Positions 1 through 64,000 of a DNA stretch of 64,000 nt are shown here, in pieces (positions within the stretch are counted from its first letter, which is position 1; each line of letters begins with the position of its first letter). The notes beneath the pieces were generated by a model. The model worked only from the letters and a program-made list of their open reading frames with translations. It was not told the origin of the DNA and did no database searches. The DNA is from Calothrix sp. NIES-4101 (GTDB taxonomy: Bacteria; Cyanobacteriota; Cyanobacteriia; Cyanobacteriales; Nostocaceae), in NCBI GenBank assembly GCA_004296455.1, contig AP018280.1, positions 4,340,001 to 4,404,000 of the forward strand, given 5' to 3'. The translations under genes and the position numbers were made by a program.

Positions 1-3000
1 ATCGCGGATGGGGTTGTATTCTTGGAAAGCTTGCAGACCGTTGTCGTATAGTGGTGAGTCATTGACTAACCCGGAACTCGCACCATATAAAGCTTGATCT
101 GCGGCTGAGGCGGTGGCTAAATTCTCACCGCCTGTGAAATCGTTGACTACCTCATGGTCATCAATGGTTGCCAAAATAGAAGTTGAAGCCCGTAAATCTT
201 GCCAAGTATTTTTACCATAGCGATCGCTGTAGACTTCTGCTTGTTTAGCGCGGTAATCTTCTAAAGTTGTAGCTTGGGCTTTTTCTGTGCCATCTGGGTT
301 TCTCAGTCCGGGTGAGGGGTAGTCTGCATAGATGGTATCGCCAAATTCAAAGAAGAATTTCAGGTTGGCATCATCTGCATTGCTAATAGCTGGATAGGGT
401 GCTAATTCTCCCCGCCAGTCCCCAGAGACACCAAATTTTAACCCTGCTTTTGTGCCAATATTTGCCGCCGTACTAAATTTACCTGTAGCGGTTGCGCCTG
501 CTGCGTCGGTGACTCTGTAGTAATACTGGGTTCCTGCTTGCAGTCCCGCCACTTCAACTTTCACAGGCTGGTTGATATTAGTAACGCTGACGGTTTTTGT
601 GCCTGCGATCGCATTAAAGTTGGCATCAGTTGCATATTCAAATTTCACGTCCCCAGGGAAAATACTCCGCGCCCAGAGAACTGTAGAGTTTTGGGTGGTA
701 TCACCACTGGCGATTCCATTCACCGAAATTGGTGTTGCAGTATTAGCAACTTGTTGACGGCTGGTTGCGGTTGAACTCCAGTTACCATCAATAGGGGTAA
801 TGGTAATATTTCGCTCTAAGAATCTGCCCCCTTCCGATGACAAATCTCCTGTACCTGTATTGCTGGAAGCCCCTAAAGTTAAGCCAGGAACTCCGGGCTG
901 AATCTCAGCTACCTTTAAACCCAGGCTGCTAGCTTGGTCAAATTTGGTAACTGCAACCCCTGTAATTGTGCTGAATTTGGCAATATCGGGATTATAAGCA
1001 GGGATATTGATATTTAAACCTGTTCCTTTCGGCAGTAAATCTGCATTACTACCTTGAGTGGCTTGGAGTTGGTTAATCGCATCAACAACCAACCTCGCAC
1101 CGATTTCATAGGCTTTTTCCGTGCTGGATTTATCGCCTGTTTGTAACCCAGCAAGGTCAATTCCTGCACTAACTGCGATCGCCGGAATGCCATTTTGTAA
1201 TGCAGTTACCGCCGCGCTGATTGTACCAGAAGAAACGGCATCTAAACCGATGTTTTCACCTTCATTAATGCCGGAAATCACCAAATCGGGTTTATTTATA
1301 TTCTCCTTAGATAATATGTAATCAAGTCCCGCCCAAGTGGTGACAACTGGAGTCCCATCGACATACCATTTGTTTTTGCTGGTATCAAATTCTACAACTT
1401 CCATATTCTGGAAAATCTTATCGGTGTTGATGGAAGTACCTTTCCCGCTTTGCTGGTCTTTGGGTGCGACTAAAATCACGTTGTGACCAGCAGACGTTAA
1501 AGTTTTGTAGATGACATCAATACCTTTGGCTTGATAGCCATCATCATTCACCAGCAGAATATTTAACGCCTTGCTAGCAGGCTTGATTGCATCCATTAAA
1601 CCTGGGACTTTTAGGTTAGCAAGAGAACTCAGTGCTTGGCGTTCACTTTGGGTTGTACTCCAATCGCCATCAAAGGGAGTTACCGTCACTCGCCCTGCTA
1701 AGAATTGTTCGCCTTCTGAGAATGGTTTTGGTGTTGTCCCATCAGGTAAGGAATTTTGAGTATAAAGTATGCCTTGTCCTGTGCCAAAGTTAGGCGGTAA
1801 TTCCCCAAATTTGAAATCAAAACTACCTGCACTGTCAAACTCTGTAAAAGCTATACCTTGAATTTTGTCAGTTGCCGGGATATTGACATTTAAACCAATA
1901 CCTTTTGGTAAGATAGCGGGATTATTGCCTTGTTTTGCTTGTAATTGGGCAATTAAATCGACAACGTAATTAGCACCAACATCGTAGGCTTTATCAGTAC
2001 TGGGGTAGCCTGCACTACGTTCTGCTAGTTTAACACCCGCACTGACTGCGATCGCAGGCACACCGCGATTTAATGCTGAAACTGCGGCGCTGAGAGTCCC
2101 GGAAATGATTCCTTCTAAACCGAGATTTTCGCCTTCGTTAATCCCAGAAATCACTAAATCTGGGGGGTTATCTTTTAATATGTAATCGATTCCTGCCCAA
2201 GTGGTGACAACTGGTTTACCATCGACATACCATTTATTTGGTTCATAATTAACAACCTCTAATTGTTTGCCAAATTTCTCGGTATCCAAGGCTGTACCTT
2301 GACCACTTTGTTGTTGCTTTGGTGCAATTAATGTGACTTTATGACCCGCCGCAACTAATTTGTTGTAGAGAACATTTATCCCTTTTGCCTGATAGCCATC
2401 ATCATTTACTAAGAGAATGTTCAGGGATATTTTCGGTTTAGTAACTGCGATGTTATTTGGTAACTCCAAAATTCCCAATCTTTCAGCAGGGGTCTTACCT
2501 GTAACGTTGAAATCGTTGTCATTAATTAACGCTAAAGTGTTGGGTGCAACTAATGCTAAACCCTCTAATTTTTCGACTCCGGTATAACCTAACTGGGCAG
2601 CATTGGCGATTAAGCTTTTGCTCACAGGGGTAATTTTAGCAGTTGTTAACTCAGCCGGAGTTAGTTGTTCAATGGTCTTCCCATTAGGCAAAGTAAAGTT
2701 AGCAGGATTATGGATGTTTGTCGCACCTGCCAAATTAATTTGATAGATTAATTTGTTACCAGCAGATGTTCCATTATCATCACGTTCCACAACTGCAAAT
2801 TTATCGTTCCCCAGAGAAACTGCATCGCCGATTTTATCTGTGGCTGGTAGACCTTCGAGAAGATATAAATACTCGCCTGTTACCTGTTTACTGATGATAT
2901 CAAATTCTAAAATTCTCAGATTGCGAGAAGCTTTAGAAACTGTATCACTAGCATTAACAGGATTATCAATTGGACTTTGAATAAAGGCGTATAATTTAGA

Positions 3001-6000
3001 ACCTTCTAAAGCCACAGCTTCAAATCCGCGATTGTTGCGGCGTTGGGCGTAAAATTCTGGTAATATCTCAGTTCCAAAAGTACCCGCGCTTTGATCTGGG
3101 TTGGGTGCAGTTGCGGTTCCTTTGGGGATAAATCTATCAATTAATTTACCCTGACTATCAAAATAGTAAATTGCGGGACGGTATTCATCTACCATCCAAT
3201 AATCACTGTTTTCTGCAACTACAATTCCTTCTAAATCTGCACCTAACGGATCATTAGGTAGAGGTTTATTATCTAAATCAACGCCAATTTCATCGGTATA
3301 AGCTGTACCATTCGCCCCAGCTTGTAAATTTGGTAGTCCGGTTAATGGGGTTTTACCATCTGGGCGGAATAACCCAGTACGTTTAGTAATTGTAATTTCG
3401 CCTGTGCTGCGGTTGAGTTCAAAACTGACGATTTCTGGTTGGAAATTTGGTAAGTAAAATGGTCGATTTGCACCCACATGTTCACCATTAGGGCCTCTGT
3501 CTGTGTGGGTAACAAATCGCAGATTACCATTAGGTGCAATTCCTTGGAAATATAACCCAGAAAAACCACCTAAGAAAATATCTTCGCCTTTGGAAGTTGT
3601 ACCTAACTTTGGTAAGTTTTTAAAGTCGTAAATAGTTAATTTAGGTTGAGCAACAGGATTGCGCGGATTGTAACTAGTGGTGTCAATATTTAAAGGAGTG
3701 GAGAAGGTGTTAGCGATATTTTCCCAAGGTACTAATTTGAAATTAGAGTTGATATTTTCTGTTTCATCACCATCGCTAACTAGTTTTGCAGGTTCATTAG
3801 AACCATCTTGAGTGACAAATAAACCGTTGGGGAAGTTAGGGCCAAGGGGTACGTTAACAACATCTGCACCATCAGATTCTTGTACACTATCAATTCCCCC
3901 ATTGTTCCCAACCGCAAAGTTACCTAAGTAATCATTATTGCCTTCACGGGTGTAAGCAACAAAGGTATTATCACCTTGGCTAGATGCTAACAAATAGCCT
4001 GTACCATTTTTACCGTAGTAGATAGTTAATCCTTCCACATCATCGGTAAGGTAATTACCACCCAAGCCTTTAACTTTATCAATTAACTTCCCTGTTGTAC
4101 CGCCGTCGGGTTCTGCTTGGAATTTCCAAATACCAACATCTTCTTGACCAATGTAGATAAAACCAGTTTCTTGGTCAACAACCATCCCCTCAGTCTGCGC
4201 TGTACGTTCAGGGTCAGCAGGGGAAGGAATGGTGAATTCCCGCACCCGTTCCGCGCCAATTTTACCATTACCTTTATCTATGAGTTTGAACTGGGCGATA
4301 TCTCCAGTTTCCCGACGACTGGTAAAGACGTAGTAATCATTGGTAATGGGACTACGATATAAAGCTAGTCCGTAGGAACTGCGAGAAGATGAGGAATAGG
4401 GCGCAAGAAAGGGTGGTGCTTGGAAAATCGTCCCCAGACTGCTATCGGTAATATTTTCGAGATACTTACCGGAGGTGGTGGGATTGGGATTAATTTTGAA
4501 TATTGCTAGTTTATCGTTACCGCGATCGCTCGCAACGGCAATATCTATTTTTTCATTACCTAATTCAAAACCATATTGCAAATCAATGTTGTTGTAGCGA
4601 ATACCGCCAGGATTCACTTCCTGCAACAGTTTACCTGACAAGTCATACACCCGCAGTCCGGCATTTTTCACTGAGGTGAGAACTAAGCTACCAGCCGTAT
4701 TGTTAGCATTAATATAAATAGCTGGGTCATCAGCATCAGCGCGTTGGTCTGTTGGTAATGTCTCATCGTCTAATAAATCAGGACGAGTTTCCACCCTTGG
4801 TGCGGCGGTAGGTACTAAATCTGCACCCAAAGTTAAGATTTGGGTATATTGGGTTGTACCAAAGTTGTTGTCACTCACCAAAACAATCGATTGGCGACCA
4901 TCAGCTAATTTCGGCCCGAAAGCTATACCCTCAATGTTATCTGTACCAGTAATTGGATGATTGGGGTCTGTGGGTAAATTCAGGTCATTTAAATTCAATA
5001 CAAGCCGCTTTTGGGCTGGTTGAATAGCAGCTAATTGAGTGGCGCTTAAATCTTTGATTGCGTCGATACTGCTAATATCCGTTGCACCTTGTAGGGAAAT
5101 TTCGTAGATTTTAATCTCATTCCCGAAACCCTGTGCAAAAGAACGTTCTAAAGCTAGTAATGTACCGCGATTATCAATTGCTAATAAATCCACCAAGCCG
5201 TTATCAGTAGCACCTGTAGCTGGATTTGGGGTAACAGATGCATCTGTAATATAGAGATATTCCTTTTCAGGCTGTCCCGTTACCAGATTGTATTGCAAAA
5301 TCCGCGAACGGCTACCTGTGGTAGTGGAAACCCTTGGTCCATCTTGAAATAAAGCGTTTTCTGTGGCGGTGAATAAAGTTTTTTGGTCAGGTGTAATTGT
5401 CAGACTTTCAAACGCCAAGTTGTTGTATACCCCTGCGGTTTGGGTATCGCCAGCATCGACAATACTGTTATTGTTAGTATCCTGAACAACGGGTAAAAAC
5501 TTCTTGGGGACAGCCAAACTGTGAACTTCTTGCCCCGTAGTCAGGGAAAATTCTTTAATAAAGGGATTGGTAACACGACCAGCACCAGGATTGACTTCAC
5601 CTTCAGAGGAAATAAAGACCGTACCATTGTTAGTTAAAGCAATCCCTTCAGGGTCGAGACTATTGAGAGCAAAGAAATTACCGTTAGCATCTTTTAGCGG
5701 CGTAACATTGGTAAAAGTCGCCCCAGTTGTAGCAATTTTTGCCGGGTCAGTAGTAAAAGTATAAAAGCGGGCGGGTGCAAATTGAGAGCGATCGTCAGAA
5801 ATAGCGTAGAATTGTTTTTCATCTGCATCATAGGCGACACCAGACAACCCACCCAAAGGCGCTTGTACACCATTTACCGTTCCCGCTTCACCAGAGGGAA
5901 TAAAGCCTGTAGGTAAGATAGTTTGTCCCAAAAATCCCACTTCAGGAATCGTTTTCCCTGCTGTTGTCGGCCCTGCTTGTACATCTGCATATACTAAACG

Positions 6001-7149
6001 ATGGTCGGAACTAGGAAAACCACCGGGAAGACTGGCGTTAAAAGTACCTACTAAAGGAAAATTAGGGTCACTATTTACAGGCCAAAACACTACGGAATTA
6101 TTAACAGTCAAATCAGCGGAGGGTAATACATAGTCAGTCCGCAAATTACCTGGTGCAGTATCAGCAAAATCTGCGGTATCAAAATTAGCATTCCCTTTTT
6201 GGTTAACATTTGCACCACCCTGTAAAGTTGCTTGTTGCGCTGCGCCGGGACTGGTGGGGATGACATTAGTATTGATACCAGGATTCTGTAATAGTTGGCG
6301 AATAGCATTGTCATAACTATCACCATCCACTGGATCGGCATTTTGGTCGCCCATAATTACAAAGCGCGAACCAATAGCAATCCCGCCTTTTTTACCTGCA
6401 TCATCATAAATGTAATCGCCTTTATCTGGGGTGATATAATCTGCCCAAAAGCGAATCTCATCATGATTGCGCTTACCGTTGCGGTCTTCGGTTCCATCAA
6501 AGGTTGGTGGTGTGGGATGACTCAAGAGAACATGAATTGTCTCACCGTTACTTTTAATTGGAACATCCCAATGACTCTTGGAAGAAAGGCGTAAGGCGTT
6601 TTGTTCTTCTGGCGAATACCAAGGAGTATTAGAATTAGGAGTTGAAATACTAGAAAGCAAAGAATCTGGCATATCCTGCCACAGAAAATTTTGGAAGGTG
6701 CGAATATTAGCAGTATCAATAGGATATTTAGAAAGTAACAACATCCCAAACTGACCAGGAAAATTACCAAATCCTAAAGCATCATCACCGTATCCAGATG
6801 CGCCTGGGGTTGTAACAATTTTCCCGTCATTATTTAAATCGAACCCCGAAGCAATTCCTGTATTTGAAGGTGCGATATAAAAGTAGGGATAATTAACAGG
6901 ATTTGCACCATTTTGGCTCACAGCAAGATAATTTTGCTGGAATAATTGCACCGCCTGTTGAGGATTCGCTTGGACGTAATCGAACTCGTTGACTAATAAT
7001 ATATCTGGATTGTTGCGTTGGATAATTTCCGCAACTGCTTTCGCCTGATTATTATTAGGTGTAGATAAATCAGTAATTAACTGACCATCAGCATTGCGGT
7101 TCAGGGAAGCATTGAATTGGGAAAAGCGGATTATGTTGGAAGATGTCAT
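1..7149 (-). CDS. Giant multi-domain phosphatase/phytase/nucleotidase (C-terminus beyond the left edge)
   Basis: One open frame runs from ATG at 7149 to the window edge, 2383 codons with no stop. In order: an endonuclease/exonuclease/phosphatase fold (about residues 1-385, starting MTSSNIIRFSQFNASLNRNA, with GDQNADPVDGDSYDN and SSDHRLVYADV); an esterase-like phytase domain (about 420-770, GLSGVAYDADEKQFYAISDD); a beta-propeller phytase domain (about 800-1090, DDPAIYINANNTAGS); a second esterase-like phytase domain (about 1195-1555); two SurE 5'/3'-nucleotidase domains (about 1570-1815 and 1860-2115, each opening LNILLVNDDGYQAKGI); and the start of a PhoD-type alkaline phosphatase (from about 2138, NGIASGDTTQNSTVLWAR). 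There is no N-terminal signal peptide, so export by type I secretion through an unseen C-terminus is likely (inference). The domain set points to scavenging phosphate from nucleic acids, phytate and nucleotides. The Pho-box-like site upstream agrees with this. Confidence 0.88.
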   Translation of the reverse strand, partial: MTSSNIIRFSQFNASLNRNADGQLITDLSTPNNNQAKAVAEIIQRNNPDILLVNEFDYVQANPQQAVQLFQQNYLAVSQNGANPVNYPYFYIAPSNTGIASGFDLNNDGKIVTTPGASGYGDDALGFGNFPGQFGMLLLSKYPIDTANIRTFQNFLWQDMPDSLLSSISTPNSNTPWYSPEEQNALRLSSKSHWDVPIKSNGETIHVLLSHPTPPTFDGTEDRNGKRNHDEIRFWADYITPDKGDYIYDDAGKKGGIAIGSRFVIMGDQNADPVDGDSYDNAIRQLLQNPGINTNVIPTSPGAAQQATLQGGANVNQKGNANFDTADFADTAPGNLRTDYVLPSADLTVNNSVVFWPVNSDPNFPLVGTFNASLPGGFPSSDHRLVYADVQAGPTTAGKTIPEVGFLGQTILPTGFIPSGEAGTVNGVQAPLGGLSGVAYDADEKQFYAISDDRSQFAPARFYTFTTDPAKIATTGATFTNVTPLKDANGNFFALNSLDPEGIALTNNGTVFISSEGEVNPGAGRVTNPFIKEFSLTTGQEVHSLAVPKKFLPVVQDTNNNSIVDAGDTQTAGVYNNLAFESLTITPDQKTLFTATENALFQDGPRVSTTTGSRSRILQYNLVTGQPEKEYLYITDASVTPNPATGATDNGLVDLLAIDNRGTLLALERSFAQGFGNEIKIYEISLQGATDISSIDAIKDLSATQLAAIQPAQKRLVLNLNDLNLPTDPNHPITGTDNIEGIAFGPKLADGRQSIVLVSDNNFGTTQYTQILTLGADLVPTAAPRVETRPDLLDDETLPTDQRADADDPAIYINANNTAGSLVLTSVKNAGLRVYDLSGKLLQEVNPGGIRYNNIDLQYGFELGNEKIDIAVASDRGNDKLAIFKINPNPTTSGKYLENITDSSLGTIFQAPPFLAPYSSSSRSSYGLALYRSPITNDYYVFTSRRETGDIAQFKLIDKGNGKIGAERVREFTIPSPADPERTAQTEGMVVDQETGFIYIGQEDVGIWKFQAEPDGGTTGKLIDKVKGLGGNYLTDDVEGLTIYYGKNGTGYLLASSQGDNTFVAYTREGNNDYLGNFAVGNNGGIDSVQESDGADVVNVPLGPNFPNGLFVTQDGSNEPAKLVSDGDETENINSNFKLVPWENIANTFSTPLNIDTTSYNPRNPVAQPKLTIYDFKNLPKLGTTSKGEDIFLGGFSGLYFQGIAPNGNLRFVTHTDRGPNGEHVGANRPFYLPNFQPEIVSFELNRSTGEITITKRTGLFRPDGKTPLTGLPNLQAGANGTAYTDEIGVDLDNKPLPNDPLGADLEGIVVAENSDYWMVDEYRPAIYYFDSQGKLIDRFIPKGTATAPNPDQSAGTFGTEILPEFYAQRRNNRGFEAVALEGSKLYAFIQSPIDNPVNASDTVSKASRNLRILEFDIISKQVTGEYLYLLEGLPATDKIGDAVSLGNDKFAVVERDDNGTSAGNKLIYQINLAGATNIHNPANFTLPNGKTIEQLTPAELTTAKITPVSKSLIANAAQLGYTGVEKLEGLALVAPNTLALINDNDFNVTGKTPAERLGILELPNNIAVTKPKISLNILLVNDDGYQAKGINVLYNKLVAAGHKVTLIAPKQQQSGQGTALDTEKFGKQLEVVNYEPNKWYVDGKPVVTTWAGIDYILKDNPPDLVISGINEGENLGLEGIISGTLSAAVSALNRGVPAIAVSAGVKLAERSAGYPSTDKAYDVGANYVVDLIAQLQAKQGNNPAILPKGIGLNVNIPATDKIQGIAFTEFDSAGSFDFKFGELPPNFGTGQGILYTQNSLPDGTTPKPFSEGEQFLAGRVTVTPFDGDWSTTQSERQALSSLANLKVPGLMDAIKPASKALNILLVNDDGYQAKGIDVIYKTLTSAGHNVILVAPKDQQSGKGTSINTDKIFQNMEVVEFDTSKNKWYVDGTPVVTTWAGLDYILSKENINKPDLVISGINEGENIGLDAVSSGTISAAVTALQNGIPAIAVSAGIDLAGLQTGDKSSTEKAYEIGARLVVDAINQLQATQGSNADLLPKGTGLNINIPAYNPDIAKFSTITGVAVTKFDQASSLGLKVAEIQPGVPGLTLGASSNTGTGDLSSEGGRFLERNITITPIDGNWSSTATSRQQVANTATPISVNGIASGDTTQNSTVLWARSIFPGDVKFEYATDANFNAIAGTKTVSVTNINQPVKVEVAGLQAGTQYYYRVTDAAGATATGKFSTAANIGTKAGLKFGVSGDWRGELAPYPAISNADDANLKFFFEFGDTIYADYPSPGLRNPDGTEKAQATTLEDYRAKQAEVYSDRYGKNTWQDLRASTSILATIDDHEVVNDFTGGENLATASAADQALYGASSGLVNDSPLYDNGLQAFQEYNPIRD

Positions 7150-7406
7150 AGATAAATTTGCAAGAGATTGAGTTTTAGAAGCTTAAAGCCATCATTTTAT
7201 TAGGCAATAGTTTATAAATATGTATTAAGTTTTTAGTAAAAAATATCGAATCCTGTTACTCAAATATTTGCTGACTAGCAAGAAGAATTAGCCTGATGCT
7301 AAGAAGCATAAGTGCAAAGAATAATAGTTGAATATTTCTAAGCCTTCCCTAGCTATATTCAGCAAAATTTATTTATACAAGTTCAATTCCTCAATTTATC
7401 TTGGTA

Positions 7407-7436
7407 AAGTTAAGAAATAGCTAGCAAACGGTTAAA
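7407..7436 (-). promoter_or_regulatory. Pho-box-like operator upstream of the giant phosphatase
   Basis: Read on minus, three 8-bp units are separated by exactly 3 bp each: TTTAACCG, GCTAGCTA and CTTAACTT, with TTT as both spacers. The outer two units fit the cyanobacterial SphR/PhoB half-site pattern YTTAAYNN; the middle one is degenerate. The site lies about 258 bp upstream of the phosphatase ATG. AT-rich candidate -10 hexamers (such as TATAAA) follow it. The remaining bases of 7150-7406 show no convincing gene. Confidence 0.55.
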
Positions 7437-7689
7437 AAGAATAATTGGGGTTGCTAAAGAGGCAAATACAGCATTTTTTATATATTGTGCACAATCTTGG
7501 GTAAAAGACTTATGAGTCATCGACAGCAGCAAAGATTGATTATTATATTACAATATCTTCGCCAAAAGTATGAATGGCAAAAACCTTTTTGCCGTCAAGG
7601 TTTTCAGCTAAAACAAATATCGGTTTTATCTGTTTGGCTGCGACTCCAGAGTCCTTATATATCAAGCTTTATAACGTAAAAATACTGTG

Positions 7690-8490
7690 CGGAAATACCG
7701 GACATGGTTTTTAAGTTATCTGGAATTTATAAAGGCTATTTCACTCATACGAAAAAAACTTGCTCCTACAAGCTTTGATGTTATGTCATCACTCAGAAAT
7801 CTGGCGAAGGTATTGGAAAAAGCGATAGTTTTATATTTAGCATTACGTTATCCACCCAGCTTGGTAAAACTTGCTCTTAGCGATGTAAAGCTGGTTTCCC
7901 TGACTTGCTTTAACGGACTTCCCCATCTCATCGCACCTGTTGCCGAGGATGCTGCAAATACCCTGCAAATTTTCAATTATTTGGTTGCATAACAGGAACT
8001 TCGCTATTTAGAGTTTAAACGGGTGGGGGTTGAAAATATCAAAGAGTACAACCAAATGTTTACCAATTGTCCCATGCCCCGGATTGTTTCGGTGACAGAT
8101 GAATGTTTTGATTTGCTGTCGGATAGCACCTACAAAGACCAAATCGAAACAGCATTGATGAAATTATTAGCAAAAGCAGGTGCTGCGGGAATCAATATTT
8201 TCTTGTTTACCCAACGTCCAGATAAGGATGTGATTAAACCATTAATTAGGTCAAACTGTTCGGGAAAGGTTGCGTTTATGGTGTCCCGTCCCGAAGATAG
8301 CGGGATTATCTTGGGTAATCCTGATGACGATCGCGCAGCAAGTTTGTTGGGTGGTGGGGATATGCTGTATAAGTCACCCAAGGGTGTGATGCGTCTCCAG
8401 GGTTTGTATTTGGGTGGTAAGGCTAATTTTCAAGAGTATCTTAACCAAGCGATGAGTACAGTTTCTAACACTCCTTTTTGGGATTCATGA
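7690..8490 (+). pseudogene. Decayed FtsK/SpoIIIE-type DNA translocase, C-terminal part
   Basis: The longest intact stretch (8023-8490, 155 codons) matches the FtsK ATPase core: VTDECFDLLSDS (Walker B region), AGINIFLFTQRPDKDVI, GKVAFMVSRPEDSGIILG and LLGGGDMLYKSPKGVMRLQG. The same frame continues upstream through LTCFNGLPHLIAPVAEDA, but a TAA at 7990-7992 interrupts it where the family usually has an acidic or amide residue (A-stop-QELRYLEFKR). A Walker-A-like SGEGIGKSD is readable only in another frame near 7790-7820, so at least one frameshift is also present. Proteins of this type occur on cyanobacterial plasmids and integrated elements. It sits between the giant phosphatase and the glycan cluster and is probably a relic. 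Confidence 0.75.
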
Positions 8491-8986
8491 TTTTACGAAG
8501 ACTCAGGAAAACCAGAGTATATCAAAGTAGGAAAACCAATCTCAGGCAGGCGAGTGTCAAAGTCGTCTTGGTTTTTGGGCACCTTACATATTAGTTGGTA
8601 ATTGGCTGTAATTTTGTAAAGCTTCTCAGGCAAAAACGCGATCGCATTCCCTTCAAATACCCCAAACCGCGATCGCACACTCAAAATTTCCCCACAAACG
8701 CGATCACCATCCCAAAACTCGATTCGTCATTGCGAGGAGGAACAACGTTGCTTGCATCCCGAAGGGTAGCGATCTCCTAATTTTTGGGACAATGATACAA
8801 AAGTTTACATGAACTGACTCATATCCTTTGATTCACCTTGATTGAATCTGCTGTATTATTTATGATTTATCGTCGCAACTCCTCAAATACTTGGAATGCG
8901 TCGTTGCTAAAGCTAGCGCAGGTACATGGTAAGTAAATTACAGCATCCTTTTAGCCCTGAGTAGAATATTTAATCAAAGCAAACAT
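8491..8986. other. Non-coding stretch before the glycan cluster
   Basis: No credible gene is seen. It contains HIP1-like GCGATCGC sites and a dispersed repeat (8725-8779), and must hold the promoter of the Wzc-like gene at 8987. A GTA...TAC pair at 8929-8941 has 7 rather than 8 intervening bases, so it is not counted as an NtcA site. Confidence 0.5.
8725..8779. repeat. Dispersed repeat with the CGTCATTGCGAGG core
   Basis: The stretch begins with CGTCATTGCGAGG and ends AGCGATCTCC, a composition seen in dispersed palindromic repeats of many bacterial genomes including Nostocales. Only one copy is in the window, so the assignment rests on general knowledge. Confidence 0.4.
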
Positions 8987-11125
8987 ATGAAAACAAGTCA
9001 ATCTCAGCAAATACAGCCAATTAATCAAAGTTTCCAATATTATGAAGCATCTGAAGGTGGATTAAATTTAAGTGACTTCAAAGACAAGATTATCCGGCAG
9101 ATTCATGTGGTAGTCGGAATCACTATTTTTATGTCGTCTTTAGCTTTTGTTAGTGCCCTCAGACGTACTCCTACCTATGAAGCTGGTTTTGAAATACTTT
9201 CTGAGCGAGTCAGTATTGAAACCAAAGTGACTTCTTCTGTCTCACAATCGCGAGAAACTACAGAAGACATTGGAGCCGTTACTTTAGATGAAGTACAAGT
9301 AAAAAACTTAAAAAGTCCTGATCTCATTGCACCTATTGTCACAAAATTAAAAGAAAAGTATCCAGGAATTAATTACGACTCGATTACTAGCACACTCAGC
9401 TTAAAAGCTGACGAAAAAAAAGGAATTTTAGAAGTATTTTATCAACATAGCGATCGCGAGCAAGTCAAAGATGTTTTAGAAGAGTTAATACAAGTTTATT
9501 TGAACTATAGTTTGAGAAAAAGGCAATCCGGAGTAAATAGAGGACTAGATTTTTTAAACCAGCAAATTCCCAGAATACAGACTAAGGTAAATATACTTAA
9601 TTATAAATTACAAGAATTAAGGAAAAAATATAATATTATTGCTCCAGAAGCTCAGGGTTCTCAACTATCTCAAAGGATAGATACTTTTATTATTAAGCAG
9701 ATTGAATATAAATCACAATTAGAAAAAACTCAAAGACAAGCTGCTCTTGCTAAAAAAGAACTTAATGAGGAATCGACTACATCAACTACAGCGATGCTAA
9801 TTGGGACTTCTCGATATAATGCACTATTGGAAGACTTGCAGAAAATAGATAGCGAAATTGCCAAACAATCTGCGATTTTTTCAGATCAAAGTACCAAAAT
9901 TCAGAATTTACAAGAACAAAGACGAGCCATAGTTTCTCTCATAAATTTAGAAATAGCTACTATTCAACAAAAAATTGATAATCAAGTTAGTTTAGAACAA
10001 AAACAGATACAAGCTATTAATAGAGAAATCGCAAATATGCAAAAAAGTTTCCAAGAATGGTTGGAGGTGACAGGAAAATACGAAAATATCGAACGAGAAA
10101 TGACAATCACAGTTAAACAGCTGAATGAACTTTTAATTCAACGAGAAGCCCTACGGCTGGAATCTGCTCAAAAGGAAGCTCCTTGGAAGTTGCTTACTCT
10201 CGTAGGGGAACCCAAAAGGAATGCTGCTAGTATCGCAAATTACATAGTATTAGGTACGGTTTTAGGGTTGTTGCTTGGTGTAGGAGCAGCATTACTCTTA
10301 GAGACATCTCAAAATCTAGTGTACAATCCTAATCAAATTCAAGAAATTACTAATCAACCAATTTTAGGGATTATTCCCTTTAATAACTCTTACAACAACT
10401 TGTATTTTCAGAAAATACTTGATTTCATTAAACAACTATATTCAAAAGAAAAGCAGTCAATAAATAAAAATTATAATAGAAACTATGCTGTCAAAAATTT
10501 GCTTTCCCCATATGTAGAAGCTTATGTTTTTTTAGCATCTAACTTGAGCTTATTTGCAAAAGACAAAGACATTCATTCTCTGATTGTTACTTCTACGATA
10601 TCAGGGGAAGGAAAATCTACTGTGGCGCTTAATTTAGCTAAAGTTATAGCAGCGTCAGGAACTAGAGTCTTAGTTGTTGATGTTGATATACGTAATCCAG
10701 GGAATTTAACTAGTGCTATGGCATTAAGTTCAATCAAAGGTTTAAGCGATATTTTATTATCTGATAATTTAGATGCTGCTATCAATATCAAGAGCGTTAT
10801 TGAACAATCTTTTTTAGATGAAAATTTATTTATTTTGTCGTCAAGAAATACAAATAGCGATATTAATATTAGTGGCTTACTGGCTTCTGCAAAAATGCGA
10901 AACTTGATGCAAGAATTACAACAAATCTTTGAGCTAGTCATTTATGATGTTGCTTCAATTGTTGATTATGCCGATGTCAAGTTGTTAGCTAATAACACTG
11001 ATGGAGTAGTGTTAGTAACTGGTTTAGGTAAGTTACAAGGTTTAAAGCTCAAAGAAGCTGTTTCTCAATTAAATATATCTAAAATACCTATGTTGGGTGT
11101 AGTGATTAATCATTTGACTAATTAA
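8987..11125 (+). CDS. Wzc-like polysaccharide co-polymerase / tyrosine-autokinase
   Basis: A 712-residue inner-membrane protein expected to control chain length and export of the polysaccharide made by the genes that follow. The N-terminal Wzz-type domain has one membrane segment at about 45-62 and a second at about 418-436 (VLGTVLGLLLGVGAALLLE). A long coiled-coil periplasmic region lies between them (about 180-400). The cytoplasmic BY-kinase/ParA-like ATPase (about 515-705) carries Walker A STISGEGKST, then VLVVDVDIRNP (A') and FELVIYDVAS (Walker B). There is no terminal tyrosine cluster, so autophosphorylation of the classic kind is doubtful. It is the only plus-strand gene of the cluster and converges on the next gene with a 19-bp gap. 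Confidence 0.88.
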   Translation: MKTSQSQQIQPINQSFQYYEASEGGLNLSDFKDKIIRQIHVVVGITIFMSSLAFVSALRRTPTYEAGFEILSERVSIETKVTSSVSQSRETTEDIGAVTLDEVQVKNLKSPDLIAPIVTKLKEKYPGINYDSITSTLSLKADEKKGILEVFYQHSDREQVKDVLEELIQVYLNYSLRKRQSGVNRGLDFLNQQIPRIQTKVNILNYKLQELRKKYNIIAPEAQGSQLSQRIDTFIIKQIEYKSQLEKTQRQAALAKKELNEESTTSTTAMLIGTSRYNALLEDLQKIDSEIAKQSAIFSDQSTKIQNLQEQRRAIVSLINLEIATIQQKIDNQVSLEQKQIQAINREIANMQKSFQEWLEVTGKYENIEREMTITVKQLNELLIQREALRLESAQKEAPWKLLTLVGEPKRNAASIANYIVLGTVLGLLLGVGAALLLETSQNLVYNPNQIQEITNQPILGIIPFNNSYNNLYFQKILDFIKQLYSKEKQSINKNYNRNYAVKNLLSPYVEAYVFLASNLSLFAKDKDIHSLIVTSTISGEGKSTVALNLAKVIAASGTRVLVVDVDIRNPGNLTSAMALSSIKGLSDILLSDNLDAAINIKSVIEQSFLDENLFILSSRNTNSDINISGLLASAKMRNLMQELQQIFELVIYDVASIVDYADVKLLANNTDGVVLVTGLGKLQGLKLKEAVSQLNISKIPMLGVVINHLTN

Positions 11126-11144
11126 TTGGCAATAACTTTCCGTT

Positions 11145-12275
11145 TTAAGAACACTTTGAATTAACTCGATCATATAGATTTAAATATTGCTTGGCTATAT
11201 TTGATTTTTCAAAGCGCTCTACATCGGTATAGTTTGATAAATTAGGTTTCTTTATCGATTGAATAATGGCTTGGCTGAGGTTAGTAACAGCATCAGTCTC
11301 TAAAGAAAAATAAGTACAGTCATTAGTACCAACTTCTCTAAAAATTGGGATATCAGAGCAGACAATTAAATTTCTGAAGTGGAGAGCTTCAGCTAGAGGC
11401 AGACAAAAACCTTCCGTGGCAGAAGGAATTATAAAAACTTGACAATTTTGATATAACCAACACAATTCTGGATCATCGATCGCAGCTAGTAGGATTACTT
11501 TATTTTCTACAGATAAATGGCTAATTAAATCTTTAATATTTTGAGTTTCTGGTCCATAAGTCCCAACAATGACTAATTTAGTATCTAAAACTAATTGCTT
11601 GTTATTTAGTAACTGTGAATAAGCTTTAATCAACAAATCTAAATTTTTATTCTGACGATGTTGAGCAACAGATAATAAAAATAAACTATTTGCTGGTATC
11701 TTTTGAGGAACTTGAGGTTTAACATTCTCAAAATCAACAAAGTTATAAATTACATCAATTGCTGTACTGGGTTTAAGATGGGGAAAATAAAACTTTAGTT
11801 TATCTAATGTTACTTTAGATACGCAAGCAAGACCATCGCTATTACTAATACATTGATTTAAAAATAGACGATTAAACCAAACTTGAGGAAAGCCGAAGTT
11901 ATCGGGACATTCGTAAGGGTATAAATCATGAATCGTAGTCACCACAGAAGCATTAAATTTAGCTCTGAGGAACGGGAAAGGAAACGAAAAATGAATAATA
12001 TCTGCACGGAGATTATTTACTAGTTGGGGTAAACCCCTGAGAAACCAAATATTTCTGGTGAGAGAACTGTTTTTGATATTGACACTAATTAGTTGAATTT
12101 TTTCAGAGGTCAGAGGAAAAGAGGTTTCAAAATATTTTGTTTGCCAAGCTCCTATCACTAAACTGATTTTGGTAACTTCTTCATTTCCTGCTAAACAACG
12201 AGCTAGATTAGCTGCGTGTCGGCAAACACCAGTTGGTTGAATAGGTCGATGTAAAGCGGCAATTAAAACATGCAT
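11145..12275 (-). CDS. Glycosyltransferase family 4 (GT-B)
   Basis: A 376-residue protein. The N-terminal half holds the acceptor domain (MHVLIAALHRPIQPTGVCRH; TTIHDLYPYECPDNFG). The C-terminal half is the nucleotide-sugar domain, with SVAQHRQNKNLDLLIKAYSQ and the E-x7-E signature EGFCLPLAEALHF. It is expected to add one sugar to the growing repeat unit at the cytoplasmic face; sugar and linkage cannot be read from sequence. It starts 2 bp after the stop of the beta-helix gene, so the two are probably co-transcribed. Confidence 0.85.
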   Translation of the reverse strand: MHVLIAALHRPIQPTGVCRHAANLARCLAGNEEVTKISLVIGAWQTKYFETSFPLTSEKIQLISVNIKNSSLTRNIWFLRGLPQLVNNLRADIIHFSFPFPFLRAKFNASVVTTIHDLYPYECPDNFGFPQVWFNRLFLNQCISNSDGLACVSKVTLDKLKFYFPHLKPSTAIDVIYNFVDFENVKPQVPQKIPANSLFLLSVAQHRQNKNLDLLIKAYSQLLNNKQLVLDTKLVIVGTYGPETQNIKDLISHLSVENKVILLAAIDDPELCWLYQNCQVFIIPSATEGFCLPLAEALHFRNLIVCSDIPIFREVGTNDCTYFSLETDAVTNLSQAIIQSIKKPNLSNYTDVERFEKSNIAKQYLNLYDRVNSKCS

Positions 12276-12277
12276 AT

Positions 12278-14185
12278 TTAATTATTTTTTTTCAAATTGT
12301 TCTCTAAAGTTGAACCAGCTTTCCAGATGGGAGTACCTCGCTCGTATGCACCAATATCGGGCGCATCACCAACAAAATTTTCTGTAATACCAGGAATTAT
12401 CACCCCAGCATCAATAGCTGGAGAGTTTGACTTTAAGCTAAAGTCAGGAAGATATTTTGCTTCTTTGGTAGGAGGTTGAGAAAACTTCGGATTATTGTTT
12501 ATAAACAAATTATTGGATTGTTTATTGGCAGTTATAGTTTTAGATGCTGCAAAAATATTATTACGTGCTGCAATAGAACCTCCACCCATAACCACTTCTC
12601 CCATAAAAGTATTATTAAAGACTCGCTCGTATCCTCTAGGACTACCTACCACGAAGTTATGGTTGTCTTTTCCTCCAGTTAAATTCCAGACTACATTATG
12701 GTGAATAGTGCTGTTAAAGCTTTCGAGGTCTAAATAAATACCGCGAGTACCCCAGAATGGACTAAAAGCTTGGGTATCTCGAATCCAGTTATGATGAATC
12801 GAACCACCTTCTAAATTAATGTAGCAGCAAATGTAAATAGCTCCTAAGTCGGTACTGAGCATACCAAAGCGAGAAATATCATTATAAGCAATTTCAATGT
12901 TACCAGCATCTGTACCTGCGGTATGCCAATCAATATTAATTGCGTCACGACCAGCACGAGAGATTGTGTTATGGGTAATTTGATGACCAGTGCCATTAAT
13001 GCGGACAGGAGCGGCATAGGACACCATGTAATTACTGTTGGTAATAATATTGTTGGTTACTGTATGATTTTTCCCTTCTAGCAGTACACCATTACCAGAA
13101 CTCCACTCGATTATTGAGTTTTTGAGTGTATGACTGTTTCCACGTAATTGAATTCCAGTATCGTGGGCATGGGAAGCCACAATTAAACCATTATCAGAGT
13201 TAGGAGCTTGTTCTGAATTGGGTAGGGGTGGAAGAGTCATGTGGTGGGACACATATTTAGCTCGAATACCATCAATAACTATATTAGTGCTGCGATCGCT
13301 CGTGGTAATTGTGTTAGCAAATAGGTTTAAATTACGTAAAGAGATATAAGAGCGATCGCTTAAATCGAAAGAAAAGTTGCGCTGTTTGACTTCTACTTTC
13401 GTTGGTATCTTACTGTCAAAAGCCCAGAGGTAAAGAGTTTGGCTTTTATAGTCGTAAAACCATTCTCCTGGACTATCAAGTAATTCTAATTTGCCAAATA
13501 GATAAAACCAAAATCCGCCCCTATCCCAAGGAGCAGTCATTTGAGCAGTTAATTTTCCTGCTGTTCCACCAGTTATTGTACCTGTGCGGGTGGTATACCA
13601 TTCATTAGTCCAGACTTTTGCACCAGTCCATCCCTCAGACAAATGAGGAATTTCTTTGTTTTCAATACTAGCTAATAGTCCTCCCTGACTTTTAACCCCT
13701 CCACCTATGAGAGTAGGACGTAGGAAATCTCGTTTTTCATCCATATTGGGAAAACGGGCTTCTGGCATCATTTCCCCATTGATAAATACCTGATTGGCAA
13801 AGAAATCTATATCCCTATAGCCATTGACAGGTAAACTCACCTGGCGACGATAAACTGAGTTGCGATATGTAGTCCATCCTTCAACTGCTTCAGTCCCAGA
13901 AATAGTGACATTTTCATTTTTATAAGCTGCAAAGGTTATGGGTGCTGCTGCTGTCCCTGAAACCCCAGGACGAACCTCCTCACGATAAATGCCCGCTCTT
14001 AGCCAACAAGTTCCCCCTGGCTGAACAACAGTGGCACATTTTTGAATAGTTTTAAACGGGCGATCGATTGTTCCAGGATTTTTGTCTGAACCAGTTGGTG
14101 CAACAACGTAAACTCGATTGCGTGCAGAGATAGCCAATACGAGCAAAGTACTGATGCTAGTTGATGAAAATCTTAATATGTTCAT
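12278..14185 (-). CDS. Secreted right-handed parallel beta-helix protein
   Basis: A 635-residue protein with a short hydrophobic N-terminus (SISTLLVLAISA) that could act as a signal peptide. It then has the family opening VYVVAPTGSDKNPGTIDRPF and GGTCWLRAGIYREE, followed by many turn-like repeats rich in N and I (for example NSIIEWSSGNGVLLEG and ITHNTISRAGRDAIN) across about 250-560. Such proteins are polysaccharide lyases, epimerases or structural surface proteins. Its place in the cluster suggests it trims, modifies or binds the exported glycan. Catalytic residues cannot be assigned. An alternative is a purely structural sheath protein. Confidence 0.75.
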   Translation of the reverse strand: MNILRFSSTSISTLLVLAISARNRVYVVAPTGSDKNPGTIDRPFKTIQKCATVVQPGGTCWLRAGIYREEVRPGVSGTAAAPITFAAYKNENVTISGTEAVEGWTTYRNSVYRRQVSLPVNGYRDIDFFANQVFINGEMMPEARFPNMDEKRDFLRPTLIGGGVKSQGGLLASIENKEIPHLSEGWTGAKVWTNEWYTTRTGTITGGTAGKLTAQMTAPWDRGGFWFYLFGKLELLDSPGEWFYDYKSQTLYLWAFDSKIPTKVEVKQRNFSFDLSDRSYISLRNLNLFANTITTSDRSTNIVIDGIRAKYVSHHMTLPPLPNSEQAPNSDNGLIVASHAHDTGIQLRGNSHTLKNSIIEWSSGNGVLLEGKNHTVTNNIITNSNYMVSYAAPVRINGTGHQITHNTISRAGRDAINIDWHTAGTDAGNIEIAYNDISRFGMLSTDLGAIYICCYINLEGGSIHHNWIRDTQAFSPFWGTRGIYLDLESFNSTIHHNVVWNLTGGKDNHNFVVGSPRGYERVFNNTFMGEVVMGGGSIAARNNIFAASKTITANKQSNNLFINNNPKFSQPPTKEAKYLPDFSLKSNSPAIDAGVIIPGITENFVGDAPDIGAYERGTPIWKAGSTLENNLKKNN

Positions 14186-14395
14186 GAGATTTGAAAATTT
14201 CTAGCCTCTAACATTACTCACAAGTTAAGCTCATAACCTATTTGTCAATAAGCAATAGTGCTTAAATTTTGGGACAAAATGGGGCTAAAAAACAGAATTT
14301 TTCAGTCTGCGGTCGCGTCATATCAAAAAGCATCTTTTACTCCTGTCCTACAAATTGAGTAGTCAGCTAAATTTGATACTCAATATGCCTTTGAT

Positions 14396-15796
14396 TTATA
14401 GCTTAATTACTGTTGACACAAAGAGATTTACTTTAACTTGTGACGAATGAGCCTCTAATACATGTTTTCTTTCATGCCAATGTAATCCAATCAAAAGAGC
14501 TACTGAAATCATGTAACCTGGTTCTTCCATTTGAGTCAGAAAAAAACCATAAACTAGGGTATTAAGAACTAAATACTTAGAAAAGTCATCTAGGCAAAGC
14601 CGTTGCCATGTGAAAATACCAAGATAGAGATAGCTTCCCAATCCCAAGAATCCGATGTCTCCCCAAATACCAGCCCAGCTAAATAATGGAACAAAAAAAG
14701 TACTTGACATTAGAATCCAGCTACTATTTATCAACTCCCAAATTCTTCCATACAGTGGATGTGTAGTAGCTCCCAGAGGACCCAATAAAGACCAATAATC
14801 ATGAATTGTCCATCCTCCGAGACGCCCCAAGGTATGACCAGGTCCTAGACCAAATAACCAATTCAATGGTGATTTATAGTAGGAGATAACCATACGAATT
14901 CCTTCTATTTTTAAACTAGGACCAGCATCTGGTCCTTGATACATATCTGTTCTGTCCAAAAAGTATCCAAAGAGTTTCAAACCTTCTACATTGTATGCTG
15001 CCCAATAAAATGCATACAGTCCTAATCCAAGACAAATCCCATAGGTAAAAAACTGCTTGATATTTAGAAATTTGCTTAGTACTAGAAGTACCCAGCCTAA
15101 AAAACAAGTTAGGAATACTTGTTTAGTATCAGAAATCACTATGTGATGTATGGTAGCTGGAAACACCAACATTCGAAGCCAAGTGGGTATTGATTTTATA
15201 TACAAAAAAAAGTAGAGACCAACCATGACAGATATGCCCGCAGAAACATAACCACCAGCTCCAGCTAGATAAAAAGTGCCTTGAACCTGATCTTCTAGGG
15301 TGTAACCACCAACCATACCCATCCGACCAGTACTAAGCATAAAATATTGGACTTCGGCAGCCAAAAAATTAATCAAAGCAGAAATTAAAATCCAAAAGCG
15401 TATTCTCTCTATTTGCTTGAAGGAAAGAGGCGTGGCAATAATAGCAACTAATAATAGAAAAGGTTCTCCGAGAATTAAAAAATTAAAAACAAGATTGACT
15501 AAACCAGCCTCATTTAAAATTGCACTCGCAAACATTACAACAATAAAGATAAATAAATGGACTAATAGCACCAGTGAAATATAAATCTGTTCTCGATTTT
15601 TTGCACGAGTCGTTGTTATTGCAACTCCAAAAGTAACTAGAGCAGCTACAAAGTGGAAGAAGTTTAGTGCTGAAGGGGCATGGGCTATGCTACAGAATAT
15701 TCGTGAATAAAAAATAGTTGAGAAGGTAAAAATAATCAGGGTTGTTGTACCTATATCATATTTTTTTTTTGCAATATTAAGTTTTTCATATTTCAT
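14396..15796 (-). CDS. O-antigen polymerase/ligase-like membrane protein (Wzy-like)
   Basis: A 466-residue, strongly hydrophobic protein with about 10-12 membrane segments and one large polar loop at about 280-360 (GLGPGHTLGRLGG; HPLYGRIWELINSSW), the layout of Wzy polymerases and WaaL ligases. It probably polymerises the lipid-linked repeat units. The low sequence conservation of this family means the call rests mainly on topology and context. The 210 bp between it and the beta-helix gene could hold a promoter. Confidence 0.75.
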   Translation of the reverse strand: MKYEKLNIAKKKYDIGTTTLIIFTFSTIFYSRIFCSIAHAPSALNFFHFVAALVTFGVAITTTRAKNREQIYISLVLLVHLFIFIVVMFASAILNEAGLVNLVFNFLILGEPFLLLVAIIATPLSFKQIERIRFWILISALINFLAAEVQYFMLSTGRMGMVGGYTLEDQVQGTFYLAGAGGYVSAGISVMVGLYFFLYIKSIPTWLRMLVFPATIHHIVISDTKQVFLTCFLGWVLLVLSKFLNIKQFFTYGICLGLGLYAFYWAAYNVEGLKLFGYFLDRTDMYQGPDAGPSLKIEGIRMVISYYKSPLNWLFGLGPGHTLGRLGGWTIHDYWSLLGPLGATTHPLYGRIWELINSSWILMSSTFFVPLFSWAGIWGDIGFLGLGSYLYLGIFTWQRLCLDDFSKYLVLNTLVYGFFLTQMEEPGYMISVALLIGLHWHERKHVLEAHSSQVKVNLFVSTVIKL

Positions 15797-15876
15797 ACAT
15801 CATTTTCTGAATATTGGTATAGATTTTAAATTAAATATGATGCATATCATCCTAACTCCTTGAATTGAATAGTTTT

Positions 15877-16031
15877 AGGACTTACGCAAGCATCACAAAA
15901 TAATGACAACTGGCACATATAATTAAGTCTGAGTCAAATCTTCTAAGCTATACTTTATAAGCATTAGAGCCAAATTAATCCTATGTGACAGTTTTAGGAT
16001 AAATGTGCTATTTGCCAGTTGCGCGAGTCCT
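15877..16031. repeat. MITE-like inverted-repeat element, about 155 bp
   Basis: The left end AGGACTTACGCAA (15877-15889) is matched in inverse orientation by TTGCGCGAGTCCT (16019-16031). A further inner match is AACTGGCA against TGCCAGTT. Ends of the AGGACTTACGCA type are common in Nostocales MITEs. It lies in the 320-bp spacer between the polymerase gene and the FkbM gene; no gene is seen in that spacer. Confidence 0.65.
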
Positions 16032-16116
16032 GAGCTTATGTAAAACAGCAATCAAAATATGCCTAGACTTTACTTTTGTTATTTACCTATCTTTGAATAA
16101 TAAAAAAATAGAATCT

Positions 16117-16875
16117 TTAAAGAGCTAGAGGCTTAAATATGAAATTGGAGATGTAAGTTTTACCCAAGGAAGCATGACCATGATAATTGTTGGTATCTTG
16201 ATATTTCTCTAAAGAAAAATCATTCAAAGTTTTTAATTCTCCATTAATCAGAAAGAATCCTTCATACCCCAAAGATAAAATTTTCGTAAATATTTCATCG
16301 ATATTTTTATCAGGGTGATGCCTCTGCTCAATTTCAACCATTATAGTTGGTCGTTGCTGTTTTAATAGTGCAACCGCTCCGTCAATCACAGCTTCTTCAT
16401 GACCCTCAACATCAATTTTAATAAAACCAACATTAGTATGTCCTTGATGGTCTAAAGGCTTCAATGGTACAGTATAGGTTTTTCCTGGTGAAACACCAAT
16501 ATTGTTACTTAATGTCCCTAACTGATCGTAGAGAAAACTATCGACAATTGGAATTGATAAGGTAGCTTGTCCCTCTGAATTTGATAGAGCGATAGTCTGG
16601 ACTGTTACATTTGAACTTACTGATTGAGTCAGAAATTTGGCTAATTCTGGATTTGGTTCATAAGCAAATACTTGACGCGAGAGGCGTGAGAGAAAGTAAG
16701 TGTATACGCCTTTATTTGCACCAATATCTAGGCTATTTTTATTTGGATCAACTAGAGACTTTAAAATTCTGAGTTCCGGTTCTCCATTTCGATAATTCTT
16801 CATCGCAATCAAATGAATAACAAAAGAGGGCGGCAAAATTGCCCTTATTGATTTCTTAATTCTCATCATAACCAT
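16117..16875 (-). CDS. FkbM-family SAM-dependent methyltransferase
   Basis: A 252-residue protein. Motif I is NSLDIGANKGVYTYFLSRL (about 48-66), followed by an acidic motif VFAYEPNPE and the FkbM hallmark GFIKIDVEGHEEAVIDGA (about 150-167). The family O-methylates sugar hydroxyls and is frequent in exopolysaccharide clusters, where it may cap or decorate chains. A second FkbM protein is encoded at 21729-22613. The exact substrate is unknown. The start at MVMMRIKK offers three nearby ATGs. Confidence 0.85.
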   Translation of the reverse strand: MVMMRIKKSIRAILPPSFVIHLIAMKNYRNGEPELRILKSLVDPNKNSLDIGANKGVYTYFLSRLSRQVFAYEPNPELAKFLTQSVSSNVTVQTIALSNSEGQATLSIPIVDSFLYDQLGTLSNNIGVSPGKTYTVPLKPLDHQGHTNVGFIKIDVEGHEEAVIDGAVALLKQQRPTIMVEIEQRHHPDKNIDEIFTKILSLGYEGFFLINGELKTLNDFSLEKYQDTNNYHGHASLGKTYISNFIFKPLAL

Positions 16876-16934
16876 TAATTATTACCTCTCAATGAATAGC
16901 AAATTTATTTTCGATAGATATTCTAACTTTATTT

Positions 16935-17286
16935 AAGTAGCCATCATGAACTGACGTACATCAGGACGGATGAAAATGGAAGGTAAATGTATCTATTTTG
17001 ATAGGCATCGAACTTTTATTTTCAAGTCAGGTGATCACTAAAGAATCAACCTATGTGACAAAACGTAAAATCAGCGAACAAATTAGAAATAGTTTATTTC
17101 ACAGTTTTTACAAAACTAAACATGAAAATAGATATATAGATATGTTTACCTTCAATTTTCATGTCTTCTGGTTTACAGAATTCATGACGACTGACTTGAA
17201 AATAAAAGTTCGATGGCTATCAAAATAGATACATTTACCTTCTATTTTCATCCGTCCTGGTGTGTGTCAGTTCATGATGGCTACTT
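16935..17286. mobile_element. MITE with about 96-bp terminal inverted repeats
   Basis: 16935-17030 and 17191-17286 are near-perfect inverted copies (AAGTAGCCATCATGAACTGA inward), differing at only a handful of positions. The 160-bp centre is AT-rich, without a credible gene, and holds a degraded echo of the repeat (near 17120-17165). There is no transposase, so this is a non-autonomous element or the relic of one. Its right end supplies the TAG stop of the glycosyltransferase at 17281-18408. No target duplication was established. Confidence 0.75.
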
Positions 17287-18408
17287 ATTTACTGATCTTT
17301 TCATAATTTGACTGTATACTTCAGCCACCTCTTTAGCAGTATTTTCCCAAGTAAATAACTTTGCTCTAGCAAGCCCTTTTTCAACCAATTCATTATAATT
17401 CAGAGAATTATGGCAAAGACGAAGAATTTTACTGGCAATTTCCTGAATATTTCTTGGATTGACTAAGATACCAGCATCACCTACAACTTCAGGCATCGCC
17501 GAAACATTTGCTGTAATGACTAGAGTTCCACAAGCCATTGCTTCTAAAAGAGTAATACCAAAGCCTTCATATAGCGAAGGAGCAAGTAAACAATCGGCAG
17601 CATTGTAAATCTGACACAAAGTCGATTTATCTGGTTTACCCAGATACTTAATGTTGTTGTCAAGGTTGTAAGTTTGAATAAAATCTTTCTGCTCTACTGT
17701 AAAATCTGCACCAACTTTCCAAAATTGTATCGCTAAATCTTTTTCTTTCAAAATGGCTAGGGCTTGAAGGATATTTCCTATATTTTTGCGGGGATGATTT
17801 GAACCCACATTAAGAAGACAAGTTGTTTCTGATGAAACTCCCTGTTGGTGACGAAAAGATAGAATTTCTTCTCTTGGTAATGGTTGAAATATAGGTTCAA
17901 CTCCATTGGGAACTATCTTAATTTTCGTCGGATTAATATTTAGTATTTGAGTTGTATCTTTTGCTGTTGCCCCAGAAACCGCAATTATGTTATCTGCATA
18001 CTTCATCCCTTTAACAGAGTATCGCCAAGCATTATTACTAAGCTGCGGTATTTGCGTGGAATTTTTGGCATTATCAGGATAAGAAAAATTAATTAAATCA
18101 TGACAGGTAACAACGGTTGGCTTACCTTTTCCTTGTAACCAATATACGATGTGTCCATCACAAGGCTCCACGATATGGAAAATATCTGCTGCTTTTATCT
18201 GTTGACTAATCATTTGAGGATAACGCCAAAAACGCTCATAGTATTTTTGCACTCTGTAAGCTAAAGAGGAATTGGTTCGATCAAAAGGACGGGGTGCAAA
18301 ATCAATAATTTCCCAATCTGGACGGACGGTTTTGATCCCCGCAATAAGATTGTTACTATAAATATCGATGCTAAATTCTGGCATCGTCCGTACTATTGCC
18401 ACTCTCAT
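17281..18408 (-). CDS. Glycosyltransferase family 4 (GT-B)
   Basis: A 375-residue protein with a GT-B layout: N-terminal MRVAIVRTMPEFSIDIYSNN, HIVEPCDGHIVYWLQGKGKP and TVVTCHDLINFSYPD; C-terminal LNVGSNHPRKNIGNILQALA; and the E-x7-E nucleotide-sugar site YEGFGITLLEAMACGT with PEVVGDAGILVNP. The family includes mannosyl- and glucosyltransferases acting on lipid-linked oligosaccharide. Its last codon and stop lie in the terminal repeat of the adjacent MITE, so the native C-terminus may have been slightly longer or different. Confidence 0.88.
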   Translation of the reverse strand: MRVAIVRTMPEFSIDIYSNNLIAGIKTVRPDWEIIDFAPRPFDRTNSSLAYRVQKYYERFWRYPQMISQQIKAADIFHIVEPCDGHIVYWLQGKGKPTVVTCHDLINFSYPDNAKNSTQIPQLSNNAWRYSVKGMKYADNIIAVSGATAKDTTQILNINPTKIKIVPNGVEPIFQPLPREEILSFRHQQGVSSETTCLLNVGSNHPRKNIGNILQALAILKEKDLAIQFWKVGADFTVEQKDFIQTYNLDNNIKYLGKPDKSTLCQIYNAADCLLAPSLYEGFGITLLEAMACGTLVITANVSAMPEVVGDAGILVNPRNIQEIASKILRLCHNSLNYNELVEKGLARAKLFTWENTAKEVAEVYSQIMKRSVNK

Positions 18409-18516
18409 TGTCTAGCTCCAAAACTAATTTTTTCTGATGTAAAAACAAGATAATAGTCAATCTTTACCTATTAAGACGGTGTCAAGCTGACTTAATTACG
18501 TGGTAAGTTTATTTTT

Positions 18517-19683
18517 CTAAATACCAAACATGTATTTAGAAAGTAATTTGTTTTGAATAAAAATATTGATAATTAGCCAGCTGATTATAAAGCTAGCCCC
18601 AGAGTAAACTAGCATAGAAGCGACTGAAACAGCATCGGTAAATTGAGGTAATAAATTTAGCGAAATGACTTTTACTGCACTATTAGTAAAAGGATGAATT
18701 AAATAGATACCAAATGAGCATAAACCTAAATTGCTAATTATAGTCTGAACAGTCTGATTTTTAATATAAATAGAGCCAGATATACCTAAAATTAATAAAG
18801 AATAGGCTATCAGAATGTCGCAAAATACGCTATGAATAAATTCTCTTATAACAATATTGCTAAATACAAATATTACGAAAAATGAGGCGATCGCCGATTT
18901 AGTATAAATCCACCTTGGATTTACTTTAGATAACATTTTATTGCCGATTGTTGATATCAATAAATATGGTAAACATCTAACTATCCAAGATACTACCACC
19001 AAAACTAATCTAGTCAGTGAATAGTTGAAACCGTGAAATGAAATCCATTCTAACAAACTTGGGAAAGCAATATAAGAGCCTAAATTAAATGAATTGCTAG
19101 AAACTGTAATTATGTAATCAACGATAATGCTTAATCCTGCAAGAAAGAACATCACTTGAGTTGAGGTTTGGTTGCGTTTTAAGTATTTCGCCAAAAAAAG
19201 CAATACTCCCCCTGTAAATAGAAGTGGTAGAAAATATAGATGGTATGATGCAGATCCTAAAAAAATAATTGATAATGGGTCTCTAAACAATTTACTTAAC
19301 TCAGAGCTTTGACCGGTAGATAAGAATAAAACTGATTTAGAAATTATGAAAATAAGGCTCCAAATTATATATGGTACAATAATACGATTAAACCTATTAC
19401 GCCAAAAATAAAATGAGATATCAGGAATTGTTTTTTTAGTAAGAAAAAAGAAAGAAGCAGCTAGAAAAAAAGGAACAGCAAAATAAAATGAATACCTAAG
19501 CTTTTCCGCCCAATAACCAACTGGTATTCCCCAAGTTTCATCGCCAGAATGTAATAAAATAACAGCATAAGCTGCAAATCCTCGACATAAATCTATTCCC
19601 AACAATCTCGTTTTTTTGCTCATAAATTTATTCATTAGTGCAGCTTGACGGTTCAAGCTATTTATTTGCTTATAATGTGCCAT
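18517..19683 (-). CDS. Acyltransferase family 3 (integral membrane O-acyltransferase)
   Basis: A 388-residue protein with about ten hydrophobic segments and the family start region LLGIDLCRGFAAYAVILLHS, where an R and an H are the expected functional residues. It ends in YLIHPF and further membrane helices. Such enzymes acetylate or otherwise acylate glycan hydroxyls. The longest start overlaps the upstream glycosyltransferase by 22 bp; internal Met codons at residues 17 and 21 give shorter, non-overlapping options. Confidence 0.85.
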   Translation of the reverse strand: MAHYKQINSLNRQAALMNKFMSKKTRLLGIDLCRGFAAYAVILLHSGDETWGIPVGYWAEKLRYSFYFAVPFFLAASFFFLTKKTIPDISFYFWRNRFNRIIVPYIIWSLIFIISKSVLFLSTGQSSELSKLFRDPLSIIFLGSASYHLYFLPLLFTGGVLLFLAKYLKRNQTSTQVMFFLAGLSIIVDYIITVSSNSFNLGSYIAFPSLLEWISFHGFNYSLTRLVLVVVSWIVRCLPYLLISTIGNKMLSKVNPRWIYTKSAIASFFVIFVFSNIVIREFIHSVFCDILIAYSLLILGISGSIYIKNQTVQTIISNLGLCSFGIYLIHPFTNSAVKVISLNLLPQFTDAVSVASMLVYSGASFIISWLIINIFIQNKLLSKYMFGI

Positions 19684-20813
19684 ACATCGAGGAGTCGTTT
19701 GGCAATCCGTTGATGAGAATAGTACTTGTTCACCATATTAATGCCATGGCGCGCCATCTCCTTTCTCCAATGGGGGTTGCGAATCATCCGATCCAAAATT
19801 GTCGTTAGTTCCTGAATATTTTCTTCCTGAAATATCAGATTGTTACACTGAATTACGTTGGGAATTTCGCCGCAGGTAGAACCAATAACCGGAATGCCCA
19901 TTGCCATTGCTTCTATCAGAACGTGACCAAACTGTTCTTTCCAGTTAGAAATAGTCCTAGAGGGAAGTACCAGAACGTCAAATTGGCTAATTGCGGTTGG
20001 TGCTTCTTCATGAAGAATTGCTCCTTTCCAAGATATCCAGTCTTCGATTTGCAATGCCTTTGCCTGTTGTCGCAAGGCTGTTTCCTGAGAACCAGAGCCA
20101 CAAATAATTAAATTACACTTTAACCCTCGATCTTGAAGTTGCCGTACAGAGGACAACAGCAGATCAATTCCTTTTTCAGGTACCAGTCGTCCTAAGAAGC
20201 CGATATTAAACTGCTGACGATCACATTTTACCAAGTCTGATGTGAACAGATGAGTATCCACTCCGATTTGGGGCATAACTTCTAATAAACCTTTGTAACC
20301 CCATTGACGCATTATATTGGCTCCATCCTGATTACCAGGAATAAGAAAGCTAACGGTATTAAGAACAAATTGACAAGTCAACCAACGTGGAAAAGGTAAG
20401 CGACGTTCTATATTTTCCCAACCGAAGACGATTAGAGGTCTATTTATTAGCTTCGTCAAAATTGCCAATTCAAAGGTACAAAGGGAAAATACCTCTTCTT
20501 CTACTTGCACGATATCGGGTTTAAAGTCTGTCAATACTTGCCATACTTGCCAAGGATTGTAAAAATGAGCCCCACCCCTGCTACTAAATTGAACGGGTGC
20601 TGAATATATACGAATTTGTGGATAGGGATTTTCTACAGGAATCAGACGGTTCCATTCTCGCGCTTTCCAGTTACTAGGGACTAAGAGTCCGACTTCAACT
20701 CCTTCCACTTCAGTGATCGCATTAAGCTTACCTTGGTTCATACCAATGGCGTAAGCGTGGCTAACAAACAAGACACGCAGAGACGACTTGAGAATTTTAT
20801 TATCTTTAGACAT
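19662..20813 (-). CDS. Glycosyltransferase family 4 (GT-B)
   Basis: A 383-residue protein. The N-terminal domain shows VLFVSHAYAIGMNQGKL and DFKPDIVQVEEEVFSL. The C-terminal domain shows IGFLGRLVPEKGIDLLLSSV, LIICGSGSQE and the nucleotide-sugar signature FGHVLIEAMAMGIPVIGSTC. It abuts the methyltransferase gene upstream with no gap and overlaps the acyltransferase gene downstream, so the three are translationally coupled. Confidence 0.88.
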   Translation of the reverse strand: MSKDNKILKSSLRVLFVSHAYAIGMNQGKLNAITEVEGVEVGLLVPSNWKAREWNRLIPVENPYPQIRIYSAPVQFSSRGGAHFYNPWQVWQVLTDFKPDIVQVEEEVFSLCTFELAILTKLINRPLIVFGWENIERRLPFPRWLTCQFVLNTVSFLIPGNQDGANIMRQWGYKGLLEVMPQIGVDTHLFTSDLVKCDRQQFNIGFLGRLVPEKGIDLLLSSVRQLQDRGLKCNLIICGSGSQETALRQQAKALQIEDWISWKGAILHEEAPTAISQFDVLVLPSRTISNWKEQFGHVLIEAMAMGIPVIGSTCGEIPNVIQCNNLIFQEENIQELTTILDRMIRNPHWRKEMARHGINMVNKYYSHQRIAKRLLDVWHIISK

Positions 20814-21566
20814 TTATTTCTCTAAGACAACAGTTCGTAGAATTCCAGTCATTTCCTTGTCAGGAATTTCAAAAAGTGTTTTCACCTTCTTACTAAATGG
20901 TGGTTTGTCTAGAAATACCCCAGACCCATGAAATAAACGAGTGTAAGGTCCGTGAGGAATATCCTGATTTGGAAGTTCAACCTGACCTGTTGGAATATGT
21001 TCTGTAATTAAGATAAAAGAATAATTTTGTTTTTCTAAATTTTCTAGAACCGATAATATTTCAGCATTTGATAAATGTTGAAGTACTTGACGAACTAGAC
21101 ATAATTCAGAGGATGGCAATGAGTCTTTTGTAATATCTAAACAGTGAAATTGGACTCGTTCATCCCCATATTTCTCGTTATTTAGCTTGATAACAGAATC
21201 TACAATATCAACACCGGTATAATCAACATCAGATGTGATAAATTGGCTGGCAACTCTGAAATCACCACAACCCAAATCTAAGACTTTCTTAATATTATGT
21301 TCTTGGATAAACTGGTCAATTTGCTGGCTGTATTTTTCTGCAATTCGATCATCTGAACCAGTTCCGGAATAATATTCGCCTTTGTTCCCTCCCCACAAGT
21401 TCTCTTCGTAAGTTGAAGTAAATGTTTCTTTCAATCCTCTACTATTAAATCTTCTATGTGTTTGTTTTACTTGATACTGCGTTTTAAATTTCAGTAATTT
21501 TGATGGTAACAAGCGGTTAATAAAATTTCGAATTCTTTTGGGAAAAACTTGATTAAAATCAACCAT
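20814..21566 (-). CDS. Class I SAM-dependent methyltransferase
   Basis: A 250-residue protein with motif I KKVLDLGCGDFRVASQFI (about residues 94-111), post-I YTGVDIVDSVI, and a motif-IV-like SELCLVRQVLQHLSNAEI. The fold is clear but the acceptor is not; methylation of a sugar or of an amino sugar of the repeat unit is the natural inference. It joins the following glycosyltransferase gene without spacing. The 162 bp upstream is non-coding. Confidence 0.82.
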   Translation of the reverse strand: MVDFNQVFPKRIRNFINRLLPSKLLKFKTQYQVKQTHRRFNSRGLKETFTSTYEENLWGGNKGEYYSGTGSDDRIAEKYSQQIDQFIQEHNIKKVLDLGCGDFRVASQFITSDVDYTGVDIVDSVIKLNNEKYGDERVQFHCLDITKDSLPSSELCLVRQVLQHLSNAEILSVLENLEKQNYSFILITEHIPTGQVELPNQDIPHGPYTRLFHGSGVFLDKPPFSKKVKTLFEIPDKEMTGILRTVVLEK

Positions 21567-21728
21567 GTTTTCAATTCCTGTAATTTATTTTTTTGTTGGA
21601 AAATTTAGAGTTTTTCAAAATCGCGACCAGAAAGTATTGCAGGGAATCAATCACTTTTTAGAGCCCTTGCAATGTGGGCATCTCAGCAAAATAGTGGGAT
21701 ACTACACAATCCTGTACTAGTGGGCGTT

Positions 21729-22613
21729 TCAGCCAATACTGCTAACTGTAAACCCAATTGGCGTTCCTTTTGCAGCAATTAAATTAATGATTTCTGGATG
21801 AGGTTTATTTTCTTTAAACTCTCTAATTATTCCTGCTCCACAATACTGCCATACACCATATCCGTAATGTTTAAGCAACTCTAGTATTTCTGTAGAATGA
21901 TACTCAAAACTAGCATAGCTGTTTGGGGCATATTCGAATATCCAAGTAGGAGCTTGATTAACAGGTAGACTTAAAAGCTTTGTAGCCCCTTGAAAAACAA
22001 ATTTCTCTGCTCCTTCTACGTCTACTTTGATCAAGTCAATTTTGGTTGCATGATTTGACCAGTATTCATCCAGAGATGTAGATGGAACACAAACTACCTT
22101 GGCATTATTATCAAGGTTTTCATGCTTGCGGAGAGAGGACATTGCTGGTTCATCACTAATCTCGAATTCCATTTCACCAACTAGATCACAAACTGCTGAA
22201 CGATTTAGCTTGACGTTACTAAATTCATTTATTTCAACATTTCGGCTTAGAACGGGAAATATATGGGCTTGTGGCTCAAAGGCATGTATTTGACCAGTAG
22301 AACCCACTTTTTGAGCAGCCAGTAGTGTGTATTCACCAATATGTGCCCCTACATCCAACATCACCATACCAGTTTGTAGAAAACGAAGTATGAAATCTGC
22401 TGTTTCTGGTTCAGAAAACCTAAAGTAGTAAATTGATGCACCTGAGCCACTCTTCGGGGTAGTAATTTTTAGTCTATCCCCCAGAGGAACTGTAAAAGGT
22501 TGACTAGTTATAAGCCACCGAAGCCTCCAAACCAAACGTTTCCAGACGGCTTTTAGGGGATTTTGTTGAACATCTGGACGACTCAAAAACCATCTTATTC
22601 TCTTGTATACCAT
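21729..22613 (-). CDS. FkbM-family SAM-dependent methyltransferase
   Basis: A 294-residue protein with motif I MVMLDVGAHIGEYTLLAAQ, IHAFEPQAHIF and the family hallmark DLIKVDVEGAEKFVFQGA. It has an N-terminal extension of about 90 residues compared with the FkbM protein at 16117-16875. It is a likely sugar O-methyltransferase for the exported glycan. The start ATG at 22613 is preceded by an AT-rich 65-bp spacer from the GT2 gene. Confidence 0.85.
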   Translation of the reverse strand: MVYKRIRWFLSRPDVQQNPLKAVWKRLVWRLRWLITSQPFTVPLGDRLKITTPKSGSGASIYYFRFSEPETADFILRFLQTGMVMLDVGAHIGEYTLLAAQKVGSTGQIHAFEPQAHIFPVLSRNVEINEFSNVKLNRSAVCDLVGEMEFEISDEPAMSSLRKHENLDNNAKVVCVPSTSLDEYWSNHATKIDLIKVDVEGAEKFVFQGATKLLSLPVNQAPTWIFEYAPNSYASFEYHSTEILELLKHYGYGVWQYCGAGIIREFKENKPHPEIINLIAAKGTPIGFTVSSIG

Positions 22614-22678
22614 AGATTTTTTGTCTTAGATTATTTGAGCTTTGAGCTTTGTATGTTGGGTTTCTCACAATTTACCTG

Positions 22679-23734
22679 CTATGTAACCAATGCCCTAACT
22701 TTTTTTAGTGCCCAGTCAATTGTTTTTGGGCGGTAGTGCGGGGCGTAAAACCAAGTGACTCCTGTTTTAGCTAAGGGTAATGGCATGATTCCTACCCAGA
22801 GAAACCACAAGCTATGAATGATACGCTTTTGAGGATTGTAATTGCTATATTTCCACAAACTACGAATTCCCAGGTAAATTAGACACAGAATCTTGTCATC
22901 CGGATACTGATGGTTTTCTAAATCTAGGCGTAAGGATACAAGACGAACGCGGAATCGTCCTACTGATCTGAGTTCGAAATCATCGGGAAGTTTATAACCA
23001 AGTTCGTTGTACTTGCCAATAATCAACGCCTGCGCTTGGGCATCATGAAGCAGAAACCGGCGAAAACGATCAGCTGATAGCGTTGCTAATGCCCACTGGT
23101 TACTGTCATGAATTCGATAGACACCTAAAGATTCTTCAACAGCAACAACTTCGCCATAGAAAGGAATCAGAGTTGAAAGGTAATCATCGGACGTTAGCTT
23201 GTATTTATCAGGAATGGGGAAAATATGCTCCATTGCTTTACGATTTAGAGCATTACCACTGGTTGGTGTTCCAGCATAATGACTGCCTTCTAGTAAAATT
23301 CGCCAAACTTCCCCTTCTGCTAGAGGTTGTCCTCCTTGAGGCAATGAGTATCCCATCGATTCTCCAGTGCTACCAACCACTGTTAAGCGGTAATGCACTT
23401 TGGCGATATTTGGTTTCCAGACAGCTACCACTTTTTCAACGGCTTGTGGCAAGAGAAAATCATCTGAGTCAAGAAAAATAATAATGTTGCCCCGACTAGC
23501 TGCAAAACCACTATTGAATGCTTTCCCCTGTTTACCATTTTCCTGATAAATTGGCATAATGCGATCGCCATAGCAGGCAATAATCTCACGAGATTTATCG
23601 GTAGAACCATCGTCTACAACTATGACTTCTACATGAGAATAAGTTTGATTTAAAGCACTATCAATTGCTTCTGCTAAAAAGCGATCATAATTGTAGTTGT
23701 TGATAATAATACTTACTACAGGTTGCTCTAACAT
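22679..23734 (-). CDS. Glycosyltransferase family 2 (GT-A)
   Basis: A 351-residue protein opening VSIIINNYNYDRFLAEAID, then VIVVDDGSTDKSREII and the metal-binding IIFLDSDDFLLP, the classic inverting GT2 core within the first 110 residues. The C-terminal third has hydrophobic stretches (LWFLWVGIMPLPLA) that may associate with the membrane. Donor and linkage are unknown. Confidence 0.88.
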   Translation of the reverse strand: MLEQPVVSIIINNYNYDRFLAEAIDSALNQTYSHVEVIVVDDGSTDKSREIIACYGDRIMPIYQENGKQGKAFNSGFAASRGNIIIFLDSDDFLLPQAVEKVVAVWKPNIAKVHYRLTVVGSTGESMGYSLPQGGQPLAEGEVWRILLEGSHYAGTPTSGNALNRKAMEHIFPIPDKYKLTSDDYLSTLIPFYGEVVAVEESLGVYRIHDSNQWALATLSADRFRRFLLHDAQAQALIIGKYNELGYKLPDDFELRSVGRFRVRLVSLRLDLENHQYPDDKILCLIYLGIRSLWKYSNYNPQKRIIHSLWFLWVGIMPLPLAKTGVTWFYAPHYRPKTIDWALKKVRALVT

Positions 23735-23800
23735 AGAGTTTTCTTGACTAATATCCCACTGATTTTATTTATTAACTGGTAGTGCTAACATCGAATTAAA

Positions 23801-24928
23801 CTATACTATCGTTAAATGCCGAAATAAATTACGAAAGAAACCTTCAGGAGATAGCCATTCTTCCCATAGTCTTCGACATTGATACTGTAACTCGACAAAC
23901 TCTTGTGCTGAAAGGGAATTATGAAAATCAACTATTTTTTCGGCGATGGAAGATATCTCGCTTTCATCCACCCAAACACAATACTTTTTCCAGTTAATAG
24001 TAAAATCATAAGGTAGTACACAATCCGTATTGATAAAAACTGGAATCCGCCCACAACTCAAAGTTTCATATAGACGCATGGAATAGTTCTCATACCCACT
24101 ACAACAAACAACATAATCACAATCAATGATATTCTGAACGTATTCTAGACGTAGTTTCTCTGCCATTTTTTCAGGTTCCCAAGAAGATTCTTGTAATGCC
24201 TCGCTAGCAAAAGAAAAATGTTGCCTAGTAATAAAGTTAGTTTCTATTAAAGAACTTTTAGATAAATTGGATAAAGCTATCACCCGATTTGTATAACCAG
24301 TTTTGGAATAAAACTTTTCTGTTAGTCCGACTATATCTCCAGCTAGGCGCAAGAATGCCTTTAATTTCTTTAGACCGAATGGGAGTCCAAGAGGCGGTGC
24401 ATAACCACAAAAACCAACTTTAGGCTTTGCTTGTTTCTCACGGATAGGAATCTGACTCATAAATTTTTGACTAATAAAATCTGAAGTCCACTCCGGTATC
24501 GCAAATTCATGAGACTTTCTTTTGGATTGAAAAAATGCTGTAGAAAAAATAATGGTGTTTTCTAAGTTTTGATCGCAATTCCAATCTCCATGTGAAAATA
24601 TAGCTACTGGTTTATCTAATTCTTTTGCCCTTCCTATAAACTGAATCATTACTTCATCGAAGTTGCTCAAATGCCAATAGGCAGGAAAAATAGCTAGATC
24701 GGCTTTTTCTAGAGAAGTCATTTCTAGGAAATATCTACTTTGATCGATAAACTTGTCAAAAATTTCGGTCTTAAAGTGCTTAGGATCGTCCGGTAGTTTG
24801 CCCCAAAAGGGAGTCAGAATTGCTACATATTTTAAAGTTTCAGGAAGAGTTTTTTTAGGAAGATAATTTTGATCGGAGAAAATTTTTAGTTTCATGTAAC
24901 ACAGTGTTGTTGAAAATGACAAGTTCAA
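23801..24928 (-). CDS. Exostosin-like glycosyltransferase (GT47-type)
   Basis: A 375-residue protein. The C-terminal half carries the exostosin pattern: DYVVCCSGYENYSMRLYETL, then CGRIPVFINTDCVLPYD and KYCVWVDESEISSIAEKI. The N-terminal half has ADLAIFPAYWHLS and KPVAIFSHGDWNCD. The ATG at 24895 (MKLKIFSDQNYL, residue 12) is an alternative start and looks more natural than the longer one. Family members transfer hexoses or hexuronic acids; the exact activity is not predictable. Confidence 0.75.
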   Translation of the reverse strand: MNLSFSTTLCYMKLKIFSDQNYLPKKTLPETLKYVAILTPFWGKLPDDPKHFKTEIFDKFIDQSRYFLEMTSLEKADLAIFPAYWHLSNFDEVMIQFIGRAKELDKPVAIFSHGDWNCDQNLENTIIFSTAFFQSKRKSHEFAIPEWTSDFISQKFMSQIPIREKQAKPKVGFCGYAPPLGLPFGLKKLKAFLRLAGDIVGLTEKFYSKTGYTNRVIALSNLSKSSLIETNFITRQHFSFASEALQESSWEPEKMAEKLRLEYVQNIIDCDYVVCCSGYENYSMRLYETLSCGRIPVFINTDCVLPYDFTINWKKYCVWVDESEISSIAEKIVDFHNSLSAQEFVELQYQCRRLWEEWLSPEGFFRNLFRHLTIV

Positions 24929-24934
24929 AGCAGT

Positions 24935-26092
24935 TCAACTCAAAATAGTTCCAAGCAACTCTTGTACTGATTTGCCAGCAATAGACCAATTTAATCGAGA
25001 TTGATATTCGTTGAATGAAGACAAGGCTAACTGTTTGTAATGGTTGTAGTTGTAAAATAGTTGGATAATATAGTCACAATATTCTCGAACATTAGCTTTC
25101 GTCTCGAACAAACGACCGTTGATGTCATCTCGAATGATTGTTGGAATACCACCAACTTTTGTAGCCAGACACGGTACTCCGAAAGAATTCGCTTCACATA
25201 AGACAATTGGCGAACAATCAGCCAGTGAAGGAAGAATCAATAGATGAGATTCAGAGAATAATCGATTGATCTTCGCCTTGCCTTCATCTGTAGATTTATT
25301 AATAAATCCCAATGGTTTTACAAAGTCAGGTATTGGTTCATCCAAGATTGGGTCGCAGCCCACAATTGTCAATTCAGTCTTTAAACCAGCTTCATTAAGT
25401 GTTTTGGCGACTTTAAAAGCAACATCACCACCTTTGCGAAACCAATCTACAGCCAAAAAAAGTATTTTGCATTTATTAGACGAGCGAGATTCAACTAAAT
25501 GTCGCACTTGATCGAGGGTTCGCTCTTCGGTAATATTTGCTCCAAAAGGAATAACCTTTACTTTGGAAGGATTTGCTTTGTAATACTTAATCGCATTTTG
25601 TGCTGCCCAATCCGATGAATAGATTGCCAAACTACACTTTTCAAGAGCTATTTGCTCCATTAAATGCCCATCGCGAATTGCTTCATCACAAAGATGACTA
25701 TAGAGCGGATAAAAATCCAAAATATTGGCAAATGTTGCATCTGCCCAAAAAACAATCGGCAAATCGCAGTCTAAATAACTAATTGGATTAGTAGTTGCAC
25801 TAAAAACAGCATCCACTTTGCACCCTATAAGTTTGTTACTTATTTGATTAGCAAAGTTCTTGAGGATAATTGGTTCTGAGTTATTAATATAACGCTGCCG
25901 AAAAAGCTCATAATAATGTCGCTTACATTTTCCAAGAATTTTAAGATGCAACCTATCTTTGAGTGGACCGATGTAGTCGAGATTAATATGCTGTCTTTTT
26001 AGTGCCTCTGCAATATAATATCCAGTGCCTGACCATTCATTAGAACCCTTTAAATTTGTTGCATCGTAATGAGTAACATAAGCTAATTTCAT
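24935..26092 (-). CDS. Glycosyltransferase family 4 (GT-B)
   Basis: A 385-residue protein starting MKLAYVTHYDATNLKGSNEW. It shows KVIPFGANITEERTLDQV, ILFLAVDWFRKGGDVAFKVA in the nucleotide-sugar domain and the E-x7-E-type segment LADCSPIVLCEANSFGVPC followed by KVGGIPTIIRDDINGRLF. It lies just upstream of the exostosin-like gene (6-bp gap), so both are probably translated from one message. Confidence 0.86.
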   Translation of the reverse strand: MKLAYVTHYDATNLKGSNEWSGTGYYIAEALKRQHINLDYIGPLKDRLHLKILGKCKRHYYELFRQRYINNSEPIILKNFANQISNKLIGCKVDAVFSATTNPISYLDCDLPIVFWADATFANILDFYPLYSHLCDEAIRDGHLMEQIALEKCSLAIYSSDWAAQNAIKYYKANPSKVKVIPFGANITEERTLDQVRHLVESRSSNKCKILFLAVDWFRKGGDVAFKVAKTLNEAGLKTELTIVGCDPILDEPIPDFVKPLGFINKSTDEGKAKINRLFSESHLLILPSLADCSPIVLCEANSFGVPCLATKVGGIPTIIRDDINGRLFETKANVREYCDYIIQLFYNYNHYKQLALSSFNEYQSRLNWSIAGKSVQELLGTILS

Positions 26093-26398
26093 AAGTTTGT
26101 TTCTTTCTTAGCTGTTATACGAAACTTGAAACTAAAATTAGAGATTTGCCTTTAAAATTAAGGCTTTTATGCAGCTATATCCTGAATTTTATCCCAAAGG
26201 TTCAAAAGTCAAATTTAAAAGCTATCTTTATTGCCCAGTAAGGGATATGAGCTACTTTACAGACGTTTTTAACATAACAAGTAATGAAGAACCATAAGTT
26301 GTTGTTTTAAATTTGTTAAGAATAGCTTTTTGAAAATAGCTACAGAGGCTTCACTTATTCGTAAATACTGATAATTTTAATTGCGATTTTTTTAGTTT
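26093..26398. other. Non-coding spacer in the glycan cluster
   Basis: About 306 AT-rich bases between the ABC transporter gene and the GT4 gene. No gene, RNA or repeat is recognisable. It could hold an internal promoter for 26092 downward. Confidence 0.4.
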
Positions 26399-28192
26399 TT
26401 ATTTACCTAAAACAACTTCTCGATAGCTCCCCGATTTAACAATCCGACCCTGATCTAATTGATAAATGCGATCGCAATGTTCAATTGTCGAAAGACGATG
26501 AGCAATAATTATGATAGTCTTTTTACCGCTTAAAGCTTTAGTCGCTTCTGTCACCAGCTTTTCTGTTTCGTTATCCAGAGCAGCAGTTGCCTCATCAAAC
26601 ACTAAAACTTCTCTTTCATGATATAACACTCGCGCAATCCCCACCCTTTGACGTTGTCCTCCAGATAATAAAACTCCTCCCTCACCAACAACTGTTTTAA
26701 CGCCGTCTGGAAGTTTTTCAACTACTTCCCTTAATTGAGCCATCTCAATAGCTTTTTTCAATTTTTCTTGGTCAATTAAGTGGTCGGGAACCCCAAAAGC
26801 AATATTTCGCTCCAGGGTATCATCTATCAAAAATATAGACTGGGGAACATAGCCAAGCATATTTTGCCAGGCGCGTAAATCTTGATATACCGAAACATTA
26901 TCAACTTTAATATCTCCTGATTGAGGTATAAAAAGCCCCAGAAAAAGATCGATTAAGGTGGTTTTCCCTGCGCCAGATTTACCAATTACTCCAATAGATT
27001 CTCCCTTACGGATATTTAGGGAAATGTCTTCTAGTACATTTTTTGTGGTGTTGGGATATTGAAATGCGAGTCTATCTAAGATAATTTCATCCAAAAACTG
27101 AAACATTTCAATATTTTGACTTGGTAATAAGCTGGTAAAATTACCAATAGAATCAAATTCAGTTATGATTTTTTCTTTTTCTAACTCTTTAAGGTCAAAG
27201 AATAGTCGATCAAAAGAATAAATATTGCCTCGAATTATATTAATACCAGAGATTAAATTTCCGACTGCCGGAAGCAGGCGAACTGAGGCAAGTGCAAAAA
27301 TTCCTAAAACTCCACTAAGGTTTTGTGTATCATCACGATTTAAAGTGATAAATAAAAATGTAAAGCCAATCAAGAAGCTAATCATTAACGGCTCCAGTAC
27401 AAAGCGAGGAAGATTACTATAAGCTGAAGCTAAAGTGGTACTTTTGGCGTAAATCTTTGTTTGTTCTTCCATCTGATACTCAAAATAGGATTCACAACCA
27501 ATTACACGAGTTTCCTTCAAGCTCCCTAATCCATGATTTGTAATGCGAATTATCTCACCATAAGCATGAAATCCCTCTTTACTCCAGCGAGCTAAATGCT
27601 CTTTCATTGGATGTAACAACCCAAGTGAAATAAGTAGTAGTATGGCAATAAATATCAAGGCGATCGCATTGGTTTTTATTAAAAGAATTATTAATGCTAA
27701 AACAATTACAGCATTAGAGGTAAATGTCAAAAAGGTAGATACTATACCAATAGAAACTGCATCTGTTGTGCTAATAATATTTTGAATAAGACTTGCCGAA
27801 TTAATACGTAAATGATAGCTATAAGGAGCTTCAATATATGCTTTCAGAAGCTTACAAGATAATTTTCTTTTTAAACCAAAACTAAATTGGAACACTGCTT
27901 TTTGAGCATTAAAGCCTAAAAAAGCTTTTATATAAAAAGCAACAATAACTATCAATCCTAAAAGTATCAAAAATTGGTGTTCTGATTTCAAATTTAACTG
28001 TTGGTAAACTAAGTTCAACCAGTAAACATTTTTAATCGAGCCTGGATTGATCGTGATTGCAATGAATGGACCAATCATTCCCGTTCCAAAAACTTCCAAT
28101 CCAGAAACAAGGATGAATAAACAAAGTATCGCTACAAGTGACTTATAATCTCCCTTTGTAATGTATAGAAACTTCGATATGAATTGAGTCAT
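26399..28192 (-). CDS. ABC transporter, fused permease and ATPase (PglK/HepA-type glycan flippase)
   Basis: A 597-residue half-transporter. Six membrane helices lie in about 1-320, and the nucleotide-binding domain in about 365-590 has Walker A GVIGKSGAGKTTLID, Q-loop YVPQSIFLIDD, signature LLSGGQRQRVG, Walker B VLVFDEATAALDN and switch His IIAHRLSTIE. In length and layout it resembles flippases of lipid-linked oligosaccharide (PglK) and the heterocyst glycan exporter HepA. No Wzx-type flippase is in the cluster, so this is the probable translocator of the repeat unit. Confidence 0.88.
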   Translation of the reverse strand: MTQFISKFLYITKGDYKSLVAILCLFILVSGLEVFGTGMIGPFIAITINPGSIKNVYWLNLVYQQLNLKSEHQFLILLGLIVIVAFYIKAFLGFNAQKAVFQFSFGLKRKLSCKLLKAYIEAPYSYHLRINSASLIQNIISTTDAVSIGIVSTFLTFTSNAVIVLALIILLIKTNAIALIFIAILLLISLGLLHPMKEHLARWSKEGFHAYGEIIRITNHGLGSLKETRVIGCESYFEYQMEEQTKIYAKSTTLASAYSNLPRFVLEPLMISFLIGFTFLFITLNRDDTQNLSGVLGIFALASVRLLPAVGNLISGINIIRGNIYSFDRLFFDLKELEKEKIITEFDSIGNFTSLLPSQNIEMFQFLDEIILDRLAFQYPNTTKNVLEDISLNIRKGESIGVIGKSGAGKTTLIDLFLGLFIPQSGDIKVDNVSVYQDLRAWQNMLGYVPQSIFLIDDTLERNIAFGVPDHLIDQEKLKKAIEMAQLREVVEKLPDGVKTVVGEGGVLLSGGQRQRVGIARVLYHEREVLVFDEATAALDNETEKLVTEATKALSGKKTIIIIAHRLSTIEHCDRIYQLDQGRIVKSGSYREVVLGK

Positions 28193-28204
28193 AAGTACCT
28201 AATA

Positions 28205-29317
28205 TTAAGATAGCTGTCTAGAATTTACAACCTTAGATATTTGCGATTTTAAAAAGTAATAACTTGGGCGTAATGAAATAAATGAACGCCGTGCATCAAA
28301 GAAAAGCTGCTGTTCCCAGCGAGGCATTGAACACCAATTTTTATAGGCTGGTACTGCAACGTTAGTTAGAAAACTTTGCCATCTTGCCACCATATTATCT
28401 GGTTGTGTTTCTTTGGCGCGCAAGTAACCATTTTCAACCATTGCGTGGCGCAGTTCTTTATTATCCCGAAGCCGCTTGAGAGATAATATTACCTCCTCTA
28501 GTGAAGTTGCCTCCAGGTAATCTAAATCACTTTTTCTCTCAGCCAGAAATGCTGATTCATGACTTAAAATTGCCGGTATGCCTGCGTGCCATGCACTATA
28601 AAGTTTTGAGGCGGGTTTTCCTCGCCAACCATTTTGTTGGCCAAAGCTTCGTATAGCTAGAATTACATCAGTATCACTATAATTATGCCATTCATCGTGG
28701 TTCAATTTCTTCTGAAACTTCAATCCTAAATTTTTGAGATGCTCGTACCAAGTGCAATTACGAAATTCTGGTACTAAGTTTATTTCATTACCAAGGAAAG
28801 TCACATTCTCAAAGGTATCGCCTCGGTTATGATCACGAGGAATAATGGAAGGCTGAGGCCAGTGGGGGATAAAGTGGCTTTCCCAAAGTGTCATAAAACG
28901 TTTTGGTATCGCTTGATAGGGGTTTTGAACCACATGAAGTTGTGCATAAGGATGTCTATCCACATCTGCTCGAAGGCAAACCATTAGTAACTTTGAACCT
29001 GGCTGTATGGAATTATCAAGAAAGTCTCGATGCGAAATAACAATCCCCTCATCAGGTATCGTTTCTACGAGCTTACACGGAAAACCATAGTCATTGAGAT
29101 AAAGATAGGTTTGTAATGTCCAAAAGCAACCCCCACTCTGCATGGGAGATATAGAATGTTGATCGCATTGCCATTGCCAATAAGATGCAACATTTTCAGG
29201 CAACTTGCTAGTTAACTTACTAATTAGAGGGAAATAAAAGTGAATAGGTGGTAAATTTATGGTTTTACTATAAATCTCAAAATTCTTTTCAGCAGATAAG
29301 TTATTAAAATCAGACAT
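28205..29317 (-). CDS. Putative glycosyltransferase (GT-B-like, unassigned family)
   Basis: A 370-residue protein. Readable landmarks are PDEGIVISHRDFLDNSI, HVVQNPYQAIPKRFM, VTFLGNEINLVPEF, and a C-terminal segment KPASKLYSAWHAGIPAILSH followed by LDYLEATSLEEVILSLKRL. This last part resembles the donor-site region of GT-B enzymes, where a conserved acidic residue contacts the sugar. The N-terminal QSGGCFWTLQTYLYLNDYGF is unusual. The glycosyltransferase call rests on these and on context. Confidence 0.6.
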   Translation of the reverse strand: MSDFNNLSAEKNFEIYSKTINLPPIHFYFPLISKLTSKLPENVASYWQWQCDQHSISPMQSGGCFWTLQTYLYLNDYGFPCKLVETIPDEGIVISHRDFLDNSIQPGSKLLMVCLRADVDRHPYAQLHVVQNPYQAIPKRFMTLWESHFIPHWPQPSIIPRDHNRGDTFENVTFLGNEINLVPEFRNCTWYEHLKNLGLKFQKKLNHDEWHNYSDTDVILAIRSFGQQNGWRGKPASKLYSAWHAGIPAILSHESAFLAERKSDLDYLEATSLEEVILSLKRLRDNKELRHAMVENGYLRAKETQPDNMVARWQSFLTNVAVPAYKNWCSMPRWEQQLFFDARRSFISLRPSYYFLKSQISKVVNSRQLS

Positions 29318-29323
29318 GGGTAT

Positions 29324-30328
29324 TTATCCTAACCATTTTTTAAGCTTTTGGAATTTGTAAGAAAGCTTAAGCTGAAGTTTCTTCCAGAAAGTGAATCGCC
29401 AACCTTTCCATGCCGTCTTATCTACATAGCGATAGAAATACTCTTTAAATAGTGCATCGTCAGAATTCCAAGGTTTTGTTGCTGCTGCAAAATGAATAAC
29501 ATAAGGTTTATTTATCAAATTGTTGTAAACATTTTCTGAAAAGGGGCTTTCATTCCAAGAAGCATATTCATAAATCCCTGGAGTAACATTCCATCGGAGA
29601 TCGAGTTCGCCCCATTCTCCTACAAATAGAGCATTCAAAATATCTTGGTCAGCGAAACGTATATAATCTTTGTTTTGTTTAAGGTAATCTATTGCTTTCA
29701 CAGAAATTTGCTCAGAACGCCACTTTTTTATGTTGATAAAAATAACACCTGAATTAAAATATTTTTCATTTGGATTGATTCCTAATTCTTGATAATTCAA
29801 TATTCCATTATGAGATGAGATTGAGTGAATCCATATATCTTGTGCTGCTAATAAATAGTTATCTCCTAAGTTTTTTTGCCAAAGTTTATCTAAATCTTCT
29901 TCAACTACTAAGTCACAGTCTAGGTAAATTGCCTTTTCAACGTTGTCGGGTAAAAGATCGGCAATAAATAATCTGTAATAGGCAGCAATAGTCAGGTGTT
30001 TTTTAGCTTGTCCATTTGTTAAAGTGTATTTGACTACATCCTCAAGTTTTTTAACTAGAGAATCTGGTCTATGGATAAACTCGATCTCAGAATTTTTGGA
30101 ACCAAGCGTTTTTAATATTTTTTTCTTATTCTTGTTCTGGATGCCTCCATCAATGATAAATAAAGTTATCTTGCGATCGCTCTTAATATTTTCAATTACA
30201 GAACGCGCCATAACTGCTAGAGGCATTGCATATTTATCATCGGCGGCACAAACTACAACGATAGGTTCTTCTTTTTGATGAGTCTCGAAGCATTTTTCAC
30301 GATTTAAGTTGTCAACATTTGTAAACAT
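29324..30328 (-). CDS. Glycosyltransferase family 8 (LgtC-like)
   Basis: A 334-residue GT-A enzyme: VVVCAADDKYAMPLAVMARS at the start, the metal-binding AIYLDCDLVVEEDLDKLW (DxD), then YFNSGVIFINIKKWR, FADQDILNALF and HFAAATKPWNSD, the full set of GT8 landmarks. The family transfers galactose or glucose with retention. It has a basic C-terminal tail (LQLKLSYKFQKLKKWL) likely to bind membrane, as in LgtC. Confidence 0.9.
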   Translation of the reverse strand: MFTNVDNLNREKCFETHQKEEPIVVVCAADDKYAMPLAVMARSVIENIKSDRKITLFIIDGGIQNKNKKKILKTLGSKNSEIEFIHRPDSLVKKLEDVVKYTLTNGQAKKHLTIAAYYRLFIADLLPDNVEKAIYLDCDLVVEEDLDKLWQKNLGDNYLLAAQDIWIHSISSHNGILNYQELGINPNEKYFNSGVIFINIKKWRSEQISVKAIDYLKQNKDYIRFADQDILNALFVGEWGELDLRWNVTPGIYEYASWNESPFSENVYNNLINKPYVIHFAAATKPWNSDDALFKEYFYRYVDKTAWKGWRFTFWKKLQLKLSYKFQKLKKWLG

Positions 30329-30466
30329 GGCAATACTTTGTGATTATTTATTGATATTAATTAGCGTGAACAAAATGATTAATTTTGCACAACCACTTAG
30401 TATGGCTATTAAAACCATTCAGGCAATAGATAGGGCAAACGCAAGAAAATTTATTCGTTGTATCTT

Positions 30467-32194
30467 TTAGCGATCACCTTTTCCGAAACTGACAGAAGAG
30501 AGGTATGATCGGTAAAAGTAGTAATTACAGCGAAACCATTCAGGTAGTAATAGTTTAAATGGATAATTAGAAATCCCGTACTGCTTGATGAGATCGAGCC
30601 AACAGCAAAACCTTTTGTCCGTAGGCATCAATGGCAAATACCACTGAAGCATCCTATCGCAACTCATTTCTGTATCTGAACCAAATACACGAGGTATTAA
30701 AACATCTGGTTCATCCAGAATTACTCTATCTATAGGATGAGACGAGACAGAAATTGGGGCCAAAGTCGGTATATAAGCATAAATATCCTCCAGAGTTCGT
30801 TGCCAACTCTTTCCTACATGAGTATCTATAATTTTTTGTCTTGTTGCCTTCCCCAGCGTATTTCGATATTCCTCATCTTGAACTAACTTTGAAAGCACTG
30901 ATGTGTATTCTTCTAAATCTCCCACATGAATTAACTTATTCGTCAAACCTGGGGCATCAGCACCGAGAATAGCGCAAGCTTCGGAAGCATAAGGAAACCG
31001 ACTCACCAAGGGAATTTCATAACAACCAGCTTCCAGCAAAGAGGTATTTGAGGAAAAAGGGTATGAGTCTACATAGATATCAGCTGCTTGGTAATAAACA
31101 TCGGTATTATCAGTTTCACTGAAAGATTTAATTCTTCCATTAGTTTGTTGAATTGCATTTGACCAATCTTGGCGATCACCAGCCCCAATCACAATAAGAA
31201 TGGCATTCTGATGTTGTTTCAACAATGGCACATGTGCATCAGCAAAGCTTGTACCATTGATAGTCTTGTACTTTATCCCTCTAGCTATAGAGAGGACTAC
31301 AACACTATCTTCAGGAAGATTAAGCTGTCGTTTTGCCTCAATACGTGAAAGTGTACGATGAATTGGTTCTAAATTGATGGGCAATAATACATTACGCTTC
31401 GCTTCAATGCCTCGACGCTGACGCGCGATTTGCATTCCAGAATCACGCAGGCTAATCACAACATCACTCACACTCGCTCCTAACCAGAAGATGTGATCGC
31501 CATGATCCAAAAACGCAATTGGTGGACATTGCTCTTTATTAGCAAAGGTGATAACTGGGAGTACATCGTAATTATGGATATGTAGCACAACCAAGTCGGC
31601 ATCGGATGCAAGCTCTCTTAATTGTTTTGCCCAGGAAACAATACTACCGACGCGATTATTTAAAGTATATATTTTGCCGTCGCTGTTGCTTACAGCATCC
31701 CTCAAAAGCTTAGGAACTTTATTGGGAAACTGTCGCGTTAGAACAAGGGAGTGAGAACGTTCCCTATCTCGGTCGATCCATCGCCGTAGCATTTTGGAAT
31801 GCCCTCCGATTGACACCATTGAAGTACCAACATGCAATATTTTCCTAGGAAATTTGGTAGAGAGAGCATTTTTCCTGATGTAAGGAGTACTTTTGATAAC
31901 CTGCCGACCTATTGTCAGAAGGATATGTTCTAGTTCTGGGCTAACAAAAAGACCTGGGTGTTTACTGGTAGCGTAGCTGGCTGCCATTTCTCCATAGATA
32001 GCTGCCGTTTCATAATCTTTACGCTCTAAGGAATCTTTTGCCTGAGCCACTAGCTTGCGAAATTCGCTGAAGTTCTGCGAAATTAAATGCTTGCCTTCTT
32101 CACTCCAAGAATTTAGAGTATCTCCAACCATTGTATTTTTCACATCATTTTCTCCATTGCTAGTGATACCATTTTTAAAACTCAACACAACCAA
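30467..32194 (-). CDS. Large GT-B glycosyltransferase with N-terminal extension
   Basis: A 575-residue protein. About 110 residues of helical, TPR-like sequence (AQAKDSLERKDYETAAIYGE) precede a GT-B core with KILHVGTSMVSIGGHSKML, VLHIHNYDVLPVITF, SVVVLSIARGIKYKTINGT and VDSYPFSSNTSLLEAGCYEI in the donor domain. A further 80 residues follow. It may extend the chain or act on a protein-linked glycan. A later start at MVGDTLNSW (residue 22) is possible. Confidence 0.75.
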   Translation of the reverse strand: MVVLSFKNGITSNGENDVKNTMVGDTLNSWSEEGKHLISQNFSEFRKLVAQAKDSLERKDYETAAIYGEMAASYATSKHPGLFVSPELEHILLTIGRQVIKSTPYIRKNALSTKFPRKILHVGTSMVSIGGHSKMLRRWIDRDRERSHSLVLTRQFPNKVPKLLRDAVSNSDGKIYTLNNRVGSIVSWAKQLRELASDADLVVLHIHNYDVLPVITFANKEQCPPIAFLDHGDHIFWLGASVSDVVISLRDSGMQIARQRRGIEAKRNVLLPINLEPIHRTLSRIEAKRQLNLPEDSVVVLSIARGIKYKTINGTSFADAHVPLLKQHQNAILIVIGAGDRQDWSNAIQQTNGRIKSFSETDNTDVYYQAADIYVDSYPFSSNTSLLEAGCYEIPLVSRFPYASEACAILGADAPGLTNKLIHVGDLEEYTSVLSKLVQDEEYRNTLGKATRQKIIDTHVGKSWQRTLEDIYAYIPTLAPISVSSHPIDRVILDEPDVLIPRVFGSDTEMSCDRMLQWYLPLMPTDKRFCCWLDLIKQYGISNYPFKLLLPEWFRCNYYFYRSYLSSVSFGKGDR

Positions 32195-32224
32195 CTTTAA
32201 TGCTTAACTATTTTCTGTTGGGAT

Positions 32225-35200
32225 TTAGATGATAGTAATTCCAGGACTGGGAGTTTGAGGCTTTGCTCCCATATCTGCAAAAACATTGACGGCAATTTGC
32301 TGAACACGAGGATCAACTCGCTGTATCCCCAATGGGTTTGGAACATTATCGTCATCTAATCCCCACATCCATTGAATAGAACCCGTTGAAAAAACCTTCG
32401 CACCACTCGGGGCTGTATAACGAACAGTGTTAGCAATATTAGTATTTGTTCCTGGAGGAAGTGGAGGAAGTGTACCAAACGGGGTAACTGGTGATTGCGA
32501 TAAAGTTATAATTCCAGGTGGAGTAAAACCATTATTGACTACTGCATCCCACTCATATCCAACTAATCCTGGAAGAATATCCCCATTCTGGAGACCAGTA
32601 TAAGCATAGTAAGGATCTGAACTGTTAGTTACTACGTGATTGAATCCTCTGTAAATTACATCTCCCCCAAGTGCGCCGTTATCCCCTATATACATAATTC
32701 CGAGCAATGAGTTTTCGGGTCTATTCAATTCAGGACTACGGAACAAAGTTGTTGCCTGAGAAATATCATCTTGTGCAACTGGATCGAGTGCCCAATCTTG
32801 TTTATAAGCAACCATAACGCGGTTAGGTTCTCCAGTGCTTGAAGGCTCAAATCGCACTCGCCAGTATGCTGTATTGGCTGAGAAAAACGCTAAATTGATG
32901 CCGTTATCACGAGCTTGTTCAACATTATCGAACATTTCCATCGACCAATACTCATCATGACCAACGGATAAAAAAGTTTTTTGAGAATACAATTGTAAAG
33001 GATTTTCGTGAACATCAATATTTGTGTAATAGGAAACCTCATAGCCTTGGGATTCAAGCCATCTAGCCATATTGTATTCCCAAGTCAAGCTACTGTGAAA
33101 ACTTGATCTATTAGCGAAACTCCAGTATTGAAAAGGTCGATCAAAAGATACTTTATAAGCTTGCTGACCACCCAGACTGTTAGAGGTATACGTACTATAG
33201 CCACCATAGTTGTTGTAAGCTGCATTGGTTGTGACGCTACTTTGGAATCCAATATCTGCTGGGCGATTGTCATCCCTGACCACGAATTCCACTTGATTTT
33301 CTTTACCAGTTCTAATATCTATCAATTTAGCGATATATAGACCACTAGTCCAGTCATTACCAACCTGTAGATTATAGGAATTATTCCAGTCAAACTCTGC
33401 TATCCTAGTGCTTGGGTCAATTGTAACATCGGACTGGGTAGTGCCATTAAGCAACCCGCTACTAGTAATGAATCGACCTCCAGCTCCCCCGTAGTAACCT
33501 AATCGATAAATATCAATTTTGTACTGTCCAGGTTGAGCTAAAGAAACCTTAAACGGCAAGGACTCACCTTTATTTACGCTTGTAGCTGTAGCGTATCCTA
33601 TAATCTCGTCATTGATAGCCAGGTTAGAGAGATTAAGTTCCCAATCTCTAGTTCCAGGTTTTTGGTTTTCCAAAACAATTTGATTCTGAGCAGCTACATT
33701 CACTCCCAAACTGGAGATATTCTCACTACTACCAAGATTATCAATGTAATTCGCTAGCACTCGCACTTGCTGTTCCAAGAAAGCAGTAGTTAATGCGAAG
33801 GACTTCTGCGTAGCTCCACTAATATTACTCCAGGTGTTGTTTACTAATTGCTGCCACTGATAAGTGATGGAACTTTCACTAAATCCATCGGCATCAAAAA
33901 TATTTGCTTGCAGGGTATTATTTATCGTAGCACTCCCACCTAACATAACTATACCAATGTCATTGACATTAGCAATAGCTGCGGTTGGGGTGCTGAAGAT
34001 GTTTTCGCTACTACCCAAAGCATCTACATAGGTGGCGTTGACCCGAACTTCTCTACCGACTTGTGCTTGGTTCAGTGTCAAGGTTTGTCCGCTAGCTCCA
34101 CTAATATTAGACCAGGTATTATTGACCAACTGCTGCCACTGATAGGTAATGGCACTTCCAGCTAGCCCATCTGAGTCTGCAACTGTGGCTGTAAGGGTTT
34201 GATTTTGTGTTGGTGTACCACCACTAATTGTTACCGTACCTGGATTGTTGTTGCTGGGTGTTTGTAGAGGGGCAAACACAATATCTCGATAATAATTACT
34301 ATTACGGGTAGATTGAGTTGGCAATGTTCCTGGGGTGCCAAATACTCCATTAGAACCATCAGCTATTGTACGGATATCTCCACTAGCTACTACATTGTTG
34401 AAGGCATCGAGTGTTCTGGCATAATAGCCATTGCTATTGACCGAAACTACATAGGTCGTATTGGCGGCAATCGTTAGGGGAGTAGCCAAAGCTTGCTCTT
34501 GCCAGCCTGATGCCGTTTCATTGGTGAAAGTAACGCTAGCTAATAGTTGCCCCGTACTCGACCAAATTTTACCTATGTGAGTACCGCTTTCGTTTGGTGT
34601 TTTCCAGTAGCGAACCGATTGAATCTGCCCTGCTGTCACACTTTGAAATTCTAATCCCAGTTCGTATTGTGCCCCTCCGTCTGTTAAGTTGATATCAGTC
34701 GGAGTCGTCGTCGGCGCAAAAAAGGTTTGCAAGTTAAAGGCAATTGGAATGGTTGCAGAACTGAAGATGTTTTCGCTAGTTCCTAAAGTGTCAGTATATG
34801 TTGCATTGACCCGAACTTGATTACCGAGCAAACTACTGTTTAGTGTTAGTGTCTGGTTAATCTCTCCATTGATATTTGTCCAGGTGTTATTGACTAACTT
34901 CTGCCATTGATAAGCAATAGTTACCCCGTTCAATCCATCAATATCTGTAACTGCTGCTGTGAGAGTATTTCCCTGTGCAGCCGTTCCGGTGATGCTAACT
35001 ATACCAATGTCATTGATATTAGCAATAGCTGTGGTTGGAATGCTGAAGATGTTTTCGCTGCTACCCAAAGCATCTACGTAAGTGGCGTTGACCCGAACTT
35101 CTCTACCGACTTGCGCTTGCTTCAGTGTCAAGGTTTGTCCGCTAGCTCCACTAATATTAGACCAGGTATTATTGACCAACTGCTGCCACTGATAGGTAAT

Positions 35201-37387
35201 GGCACTTCCAGCTAGCCCATCTGAGTCTGCAACTGTGGCTGTAAGGGTTTGATTTTGTGTTGGTGTACCACCACTAATTGTTACCGTACCTGGATTGTTG
35301 TTGCTGGGTGTTTGTAGAGGGGCAAACACAATATCTCGATAATAATTACTATTACGGGTAGATTGAGTTGGCAATGTTCCTGGAGTGCCAAATACTCCAT
35401 TAGAACCATCAGCTATTGTACGGATATCTCCACTAGCTACTACATTGTTGAAGGCATCGAGTGTTCTGGCATAATAGCCATTGCTATTGACCGAAACTAC
35501 ATAGGTCGTATTGGCGGCAATCGTTAGGGGAGTAGCCAAAGCTTGCTCTTGCCAGCCTGATGCCGTTTCATTGGTGAAAGTAACGCTAGCTAATAGTTGC
35601 CCCGTACTCGACCAAATTTTACCTATGTGAGTACCGCTTTCGTTTGGTGTTTTCCAGTAGCGAACCGATTGAATCTGCCCTGCTGTCACACTTTGAAATT
35701 CTAATCCCAGTTCGTATTGTGCCCCTCCGTCTGTTAAGTTGATATCAGTCGGAGTCGTCGTCGGCGCAAAAAAGGTTTGCAAGTTAAAGGCAATTGGAAT
35801 GGTTGCAGAACTGAAGATGTTTTCGCTAGTTCCTAAAGTGTCAGTATATGTTGCATTGACCCGAACTTGATTACCGAGCAAACTACTGTTTAGTGTTAGT
35901 GTCTGGTTAATCTCTCCATTGATATTTGTCCAGGTGTTATTGACTAACTTCTGCCATTGATAAGCAATAGTTACCCCGTTCAATCCATCAATATCTGTAA
36001 CTGCTGCTGTGAGAGTATTTCCCTGTGCAGCCGTTCCGGTGATGCTAACTATACCAATGTCATTGATATTAGCAATAGCTGTGGTTGGAATGCTGAAGAT
36101 GTTTTCGCTGCTACCCAAAGCATCTACGTAAGTGGCGTTGACCCGAACTTCTCTACCGACTTGCGCTTGCTTCAGTGTCAAGGTTTGTCCGCTAGCTCCA
36201 CTAATATTAGACCAGGTATTATTGACCAACTGCTGCCACTGATAGGTAATGGCACTTCCAGCTAGCCCATCTGAGTCTGCAACTGTGGCTGTAAGGGTTT
36301 GATTTTGTGTTGGTGTACCACCACTAATTGTTACCGTACCTGGATTGTTGTTGCTGGGTGTTTGTAGAGGGGCAAACACAATATCTCGATAATAATTACT
36401 ATTACGGGTAGATTGAGTTGGCAATGTTCCTGGAGTGCCAAATACTCCATTAGAACCATCAGCTATTGTACGGATATCTCCACTAGCTACTACATTGTTG
36501 AAGGCATCGAGTGTTCTGGCATAATAGCCATTGCTATTGACCGAAACTACATAGGTCGTATTGGCGGCAATCGTTAGGGGAGTAGCCAAAGCTTGCTCTT
36601 GCCAGCCTGATGCCGTTTCATTGGTGAAAGTAACGCTAGCTAATAGTTGCCCCGTACTCGACCAAATTTTACCTATGTGAGTACCGCTTTCGTTTGGTGT
36701 TTTCCAGTAGCGAACCGATTGAATCTGCCCTGCTGTCACACTTTGAAATTCTAATCCCAGTTCGTATTGTGCCCCTCCGTCTGTTAAGTTGATATCAGTC
36801 GGAGTCGTCGTCGGCGCAAAAAAGGATGTGGCAAGTAGCCCTTGATAGTTATTTAGAAAAGATGATGTAAAAGGCGTATCAGTTTCGATGTTCCCGGTTT
36901 TATATTCCAAAACCCAGTCACCACCTTGATAATAGTCACCCGTTAAATTTGTGGAAGCCGCAATATCAGCTCCTGTTAATTTGCTCAAATCTTCAATAAA
37001 AGCTTTCCCTAGTTCTCCATTTGCAACGTTACATCCAAAAAAGAGCATATCTGCATCTGAAGAGAGGGATGAACTCCACTGCTGTAACTCATGTGAGTAT
37101 TGTTGAAGAGAACTAGGAGTAAGAAAAGTTTTACCTAACTGTAATTCGGCAGTATTTCCATGGGAGATAATATTAATCTCTTTAATCTCTTTATGGTTCT
37201 TTAAAGTTTCACTAATTTGAATAATACCATCTTTTGTAGGGTCTAGAATAACTGTCAGACTTGACCTCAAACCTGCCACAATATTCGTAATATCTGAAAC
37301 ATTAGAATCTACAAAAGTAATTGTTTTCGGATTTAGTAATGGATTCCCTAAAGAAGCTTCGAGTACACTTGAATTTTGAAATGACAT
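32225..37387 (-). CDS. Large repeat protein: DUF4347, DUF4082 repeats, C-terminal formamidase-like domain
   Basis: A 1720-residue protein without a signal peptide. Residues about 22-185 are DUF4347 (ISHGNTAELQLGK; DADMLFFGCNVANGELGK; GADIAASTNLTGDYYQGGDW), a module found at the start of type-I-secreted surface proteins. Three units of about 350 residues follow (starting near 187, 537 and 887), each a DUF4082 domain (YELGLEFQSVTAGQIQSVRY) plus Ig-like segments (ITYQWQQLVNNTW). Residues about 1250-1700 resemble the large-subunit fold of N,N-dimethylformamidase (SVGHDEYWSMEMFDNVEQAR; NLAFFSANTAYWRVRFE). A surface role binding or processing the cluster's glycan is inferred. Confidence 0.8.
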   Translation of the reverse strand: MSFQNSSVLEASLGNPLLNPKTITFVDSNVSDITNIVAGLRSSLTVILDPTKDGIIQISETLKNHKEIKEINIISHGNTAELQLGKTFLTPSSLQQYSHELQQWSSSLSSDADMLFFGCNVANGELGKAFIEDLSKLTGADIAASTNLTGDYYQGGDWVLEYKTGNIETDTPFTSSFLNNYQGLLATSFFAPTTTPTDINLTDGGAQYELGLEFQSVTAGQIQSVRYWKTPNESGTHIGKIWSSTGQLLASVTFTNETASGWQEQALATPLTIAANTTYVVSVNSNGYYARTLDAFNNVVASGDIRTIADGSNGVFGTPGTLPTQSTRNSNYYRDIVFAPLQTPSNNNPGTVTISGGTPTQNQTLTATVADSDGLAGSAITYQWQQLVNNTWSNISGASGQTLTLKQAQVGREVRVNATYVDALGSSENIFSIPTTAIANINDIGIVSITGTAAQGNTLTAAVTDIDGLNGVTIAYQWQKLVNNTWTNINGEINQTLTLNSSLLGNQVRVNATYTDTLGTSENIFSSATIPIAFNLQTFFAPTTTPTDINLTDGGAQYELGLEFQSVTAGQIQSVRYWKTPNESGTHIGKIWSSTGQLLASVTFTNETASGWQEQALATPLTIAANTTYVVSVNSNGYYARTLDAFNNVVASGDIRTIADGSNGVFGTPGTLPTQSTRNSNYYRDIVFAPLQTPSNNNPGTVTISGGTPTQNQTLTATVADSDGLAGSAITYQWQQLVNNTWSNISGASGQTLTLKQAQVGREVRVNATYVDALGSSENIFSIPTTAIANINDIGIVSITGTAAQGNTLTAAVTDIDGLNGVTIAYQWQKLVNNTWTNINGEINQTLTLNSSLLGNQVRVNATYTDTLGTSENIFSSATIPIAFNLQTFFAPTTTPTDINLTDGGAQYELGLEFQSVTAGQIQSVRYWKTPNESGTHIGKIWSSTGQLLASVTFTNETASGWQEQALATPLTIAANTTYVVSVNSNGYYARTLDAFNNVVASGDIRTIADGSNGVFGTPGTLPTQSTRNSNYYRDIVFAPLQTPSNNNPGTVTISGGTPTQNQTLTATVADSDGLAGSAITYQWQQLVNNTWSNISGASGQTLTLNQAQVGREVRVNATYVDALGSSENIFSTPTAAIANVNDIGIVMLGGSATINNTLQANIFDADGFSESSITYQWQQLVNNTWSNISGATQKSFALTTAFLEQQVRVLANYIDNLGSSENISSLGVNVAAQNQIVLENQKPGTRDWELNLSNLAINDEIIGYATATSVNKGESLPFKVSLAQPGQYKIDIYRLGYYGGAGGRFITSSGLLNGTTQSDVTIDPSTRIAEFDWNNSYNLQVGNDWTSGLYIAKLIDIRTGKENQVEFVVRDDNRPADIGFQSSVTTNAAYNNYGGYSTYTSNSLGGQQAYKVSFDRPFQYWSFANRSSFHSSLTWEYNMARWLESQGYEVSYYTNIDVHENPLQLYSQKTFLSVGHDEYWSMEMFDNVEQARDNGINLAFFSANTAYWRVRFEPSSTGEPNRVMVAYKQDWALDPVAQDDISQATTLFRSPELNRPENSLLGIMYIGDNGALGGDVIYRGFNHVVTNSSDPYYAYTGLQNGDILPGLVGYEWDAVVNNGFTPPGIITLSQSPVTPFGTLPPLPPGTNTNIANTVRYTAPSGAKVFSTGSIQWMWGLDDDNVPNPLGIQRVDPRVQQIAVNVFADMGAKPQTPSPGITII
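33950..36825 (-). repeat. Tandem 1050-bp coding repeats within the DUF4082 protein
   Basis: Units 35776-36825 and 34726-35775 appear identical line by line at an offset of exactly 1050 bp. A third copy (33950-34725) matches over its first part with single differences (GGGGTGCC versus GGAGTGCC near 34335) and diverges toward its far end. The frame is kept, 350 codons per unit. The pattern indicates recent tandem duplication or gene conversion. Confidence 0.92.
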
Positions 37388-37449
37388 AGATTAATGTATA
37401 GATTATGTATATTTTCTATTTTCAATAAAAGAAGTATCAAACATTAACT

Positions 37450-38448
37450 TCATATCCAATTACATAATACTTCTTGCGATAAAAGTTCTTGTGGTTTATT
37501 TAGTAAGCTCTTGAACCATTCGATTGTCCGATATATACCTTCCTCAATCTCAATTTGCGGAATAAAATCAATAATTTCACTAATAATTTGATTATTTCCT
37601 TTATGTCGCATAACATCACCAGGTCTAGAAGGCTGAATTTGAATAAATTCTGTTGGATTGAGATTAAATTCTCGACATATCAACTCAGCAATATAACGTA
37701 TAGATATTTCTTTACCTCTACAAAGATTGAGAGTTTGGCTATAAACTGCTGCTGGATTACTAACAACTTTAATGACTGCTTGTGCAGCTTCTTCGACATA
37801 AAGAAAATCACGAGTTTGGTTTCCACTACCAAATAAGACCAATGGCTGACGATTCATTGCTCTAACAATCATTTTAGGAATTACTTCACCTCTACATCCT
37901 TGCCAATGTGAATTAGGACCATACATATTAAACGGACGAATAGTTGTCCAACATAAGCCATAAGTACGACCGAAACTGTATACGTACATATCCTGAGCAA
38001 CTTTAGCAGCAGCATAGGGAGTTTCAGGATTTAGTGGATGTTTTTCGTCCATAGGGACATAGACTGCGGAGCCGTACACTTCTGATGAAGAACAATTTAG
38101 AAATAAATCAACCTGATTTTCTTTTGCAGCCTCCAAGCAGTTAAGTGTCCCATCCACAATCACCTTGTTCACTCGAAAAGGCTCTTTAATGGATTGCCGT
38201 AAATCTAATACTGCTAAATGAATGACAGTCTTACAGCCCATAAAAGCGTGATCTACATCATCTTTATTTGTGATATCACCGTGAATCACAGTGAGTTGGG
38301 GATGTTTACAAACTGAACCTAAGTGCGACATCTTACCATTAGAAAAGTTGTCTAAAACAACAACTTCATTTCCTAGTGCAAGTAGGCGCATCACCACATG
38401 AGAGCCTAAAAAACCTGCACCACCCGTTACAACAATTTTTTGTCTCAT
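37450..38448 (-). CDS. NAD-dependent sugar-nucleotide epimerase/dehydratase (extended SDR)
   Basis: A 332-residue protein. The NAD-binding site is VTGGAGFLGSHVVMRLLALG, then VVLDNFSNGK, and the catalytic region is NCSSSEVYGS with PYAAAKVAQD (YxxxK) and TTIRPFNMYGP. It resembles UDP-glucose/UDP-glucuronate 4-epimerases and decarboxylases. With the three genes that follow in the amino-sugar module it probably prepares the nucleotide sugar precursor. Confidence 0.87.
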   Translation of the reverse strand: MRQKIVVTGGAGFLGSHVVMRLLALGNEVVVLDNFSNGKMSHLGSVCKHPQLTVIHGDITNKDDVDHAFMGCKTVIHLAVLDLRQSIKEPFRVNKVIVDGTLNCLEAAKENQVDLFLNCSSSEVYGSAVYVPMDEKHPLNPETPYAAAKVAQDMYVYSFGRTYGLCWTTIRPFNMYGPNSHWQGCRGEVIPKMIVRAMNRQPLVLFGSGNQTRDFLYVEEAAQAVIKVVSNPAAVYSQTLNLCRGKEISIRYIAELICREFNLNPTEFIQIQPSRPGDVMRHKGNNQIISEIIDFIPQIEIEEGIYRTIEWFKSLLNKPQELLSQEVLCNWI

Positions 38449-38451
38449 ATT

Positions 38452-39546
38452 TTATTTAAACTCCTTGATTGTATTGGATACCTCGTTTACCATAGATTCT
38501 GGTAGTTCAGCATACATTGGCAGTGATAGTACTTCCTTCGATACTTTCTCTGAAACTGGAAAATCGCCAGCATGATATCCTAAGTTTGAATAAGCAGGCT
38601 GCAAATGAACTGGAATAGGATAGTGAATTCCAGTTTGAATACCTTGTTGATTTAACCACTGTTGAAGCAGATAACGCTGAGAAGACCGCACAGCATAAAT
38701 ATGATAAACATGATGGCTGTAGGGCATGACTGTCGGGGTTTTCACTCCCGAATCTGCTAAAAGCTTGTCGTAATGTGCTGCGTGGGTTCTGCGTGCTTCT
38801 GTCCATTGGTCTAAATAACGTAACTTCACCCGCAAAATTGCTCCCTGAATGCCATCCATACGGTAGTTATACCCCTTGAGAACATGATGATATCTTTCTT
38901 CTTGCCCCCAATCCCGCAGCATTTTTATCGTGCGAGCATATTCAGGATTACTGGTGACAACTGCACCACCTTCGCCATACGCTCCTAAATTTTTGCCAGG
39001 ATAAAAACTAAAGCAGCCAATATCCCCAATACTGCCAATTCTTTGCCCTTTGTACTCAGCGCGATGAGCTTGGGCAGCATCTTCGATAACGGTCAAACCA
39101 TGACGGCGAGCAATTTCGACAATTGCATCCATATCTGCGGGCTGACCATATAAATGTACTGGCAAGATTGCTTTGGTTTTGGCAGTTATAGCTTGTTCTA
39201 TTTTTGTAACATCAATGGTGTAAGAGACTGGATCGATATCGACAAAGACTGGTGTAGCTCCTGCATAGCAGATTGCGGCAACCGTAGCAACAAAAGTGAA
39301 AGGTACAGTAATAACTTCATCACCTGGACCAATCCCGGCTGCTAGTAATGCTAAATGTAAGGCGCTAGTTCCCGTGTTGACAGCCAAAGCGTAGTCTGAA
39401 TTGCAGTAAGCAGCAAACTCTTCCTCAAAAGCCTTCACTTCTTGACCCAAAACAAATTGTGTACTGTCTAACACCTTTAAAACAGCATTATCAATTTCGT
39501 CTTTGATGCTTAAATACTGAGTTCTTAAATCTACAAATGGAATCAT
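38452..39546 (-). CDS. PLP-dependent sugar aminotransferase (DegT/DnrJ/EryC1/StrS family)
   Basis: [19 protein letters not shown] begins at 39546, where ATGA overlaps the stop of the upstream dehydrogenase gene. This start is preferred to a longer one at 39603, which would overlap by about 60 bp. The 364-residue protein carries [36 protein letters not shown] and the PLP-lysine region [20 protein letters not shown]. It makes a 3-amino or 4-amino nucleotide sugar from a keto intermediate, here probably supplied by the Gfo/Idh/MocA enzyme (WbpE-like pairing). Confidence 0.9.
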
Positions 39547-40592
39547 ACTCCTACCTCTGCTAAATTTAGTTTTACTAATTGACCCTGATTTTTCATCGAG
39601 CAAGTAGCCGCTTCTAATATTTTTACGATTTGTAATCCGGCATATCCATCAGTCATTGGACGTTTACTCTGTTCGATACAATCAATAAAGTGCATTAGTT
39701 CTGTCTGCAATGCTTCTTTCATTTCTACTTTTGGTACCCATATATCACCAGTACGGTAACCGATTAGCATTTGATAGACTTTTTCAGCATTATCATTGGG
39801 ATTGCCATTTAAAGTAATACCTTTATCATATATTTTTAATTTTTCACTAGGCTCTAAATCATCAAAGACGATCATTTTTTGACTACCGCCTATTAAAGTG
39901 CGTCGTATTTTAACTGGTGCTAGCCAGTTCACGTGAATATGAGCGATTAAATTTCTTGGGAAAAATAAAGTTATATAAGCAATATTTTCTGGTTCTCCAG
40001 AAATATGACTTATGCCTGTAGCGGATACGGCATAGGGTTGAGATTGCAAAACATAGTCCATAATAGATAAATCATGAACTGCTAAGTCCCAAAGTACATT
40101 AACATCATGTTGAAATAGTCCTAAATTGACCCGCACTGAATCGTAATAGTAGATATCACCCAGTTCTTGACTGACTACTAAATCGCGCATTTTCTGAACC
40201 GCACCAGTATAGACAAAGGTGTGATCCACCATTAAAACTAAATTACGTTTTTCTGCCTCTTCAATCAACCTCAGTGCTTGGTCGGTTGTAACCGTCATCG
40301 GTTTCTCTACTAAAACATGCTTGCCTGCCTTTAATGCTGCCAGAGCTAAGTCAAAGTGTGTAGATACAGGAGTTGCGATTGCGATCGCATCTATGTTTGG
40401 ATTAGTGAATATATCTTGACAATCTGTAGTTACTTCAATGGCTGGATATCTAGTTTTTGCTTTTAACAATAATTCTGTTTTAAAATCACTCACCATGCTA
40501 ACTTTAGCCCGTGACGATTCAATGAAATTACGAACTAAGTTAGGGCCCCAATAACCATAACCAATTACACCAATATTAATTTTATTTTCCAT
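39543..40592 (-). CDS. Gfo/Idh/MocA-family sugar dehydrogenase (WbpB-like)
   Basis: A 349-residue oxidoreductase. The NAD site is [20 protein letters not shown], followed by the conserved [18 protein letters not shown] (EKP with catalytic Lys) and [18 protein letters not shown]. In UDP-GlcNAc3NAcA-type pathways WbpB oxidises C3 and WbpE aminates it. The coupling to the aminotransferase through a 4-bp overlap supports that role, though dTDP-sugar substrates are also possible. Confidence 0.88.
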
Positions 40593-40636
40593 TGATTTTT
40601 TATTTCCTTGATATCCACTTGATATCTATAAAATGC

Positions 40637-41125
40637 TTATATTTTTGAGCTATGAGAACGAACATCTCTAATTACACGAGCTGGAACTCCGGCGACAATA
40701 GCATAGTCAGAAACATCACTAATTACTACAGCACCAGCTCCAATAATCGCTCGTTTACCAATAGTAATTCCTGGAAGAATAGTGGCATTACTGCCAATAG
40801 AAGCACCTTGTTTGACTATAATTTGAACTGCATCCCAATCATCTTCGGTTTGCAAACTACCATCTTCATTAGCTGCACGGGGATAGCGATCGTTAGTAAA
40901 CATCACCCCATGACCTATAAATACCTCATCTTCCAGAGTTACTCCATCACAGAGAAAGCTATGGGAGGAAATTTTACATCTTTCTCCGACAATGACATTC
41001 TTTTGAATTTCAACAAAAGTACCAATTTTAGTGCCACTGCCTATTTTGCAACCATAAAGATTAACCAAGTCTGGATGAAAAATAATTACATTATCACCTA
41101 ACAAAACATCATCACTAATTGCCAT
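40637..41125 (-). CDS. Hexapeptide-repeat sugar N-acetyltransferase (WbpD-like)
   Basis: A 162-residue left-handed beta-helix protein with repeating [IV]-G-x-x-[AST] turns (GDNVIIFHP; GSGTKIGTFVEI; GHGVMFTND; GSNATILPGITIGKRAIIG; AGAVVISDVSDYAIVAGVPA). Size and features match acetyltransferases that acylate the amino group made by WbpE/FdtB-type aminotransferases. It is the upstream partner of the dehydrogenase-aminotransferase pair (44-bp gap). Confidence 0.88.
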   Translation of the reverse strand: MAISDDVLLGDNVIIFHPDLVNLYGCKIGSGTKIGTFVEIQKNVIVGERCKISSHSFLCDGVTLEDEVFIGHGVMFTNDRYPRAANEDGSLQTEDDWDAVQIIVKQGASIGSNATILPGITIGKRAIIGAGAVVISDVSDYAIVAGVPARVIRDVRSHSSKI

Positions 41126-41221
41126 GTTTGTGATTACAGATTAATTACATTAATTAACTAGAGCATTTTTCGAGCTTGTTTTAGTGAGAAATAATTTTGG
41201 CACAGTCTGAAATGCACAAAT

Positions 41222-42490
41222 CTAAGTAGCGAGAAATTCGGACTGTTGTTCTGATACTTTTGGATTTAGCCATAATCCTTTTCTCCGCAAATACTGTTCT
41301 ACAATAACCATTCGTAATTGTTCACAAGATAAAATGTTAGTTTCAACCAAAATTTCTCCTAATTTTTGTGATTTTTTTGATTCTTGAATCAGCAAGGCTT
41401 TTTGTAGACTTGAGAGCTTAATTATTTTTTTATCGACCAAAATTTCTCCTAGCCTAATATTTTGATTTTTTAAATAATACTTAAGCTGGGGTAAAGAAAT
41501 AAAATTGTTTTGAATTAAAATCTCTCCTAATTTCAGGTGGGGAAATTGCTTTTGTATTTGTAATGATTTTTCTAAGTCCTCTTTACTTAATAGCCCCTGT
41601 TTAAATAGAATTTCACCAATCTTACTTGGAGAAGTATCTAGTTGATTAATATCTATCAACTTTTTTTTTTCTGATAAGCTGTGACGAGCTTGCTTAAATT
41701 GTTCTTTGTAATAAACAAGTAACTGTCTAATAGCTAAATACATAAAAGGAGGAATCGTACCTCCATAACGTCGCCACAGACGACGTGGCTCTTGCAGGAA
41801 ACGGTATAACCATTCTAAGCATAGGTTTTGAATCCAATAGGGTGCTCTGGGAGTATTTCCTGCATACATAGCAAAAACTGCACCGACACCAATCATGACA
41901 CCTTCAATTCGTCCTTGATAGTGAGACATCCAAATTTCTTGTTTAGGACATCCCAGACAAACAAAGATAATTCCGGCTCCACTTTGATTAATTTCTTTGA
42001 TGAGTTCAAGATTATGACTTCTGTCAATTTCATCAATTGCCACAAAGGGGATAGCTTTCATCCCGGCGATTTTTAGGATTGGATATTCTCGGTCTAGCTT
42101 TAGTTTCATTTTGTCTAAAATGTCTTGAGTAGACCCCAGAAAATAAACTGCCGTTCCCATTGTTTCGGCTAAAGCACACAAACTCAGGAAAACATCCATT
42201 CCTGCAACTTGATTTTGATGGAACACTCCCAATTGACGTAACATCAGTACCAAAGGTTTACCGTCAGGAGTTACTAAATCTGCTTTGTGTAAGATTTTTT
42301 TAAAGGAAAGGCTCCGATAAGCCTCCATAATCATATGAACATTGGCTAAACAAACAACTTTGCTAGTCCTCATTTTTGCCCAGCGCCCAATCAACATGAT
42401 TTGTTCATCCAAAGGCAAGCAAGTAATAGGAATATTAAGTAGTTCTGTTTTCGGGATCATTATTGTCACCAAATATTTATAGCAAAGCAA
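41222..42490 (-). CDS. WecG/TagA/CpsF glycosyltransferase (GT26) with C-terminal MshEN-like repeats
   Basis: A 422-residue protein. Residues about 20-250 are the GT26 domain: ANVHMIMEAYRSLSF, DLVTPDGKPLVLMLRQLG, GTAVYFLGSTQDIL, IIFVCLGCPKQEIWM and VMIGVGAVFAMYAGNTPRAP. GT26 enzymes add the second sugar (for example ManNAc-type) to the lipid-linked first sugar. Residues about 290-410 hold four copies of a helical motif of the form GEIL-x6-(I/L)(S/K)-x3-L-x4, like the N-terminal MshEN/GspE-II domain that binds cyclic di-GMP in some proteins. ATG at 42460 (MIPKTELLNI) is an alternative start. It is the first minus-strand gene of the cluster. Confidence 0.82.
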   Translation of the reverse strand: MLCYKYLVTIMIPKTELLNIPITCLPLDEQIMLIGRWAKMRTSKVVCLANVHMIMEAYRSLSFKKILHKADLVTPDGKPLVLMLRQLGVFHQNQVAGMDVFLSLCALAETMGTAVYFLGSTQDILDKMKLKLDREYPILKIAGMKAIPFVAIDEIDRSHNLELIKEINQSGAGIIFVCLGCPKQEIWMSHYQGRIEGVMIGVGAVFAMYAGNTPRAPYWIQNLCLEWLYRFLQEPRRLWRRYGGTIPPFMYLAIRQLLVYYKEQFKQARHSLSEKKKLIDINQLDTSPSKIGEILFKQGLLSKEDLEKSLQIQKQFPHLKLGEILIQNNFISLPQLKYYLKNQNIRLGEILVDKKIIKLSSLQKALLIQESKKSQKLGEILVETNILSCEQLRMVIVEQYLRRKGLWLNPKVSEQQSEFLAT

Positions 42491-43589
42491 TCGATAATAA
42501 TGAATATAATATAGATGTTATTTTTACTTTTATATTTCACATTTAAAAAGGAGCTAGAAAAGGGCGAAAAAATATAAACTTTGTTCTAAAATTAAGGATT
42601 ATCTAATTCCTTAATTATTGGGAAAAGCCAAATTTAGAAAGTATTAAGATAATTGACTATTCGAGCTTTTCGGCATTGGCCGAATCATCACGATTTACAC
42701 AAAATGCTTTATAGATTCAGGGAACACTTATTTCTCTGTACAATTACTACTATGAATTGAACAGAAAAGTCAATAGGATTCAGAGTAATTACGACTAAGT
42801 TAATCTTAATCTTTACATGTTAGAACTATTTGACAAAATTCAGTAAAAATTATGACCTACACATTGATTTTATTGATATAAATCTATATAATTCTCCCAT
42901 TAAAAAATAAAGATACAGCAGATTGCAGGCTATTTGATGTCGCTAAATCTATTATTTATTAATTCATCTTCACTCAGTAGTCATTCAGACACCATGATGA
43001 CTTTTAATTGCCACAACTAATGGCATTTTAGATACCAATATATTTGCTAAAACCCTTCAATAAACAAAAACGATCGCCAATAACAGAAATTTACAGCCTG
43101 GGAACTAACTTTAATAAAAGAACGCCACAGAAAGACGATGCAGCAAGAAACAGCATGTTTTATAATTACTGGCTGGTAAGTGCTTAGGCAAAATTAATGA
43201 TATAGCGGCATTATTGAAAGAGTATAGTATTTGCAAGGGTTTGGGATGTTCGGAATGTATGATTAATTTTGCACTATTACTTAATCCCGCATTTCTCACA
43301 AGTATTGCGATCGCCTATCTCGTAATCCTTAGCCAGAGGCTGTTTCGAGCCTTTTTGATGGGTCATAATTTTGTTGCAGTGCGAAGCGCATAAATCTAGG
43401 TTTTATAAGGCTTTGAGAGATGTGGTGAGAAATCCGGGTTAATGACTGTCATTAAGTACTTTCAATTTAATAATTTCTTTATGTAATTTCAATATTTCTG
43501 AAGGTACTGGAATTTATTCATCTAGATTCAGATGCGATCGCAGATGATTTTGCCGTCAAAGCTTTGATAACAGATGCTGTGGTAATGAG
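42491..43589. other. Non-coding upstream region of the glycan cluster
   Basis: About 1.1 kb of AT-rich DNA between the first minus-strand cluster gene and the nifD piece. I see no credible gene. It must contain the promoter for the glycan operon. A repeat-like phrase GCGAAGCGCATAAATC occurs near 43382. No clear sigma-70 or NtcA site could be fixed by eye. Confidence 0.5.
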
Positions 43590-43827
43590 GCTATATTAGC
43601 TTTGCAAAATATGGCTGAACAATTTGTAACAAAGAACTCAGTCATGCTTGGGAGCCTGGATGAATGTATATCCGGCAGAATTAGTAGCATTTTGGAGGGA
43701 AGTGATCGCTCAACAATGGGGAAATCCAACAAATATTGCAGGAATTATCTGCTCCCAGTTGAGGAATATATTTCTTTCTTTATTTTTGTATATTTGGGAT
43801 GTTCCCAAATCAATGCATAGGTCATAA
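43590..43827 (+). pseudogene. Possible decayed gene fragment beside the nifD junction
   Basis: Protein-like sequence is spread over two frames: ALQNMAEQFVTKNSVM in one, then MNVYPAELVAFWREVIAQQW (ATG at 43660, stop at 43825-43827, 55 codons) in another. The second part reads like a soluble helical protein but no family was recognised. It is just inside the foreign DNA at the nifD break and may be a relic of an element-borne gene. Chance open frames remain possible. Confidence 0.3.
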
Positions 43828-43840
43828 AAATTGGAGCATC

Positions 43841-44602
43841 TTAAAGAATTAGACACACCTTTCTATATTTCCTATGTTGTCCAATATAACTAATGTTGTA
43901 GTCACCAATCAACGCAACATCATAAGGACCTGGTTCAAAGTCGAGTTTATTTTCTTTCTTTGCTTTGTCGAAGTGGGGGAATACCCAGTCACGGATTGCG
44001 TCGTTAGCAATGTGGTGACCCAAGGATTGCGATACACCACGGAAACCTTCGCAACGAAGAGGAATAACTGGTTTGCCAATTTCTTTGGCAGTCTTCTTCG
44101 CTACTGCTTCGATGTCATCCCCAATCAAACCGATGGGACACTCAGATTGAATTGAGATACCCTTATTCAGTGGGAAAAGTTCATCGATTTCGTGGATGAG
44201 TTTGACGAGTTTTTTGTCACCACCAAATACGATATCCCGTTCTTGGAAGTCAGAGGTGAAGTGCATGGTACCGAAAGAATCGACACCAGTTTTACCTACG
44301 TAGTAGTTACGACGACCAGACCAAGACCAGTAACCACAACCAACAGGACCGTGGCTGATATGAACCATGTCTTTAATCGGCCCCCAAACCACACCCTTGG
44401 AACCTGCATATGCACAACCACGAGCGGTCATTACACCAGGAACGGATTTGATGTTTGACTTAACGCCGCAATCAGATTTGCCTTCTTCATGGACGTTGAG
44501 GTGTTTTTGGCGTTTTTTCTTAGATTTATCAGGATAAGCTTCAAGAACTTCGCTAATCAGCTTCTGATTTTCTTCTACAAGATTCTTGTCGGGAGGTGTC
44601 AT
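43841..44602 (-). CDS. nifD: Nitrogenase MoFe protein alpha chain, N-terminal part, interrupted
   Basis: Codons 1-237 are clear NifD: P-cluster ligands C63 ([11 protein letters not shown]), C89 ([11 protein letters not shown]) and C155 ([11 protein letters not shown]), plus the H196-H197 region ([11 protein letters not shown]). After [10 protein letters not shown] (junction near 43892) the sequence leaves the family and reads 16 unrelated codons to a stop. The FeMo-cofactor Cys and His ligands and about half the protein are therefore missing here. An RBS (GAGG) precedes the ATG. Either a developmentally excised element separates the two halves, or the gene is dead. The rest of nifD would lie beyond the left edge. 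Confidence 0.93.
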
Positions 44603-44790
44603 ATTTGCCTCTGTTACTTGTAATTAAGTATGTGGGGATAATTGCTTGTTACGTCTGAATGTTAAGAGAAGGGGGAAGAGGGAAGGGGAAGGTGGAAGGC
44701 GAGAGCAACATTTGCTCCTCTTTGTCTTCCTGATATTTTTATCTTCCTGATCTTCCTAAACTTCCTTTTCTCCTTTTCCTACATTGCTAG
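44603..44790 (-). other. nifH-nifD intergenic spacer with purine/pyrimidine-rich imperfect hairpin
   Basis: About 188 bp with runs such as GAAGGGGGAAGAGGGAAGG facing CTTCCTTTTCTCCTTTTCC around a central GAGAGCAACATTTGCTCCTC, which can form a long imperfect stem. CTTCCTGAT-type short repeats are also present. In other heterocystous cyanobacteria a structured nifH-nifD spacer is thought to affect message stability. Confidence 0.5.
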
Positions 44791-44897
44791 TTATTTGGTA
44801 GCTTCAGCAGGCTTACCGATGATGTCAGCGTGCTTGGTGTCGTCATCCAAAATACCGTATTCAATCAACAATGCTTCCAAATCATCCATTTCCATTG
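44791..44897 (-). CDS. nifH: Nitrogenase iron protein, C-terminal end only
   Basis: Minus-strand codons read [20 protein letters not shown], then [16 protein letters not shown] and TAA at 44791-44793, the end of a NifH of the type with a KPAEAT tail. Upstream of the TPM codon the frame becomes [12 protein letters not shown], unlike NifH, so the break is near 44895-44900. The ATPase, the 4Fe-4S cysteines and all other motifs are absent. A serine recombinase gene begins 69 bp further on, as expected for an excision element inserted in nifH. Confidence 0.88.
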
Positions 44898-44965
44898 GTG
44901 TTGACTTTACAAGGGGGATAGACAAAGGTACGATCGCCTTGTAGGGTTTGTAGGACGCGATCGTA

Positions 44966-46294
44966 ATGCGGGTAGGTTATGCGAGGGTAAGTACTGGGGA
45001 ACAGGATGATGCGTTAATCCAGCAGGTATCAAGATTGGAAAAAGCCGGTGCCGTAAAAATATATTCGGATATTAAGTCAGGGAAATCCAGTAATCGTAAC
45101 GAATTTAATAAAATGCTGGCACTTTGCCGTCAGGGAAAGATAACAGAGGTGGTGGTTACTAGAGTTGATAGGTTAGCCCGATCGGTAATGGCGATATCGA
45201 AGGCGATCGCATTATTTGAGGAAATGGATATCAAGCTAGATATTTTAGACGCGCCAGTTGAAGACATATCGAACCCTTTCTCGAAGTTTTCCATTAACCA
45301 AATGGGAGCGCTAGCCCAATTTGAAAGTGACCTATTACAAAACCGGGTAAAACATGGATACGCCTATTTCCGGGAGCAATGCAAAGCGCCTCCGCAACCA
45401 CCGTTTGGCTATGTACGAGTGAATGAAAAGTATGAACCAGACATGACGGTGCGGGAATGCGGAAAAACTAACTGGGTTGTAGCTAGAGAAATAATTGATT
45501 GGTTTTTGTCCAATAGGGCATCTGTGAGGAAAGCAATCCAATGGATACATGATACTTATGGATTAAGATTCTCGACTACTGGTTTTACTAATTGGATTAA
45601 AAATCCTACTTTGCGGGGGCATACTCGCTACAATGCCAAGTTCAACAACAATCGCCCTGAGAAATGGGATATTCGCTTGGATACCCACCCAGCACTTATC
45701 GATGACCAAATCTGCAAAGAAATCGAGTTAGTCTTGGACAATAACAAACGTCGATGGGGTCAAAATACCAAAAGTAAAGGCATTTTGTTGTTATCAGGGC
45801 AGGTTGTTTGTGGGTGCTGTGGGAGTAAGTGCTACGCCAGATCGCGCACTCGCTTTTTTACTTGCAAGAAACGAGCAAGCTATGGCAATAGTTACTGCAC
45901 CAATAAAAAACGTATCTCCGTTGAGGCAGTATGCGATGCAGTGGACACAGAATTGACTAAATGGGCGATCGCACTGCGGGATTATGCCCTCTCTGACGAA
46001 CCACAGGAAGCACCCGAAGTGTTGGAGTTGCGAACAACATTAGAAAATTTACAACGATTGCCACAAAACGAAGCGATCGATGATGCAATTGCAAAAATCA
46101 AAATCCAAATATCCCAGTACAAAAAGCCAGTACCCGATATGGCATTGGTGGATGAGTGGGTCGAAACCTTCTCCGACCCAGTATTTTTGAGAACAATCCC
46201 CGAACTAGACCGGGCTAATCTGTACCGCAGGTTTGTCCGATCCGTCACCATCTTGGACGGTAGCGTTACTGCGATCGCCCTCAACAATATCTAA
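44966..46294 (+). CDS. Large serine recombinase (XisF-type), nifH-side element
   Basis: A 442-residue protein. The resolvase domain opens [15 protein letters not shown], with the nucleophilic serine at about position 9, and continues [20 protein letters not shown] and [21 protein letters not shown] recombinase domain follows ([34 protein letters not shown]). A zinc-ribbon ([10 protein letters not shown]...C...C) precedes the C-terminal coiled part. The family excises the fdxN element in Anabaena (XisF). Its place 69 bp inside the nifH break suggests it excises this element. It is transcribed away from nifH. Confidence 0.88.
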
Positions 46295-46826
46295 GTCTAA
46301 GTTAGCCAGGTAGAACCGAATTCTGTTTTCCGGAAGGTGTTTAACTTGGCGGTATCGTGTCGCCAATCTGCGGAGTCGTGAGGGGAAAGATTCGTATTGC
46401 ATCGTTCTGTCTGTGGCGTTCTTTGTTTAGGTTAATTGATTGTTGAGGAAATTTTGTTAGTGGCGATCGCTTTAGCGCTGCCGTACCCGCGCATTGGCTG
46501 TAAGTCTTGCGATTACTTGGTGTTCGGTGATTAGCATTGCCCATACCATCCACTTAAAATCAGTGTCCCAAGTACTTGTTAAGGCAACTATCATTACCCA
46601 GTTTTGTTACTGCAAGGCTTCTACTATGTAGACTGCTATTGAGAGATACGGAGGTTAGAGGGCATTGGATGGCTTATTAATGGGTAAAATCGAGTTCGTT
46701 AGGCTAGCTCGGTCTATTGACGGAACAGGAAAACTTCAAGACATCGCTATTAACGAAAAGCAGGGTCTTTTGACATTTATGAGAGAAAATGTTTCCAGTA
46801 CTGAAACTATTTAAAAACTAATATTA
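46295..46826. other. Spacer after the recombinase, with one possible small ORF
   Basis: No known gene. A 44-codon plus-strand frame at 46680-46814 (MGKIEFVRLARSIDGTGKLQ ...) lacks a good RBS and has no recognised family. A HIP1-like site lies near 46463. The rest shows nothing I can name. Confidence 0.35.
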
Positions 46827-47592
46827 TTAGTTATGGACACAAGGAGACGCGATGAATTGATTGATACTTTGTGTTGGTTGGTCAGGAATATAAAGATTTA
46901 ACCATTTGGTAAAAATCTCATCCCGTCCATCTTTGGGTTCGACAAATTCATACACCCGTTCCCGCTTCCCCCTACTTCCCAATCGTCCCACATAGGACAA
47001 ACTCACCCCCAATTTATCTAACAGGGTGTGAACAATTGCCATCGGAGTCATCCCCTCAGACACGGAAATCCCCAAGTAATTTTTAATAATGTACCGATTC
47101 TCAACAGCTACCTGTTTAAGTTTCAGTGAAGCAGCATCGGAACCACGAAACATCACCCCAGGTGTTAGGAAATAGCGAATATTCAAATCCTCCAACATCA
47201 ACACCTTAGCCAATAGGAGCGATCGATTAAAATCCGGCTTCCAAATCGCATTTTCACCAGCTTCAATTTGCATCTTTGCTGTAGCAGCATCCCTTGCAGG
47301 AAGCAGCTCTCGTCCCAAAGTCATGAAATAATGCAACCGCAATTGAGGGTACCAACCATCGTCATCCCTCCAAACCAGTATAGTGGTCACTTCAACCCCA
47401 TAACGTTGTTGCAGCAATGCTTTTCGCTCCTGATACCTCTCAATCTTCGTCTTATTTTTCTTGTCTTGTAACTTTTTTAGCCCAGACTCCGAAATATCCT
47501 CCGCATCTGCCACAGCTTCGTATTCATTAAGCTTTAATTCACGGGATATCAGCTTGACCTCTTCAAAAATCCCTTGACTTTCAACTTCGGGA
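46827..47592 (-). pseudogene. CyRepA1-like plasmid replication protein, C-terminal fragment cut by an IS
   Basis: About 250 codons ending in a TGA at 46827-46829. Landmarks are KLISRELKLNEYEAVADAED, ISESGLKKLQDKKNKT, RDDDGWYPQLRLHYFMTLGR and NAIWKPDFNRSLLLAKVLML, which I recognise from the C-terminal region of the large cyanobacterial CyRepA1/DUF3854 replication proteins. The N-terminal primase/helicase part is missing. At about 47593 the sequence passes into the inverted repeat of an insertion sequence, and no continuation is seen on its far side. Such proteins occur in nif/hup excision elements and plasmids. Confidence 0.7.
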
Positions 47593-48738
47593 CATCTTGC
47601 ACCTGGAAATATGAATGTCAAAACCATGACTACGTGCAAGGGGAGTTAGCCGTTGAATATCAAGTAAAAGAAGATACACAATTATATGTGGAAAAATAGA
47701 TTCAAGGGCAGATTGTGCAGCCTGACCCCAATCAGGTGGCGATGCGCCCTGAAAATGGAGATAAGTCCAATGGGCAATGAGGTAAGCAGTCAGTGAAAGG
47801 ATAAGCCAGCGATACATACCCAGCAGAGTCCCTTGCCCAAAACGGTGTAAGCCAAAACGATGCTTTGCAGTTTTAAACCACCCCTCAATCTGCCACCGAC
47901 GCTTGCCCCACCACTTAAGAGTAGAAGCTTTAATTGGACGAGTAGACAAAACAAAGCGTTTTTCTAGTTTGCCATTATCGCGTTTTAAGTAATACCAAGA
48001 AACGGTAACGGGGAAATTTAAACCAAATAAATAAACCTGTTGACCCTGTTGATGTAAACGTCTTAAAAATCTGCCATCAGCCAACTTACGACTACTAGAT
48101 ACACCTGTAACAGCATGATATTTAAGCCGACGTACACCCTCAAGGAATTCTACACTGCCAAAGGCTGTGTCAGCTAAAATAATTGTTTGAAAATGTTGAG
48201 TTAAAGAAAGAGGTAAACGTTTAACCAGTTTGAGCCCAAGCATTGCAGGGGAAGGAGTTCCCTTACCTCGCCAAACACGAAAACTCCAAGGAATGCGCCA
48301 TTGTCCTATTACCAAATAAACTACGACTAGATGGAGACCACGCTTACCATTATAGACTTTGATTAAATCACTAAATTCTGGGAATTTGCCACGTTTTTCT
48401 AAAGTCGTCAGGTCAATAATTACTTGTAAAAATGGTCTGCGCCCTTTGCCTGATGACGATAATGAATTGATAACTTTTTGTAATACTGAAGAGCGAATTA
48501 TCCGAATCATTTCCCTTGTTGACCAAGGATTGATATTTAAAAATCGACTGATTGCGCTTGGGGATTTTGTCTGACTATGTTCAGGTAATGGGTGTCCTTG
48601 TGCCTCTAAGAATAACGCCAACATCGCTTCTAGGTTATCTTTTTGGTACTGCGTCGGCATCAGTTCTTTGAGGGTGTACACTAAATCTTGGGCGTGAGCA
48701 AGCATTTTCTTAGTGCTTTGTTTAATCAGATATTTCAC
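47581..48738 (-). CDS. DDE transposase of the IS701/IS4-like element
   Basis: A 385-residue protein with the RNase-H-like DDE pattern: VIIDLTTLEKRGKF (first D), TIILADTAFGSVEFLEGVRR (second D), and the family's C1 region KRRWQIEGWFKTAKHRFGLH holding the catalytic E. The C-terminal end (SRCKMS) is encoded by the inverted repeat itself, and the stop codon lies about 10 bp beyond it in the flanking replication gene. The terminus thus depends on the insertion site. Apparently intact. Confidence 0.88.
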   Translation of the reverse strand: MKYLIKQSTKKMLAHAQDLVYTLKELMPTQYQKDNLEAMLALFLEAQGHPLPEHSQTKSPSAISRFLNINPWSTREMIRIIRSSVLQKVINSLSSSGKGRRPFLQVIIDLTTLEKRGKFPEFSDLIKVYNGKRGLHLVVVYLVIGQWRIPWSFRVWRGKGTPSPAMLGLKLVKRLPLSLTQHFQTIILADTAFGSVEFLEGVRRLKYHAVTGVSSSRKLADGRFLRRLHQQGQQVYLFGLNFPVTVSWYYLKRDNGKLEKRFVLSTRPIKASTLKWWGKRRWQIEGWFKTAKHRFGLHRFGQGTLLGMYRWLILSLTAYLIAHWTYLHFQGASPPDWGQAAQSALESIFPHIIVYLLLLDIQRLTPLARSHGFDIHISRCKMSRS

Positions 48739-48972
48739 GCCTTTTCTCTCATGTTTTCGGTTGCCAATGCAAATCTGACAATTTCATGGCGGTCATCCCC
48801 TTTGAAACGTACAGCATCTTAGCATCTGTTATTTTGGCATCCGAACCCGTAGTATTAGTTAGCTTGTAGTATTATTAATTACCTTTTTTTTGCTTTCGAC
48901 AAGCCTTTGCTTCCTGTAAGATTTTGCATCATTATATTCGCTTTTACGTGTTTACACAGCTAGGTGCAAGAT
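47593..48972 (-). mobile_element. IS701/IS4-like insertion sequence, about 1.38 kb
   Basis: Ends share an inverted AGGTGCAAGAT: CATCTTGCACCT at 47593-47604 and AGGTGCAAGAT at 48962-48972. One transposase gene fills it. It has cut the CyRepA1-like gene. The exact outermost base and target duplication were not settled. A short element at 52311-52422 carries the same ends. Confidence 0.75.
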
Positions 48973-49114
48973 ATGAGTTTACCCTGCCCAACTGTTCAGA
49001 TATAACAGTTGGGGTGTTGAATGTAAGTTAGATTTATTCCTTGTAAATTACAAGAATAGTTTGCAGGGATGTGAATCTGTTCATTGCCCAAAATGGAGGC
49101 AGAAGGAATAAACC
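48973..49114. other. Short spacer between IS and monooxygenase
   Basis: Contains a small inverted repeat CCAACTGTT...AACAGTTGG at about 48990-49014 that could be an operator or hairpin. It also holds the likely promoter of the monooxygenase gene. An AGGAGGCAGAAGGAA-like purine stretch precedes its ATG. Confidence 0.4.
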
Positions 49115-50602
49115 ATGTCCATAGAACATTTCGACGTTGTGATTGTCGGAGCAGGACTTTCCGGAATCGGCACAGCTTATCAGCTACAGAGCAAGTGCCC
49201 AGGAAAAAGCTACATGATTCTGGAAGGAAGGGACTCTATGGGTGGAACCTGGGACCTCTTCCGCTATCCAGGCATCCGCTCCGATAGCGATATGTATACA
49301 CTCGGCTATAACTTCAAGCCGTGGAAAGAAGCGAAAGTGATCGCCGATGGACCGTCAATCCTCAAATATGTTCAGGAGACTGCCACAGAGAACGGTATCG
49401 ATAAACATATCCGCTATGGTTATCTCGTCAAGAAAGCTACTTGGTCAAGCACCAATTCCACATGGACGATTGAAACTCAACGCAAAGGTACAGATGAAAC
49501 CATCTGCTTTACCTGCAATCTCCTGCTGATGTGTTCTGGCTACTACAGCTATAAAGGTGGCTACACCCCCGAATTCAAAGGTCGCGATCGCTTCGAGGGC
49601 AAGATAATTCATCCGCAAAAATGGGACAAGAGTCTCGATTATCGCGGTAAAAAGGTGGTAGTCATCGGTTCTGGAGCAACCGCAATCACCTTGGTACCAG
49701 AAATGTCTAAAGATGCAGAACATGTAGTGATGCTGCAACGGTCACCAACTTATCTTTTTTCACGCTCCGACGAGGATGCAATTGCCAACTTTTTGAGGAA
49801 GTTTTTGCCTGCCAAACTGACCTATCTCATCATGCGTTTGAAGTACATCGCACTTCAACAGATAACTTATCAGACTATGCGTGCTAGACCGGAGATGAGC
49901 AAGCAGAAACTGATCGACATGGTGCGTCAAGAACTTGGTGCTGACTATGATGTTGAAACACATTTCACTCCGCGCTACAATCCTTGGGATCAGCGTCTGT
50001 GTCTAGTGGCGAACAGTGACCTGTTTCAGGCGATTAAGTCAGGCAAGGCATCGGTTGTCACCGATAATATAGAGACTTTCACTGAAAAGGGTATCCTCCT
50101 AAAATCGGGTCAGGAACTAGAAGCCGATATCATTGTCACGGCAACGGGACTCAATCTCCTTGTACTTGGTGGTGTAAAATTTGAAGTTGATGGTCAGCCA
50201 GTTGACTTCTCGAATACTTATGTCTACAAGGGCATGATGTATTCCAATGTACCAAACCTTGTTTCGGTCTTTGGCTACGTCAATGCCTCCTGGACTCTAC
50301 GTGCTGACCTGATAGCGGAATATATTTGCCGCATCATCAATCACATGGATAAGACTAGCTCTCCTCAATGTACGCCACGTCTGCGGGATGAAGAGCAGAA
50401 TATGACTGCACGTCCCTTGGTTGAGAATTTCTCCTCTGGCTACATACAAAGGGTGATACACTTGTTACCGAAGCAAGGCGATCGCGAACCCTGGACTGGT
50501 GCTCAAAGCTACAAAGGTGACAAAAAAATGGTTCGTTGTGAGCCGATTGAAGACGGTGTGCTGGTATTCAGTTCTGCCCCAGAAATTCAGAAGCATTCGT
50601 GA
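49115..50602 (+). CDS. EthA-like flavin-containing Baeyer-Villiger monooxygenase
   Basis: A 495-residue enzyme very close in pattern to mycobacterial EthA: FAD-binding VVIVGAGLSGIGTAYQLQ, then SMGGTWDLFRYPGIRSDSDM, the NADPH-binding VVIGSGATAITLVPEM, and a Baeyer-Villiger fingerprint variant FEGKIIHPQKWD. Later come YNPWDQRLCLVANSDLFQAI and VTATGLNL. It would insert oxygen next to ketones using NADPH, FAD and O2. It stands alone between two insertion sequences, on the opposite strand to both. This suggests capture by the element or horizontal gain. The substrate is unknown. Confidence 0.88.
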   Translation: MSIEHFDVVIVGAGLSGIGTAYQLQSKCPGKSYMILEGRDSMGGTWDLFRYPGIRSDSDMYTLGYNFKPWKEAKVIADGPSILKYVQETATENGIDKHIRYGYLVKKATWSSTNSTWTIETQRKGTDETICFTCNLLLMCSGYYSYKGGYTPEFKGRDRFEGKIIHPQKWDKSLDYRGKKVVVIGSGATAITLVPEMSKDAEHVVMLQRSPTYLFSRSDEDAIANFLRKFLPAKLTYLIMRLKYIALQQITYQTMRARPEMSKQKLIDMVRQELGADYDVETHFTPRYNPWDQRLCLVANSDLFQAIKSGKASVVTDNIETFTEKGILLKSGQELEADIIVTATGLNLLVLGGVKFEVDGQPVDFSNTYVYKGMMYSNVPNLVSVFGYVNASWTLRADLIAEYICRIINHMDKTSSPQCTPRLRDEEQNMTARPLVENFSSGYIQRVIHLLPKQGDREPWTGAQSYKGDKKMVRCEPIEDGVLVFSSAPEIQKHS

Positions 50603-50652
50603 TAGCTGAGAAGCGAGTTTATTTGATATACACGTGACTGATGAGAAAACTT

Positions 50653-52035
50653 CTAAGAAACACATTCGTTAGGTGTTGAAATAGGGATGAGTTCTAAGCC
50701 AAAAGCTTGAGCTTTTTTATTGAGGTTTTTGAGCGTGCGCTCTCGATATTGTTGCTCGTAAGCATCAATACCAGGGTCAGTATAGCGATCGCCAGATGTC
50801 CAAAGGCGATAGAAAATACGTGCCAATTTATGAGCAGTAGCAGTAATCGCCTTGGGAGCGCCCATTCGTGATTGCATACGACGGTAATATGCACCCAAAG
50901 CAGAATGACTGCGACATAGAGTTTGTGCAGCCATACGAAAAGCGTTGGCGGCTCGATTGACAACAGAACGAGTTTTAGAACTTTTAACTTTACCGCCAGT
51001 AATACGACTACCAGGGCATAGACCTAACCAGGAAGTAAAGTGCTTAACACTTGGAAAACGAGAAGCGTCTAAACCGACCTCAGACAGTAATATCAATACA
51101 GTTAAAGCACCAAAACCATCAACAGCTGTAAAATCAACTCCACTAATACGGTATAAATGTGTACGCAGGTCAAATTGCGGCGCATTACCAGGTTGCTTTT
51201 TACCCCGGCGTTTAGGTTTGGCTAAAGGCTTTTGTTCGACATCAACTTTATCAGTAAATGATGCTAAACATTGCTCGACTTGGCAATCGCATTTCTGGAT
51301 TTGAGTCTGATAAAACTCGTAAAGCTGTAGTTCCTGTTCGAGGATAAAAACTAATTCGGGACGATAATTTCCAGTCAAGGAAGCTGCTATTTCTTCCAAG
51401 CTAGCCTTAATGCGCCCATCCTTAAAAGATGCCAATTTAATTGGGTTGCGTTCCCCAGAAACAATTGCGCGAATGATGCTCAAGCCAGTAGTGCCTGTAA
51501 TATCGCTGATGACTCGATGTAATTGTATATTCATCTGTGTTAATGCTTTTTGCATCCTCTGTACATGGGCGCAAGCACTTTTAATCAAATTATCTCTTTG
51601 ACGTATATAGCTACGAAGCATACATATCTGGTCTTCTGGGCGAAATGAACCTGACAGTAAACCATAAGTATGTAACTGTTGTAGCCACTGACAATCTAAG
51701 ACATCGGTTTTACAACCTGGTACAGTTTTGACGTAGTGAGCATTCACCAACTTGACTTCAAAACCGCGACTTTCTAAAACTTGGAATACAGGTATCCAAT
51801 AGACCCCCGTTGATTCCATTGCGATAGTCTCAACACCACATTGCTTTAACCAATCTGCCATTGCATATAAATCAGCAGTAAAACAAGCAAAACTACGTAC
51901 ATTCTCCTTATCTCTTCCCAAGGGTATACTTACCCAGTGCCTATCTGCACCAATATCAATGCCTGCTGCATTTGGGTTTATTAGTGAAAAATTCGCATCT
52001 AAATTCTGTTTTTTAGACTTTTGGGGTTTTCTCAT
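50653..52035 (-). CDS. IS110-family transposase (DEDD)
   Basis: A 460-residue protein. The N-terminal RuvC-like domain shows AAGIDIGADRHWVSIPLGRD, ETIAMESTGVYWIPVFQVLE and KTDVLDCQWLQQLHTYGLL (the D-E-D-D residues). The C-terminal Tnp domain shows VDGFGALTVLILLSEVGLD, FTSWLGLCPGSRITGGKVKS and the conserved Ser-containing NRAANAFRMAAQTL. IS110 elements use a bridge RNA from a non-coding end. Here only about 50 bp separate the gene from the monooxygenase stop. Intact by reading frame. Confidence 0.9.
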   Translation of the reverse strand: MRKPQKSKKQNLDANFSLINPNAAGIDIGADRHWVSIPLGRDKENVRSFACFTADLYAMADWLKQCGVETIAMESTGVYWIPVFQVLESRGFEVKLVNAHYVKTVPGCKTDVLDCQWLQQLHTYGLLSGSFRPEDQICMLRSYIRQRDNLIKSACAHVQRMQKALTQMNIQLHRVISDITGTTGLSIIRAIVSGERNPIKLASFKDGRIKASLEEIAASLTGNYRPELVFILEQELQLYEFYQTQIQKCDCQVEQCLASFTDKVDVEQKPLAKPKRRGKKQPGNAPQFDLRTHLYRISGVDFTAVDGFGALTVLILLSEVGLDASRFPSVKHFTSWLGLCPGSRITGGKVKSSKTRSVVNRAANAFRMAAQTLCRSHSALGAYYRRMQSRMGAPKAITATAHKLARIFYRLWTSGDRYTDPGIDAYEQQYRERTLKNLNKKAQAFGLELIPISTPNECVS

Positions 52036-52262
52036 CAGAAGGATTGAGTTGCATTACTTGTTAGCGGTATCATGCCTGGGTGGGGCAAATAAATCTAATC
52101 TTCTAAACGGGATAGTGACAATCACTTCACCAATATTGCCGCCAACAGCACCCAGAACCAGGCTTATATACGGGCGCAAAAAGCACCATTGTTAACACGG
52201 TTGTAGCTGTCATGACACCAATAAGAGTGTAATATTTATTGACCTTAACGCTCCCAATACTG
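52036..52262 (-). other. IS110 upstream end or relic of a membrane-protein gene
   Basis: Minus-strand frames read YYTLIGVMTATTVLTMVLFA, then after a one-base shift LVLGAVGGNIGEVIVTIPF and RRLDLFAPPRHDTANK with a TAA at about 52063. This looks like the last segment of a transporter broken by a frameshift. The same DNA could instead be the non-coding left end of the IS110 element, which would encode its bridge RNA. I cannot choose between these. Confidence 0.35.
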
Positions 52263-52263
52263 T

Positions 52264-52472
52264 GTTTCTTTTATTTGTTGCTAGTGGCGTAGTCCGCTAG
52301 TTGGAGGCTTATATCTTGCACCTGGGTGAAAAACCAAGGTTTCTTGAGAATTACTAATCATCAAAACCTTAATTTTGGGTTGAGAAAACCAGTTTTTTAG
52401 GTCTTGTTGAGAATGGTGCAAGATGTGAGCGCCCAACTAGCCGCGTTTTTCGCCGCTAGCAACAAATGAAAC
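52264..52472. repeat. Nested palindromic MITE sharing ends with the IS701-like element
   Basis: The outer inverted repeat GTTTCTTTTATTTGTTGCTA matches, with few differences, the complement of 52451-52472. Inside it ATCTTGCACC (52313-52322) and GGTGCAAGAT (52416-52425) are the same ends as those of the insertion sequence at 47593-48972. The core has no gene. It may be a non-autonomous derivative mobilised by that transposase, sitting in an older palindrome. Confidence 0.6.
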
Positions 52473-52590
52473 TAACACCAATTCGCAATACTCGCTGTCG
52501 CGTAGGCGCAAGCTACGCAATTAAAAAATCTAGATTTAGCAATGGTTCCGTAGATTCCATCTGTAGCCTAATTTTAGAGAATTGGTATAA
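52473..52590. repeat. MITE-like inverted-repeat element, about 118 bp
   Basis: TAACACCAATTC at the left is matched inversely by GAATTGGTATAA at the right. An inner hairpin of the GCGTAGGCGCAAGCTACGC type is a frequent cyanobacterial palindrome. It directly abuts the preceding palindromic repeat. From 52591 to 52950 I see only a small hairpin (GTATAGTTCAAC...GTTGTGCAACTATAC, 52624-52660) and HIP1 sites. Confidence 0.55.
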
Positions 52591-52950
52591 CACATTTTTC
52601 CAAAAGAAATAAAAGCTTTGCTGTATAGTTCAACGTCTGCTAAGTTGTGCAACTATACTGCATTTTTCGTGGATAATTACTCCACGACCACTTTCAATAC
52701 TGGTGCTAGTAGTGGTGTAAATAGTTTTCTACTATGTTTGGAAGGAAGTTTTTTAAAAATTTAGAGTGAAAAGGAATAGCGATCGCCCACAGGTTTCTCT
52801 TCACTAACTTTAAATTTAACAGTACTTTAAAATCCAGCAACAAAAGCGATCGCGTAGCAACCCCTCTGAAGTATCCTGTAGTAAATCAGAAAGAATATCG
52901 CAGTCGTAAGCTGACGTGCAGCTAAATTGTATAAATAAAAAACATCAAGT

Positions 52951-53018
52951 TATTGTAGTGCGGAGAGAAGTTTCCGGGGAGATGTTCTTCACGGAAAACT
53001 CCGGGGCATCTTGCCCGC
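52951..53018 (+). repeat. Hairpin repeat, copy 1 (inverse partner at 55918-55985)
   Basis: GGGGAGATGTTCTTCACGGA followed by AAACTCCGGGG recurs in opposite orientation at 55918-55985 with few changes over about 48 bp. Each copy can fold through AGTTT-type and AAACT-type arms. The two copies flank the nifB piece and its recombinase. Confidence 0.6.
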
Positions 53019-53055
53019 GTCTAATACACAAGTTAAATGGGCCACAGCTTATTAC

Positions 53056-53190
53056 AACTGTTGACGTAAAGAGTTAATATACTTGCTAATTTCCCGTACT
53101 CTTCTCAGCAAATTTAAGGCTGCTTCGGCTGTACGGAGGGCTTACGAGCTTTACCGCGTTTTTTTACTCTTGAAATTTAGCGATTTCCGT
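53056..53190 (-). pseudogene. Relic of an unrecognised gene end next to the nifB 3' break
   Basis: Minus-strand codons read RVKKRGKARK, then after a frameshift ALRTAEAALNLLRRVREISK and YINSLRQQL with a TAA. The basic-then-helical character looks like the C-terminus of a DNA-associated protein, but no family is recognised. It lies in the foreign DNA at the 3' break of nifB. Confidence 0.3.
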
Positions 53191-53273
53191 TCGCGGGATT
53201 GTAAACCAGCCCTTGACTTCCAAAACTGGCTGAAAACTTTGGTGGTGGGTGGTTCTGACAATTTATTGATAGC

Positions 53274-54163
53274 GTAAATTCTTGGCTGCGGTCTTCTCCC
53301 AATAAACCTACCGCATCTGCACGACACTGGCGACAGTGGCGCATCATTTTCATGTTACCAGAACAGCTATCTTGTACTGATTTCAATTCCGAAGATGTGG
53401 GACCACGCTGTCCAGTTAAGCCAAAGTGAGTGCCATGTTCAGGTGCGGAAATCAGGGGCATAATGTTGTGCAGAAATGCGCCGTTTTCGCGAATCATCTT
53501 GTTAACTTCAACAAGATGTTGGTCGTTGATTCCCGGAATCATGACTGAGTTAACTTTACAGAGAATGTCTGCTTCTCTAAGTGCTTGCAAACCTTCCATC
53601 TGTTTTTCTAACAGAATTTTGGCACCTTCAACACCTCTATAACGCTTACGTTTGTAGTGAACCCAGGAATAAATTTGTGCGCCTATTTCAGGGTCAATTG
53701 TATTAAGAGTAATCGTAACGTGGTCAATATTTAGTTGTTTGATTCTATCTATATATTCGGGCAGCATTAAACCGTTTGTTGATAAACAGAGTTTAATGTC
53801 TGGTGCTTTGTCAGCAATTAATTCAAAGGTTCGGAAAGTCTTTTCAGGATTAGCTAATGGGTCGCCAGGGCCTGCAATTCCCAATACTGTCATTTGGGGA
53901 ATTTTGCTAGCAACAACTAAGACTTTGTGTGCTGCTTCTTCGGGTGTTAGCAATTCGCTAACTACACCGGGACGGCTTTCGTTTGCACAATCATATTTAC
54001 GGTTGCAGTAGTTGCATTGAATATTGCAGGCTGGTGCAACTGCAACGTGCATTCTTGCGTAATGATGGTGTGCTTCTTCACTATAACAAGGATGCTTGGC
54101 GATGCGTTCCTTGATTTTTTCTTCCATTTCCACGGTGGCGCTGTTGCCTGTGCATCCGCAAGT
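53274..54163 (-). CDS. nifB: Nitrogenase cofactor maturase NifB, middle part, interrupted on both sides
   Basis: About 296 codons of clear NifB. It starts at the conserved [12 protein letters not shown] and includes the radical-SAM cluster ligands [17 protein letters not shown], then [30 protein letters not shown] and the Cys-rich [18 protein letters not shown]. After RSQEF (about 53276) it becomes unrelated sequence ([14 protein letters not shown]). Upstream of TCGC (about 54163) it becomes the leader of a recombinase gene on the other strand. The true start and the C-terminal NifX-like domain are both missing, so nifB is split by two separate insertions. Confidence 0.92.
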
Positions 54164-54203
54164 TAGGTATAATGCTTTTGGCTTGCCATGAAAAACTGTA
54201 ACT

Positions 54204-55613
54204 ATGCGTGATTTATCAAGGGCTTTAGGGTATTGTCGCGTTTCCACCCAACGACAAAATACAGAGGGACATGGGTTGGAGCGCTATATCGATCGCTTAA
54301 AACAATATGGCTTGACTGATGAACAGATTCATTGGGATATCGAATCGGGTGCTAGCGAGAAGCGTAAGGGATATAATCGCGTTTTGGAACTAGTGCGATC
54401 GCATCAAATTGATCAAATTATTGTGCCATGTTTTGACCGATTCACGCGATCGGCTTTGGGCTGGGAAGTCGCCCGCCAGGAATTACAAGAGTTTGGGGTG
54501 GAGTTACTTTTCCTTGATGGGGGAGGATTAGACCTGGAAACTCCTGAAGGTTTGTTTACTTCGCGAATATTAGCGGCGATGTCTGCACAAGTTCGAGATA
54601 AAAATAGATACAACTCAATTCAAGGGCATAGATACTTTCAAGAAAAGCGGAAAATTTATCGTGCTGTCTTTGGTTTTGTGAAGGAAGGAGATAGTGTCAA
54701 ACCCAATCGCGCCGAATATCGAAACAGTGGCAAATCCTATGCTGATGTTGCGATCGAATGTGTGTCCATGTTTATTGAGACTGGGGAATTGGCGAGAACT
54801 ATCCGCCGGATGATCGATAAATACGGAGTTGTGCGCCTAGGTAATTCAAGCTGGGAAGATTTCCCGCGAGATATCTCAAAATTTCGCAAGTGGCTAGAGC
54901 ATCCCCAATTATGCGGCATGGTTCGATACTATCCTGATGATGCGAGTAAAACACTGATACTTGAATCCAACCATGAGAAGATTATTAGTGTTGAGCAACA
55001 CAACCAAATTAAAAATTTACTGAGTAAACACCCACGGGCAAGGCGAATTTACCCAAATAATCCCCTAGTGGGTATTGCTTTTTGTGGGGTGTGTGGCGCG
55101 AAAATGGAGAAAGTCAGCAATACTTATGGGGGTAAGCGTTACGAGCATTTGCGCTGTACTGCTGCATATCCACCACCCAGAAAAACACAGTCATGTCAAT
55201 CACGAATCTATTTCAAGTTAACTGATGCCGTTGCTGCTTGTATAAAAAAGTTAAGGGAGAGGGCAGAAGCGATCGCTAATAATATTCCATCGGTACATAT
55301 TCAAGATATACCTCCTGAAATTATTGAGTTGCAGCAGCAGATTTTAACTTTGAAACGGTTAGATGATCCTGATTTGCAAAGTGTAATCTTAAATAAGGAG
55401 CAGCGATTAGAAAGCTTAATTAAATCGTCTCAGCTAAATGTTGTTGCTGATGAGATGCGAGGTCGAGTTTTGCGAGGGCTGGCATCGAACAAGGAGTTCT
55501 GGGATGCAGCTAGTCCGGCTGAACTGACTGCCATTTTTCATGAATTGGTTGAGTCTTTAACCTGTTTGGAGCTTGATGGAGTCCGGGTTTTCTCTGCACA
55601 GCTTAAAATCTGA
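54204..55613 (+). CDS. Large serine recombinase (XisF-type), nifB 5' element
   Basis: A 469-residue protein. The resolvase domain has [20 protein letters not shown] (nucleophilic serine about residue 14), [20 protein letters not shown] and [20 protein letters not shown]. The recombinase domain has [15 protein letters not shown] zinc ribbon has [11 protein letters not shown]...LRCTAA. A coiled segment follows. It differs clearly from the recombinase at 44966-46294, so the two elements are expected to use different core sites. Its start overlaps the reverse of the nifB-side leader, placing it hard against the junction. Confidence 0.88.
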
Positions 55614-55917
55614 TTTCTTTCATCCTCTGGTAAAGAAGCCAAATACCGCTCTGCCATTGCCCATAAAATGTCTGAGACTTTTTTGCTGATTACCATTGTT
55701 CTGTGTCGGTCGTTAATTTTAATTTAGTTCATGGCTCAAAAAAATCTGTTATGGAATAACCGATCGCACTTGGTAATTTGATATCATGTCCGAAACCAAA
55801 ACTTGTGATTAAAAATTCTCTGCTTTCCCCTATCTCCTCATATCCCCATAGGCACAGATGATATTAAGGAATCATGTAAAAATAAGTAGTGTAAGCGTCT
55901 TGCTTGCTATTTCCCAA

Positions 55918-55985
55918 AGGTGGGCTTTCCAACCCCGGAGTTTTCCCTGAAGAACATCTCCCCGAAAACTCCTCTCCACAATACT
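55918..55985 (-). repeat. Hairpin repeat, copy 2 (inverse partner at 52951-53018)
   Basis: Read on minus, GAGTTTTCGGGGAGATGTTC then TTCAGGGAAAACTCCGGGG matches copy 1. Here the arms GGAGTTTTC and GAAAACTCC are perfect complements around a loop of about 18 bases, so it could act as a bidirectional hairpin. Confidence 0.6.
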
Positions 55986-56004
55986 GGTTCAATTTATTTT
56001 TACA

Positions 56005-56046
56005 CTTATACTTATACTTATACTTATACTTATACTTATACTTATA
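56005..56046. repeat. Hexanucleotide tandem repeat (CTTATA)7
   Basis: Seven perfect copies of CTTATA in a row. Read on minus they would encode alternating Tyr-Lys, but no credible gene surrounds them. Short tandem repeats of 7 bp are common in Nostocales; a 6-bp unit is less usual. Confidence 0.9.
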
Positions 56047-56927
56047 TGGATTTATTTTTATATAGATGTATGACATTACATAGTTGTGGATAATTTTGGA
56101 ATTTTGGACTACAAATAATCGCCACTTTTCCCATCCGCCCCAATCATCTCATCATTCTGCAATGCCAGATGTATTTCTACTCTTTAACAGATTGACAATG
56201 TTATTTTACTTGTGTATTTTCTCAAGTCTTTGTTATTTGAATACTTATCTCAACAATTGATACTATTCGCGATTTAATCTGTGATTTATTTTATGTAATC
56301 GTCTTAACCATTACTGAATAAGTATTCTAGGACAAGCTTCATGAAAACTTTAAGATTTCTTTGTGTTAACTTTAATTTTTTCAGTCAATTTTGTAGTTAG
56401 ATATCAAGTGCTGATTTTCTGTATTAATGAAGACAAAATTAATCTGTAATCATTCTTTGGATAGATACTTTTGTCGTTTGGTATATCATAGTTTTATAAA
56501 GGACAAAGTTTTATGAAGGGGAAAGTCTGTTTGACTTGATGACAAATCTACAAACCTTTATTCCTACTATTCCCAATTTGTCACTATTGTCTTCATTTAC
56601 CCCCGATATATGGTGTTTCCACAACAAGTGAGGTACATCAACCTCAGACTCTGGCTAGCGAAATCAGTATCTTCCAAAACACACCCTACTGAGTTCGGAA
56701 ACCATTAAGTAATTAAGCAAAATTAATTACACAGATATCCCAGTTGCAACTCTTGCCAATATTTCCGTTTGCTCACTTAGTAATCGAATATTGATTTTTG
56801 AAGAATAGTAAATTTGAGTGATGAAGGTTAAAAAGAGGGTAGTAATACTGCATAGTGACATGTTTATTTACACATTTACCTGCTTCTAAAATTAATTGCC
56901 ATAGAAAACAAGTAAAGAGGAAGACCC

Positions 56928-57044
56928 ATGGAAATCGCAAATATCACACTCGCAATCGTCCACTGGGATATCCCCCTAGTATTCCAAGAATCTAGGGGAA
57001 GTCACCCAGTAATAGTTGCACATCAATGTCAGCAAATTCATTAG
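56928..57044 (+). CDS. Possible small peptide upstream of the export genes
   Basis: 38 codons, MEIANITLAIVHWDIPLVFQ then ESRGSHPVIVAHQCQQIH. A reasonable RBS (AGAGGAAG) lies 5 bp before the ATG. It lacks the double-glycine leader that peptidase C39 exporters cut, so a precursor role is only a guess. It could also be a leader peptide or a chance frame. Confidence 0.3.
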   Translation: MEIANITLAIVHWDIPLVFQESRGSHPVIVAHQCQQIH

Positions 57045-57098
57045 TAATTAAAACTAAAACTGTTACATCTGTTACACCTTGGCGGGATCGCAACAGAT

Positions 57099-57326
57099 GT
57101 GCAAATTGCCCACGACTACAACTACTGGATAATTATTATGCCATATTTTGAGTGTCAACAACAATTAAATAGAGGTTTGATACTTGATGGGTATTACCCT
57201 TCGATGAACACCACATTAAGTATTTTTCATCGTATACGGATTTACAATTTATACCCGCATCTACAGCCAGAATATCGACAGTGGATGGAAATTTTGCTCT
57301 TGGCTAATACAAATAAATCACCTTAG
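57099..57326 (+). CDS. Hypothetical small protein
   Basis: 75 codons (MQIAHDYNYWIIIMPYFECQ ... LLLANTNKSP), aromatic-rich, 82 bp before the ABC transporter gene and on the same strand. No good RBS and no recognised family. A second Met (residue 14) gives a 62-residue version. No GG cleavage motif. Confidence 0.28.
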   Translation: MQIAHDYNYWIIIMPYFECQQQLNRGLILDGYYPSMNTTLSIFHRIRIYNLYPHLQPEYRQWMEILLLANTNKSP

Positions 57327-57408
57327 TTTCCTTTGTTGAACTTCTACACAGCCCCATTTTTCGGGTGCTTGTGTTCTGTGACTAGTAAATAACAATGGAG
57401 ACGAGAGT

Positions 57409-60400
57409 ATGCTATCAATATTTTCCCAGGAAGATTTGTGTCAAAAAATTGACCAGGTTTTAGGTAGTAAGCTGGAAGAAAGGGATTTGCAAAGCTGCGT
57501 GCAAACTACTCAAATCTTAGAACCACCAGTCGCCAAATTATTCTGGCAGCTACCAGAGGCTGAAAAAGGTATTTACATTGTCCTTGAGGGTAAAGTTAGA
57601 CTCTTAGACCAATTTGAAAACTTAATTACTACCCTTGGTACAGGGGCGACATTCGGGGAAGTGACTCTGTTTGAGCAATCAGAATTTATCCCCTACATGG
57701 CAAAAGCTTCTCATAACTTAAAACTTTGCTACCTGTCGCAACAAATATTGCATCCATTGCTGGACAAATATCCCCAAATAGGCGATCGCCTTTACCATCG
57801 GGCAGAACTTTGGGATTTACTGTTGTTGTGTCGTCAAAATATCCAATTCCCCCAGCACACATCACAAGTACAAGGGTTTCTCACAGCTTTATCGATACTT
57901 GAGCGTCATGATTTAGACAGTGTAGAGGAAATACCTGTACTCAAAGGTGGCAAACTATGGTTACTGTACCGGGGTAAATTGCTGCTATCTGATGGTAATT
58001 CTTACATACCAGGAAAAATCTATGTAGACTTTCCCCCGGAAAATTGCCAAGTACAACCACCAACCACTGCATATATTCTCAAAAATGCTGATTGGCAAAG
58101 CGCACTCCAACATTGTCCAGAATTAGCCGAGTTTGTCAGCCCCCAACAACGTCCACTCTTGCACCCAGAGCCAAAACCACGTCCGAAGCGTAACAAGATC
58201 GAGCGTTTGGACTCATCCCCAAAAATTATTCCCTTTCCTGGACAAGAACAACCATTACCACCACAACCCAAGAAAACCCGTCCTTATTTTCCCAGTCCCA
58301 AGGTGCAAGCGGGGCATTGGTGGGTGCGTTTTACCCATCAATATCCCTTTTATGCTCAACATAGTGCCTCTGACTGTGGTGCTGCTTGCTTGGTGATGAT
58401 TGGTCGTTATTGGGGTAAGCATTTTAGTGTGAATCGCTTGCGGGATATGACTAACGTCGGTCGTAGTGGTGCATCTTTAGCGGCGATCGCAACAGCTGCG
58501 GAAAGTTTGGGTTTTGCCACTCGTCCGGTGAAAGCAACTTTGGATAAATTCGCCGAACAATCTTTACCTGCGATCGCTCACTGGGAAGGTAATCACTTTA
58601 TCGTTGTCTATGAGATTAGCAAAAAGCAAGTAATTGTTGGCGATCCTGCCCTGGGTCAACGCCAACTTACCCCCAAGGAATTTACCGCAGGTTGGTCTGG
58701 CTATGCATTACTTCTACAACCAACATCCCTACTCAAAGATGCTCAAAATCAGGATGTGGGCTTGTGGAAATTTTTTGAATTAGTTAAACCCCACTCGAAA
58801 GTCTTGATCGAAGTTTTTATGGCTTCGGTGCTAATTCAGATATTTGGATTAGTCACTCCAGTATTCACCCAGTTATTACTAGACCGAGTTCTGGTGCAAC
58901 GCAGCATTGCCACCCTGAATGCTGTTGGTGTGGGCATGATTGTTTTTGGGTTATTTAGCATTGCCATGAACGGAGTGCGAACATATCTCCTCAGTCATAC
59001 AGCCAACCGCATTAGCATTTCCCTATTGGTAGGTTTTATTAAACATACCTTTCGCTTACCCCTTTCCTATTTTGAATCCCGTTATGTCGGGGACATCATC
59101 TCCCGTATCCAAGAAAATGAAAAAATTCAAAGCTTCCTAACCGGTCAAACCCTGTCTATTGTCCTGGATATGCTGACATTAGTCGTCTATCTGGCGCTAA
59201 TGTTCTGGTATAGCTGGAAAATGGCATTATTTGTCCTCGTCACCGTACCACCATTTTTTATTCTGGCACTGGCTAGTACAGGGATTTTGCGCCGCATCTC
59301 CAGAGAGATTTTTAATGCTGGAGCCAAAGAAAACAGCTATATTATCGAATCCCTCACAGGTATTCGCACTGTTCGCTCATTAGCTATTGAACAAACAGTA
59401 CGCTGGCATTGGGAAGAATTACTGAATAATTTAGTCAAAAAAACCTTTAATGCTCAGGTAATTGGCATTCGCCTCTTCATGCTCAGTGGTGCGATTAATA
59501 CCTTTACCAGTACAGCATTAATGTGGTTTGGAGCATGGCAAGTCATTCAAGGAGAACTCACCGTTGGCCAATTAGTTGCCTTCAATATGTTGGTGGGTAA
59601 TGTTTTGGGGCCTTTCCAAAGGTTTTCCCAACTCTGGAATGAATTCCAAGAAATTATTATTTCCACCGAACGCATTAATGATGTCCTGGAAGCAGAACCA
59701 GAAGAAGATTTACATCATAAACCCCGTAAGACTCTAGGTCGATTGCGCGGTAACATCCGTTTTGATCATGTCACCTTCCGCTATCACCCGGAAAGTAAAA
59801 CTAACGTCCTTGAAAATATCAATTTTGAAATCCAGCCAGAGCAAATGGTAGCTGTCGTCGGCCGCAGTGGTTCCGGGAAAACCACCCTGAGTAAATTAAT
59901 TTTAGGATTATACCCAGCGACAGATGGCAAAGTCTTAATTGATAATCATGATGTGGCGGGAATTTCCTTGCGATCGCTTCGTTCTCAAGTTGGAGTTGTC
60001 GATCAAGATACTTTTTTGTTTGGTAGTACCATCCGAGAAAATATTGCCATCGCCCACCCAGAAGCAACCCTCGACGAAATTATCCAAGCCGCACAATTAG
60101 CCGGAGCCGATGAATTTATCCAGCAATTACCCTTAGGTTACGATACCCAAATCGGTGAAGGTGGGGGAATGCTCTCCGGGGGACAACGCCAACGATTGGC
60201 GATCGCTCGTGCTTTACTGGGAAACCCCCGTTTATTGCTGTTTGATGAAGCTACCAGCCATTTAGATACAGAATCAGAACGGATTATTCAGAACAATCTC
60301 AAAACCATTCTCAAAGGGCGCACCAGTATAATTATTGCCCATCGTCTTTCCACTGTTCGCAATGCTGACTTAATCCTGGTTTTAGATCGTGGTGTCTTGG

Positions 60401-60486
60401 TGGAAAGTGGTACTCATGACGAATTAATTGCCAAACAAGGCCATTACTACTACCTGAATCAACAACAGCTAGCTCAAGTCGGTTAA
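57409..60486 (+). CDS. Peptidase C39 ABC exporter with N-terminal cyclic-nucleotide-binding-like domain (HetC-like)
   Basis: A 1025-residue protein. About 40-160: cNMP-binding-like fold (YIVLEGKVRLL; GTGATFGEVTLFEQSE). About 305-435: peptidase C39 with catalytic C323 (SASDCGAACLV), H396 (GNHFIVVYE) and D412 (GDPALG), all present. About 460-740: six-helix ABC permease. About 785-1020: ATPase with Walker A GRSGSGKTT (about 818), MLSGGQRQRL, LLLFDEATSHLD and IIIAHRLSTV. It should cut double-glycine leaders and export the peptide. The layout is that of HetC, but the HlyD partner downstream points to a bacteriocin-type or other peptide export system rather than hetC-hetP. RBS GGAGACGAGAG. Confidence 0.9.
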   Translation: MLSIFSQEDLCQKIDQVLGSKLEERDLQSCVQTTQILEPPVAKLFWQLPEAEKGIYIVLEGKVRLLDQFENLITTLGTGATFGEVTLFEQSEFIPYMAKASHNLKLCYLSQQILHPLLDKYPQIGDRLYHRAELWDLLLLCRQNIQFPQHTSQVQGFLTALSILERHDLDSVEEIPVLKGGKLWLLYRGKLLLSDGNSYIPGKIYVDFPPENCQVQPPTTAYILKNADWQSALQHCPELAEFVSPQQRPLLHPEPKPRPKRNKIERLDSSPKIIPFPGQEQPLPPQPKKTRPYFPSPKVQAGHWWVRFTHQYPFYAQHSASDCGAACLVMIGRYWGKHFSVNRLRDMTNVGRSGASLAAIATAAESLGFATRPVKATLDKFAEQSLPAIAHWEGNHFIVVYEISKKQVIVGDPALGQRQLTPKEFTAGWSGYALLLQPTSLLKDAQNQDVGLWKFFELVKPHSKVLIEVFMASVLIQIFGLVTPVFTQLLLDRVLVQRSIATLNAVGVGMIVFGLFSIAMNGVRTYLLSHTANRISISLLVGFIKHTFRLPLSYFESRYVGDIISRIQENEKIQSFLTGQTLSIVLDMLTLVVYLALMFWYSWKMALFVLVTVPPFFILALASTGILRRISREIFNAGAKENSYIIESLTGIRTVRSLAIEQTVRWHWEELLNNLVKKTFNAQVIGIRLFMLSGAINTFTSTALMWFGAWQVIQGELTVGQLVAFNMLVGNVLGPFQRFSQLWNEFQEIIISTERINDVLEAEPEEDLHHKPRKTLGRLRGNIRFDHVTFRYHPESKTNVLENINFEIQPEQMVAVVGRSGSGKTTLSKLILGLYPATDGKVLIDNHDVAGISLRSLRSQVGVVDQDTFLFGSTIRENIAIAHPEATLDEIIQAAQLAGADEFIQQLPLGYDTQIGEGGGMLSGGQRQRLAIARALLGNPRLLLFDEATSHLDTESERIIQNNLKTILKGRTSIIIAHRLSTVRNADLILVLDRGVLVESGTHDELIAKQGHYYYLNQQQLAQVG

Positions 60487-60557
60487 GCCAGGAAAATTGT
60501 AGGGACGCGACATGTTGTATCTCTACACCTGCATTTACTATTTTCAGGAATAGAACC

Positions 60558-62105
60558 ATGCCATATCCATTTACCAATTCCTCATCTGCACTGACTCAAG
60601 AAGAGCATAATAAATACATAGACTCCCGGAATAATAGTGATTTTGCTGAAACAGAGCAATTCACCACAGATACAGTCAACGATTTCCACTATGCTACCGA
60701 AGAACTATTAGATGCCTTACCTCGGATTTGGACTCGTGGTGTATTTTACGCTCTACTAGGCTTTGCTGTCCTCGCTCTACCCTGGGCAACCTTCTCAAAA
60801 GTAGACGAGACAGGAACTGCCAGAGGACGAATAGAACCTCAAGGTGCAACCCAAAAATTAGACTCTCAAGTTGGTGGGAGTGTCAAAAATGTCAAGGTAA
60901 AAGAAGGCGGTACTGTCAAAGCAGGGCAGGTTTTACTGGAACTGGAGTCTGATGTTCTACAGACGGAACTTCAACAAACAGAGGCAAAGCTTTCTGGGTT
61001 GTTAAATCAAAGGTCACAATTAGATGTTTTGAAAAACCAACTACAGTTAACCCTTGGCACTCAGGAACAACAAAACCAATCCCAAGCCTTAGAAAAACTC
61101 TCCCAAGTGAACCAAGCAAAACAAAACCTAGATGCCAAACAGAGTATTTATAATCTCCAAAAATTAGAAAAACAAGCATTAGTCAATCAAGTAGAACAAC
61201 AAATTAGTACCTCTGGAAATGACCAAAAGTCAGCCGCCAGTCGCTTGCTGATAGATTCCAGACAAGTCCAACGCTTTAGCCAACTCCTCAAAGATGGTGC
61301 TGTTTCTGCAACCCAAATAGACGAACTGATTAAACAAGAACAAGAAAGTAAACGACTTTATGAAAAGGGGAAATCTGACGTTAAACAAGCAAAATTGCGG
61401 CTAACAGAAGAACAAAGCCGCTATCAAGCAACCATGAGTCAATTGCAGGCTGATATTGAGCAAGCAAAGCTGCGACTCCAAGAAGAACAAAACAGTTATC
61501 AAAGCCTACTCCAAACAGGTAAACTAGCAATTTTAAAAAATCAGCAACAACTCAAAGACTTACAATCCCAGATCACCGGACTACAATCCCAAATTCTCCA
61601 AACTAAAAGCGAAATCACATCCCTAAAGATACAGTTACAGCAGAGAATAGTGCGATCGCCTATTGATGGAATAATTTTTGAATTGCCATTTGCTAAACCA
61701 GGAGAAGTAGTACAACCTGGACAGCGAATTGCTCAAGTTGCACCTAAAAATGCTGAGGTGATCCTCAAAGCTAGTATGCCCATACAGGATAGCGGCTTTG
61801 TAAAAGTGGGAATGCCAGTCAAAGTTAAGTTTGATGCCTATCCATACCAAGAATATGGCATTGTCCAAGGCAAAGTGACTTGGATATCACCCGACTCAAA
61901 GGTGCAACAAACACCTCAAGGAAATATTGAAAGTTATGAATTAAAAATTACTTTAGAGCAGCAGTATGTCGATAACGGCGAAAAACGTATTTCCTTAAGC
62001 GCCGGACAAACTGCAAATGCCGAAGTGATTATTCGTCAGCGTCGGATAATTGACTTTGTTTTGGATCCATTTAAAAAACTGCAAAAAGGCGGTTTAGAAA
62101 TGTAG
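60558..62105 (+). CDS. HlyD-family periplasmic adaptor
   Basis: A 515-residue membrane-fusion protein with a cytoplasmic N-terminus of about 55 residues, one membrane helix (GVFYALLGFAVLALPWA) and a lipoyl half-motif (GGSVKNVKVKEGGTVKAGQV). Two long coiled coils (about 135-370) follow, then the second lipoyl half (IVRSPIDGIIFELPFAKPGE) and a beta-barrel end. It links the C39 ABC exporter 71 bp upstream to an outer-membrane TolC-like channel, completing a type I export path. No TolC gene is in the window. RBS AGGAAT. Confidence 0.92.
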   Translation: MPYPFTNSSSALTQEEHNKYIDSRNNSDFAETEQFTTDTVNDFHYATEELLDALPRIWTRGVFYALLGFAVLALPWATFSKVDETGTARGRIEPQGATQKLDSQVGGSVKNVKVKEGGTVKAGQVLLELESDVLQTELQQTEAKLSGLLNQRSQLDVLKNQLQLTLGTQEQQNQSQALEKLSQVNQAKQNLDAKQSIYNLQKLEKQALVNQVEQQISTSGNDQKSAASRLLIDSRQVQRFSQLLKDGAVSATQIDELIKQEQESKRLYEKGKSDVKQAKLRLTEEQSRYQATMSQLQADIEQAKLRLQEEQNSYQSLLQTGKLAILKNQQQLKDLQSQITGLQSQILQTKSEITSLKIQLQQRIVRSPIDGIIFELPFAKPGEVVQPGQRIAQVAPKNAEVILKASMPIQDSGFVKVGMPVKVKFDAYPYQEYGIVQGKVTWISPDSKVQQTPQGNIESYELKITLEQQYVDNGEKRISLSAGQTANAEVIIRQRRIIDFVLDPFKKLQKGGLEM

Positions 62106-62171
62106 CCTGCGTTATGGAGAGAGGTTCTTTATATTCCAATTCTCATCTACCCAATCCACAGGAGCAAGATA

Positions 62172-62369
62172 ATGCATCCAATTGAGCTAATGAAAAAATA
62201 TAGTTGGTCTTACGGCAGACTAGCCGCAGAGTTTGGAGTTTCAGAAGCTGAAGCAAGACGATGGGGATTTAGAAAAACTGCTACTAACTACCGAAATCCA
62301 CCGTTAATGGCTTACAAACTAGCAGAAAAAATTGATCAGGAATTATCAACTATGTTTGCATCTGCTTAA
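62172..62369 (+). CDS. Small HTH-like protein
   Basis: 65 residues with a strong RBS (AGGAG, 8 bp before the ATG). The segment WSYGRLAAEFGVSEAEARRW reads as a helix-turn-helix of the kind that senses or binds DNA, followed by PLMAYKLAEKIDQEL. It follows the adaptor gene by 66 bp and ends in front of a hairpin, so it is probably the last gene of the transcript. A regulatory role in the export cassette is inferred. Confidence 0.7.
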   Translation: MHPIELMKKYSWSYGRLAAEFGVSEAEARRWGFRKTATNYRNPPLMAYKLAEKIDQELSTMFASA

Positions 62370-62387
62370 CATTATTGAAATACTTAA

Positions 62388-62414
62388 AACCCGGCTTCTT
62401 GAAGAAGTCGGGGA
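62388..62414 (+). terminator. Hairpin after the export operon
   Basis: CCCGGCTTCTT directly faces GAAGAAGTCGGG (11-12-bp stem with one mismatch and almost no loop), 20 bp after the small HTH-like gene. There is no good T-run, so it may be a palindromic repeat acting as a terminator. Confidence 0.5.
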
Positions 62415-62627
62415 GATTTCAGAAAAAATTAGGAAAAAAACTAGTAAGTATGCATAAATTCATTTATTCTTCTGTTTAAAGTACAACCTCTTCATGCAGT
62501 AGCCCGGTACAAATTTCCAGATATAAACTCAATCTTGCCATTTTTAATCTATCTTCTGGTAAGAATTATGGATAATTTTATCTATTCTACATAAGTAGCT
62601 GGGTGGAATTAAAGCAAACCAGATAAC

Positions 62628-62695
62628 GGGTTTCGGCTACGCTCAACCCTCGTTCTGTAGTTGTTTTGAGCATTGAGCGTAGTTGAAATGAGCCC
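62628..62695. repeat. Palindromic repeat in the spacer before the PpiC-like gene
   Basis: GGGTTTCGGCTACGCTCAA is matched inversely by TTGAGCGTAGTTGAAATGAG. The rest of 62415-62893 is AT-rich and shows no gene; the promoter of the PpiC-like gene must lie here. Confidence 0.55.
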
Positions 62696-62893
62696 AGTCT
62701 AAATGCATCTTACAAATAATTCCGCCTTTCTACTTAGCACCATTGTTACTACCAAAGTGACCTAGACCCCACTTGCAAATAGAGTTTTAATTAGAAACGA
62801 TAAGCCAAGAATATTCTTATTAATTTGTTGCACGTCTCCACATCAATTTTGTCTCAAGTATTTAAGCGAAATTACTATTAGAGAGTTAAGATT

Positions 62894-63676
62894 ATGCCCG
62901 AACATCTGAATATTTCGATTTCAGATATCATTCACAGGCTCAAACTATCTTGCCAAATTCCCGATGTTGTCAGAGCCATAACATCTCAAAAAATTATTAC
63001 CGAAGCAGCCCAGGAAGCTGGTATTGAGCTAACAGAAGCTGAATTACAGGCAGAAGGAGATAAACTTCGCTTAGAGAAAAAACTTGTTACAGCTAAAGAG
63101 ACTTGGGCTTGGTTAGACAAACACCATTTATCTGTAATGGATTTTGAAGAATTAGTCTATAACAGTCTCATTTCTAAGAAGTTAGCGAATTATCTCTTTT
63201 CGTCTCAAGTTGAAAAGTTCTTCTATGACAACCGTATAGATTATGATGCTGCTGTCACTTATGAAGTCATTTTCGAGAATAGAGATTTAGCATTAGAACT
63301 TTTTTATGCTCTGGAAGAGGGGGAAATTACCTTTCCGGAAATTGCTCGTCTATATATCCAAGAGCCAGAACTTCGTCGTACCTATGGATATCAAGGGTTA
63401 CGACACCGGAAAGATTTTCGCCCAGAAATTGCTGCGGCTATATTCGCTAGTTCTCCACCCGAAATTCTCAAGCCAATTACTACACCAAAGGGGGTGTATT
63501 TAGTTTGGGTAGAAGAAATTATTCAACCCGAACTAGATGATAATTTACGAGAAAAAATTATTTCTGAATTATTTGCGAATTGGTTAAAGCAACAAGTAGA
63601 GGTAATGGGAATGAATACTCAGTTAGATTTAGATACTAATTTGCAATCACAAGAGCAACTAGTGAAGCAAGATTGA
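62894..63676 (+). CDS. PpiC/SurA-like peptidyl-prolyl isomerase-type protein
   Basis: A 260-residue protein without a signal peptide. The N-terminal SurA-like helical part holds LTEAELQAEGDKLRLEKKLV and DFEELVYNSLISKKLANYLF. A parvulin-like domain (about 145-225) holds ITFPEIARLYIQEPELRRTY, then FRPEIAAAIFASSPPEILKP and TPKGVYLVWVEEI. Proteins of this type accompany HlyD and C39 exporters in cyanobacterial bacteriocin-type clusters and may handle the cargo before export. It is separated from the other three genes by 524 bp and likely has its own promoter. Confidence 0.82.
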   Translation: MPEHLNISISDIIHRLKLSCQIPDVVRAITSQKIITEAAQEAGIELTEAELQAEGDKLRLEKKLVTAKETWAWLDKHHLSVMDFEELVYNSLISKKLANYLFSSQVEKFFYDNRIDYDAAVTYEVIFENRDLALELFYALEEGEITFPEIARLYIQEPELRRTYGYQGLRHRKDFRPEIAAAIFASSPPEILKPITTPKGVYLVWVEEIIQPELDDNLREKIISELFANWLKQQVEVMGMNTQLDLDTNLQSQEQLVKQD

Positions 63677-63761
63677 TAGAGCTATTATTTTATTTTTAAA
63701 TTCATATTTTCATGAATAAAAACCTTAGTTAATAAATAAAAAACAATATATTTAGACTTCC

Positions 63762-63793
63762 ACTGAGCAATCATTTACATATTATTGCTCAGT
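63762..63793 (+). terminator. Rho-independent terminator candidate after the PpiC-like gene
   Basis: ACTGAGCAAT (63762-63771) and ATTGCTCAGT (63784-63793) form a perfect 10-bp stem with a 12-base loop, followed by TTTATT. It lies 86 bp after the stop codon. Confidence 0.6.
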
Positions 63794-63857
63794 TTATTGC
63801 ATAGTTTTATCTTAGATAAGATAGACTGATTTAATCATTAAAAATATGGAAGTTTTT

Positions 63858-64000
63858 ATGAGTAATTGTTATTGCAAAATGCCCTCAAAATTATTGACTT
63901 TTTTTCTGAATTCGTTAAAGTATAAATGTGAGCAAAAACAAATAGCTCACGAACAAATTCCCAAAGACAATTTAAGTAATTCTCAGGAGAAACCCAATGA
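63858..64000 (+). CDS. Small ORF open at the right edge, possible cargo peptide
   Basis: MSNCYCKMPSKLLTFFLNSL then KYKCEQKQIAHEQIPKDNLS continues without a stop to the edge (47 codons seen). An upstream in-frame ATG at 63846 exists, but GGAAG 7 bp before the second ATG favours 63858. It has three cysteines in the first 25 residues and no recognised family. A separate ATG at 63997-63999 with AGGAG 9 bp before it looks like the start of the next gene in another frame, so this ORF may end just outside the window. Confidence 0.4.
   Translation, partial: MSNCYCKMPSKLLTFFLNSLKYKCEQKQIAHEQIPKDNLSNSQEKPN

Follow-up and report, generated by a model that had tools for sequence, protein, structure and literature searches.

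The 2016 survey by Hilton, Meeks & Zehr describes heterocyst interruption elements in nifD, fdxN, hupL, nifH, nifB, nifK and other genes, with giant elements reaching nearly 1 Mb (PMC4874684). In the SP-beta/spsM system of Bacillus subtilis sporulation, excision likewise restores a gene as the cell differentiates, although there, unlike at the nif locus described here, one element and one plain excision are involved (PMC4191935). The nif locus of Calothrix sp. NIES-4101 resembles the heterocyst elements in that the same genes are interrupted and a serine or tyrosine recombinase is encoded at the element end. Its nifH break near bp 147 is probably the 150 variant of the survey, the nifH break near bp 405-417 probably the 405 variant and a nifD break probably the 1355 variant (PMC4874684). 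It differs from the surveyed elements in having nine in one operon and, in the assembly, three non-simple junctions (two inverted, one permuted). The highest element count for one genome in the survey is 11, against at least 12 probable elements here (PMC4874684); these comprise nine in nif genes, one in hupL and two in coxA.

Nine breaks divide the operon into ten pieces, which are scattered across about 350 kb (C1:4149872-4499588) of a 7.24-Mb contig, C1. Positions 4,340,001-4,404,000 of C1 form the window, the whole stretch of 64,000 nucleotides that was analysed, and coordinates without prefix refer to it. Two junctions lie in nifB (b5m, bm3), three in nifH (h12, h23, h34), three in nifD (d12, d23, d34) and one in nifK (k12), and the parts making up whole nifB, nifH, nifD and nifK are all located on C1. 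The initial annotation had raised the prospect of an intact nif copy elsewhere; the genome search turned up no further nifB, nifD or nifK, only a separate, intact, stand-alone nifH at C1:1620287. At six junctions (b5m, h12, d12, d23, d34, k12) the gene halves face the same direction and are in order, as six ordinary excision elements spanning 4.7-157 kb. At h34 and bm3 the partner pieces face opposite ways in the assembly, which places inverted recombination sites around a DNA segment as in an invertible switch, and at h23 the partners stand in swapped order. The same-direction, in-order layout of interruption elements thus holds at six of nine junctions and not for the locus as a whole. We consider it likely, judging from the assembled sequence, that this heterocyst-forming Calothrix keeps the one nif operon found in its genome scrambled on the vegetative chromosome.

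Two of the ten pieces fall in the window, the nifB middle piece and the nifH 3' end with the nifD 5' half, all on the minus strand. Reading the window by itself, the initial annotation had reported three disconnected nif pieces on one strand with four breaks, a number it called extreme, and had supposed that several site-specific excisions would be needed. The shared strand was correct and the four breaks are real, with similarity stopping sharply at 54161 (nifB 5'), 53274 (nifB 3'), 44898 (nifH 5') and 43892 (nifD 3'); the break number is indeed extreme, at nine across nifB, nifH, nifD and nifK, but the pieces number two, because the nifH 3' and nifD 5' parts are contiguous. The missing parts, which it had proposed to seek in the genome, were found elsewhere on C1: the nifB 5' part at 4408459 (minus) and 3' part at 4480730 (plus), the remaining nifH at 4426358, 4484564 and 4499313 (all plus), and the remaining nifD at 4227023 and below (minus). 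Site-specific interruptions were rightly suspected, and they affect the sole operon found, but in the present arrangement excision alone would not repair them, since the nifB 3' and nifH 5' partners lie in opposite orientation, implying inversion, and the partners at another break, h23, are in swapped order.

The nifB middle piece (53274-54161, minus strand; Radical_SAM match, E 4.5e-25) sits within an ORF (53177-54247) that runs into foreign DNA at both ends. Its 3' end is the bm3 junction, with the repeat AGCCAAGAATTTAC at 53274-53287 and its partner at C1:4480730 on the plus strand, and its 5' end is the b5m junction, with the repeat TTGCGGATGCACAGG at 54147-54161 and its partner at C1:4408459-4408473 on the minus strand. 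The last ~35 codons of nifH (44791-44898, minus) begin at the h34 junction, which has a predicted CC core and a plus-strand partner at C1:4426358-4426738. The adjoining nifD piece, about codons 1-237 (43892-44602, minus; PF00148, E 8.6e-39, profile positions 1-167 of 399), ends at the d12 junction, where the predicted core is TT and the next nifD piece lies 156.9 kb off at C1:4227023 (minus). Between the two pieces, segment S1 (44899-53273) carries the h34 arm and recombinase at its nifH-side end and the bm3 end at its nifB-side end; it contains a 1388-bp insertion sequence (47592-48979) that recurs at 100% identity at C1:4628437, 4630949 and 4843696 (over an aligned 1386 bp in the last case). 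Segment S3 occupies about C1:4426748-4480730. The 14.3-kb b5m element fills 54162-64000 and continues to about C1:4408467, and the 156.9-kb d12 element (about C1:4227031-4383892) fills 1-43891. ARAGORN found no tRNA genes in C1:4160001-4500000.

A recombinase gene adjoins every one of the nine junctions, at a distance of 31-269 bp, and all nine ORFs are unbroken; eight encode large serine recombinases and one an XisA-like protein. Each enzyme would presumably act at the joint beside it. The h34 recombinase (44966-46294, plus; 442 aa, with Resolvase, Recombinase and Zn_ribbon_recom domains) is encoded 64 bp from the nifH break motif, and its best plasmid match among the matches listed is an annotated XisF (28% identity). 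The b5m recombinase (54204-55613, plus; 469 aa) is 67% identical to that of h23 (C1:4499623-4501059). In seven of the eight serine enzymes Pfam detected the full set of three serine-recombinase domains at E<=1e-3, with the zinc ribbon of the h12 recombinase falling below its cut-off. In the bm3 recombinase, Resolvase was found in the first 221 aa, the part scanned for all domains, and the protein also has a PF07508 match. PF07508 matches number 14 in the genome, and eight of them sit at nif junctions. The XisA-like protein is 78-85% identical to genes in loci L100-L105, and its own Pfam match (24.2 bits) is under the cut-off of 27.1.

A short repeat is common to both ends at six junctions (b5m, 15 bp; bm3, 14; h23, 17; d34, 12; d23, 7; h12, 6), while h34, d12 and k12 have a putative 2-bp core instead. 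The nifD break that is probably the 1355 variant lies at the XisA repeat, GGATTACTCCG. The element ends pair as inverted repeats at h34 (score 17, where no wrong partner exceeds 9; reached in 0 of 300 shuffles), d23 (score 14; 0 of 300) and d12 (score 12; 1 of 300). At the other six junctions the similarity of the end arms does not exceed chance, the shuffles out of 300 that reached the arm score numbering 30 for b5m, 296 for bm3, 149 for h12, 61 for h23, 141 for d34 and 101 for k12. Joined in silico, at points chosen by visual inspection guided by the known proteins, the pieces give full frames for NifH (295 aa, 99% to a relative), NifD (494 aa), NifK (511 aa) and NifB (485 aa), and given these cores none of the four genes has a stop or frameshift. 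The choice of core matters at d12: a join at ATTAGTT, the longest stretch of identity, inserts five bases and disrupts the frame, which is preserved only with the TT core. At k12 the frame also survives a 4-bp join (TAGA), with one codon more. The four pieces compared with a relative change mostly at synonymous positions (synonymous/non-synonymous: H1 19/2, H2 33/0, H3 27/4, D2 72/22).

In one congener (G001), the four junctions examined for empty sites, b5m, bm3, h12 and h34, are all uninterrupted. As is typical of interruption elements, genes needed in heterocysts (nifB, nifH, nifD and nifK) are interrupted here and empty sites exist in a relative. The nifH-side h23 flank of G001 shows no similarity to S2b, the 17-kb segment from the nifB promoter side to nifH piece H3. 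S2b shows no synteny with other nif upstream regions at >50% identity beyond about 1.1 kb upstream of nifB, and the matches to a 6-kb query across H3 were dominated by a widespread, unrelated gene family and by nifH itself. The part of segment S5 from C1:4561156 onward shares synteny with the nif upstream flank of another genome (G006). Three genomes (G105, G103, G196) have direct breaks at the h34 position with related recombinases, which means that a plain form exists.

With a recombinase gene beside each cut, the cell would seem to need to excise and flip large chromosome stretches; because the h34 and bm3 partners are in opposite orientation, recombination there would invert DNA instead of removing it. 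On balance, we lean towards the reading that heterocyst development unscrambles nifBSUHDK from ten permuted or inverted pieces by means of nine recombinases, two inversion steps and one order constraint. Two past inversions may have interleaved the pieces around h34, bm3 and h23, either because elements inserted and were then inverted or through a single inverted attP x attB reaction. In modelled one-molecule routes, the operon would be restored by two inversions together with seven excisions that remove about 323 kb. The h34 inversion (42 kb) would join that nifH site and bring the nifB halves into the same orientation. Excisions at b5m, bm3 and h12 would come next, the bm3 excision releasing S1 and S3 together as one circle of ~62 kb. 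An h23 inversion would then link the half running promoter-nifB-fdxN-nifS-nifU-nifH to the remaining nifH and nifDKEN, and d12, d23, d34 and k12 would excise independently. Were h23 to act before both h34 and bm3, pieces would be stranded on a 73-kb circle and intermolecular rescue would be needed; indeed, 40 of the 120 modelled orders are not intramolecular, exactly those with h23 before both. The model's arrival at a complete operon carries no evidential weight, since any signed order of pieces would lead there.

It is unlikely, but deserves weighing, that the locus instead comprises nine ordinary direct excision elements in gene order and that the scramble reflects chimaeric joints inside S1/S3 and S2b/S5. 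Calothrix sp. NIES-4101 is indeed the odd one beside 16 other low-contig genomes with split nifH, all of which have their pieces on one strand and in order, among the pieces listed; the scramble is known from one assembly, and no second genome with it was seen among the genomes compared, within the matches listed. S1 and S3 also carry insertion sequences of which identical or nearly identical copies lie elsewhere. The survey called seven opposite-orientation cases likely mis-assemblies (PMC4874684). The account of the NIES-4101 sequencing mentions only short reads with ~8-kb mate pairs, yet it also gives the genome as complete with 0 gaps and the assemblies as checked by read-pair mapping; its raw reads are listed under DRA012644 and DRA012713 (PMC8634303). 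Both inversions would need repeats linking S1 with S3 and S2b with S5, and none of useful length was found: self-comparison of 850 kb at a threshold of >=150 bp and >=80% identity revealed no such repeat, exact matches of >=20 bp between these segments were limited to a single one of 29 bp, and there were no N bases in the 850 kb. At the same threshold S2b has no repeat elsewhere in the 850 kb compared, neither of the own-genome matches listed (two of four) is a second S2b copy, and the S2b link alone already makes h23 non-canonical. Assembly error at the breaks, which the initial annotation had flagged, is thus less likely at the inverted joints, though it retains some probability.

We regard as very unlikely a reversible switch, in which the inversions already flip in vegetative cells and are not a one-way developmental step. 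Inversions, unlike excisions, lose no DNA and could in principle be undone, and the modelled h23 inversion would leave on the chromosome both of its products as well as the h23 recombinase gene, which lies in S5; against this, the finished sequence shows no mixed population, and large serine recombinases usually run in one of the two directions only with the help of a directionality factor. Loss of nitrogen fixation, with the breaks as damage in a dead, decaying locus, seems more improbable still: such erosion is real in a congener (G002), where contig C198 runs from nifU through a nifH 5' end of ~100 bp directly into the nifH tail and nifD, but here the four joined frames, the mostly synonymous change and the nine unbroken recombinase ORFs speak against it. 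A dead duplicate was rejected in the lack of any second nifB, nifD or nifK.

If developmental unscrambling is correct, this bacterium stores an essential operon scrambled and needs nine site-specific joinings, two of them inversions, for nitrogen fixation. Developmental DNA rearrangement in bacteria would then widen from the removal of inserts to the restoring of gene order, and the locus would offer a tractable system for several recombinases acting side by side and in order. Assemblies with opposite-facing gene halves that were ascribed to error would deserve a second look, and the odd assemblies set aside by the 2016 survey may be real members of the same class. Among the PMC articles listed by the searches, none describes an inverted or permuted nif operon; an account of the fragmented ~350-kb nif cluster of this strain may already exist in other literature, and its novelty is not assured.

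In ciliates, scrambled segments rejoin at short shared sequences. The scrambled genes of Oxytricha consist of permuted and inverted segments that are rejoined in development, as we propose for this operon (PMC2394655, PMC4684698). Here a recombinase gene stands beside each joint, so that the logic is alike and the machinery and origin are different. Closer to home, the locus behaves like the heterocyst interruption elements, yet as a variant of them.

The nif operon of Calothrix sp. NIES-4101 lies in ten pieces spanning about 350 kb of contig AP018280.1 (C1), with 349,716 bp from the nifK break to the outer nifH break. The minus strand carries the nifK 3' end together with nifE and nifN (from C1:4149873 downward), the nifD 3' end with the 5' part of nifK (C1:4158486-4160078), a 39-bp nifD micro-piece between two elements (C1:4164808-4164846, between junctions d23 and d34), the nifD middle (C1:4226413-4227030), the nifD 5' half contiguous with the nifH 3' end (window 43892-44898), the nifB middle (window 53274-54161) and the nifB 5' part with the conserved region upstream of nifB (C1:4408459-4409084). 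On the plus strand are nifH codons about 135-264 (piece H3, C1:4426358-4426738), the nifB 3' part, fdxN, nifS, nifU and nifH codons 1-49 (H1, C1:4480730-4484707) and nifH codons 48-139 (H2, C1:4499307-4499589). The initial annotation had reported three disconnected minus-strand pieces of nifB, nifH and nifD in the window; their strand and abrupt ends are borne out, but the pieces number two, because the nifH end and nifD half are contiguous. Their four open ends are four of the nine breaks of one operon. The locus does not look like the dead duplicate of an intact nif set, as no second nifB, nifD or nifK was found in the genome (7,586,835 bp in six contigs; C1, 7,235,916 bp). The sole additional nifB match is 26% identical over part of the protein. 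No full-length PF00148 match in the genome is a second nifD or nifK; the remaining ones are nifE and nifN, assigned by similarity to relatives' operons, and C1:1085558 and C1:4862295, which we take to be chlB and chlN. A stand-alone nifH (318 aa) lies at C1:1620287.

All nine junctions adjoin a recombinase gene (437-521 aa) at a distance of 31-269 bp. Large serine recombinases are found at b5m and bm3 (nifB), h12, h23 and h34 (nifH), d12 and d23 (nifD) and k12 (nifK). Each has a Pfam Resolvase domain (8/8), and seven also have the Recombinase and zinc-ribbon domains, the h12 zinc ribbon falling under the cut-off; the Pfam scan of the bm3 enzyme covered its first 221 aa, and a PF07508 match lies at its position in the genome-wide search. 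Eight of the genome's 14 PF07508 matches are at nif junctions. The ninth junction, d34 (nifD), adjoins the gene of an XisA-like protein next to the repeat GGGATTACTCCG; since its integrase match is below the Pfam cut-off (24.2 vs 27.1 bits), it is named for its 78-85% identity to genes adjoining nifK in six loci (L100-L105). We infer that every recombinase gene acts on its adjacent junction.

Repeats common to both ends measure 15 bp at b5m, 14 at bm3, 17 at h23, 12 at d34, 7 at d23 and 6 at h12, while putative 2-bp cores at h34 (CC), d12 (TT) and k12 (AG) were chosen from frame and arm spacing. The d12 ends also have ATTAGTT in common, where joining would add five bases and break the frame; an alternative k12 join at TAGA keeps the frame with one extra codon. 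The h34 element ends are inverted-repeat partners, scoring 17 against at most 9 with any wrong partner (0/300 shuffles), and the ends at d23 and d12 score 14 (0/300) and 12 (1/300). Arm similarity at b5m, bm3, h12, h23, d34 and k12 did not stand out from chance, the score being reached by 30 to 296 of the 300 shuffles.

Joined in silico at these points, the pieces encode NifH (295 aa), NifD (494 aa), NifK (511 aa) and NifB (485 aa) with no stop or frameshift. Codon comparison of four pieces with the relative G006 gave synonymous/non-synonymous differences of 19/2 (H1), 33/0 (H2), 27/4 (H3) and 72/22 (nifD piece D2). Joined frames and mostly synonymous changes are not what dead pieces should show. 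The b5m, bm3, h12 and h34 sites are uninterrupted in the congener G001. Another congener, G002, has about 100 bp of the nifH 5' end after nifU, with the nifH tail and nifD immediately behind (contig C198; L146:17495-19813); this nifH looks internally deleted, and G002 keeps another nifH, on contig C38, whose PF00142 match is full-length.

At six junctions the arrangement is ordinary: both partners have the same strand and follow in order. The partners of h34 and of bm3 are in opposite orientation; those of h23 share orientation, but H2 is positioned beyond H3. The initial annotation's interpretation as site-specific interruption was right as to kind but incomplete in mechanism, as excisions alone would not suffice in the assembled arrangement, and two inversions occur in every route that stays on one molecule in a model with one recombination per junction. 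A first step at h34 or bm3 is there an inversion, and a first step at h23 excises five segments, H3 to H2, as a 73-kb circle. If the h34 inversion came first, bm3 would become a plain excision of segments S1 (window 44899-53273) and S3 (about C1:4426748-4480730), and h23 would become an inversion; the chromosome would then hold nifK-D-H-U-S-B and the region upstream of it without a break, and about 323 kb would have left in seven circles. The five interleaved junctions can be used in 120 orders; in the model, 80 of these remain on one molecule, with two inversions in each, and the other 40 are exactly those with h23 before both h34 and bm3. A whole operon as model outcome is no evidence, because any signed piece order would resolve in this model; the evidence that counts is the fit of frames, ends and recombinases. 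We regard a functional, scrambled nif operon, predicted to need seven excisions and two inversions, as the most likely reading.

That the scrambled arrangement is a mis-assembly seems unlikely. NIES-4101 is the odd one out, since at least 16 other low-contig genomes have a split nifH and all 16 among those listed (G032, G050, G054, G062, G068, G089, G090, G101, G103, G105, G185, G196, G202, G205, G207 and G212; G086 and G097 outside the count) have the pieces on one strand in gene order. The searches covered 14, 65 and 19 genomes, NIES-4101 in each, the 65-genome search scoring four candidates a genome. Direct order in all listed others makes NIES-4101 exceptional, which points to a recent event or an error, and insertion sequences in S1 and S3 have identical or near-identical copies elsewhere. 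However, mis-assembly would require repeats common to S1/S3 and to S2b (17 kb, nifB promoter side to H3) and S5 (the segment holding the h23 recombinase gene), and neither pair has a common repeat of at least 150 bp at 80% identity or more in the 850 kb compared; nor does S2b with anything therein. The sole exact match of at least 20 bp in these pairs is one of 29 bp between S2b and S5, and there is no N within the 850 kb. From C1:4561156 onward, right of S5, the chromosome is syntenic with the region flanking nif upstream in G006, which would be expected of a flip confined to the inside that left the outer ends where they were. Table 1 of PMC8634303 gives NIES-4101 as complete, at 7.59 and 7.24 Mb, with 0 gaps and 7 scaffolds (6 contigs in the assembly analysed).

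The hupL gene is likewise in two parts, outside the window (C1:4127744-4128301 and 4134020-4135108), with an XisA/XisC-like recombinase gene (C1:4132393-4133880), similar to XisA-like proteins, between them. In two genes for cytochrome oxidase subunit I (C1:5322723-5323058 and 6509075-6509398; L245, L247) the coding sequence breaks off after some 110 codons, in each case right next to a serine recombinase gene; this probably marks two further interruption elements. A second hydrogenase small-subunit gene (C1:3925166-3925852, L249) is N-terminally incomplete, and a further serine recombinase gene (C1:3926993-3928348) lies some 1.1 kb away. The short XisA-type nifD element holds an elongation-factor-G-like gene (C1:4161905-4163995, assigned from N-terminal sequence), whose G001 relative (L144:376-2835, 85% DNA identity) is on the same contig as nifB there.

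The fragmented nif cluster of NIES-4101 may, reportedly, already have been described. None of the papers listed in our search of a PMC collection dealt with inversion or permutation in a nif operon. Relatives of the h23 enzyme are 82-87% identical in the best 10 of 12 loci, which represent 8 genomes because L238 is the same record as L157, and L148 the same as L179; in L139, L141 and L148 such an enzyme directly adjoins the corresponding nifH end. Relatives of the h34 enzyme (52-67% identity) in G196, G103 and G105 adjoin direct breaks at the h34 position, on the junction's other side, and the d12 enzyme has a 96% relative in G002. The junction elements belong with the heterocyst interruption elements that PMC4874684 surveys, with the same genes, both recombinase classes and probably three positions in common. 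Against that survey, what is new is the number of elements in NIES-4101 and three junctions beyond reach of one plain excision. The survey puts down seven cases of halves facing opposite ways as likely mis-assembly; the NIES-4101 locus suggests that some of these may be real.
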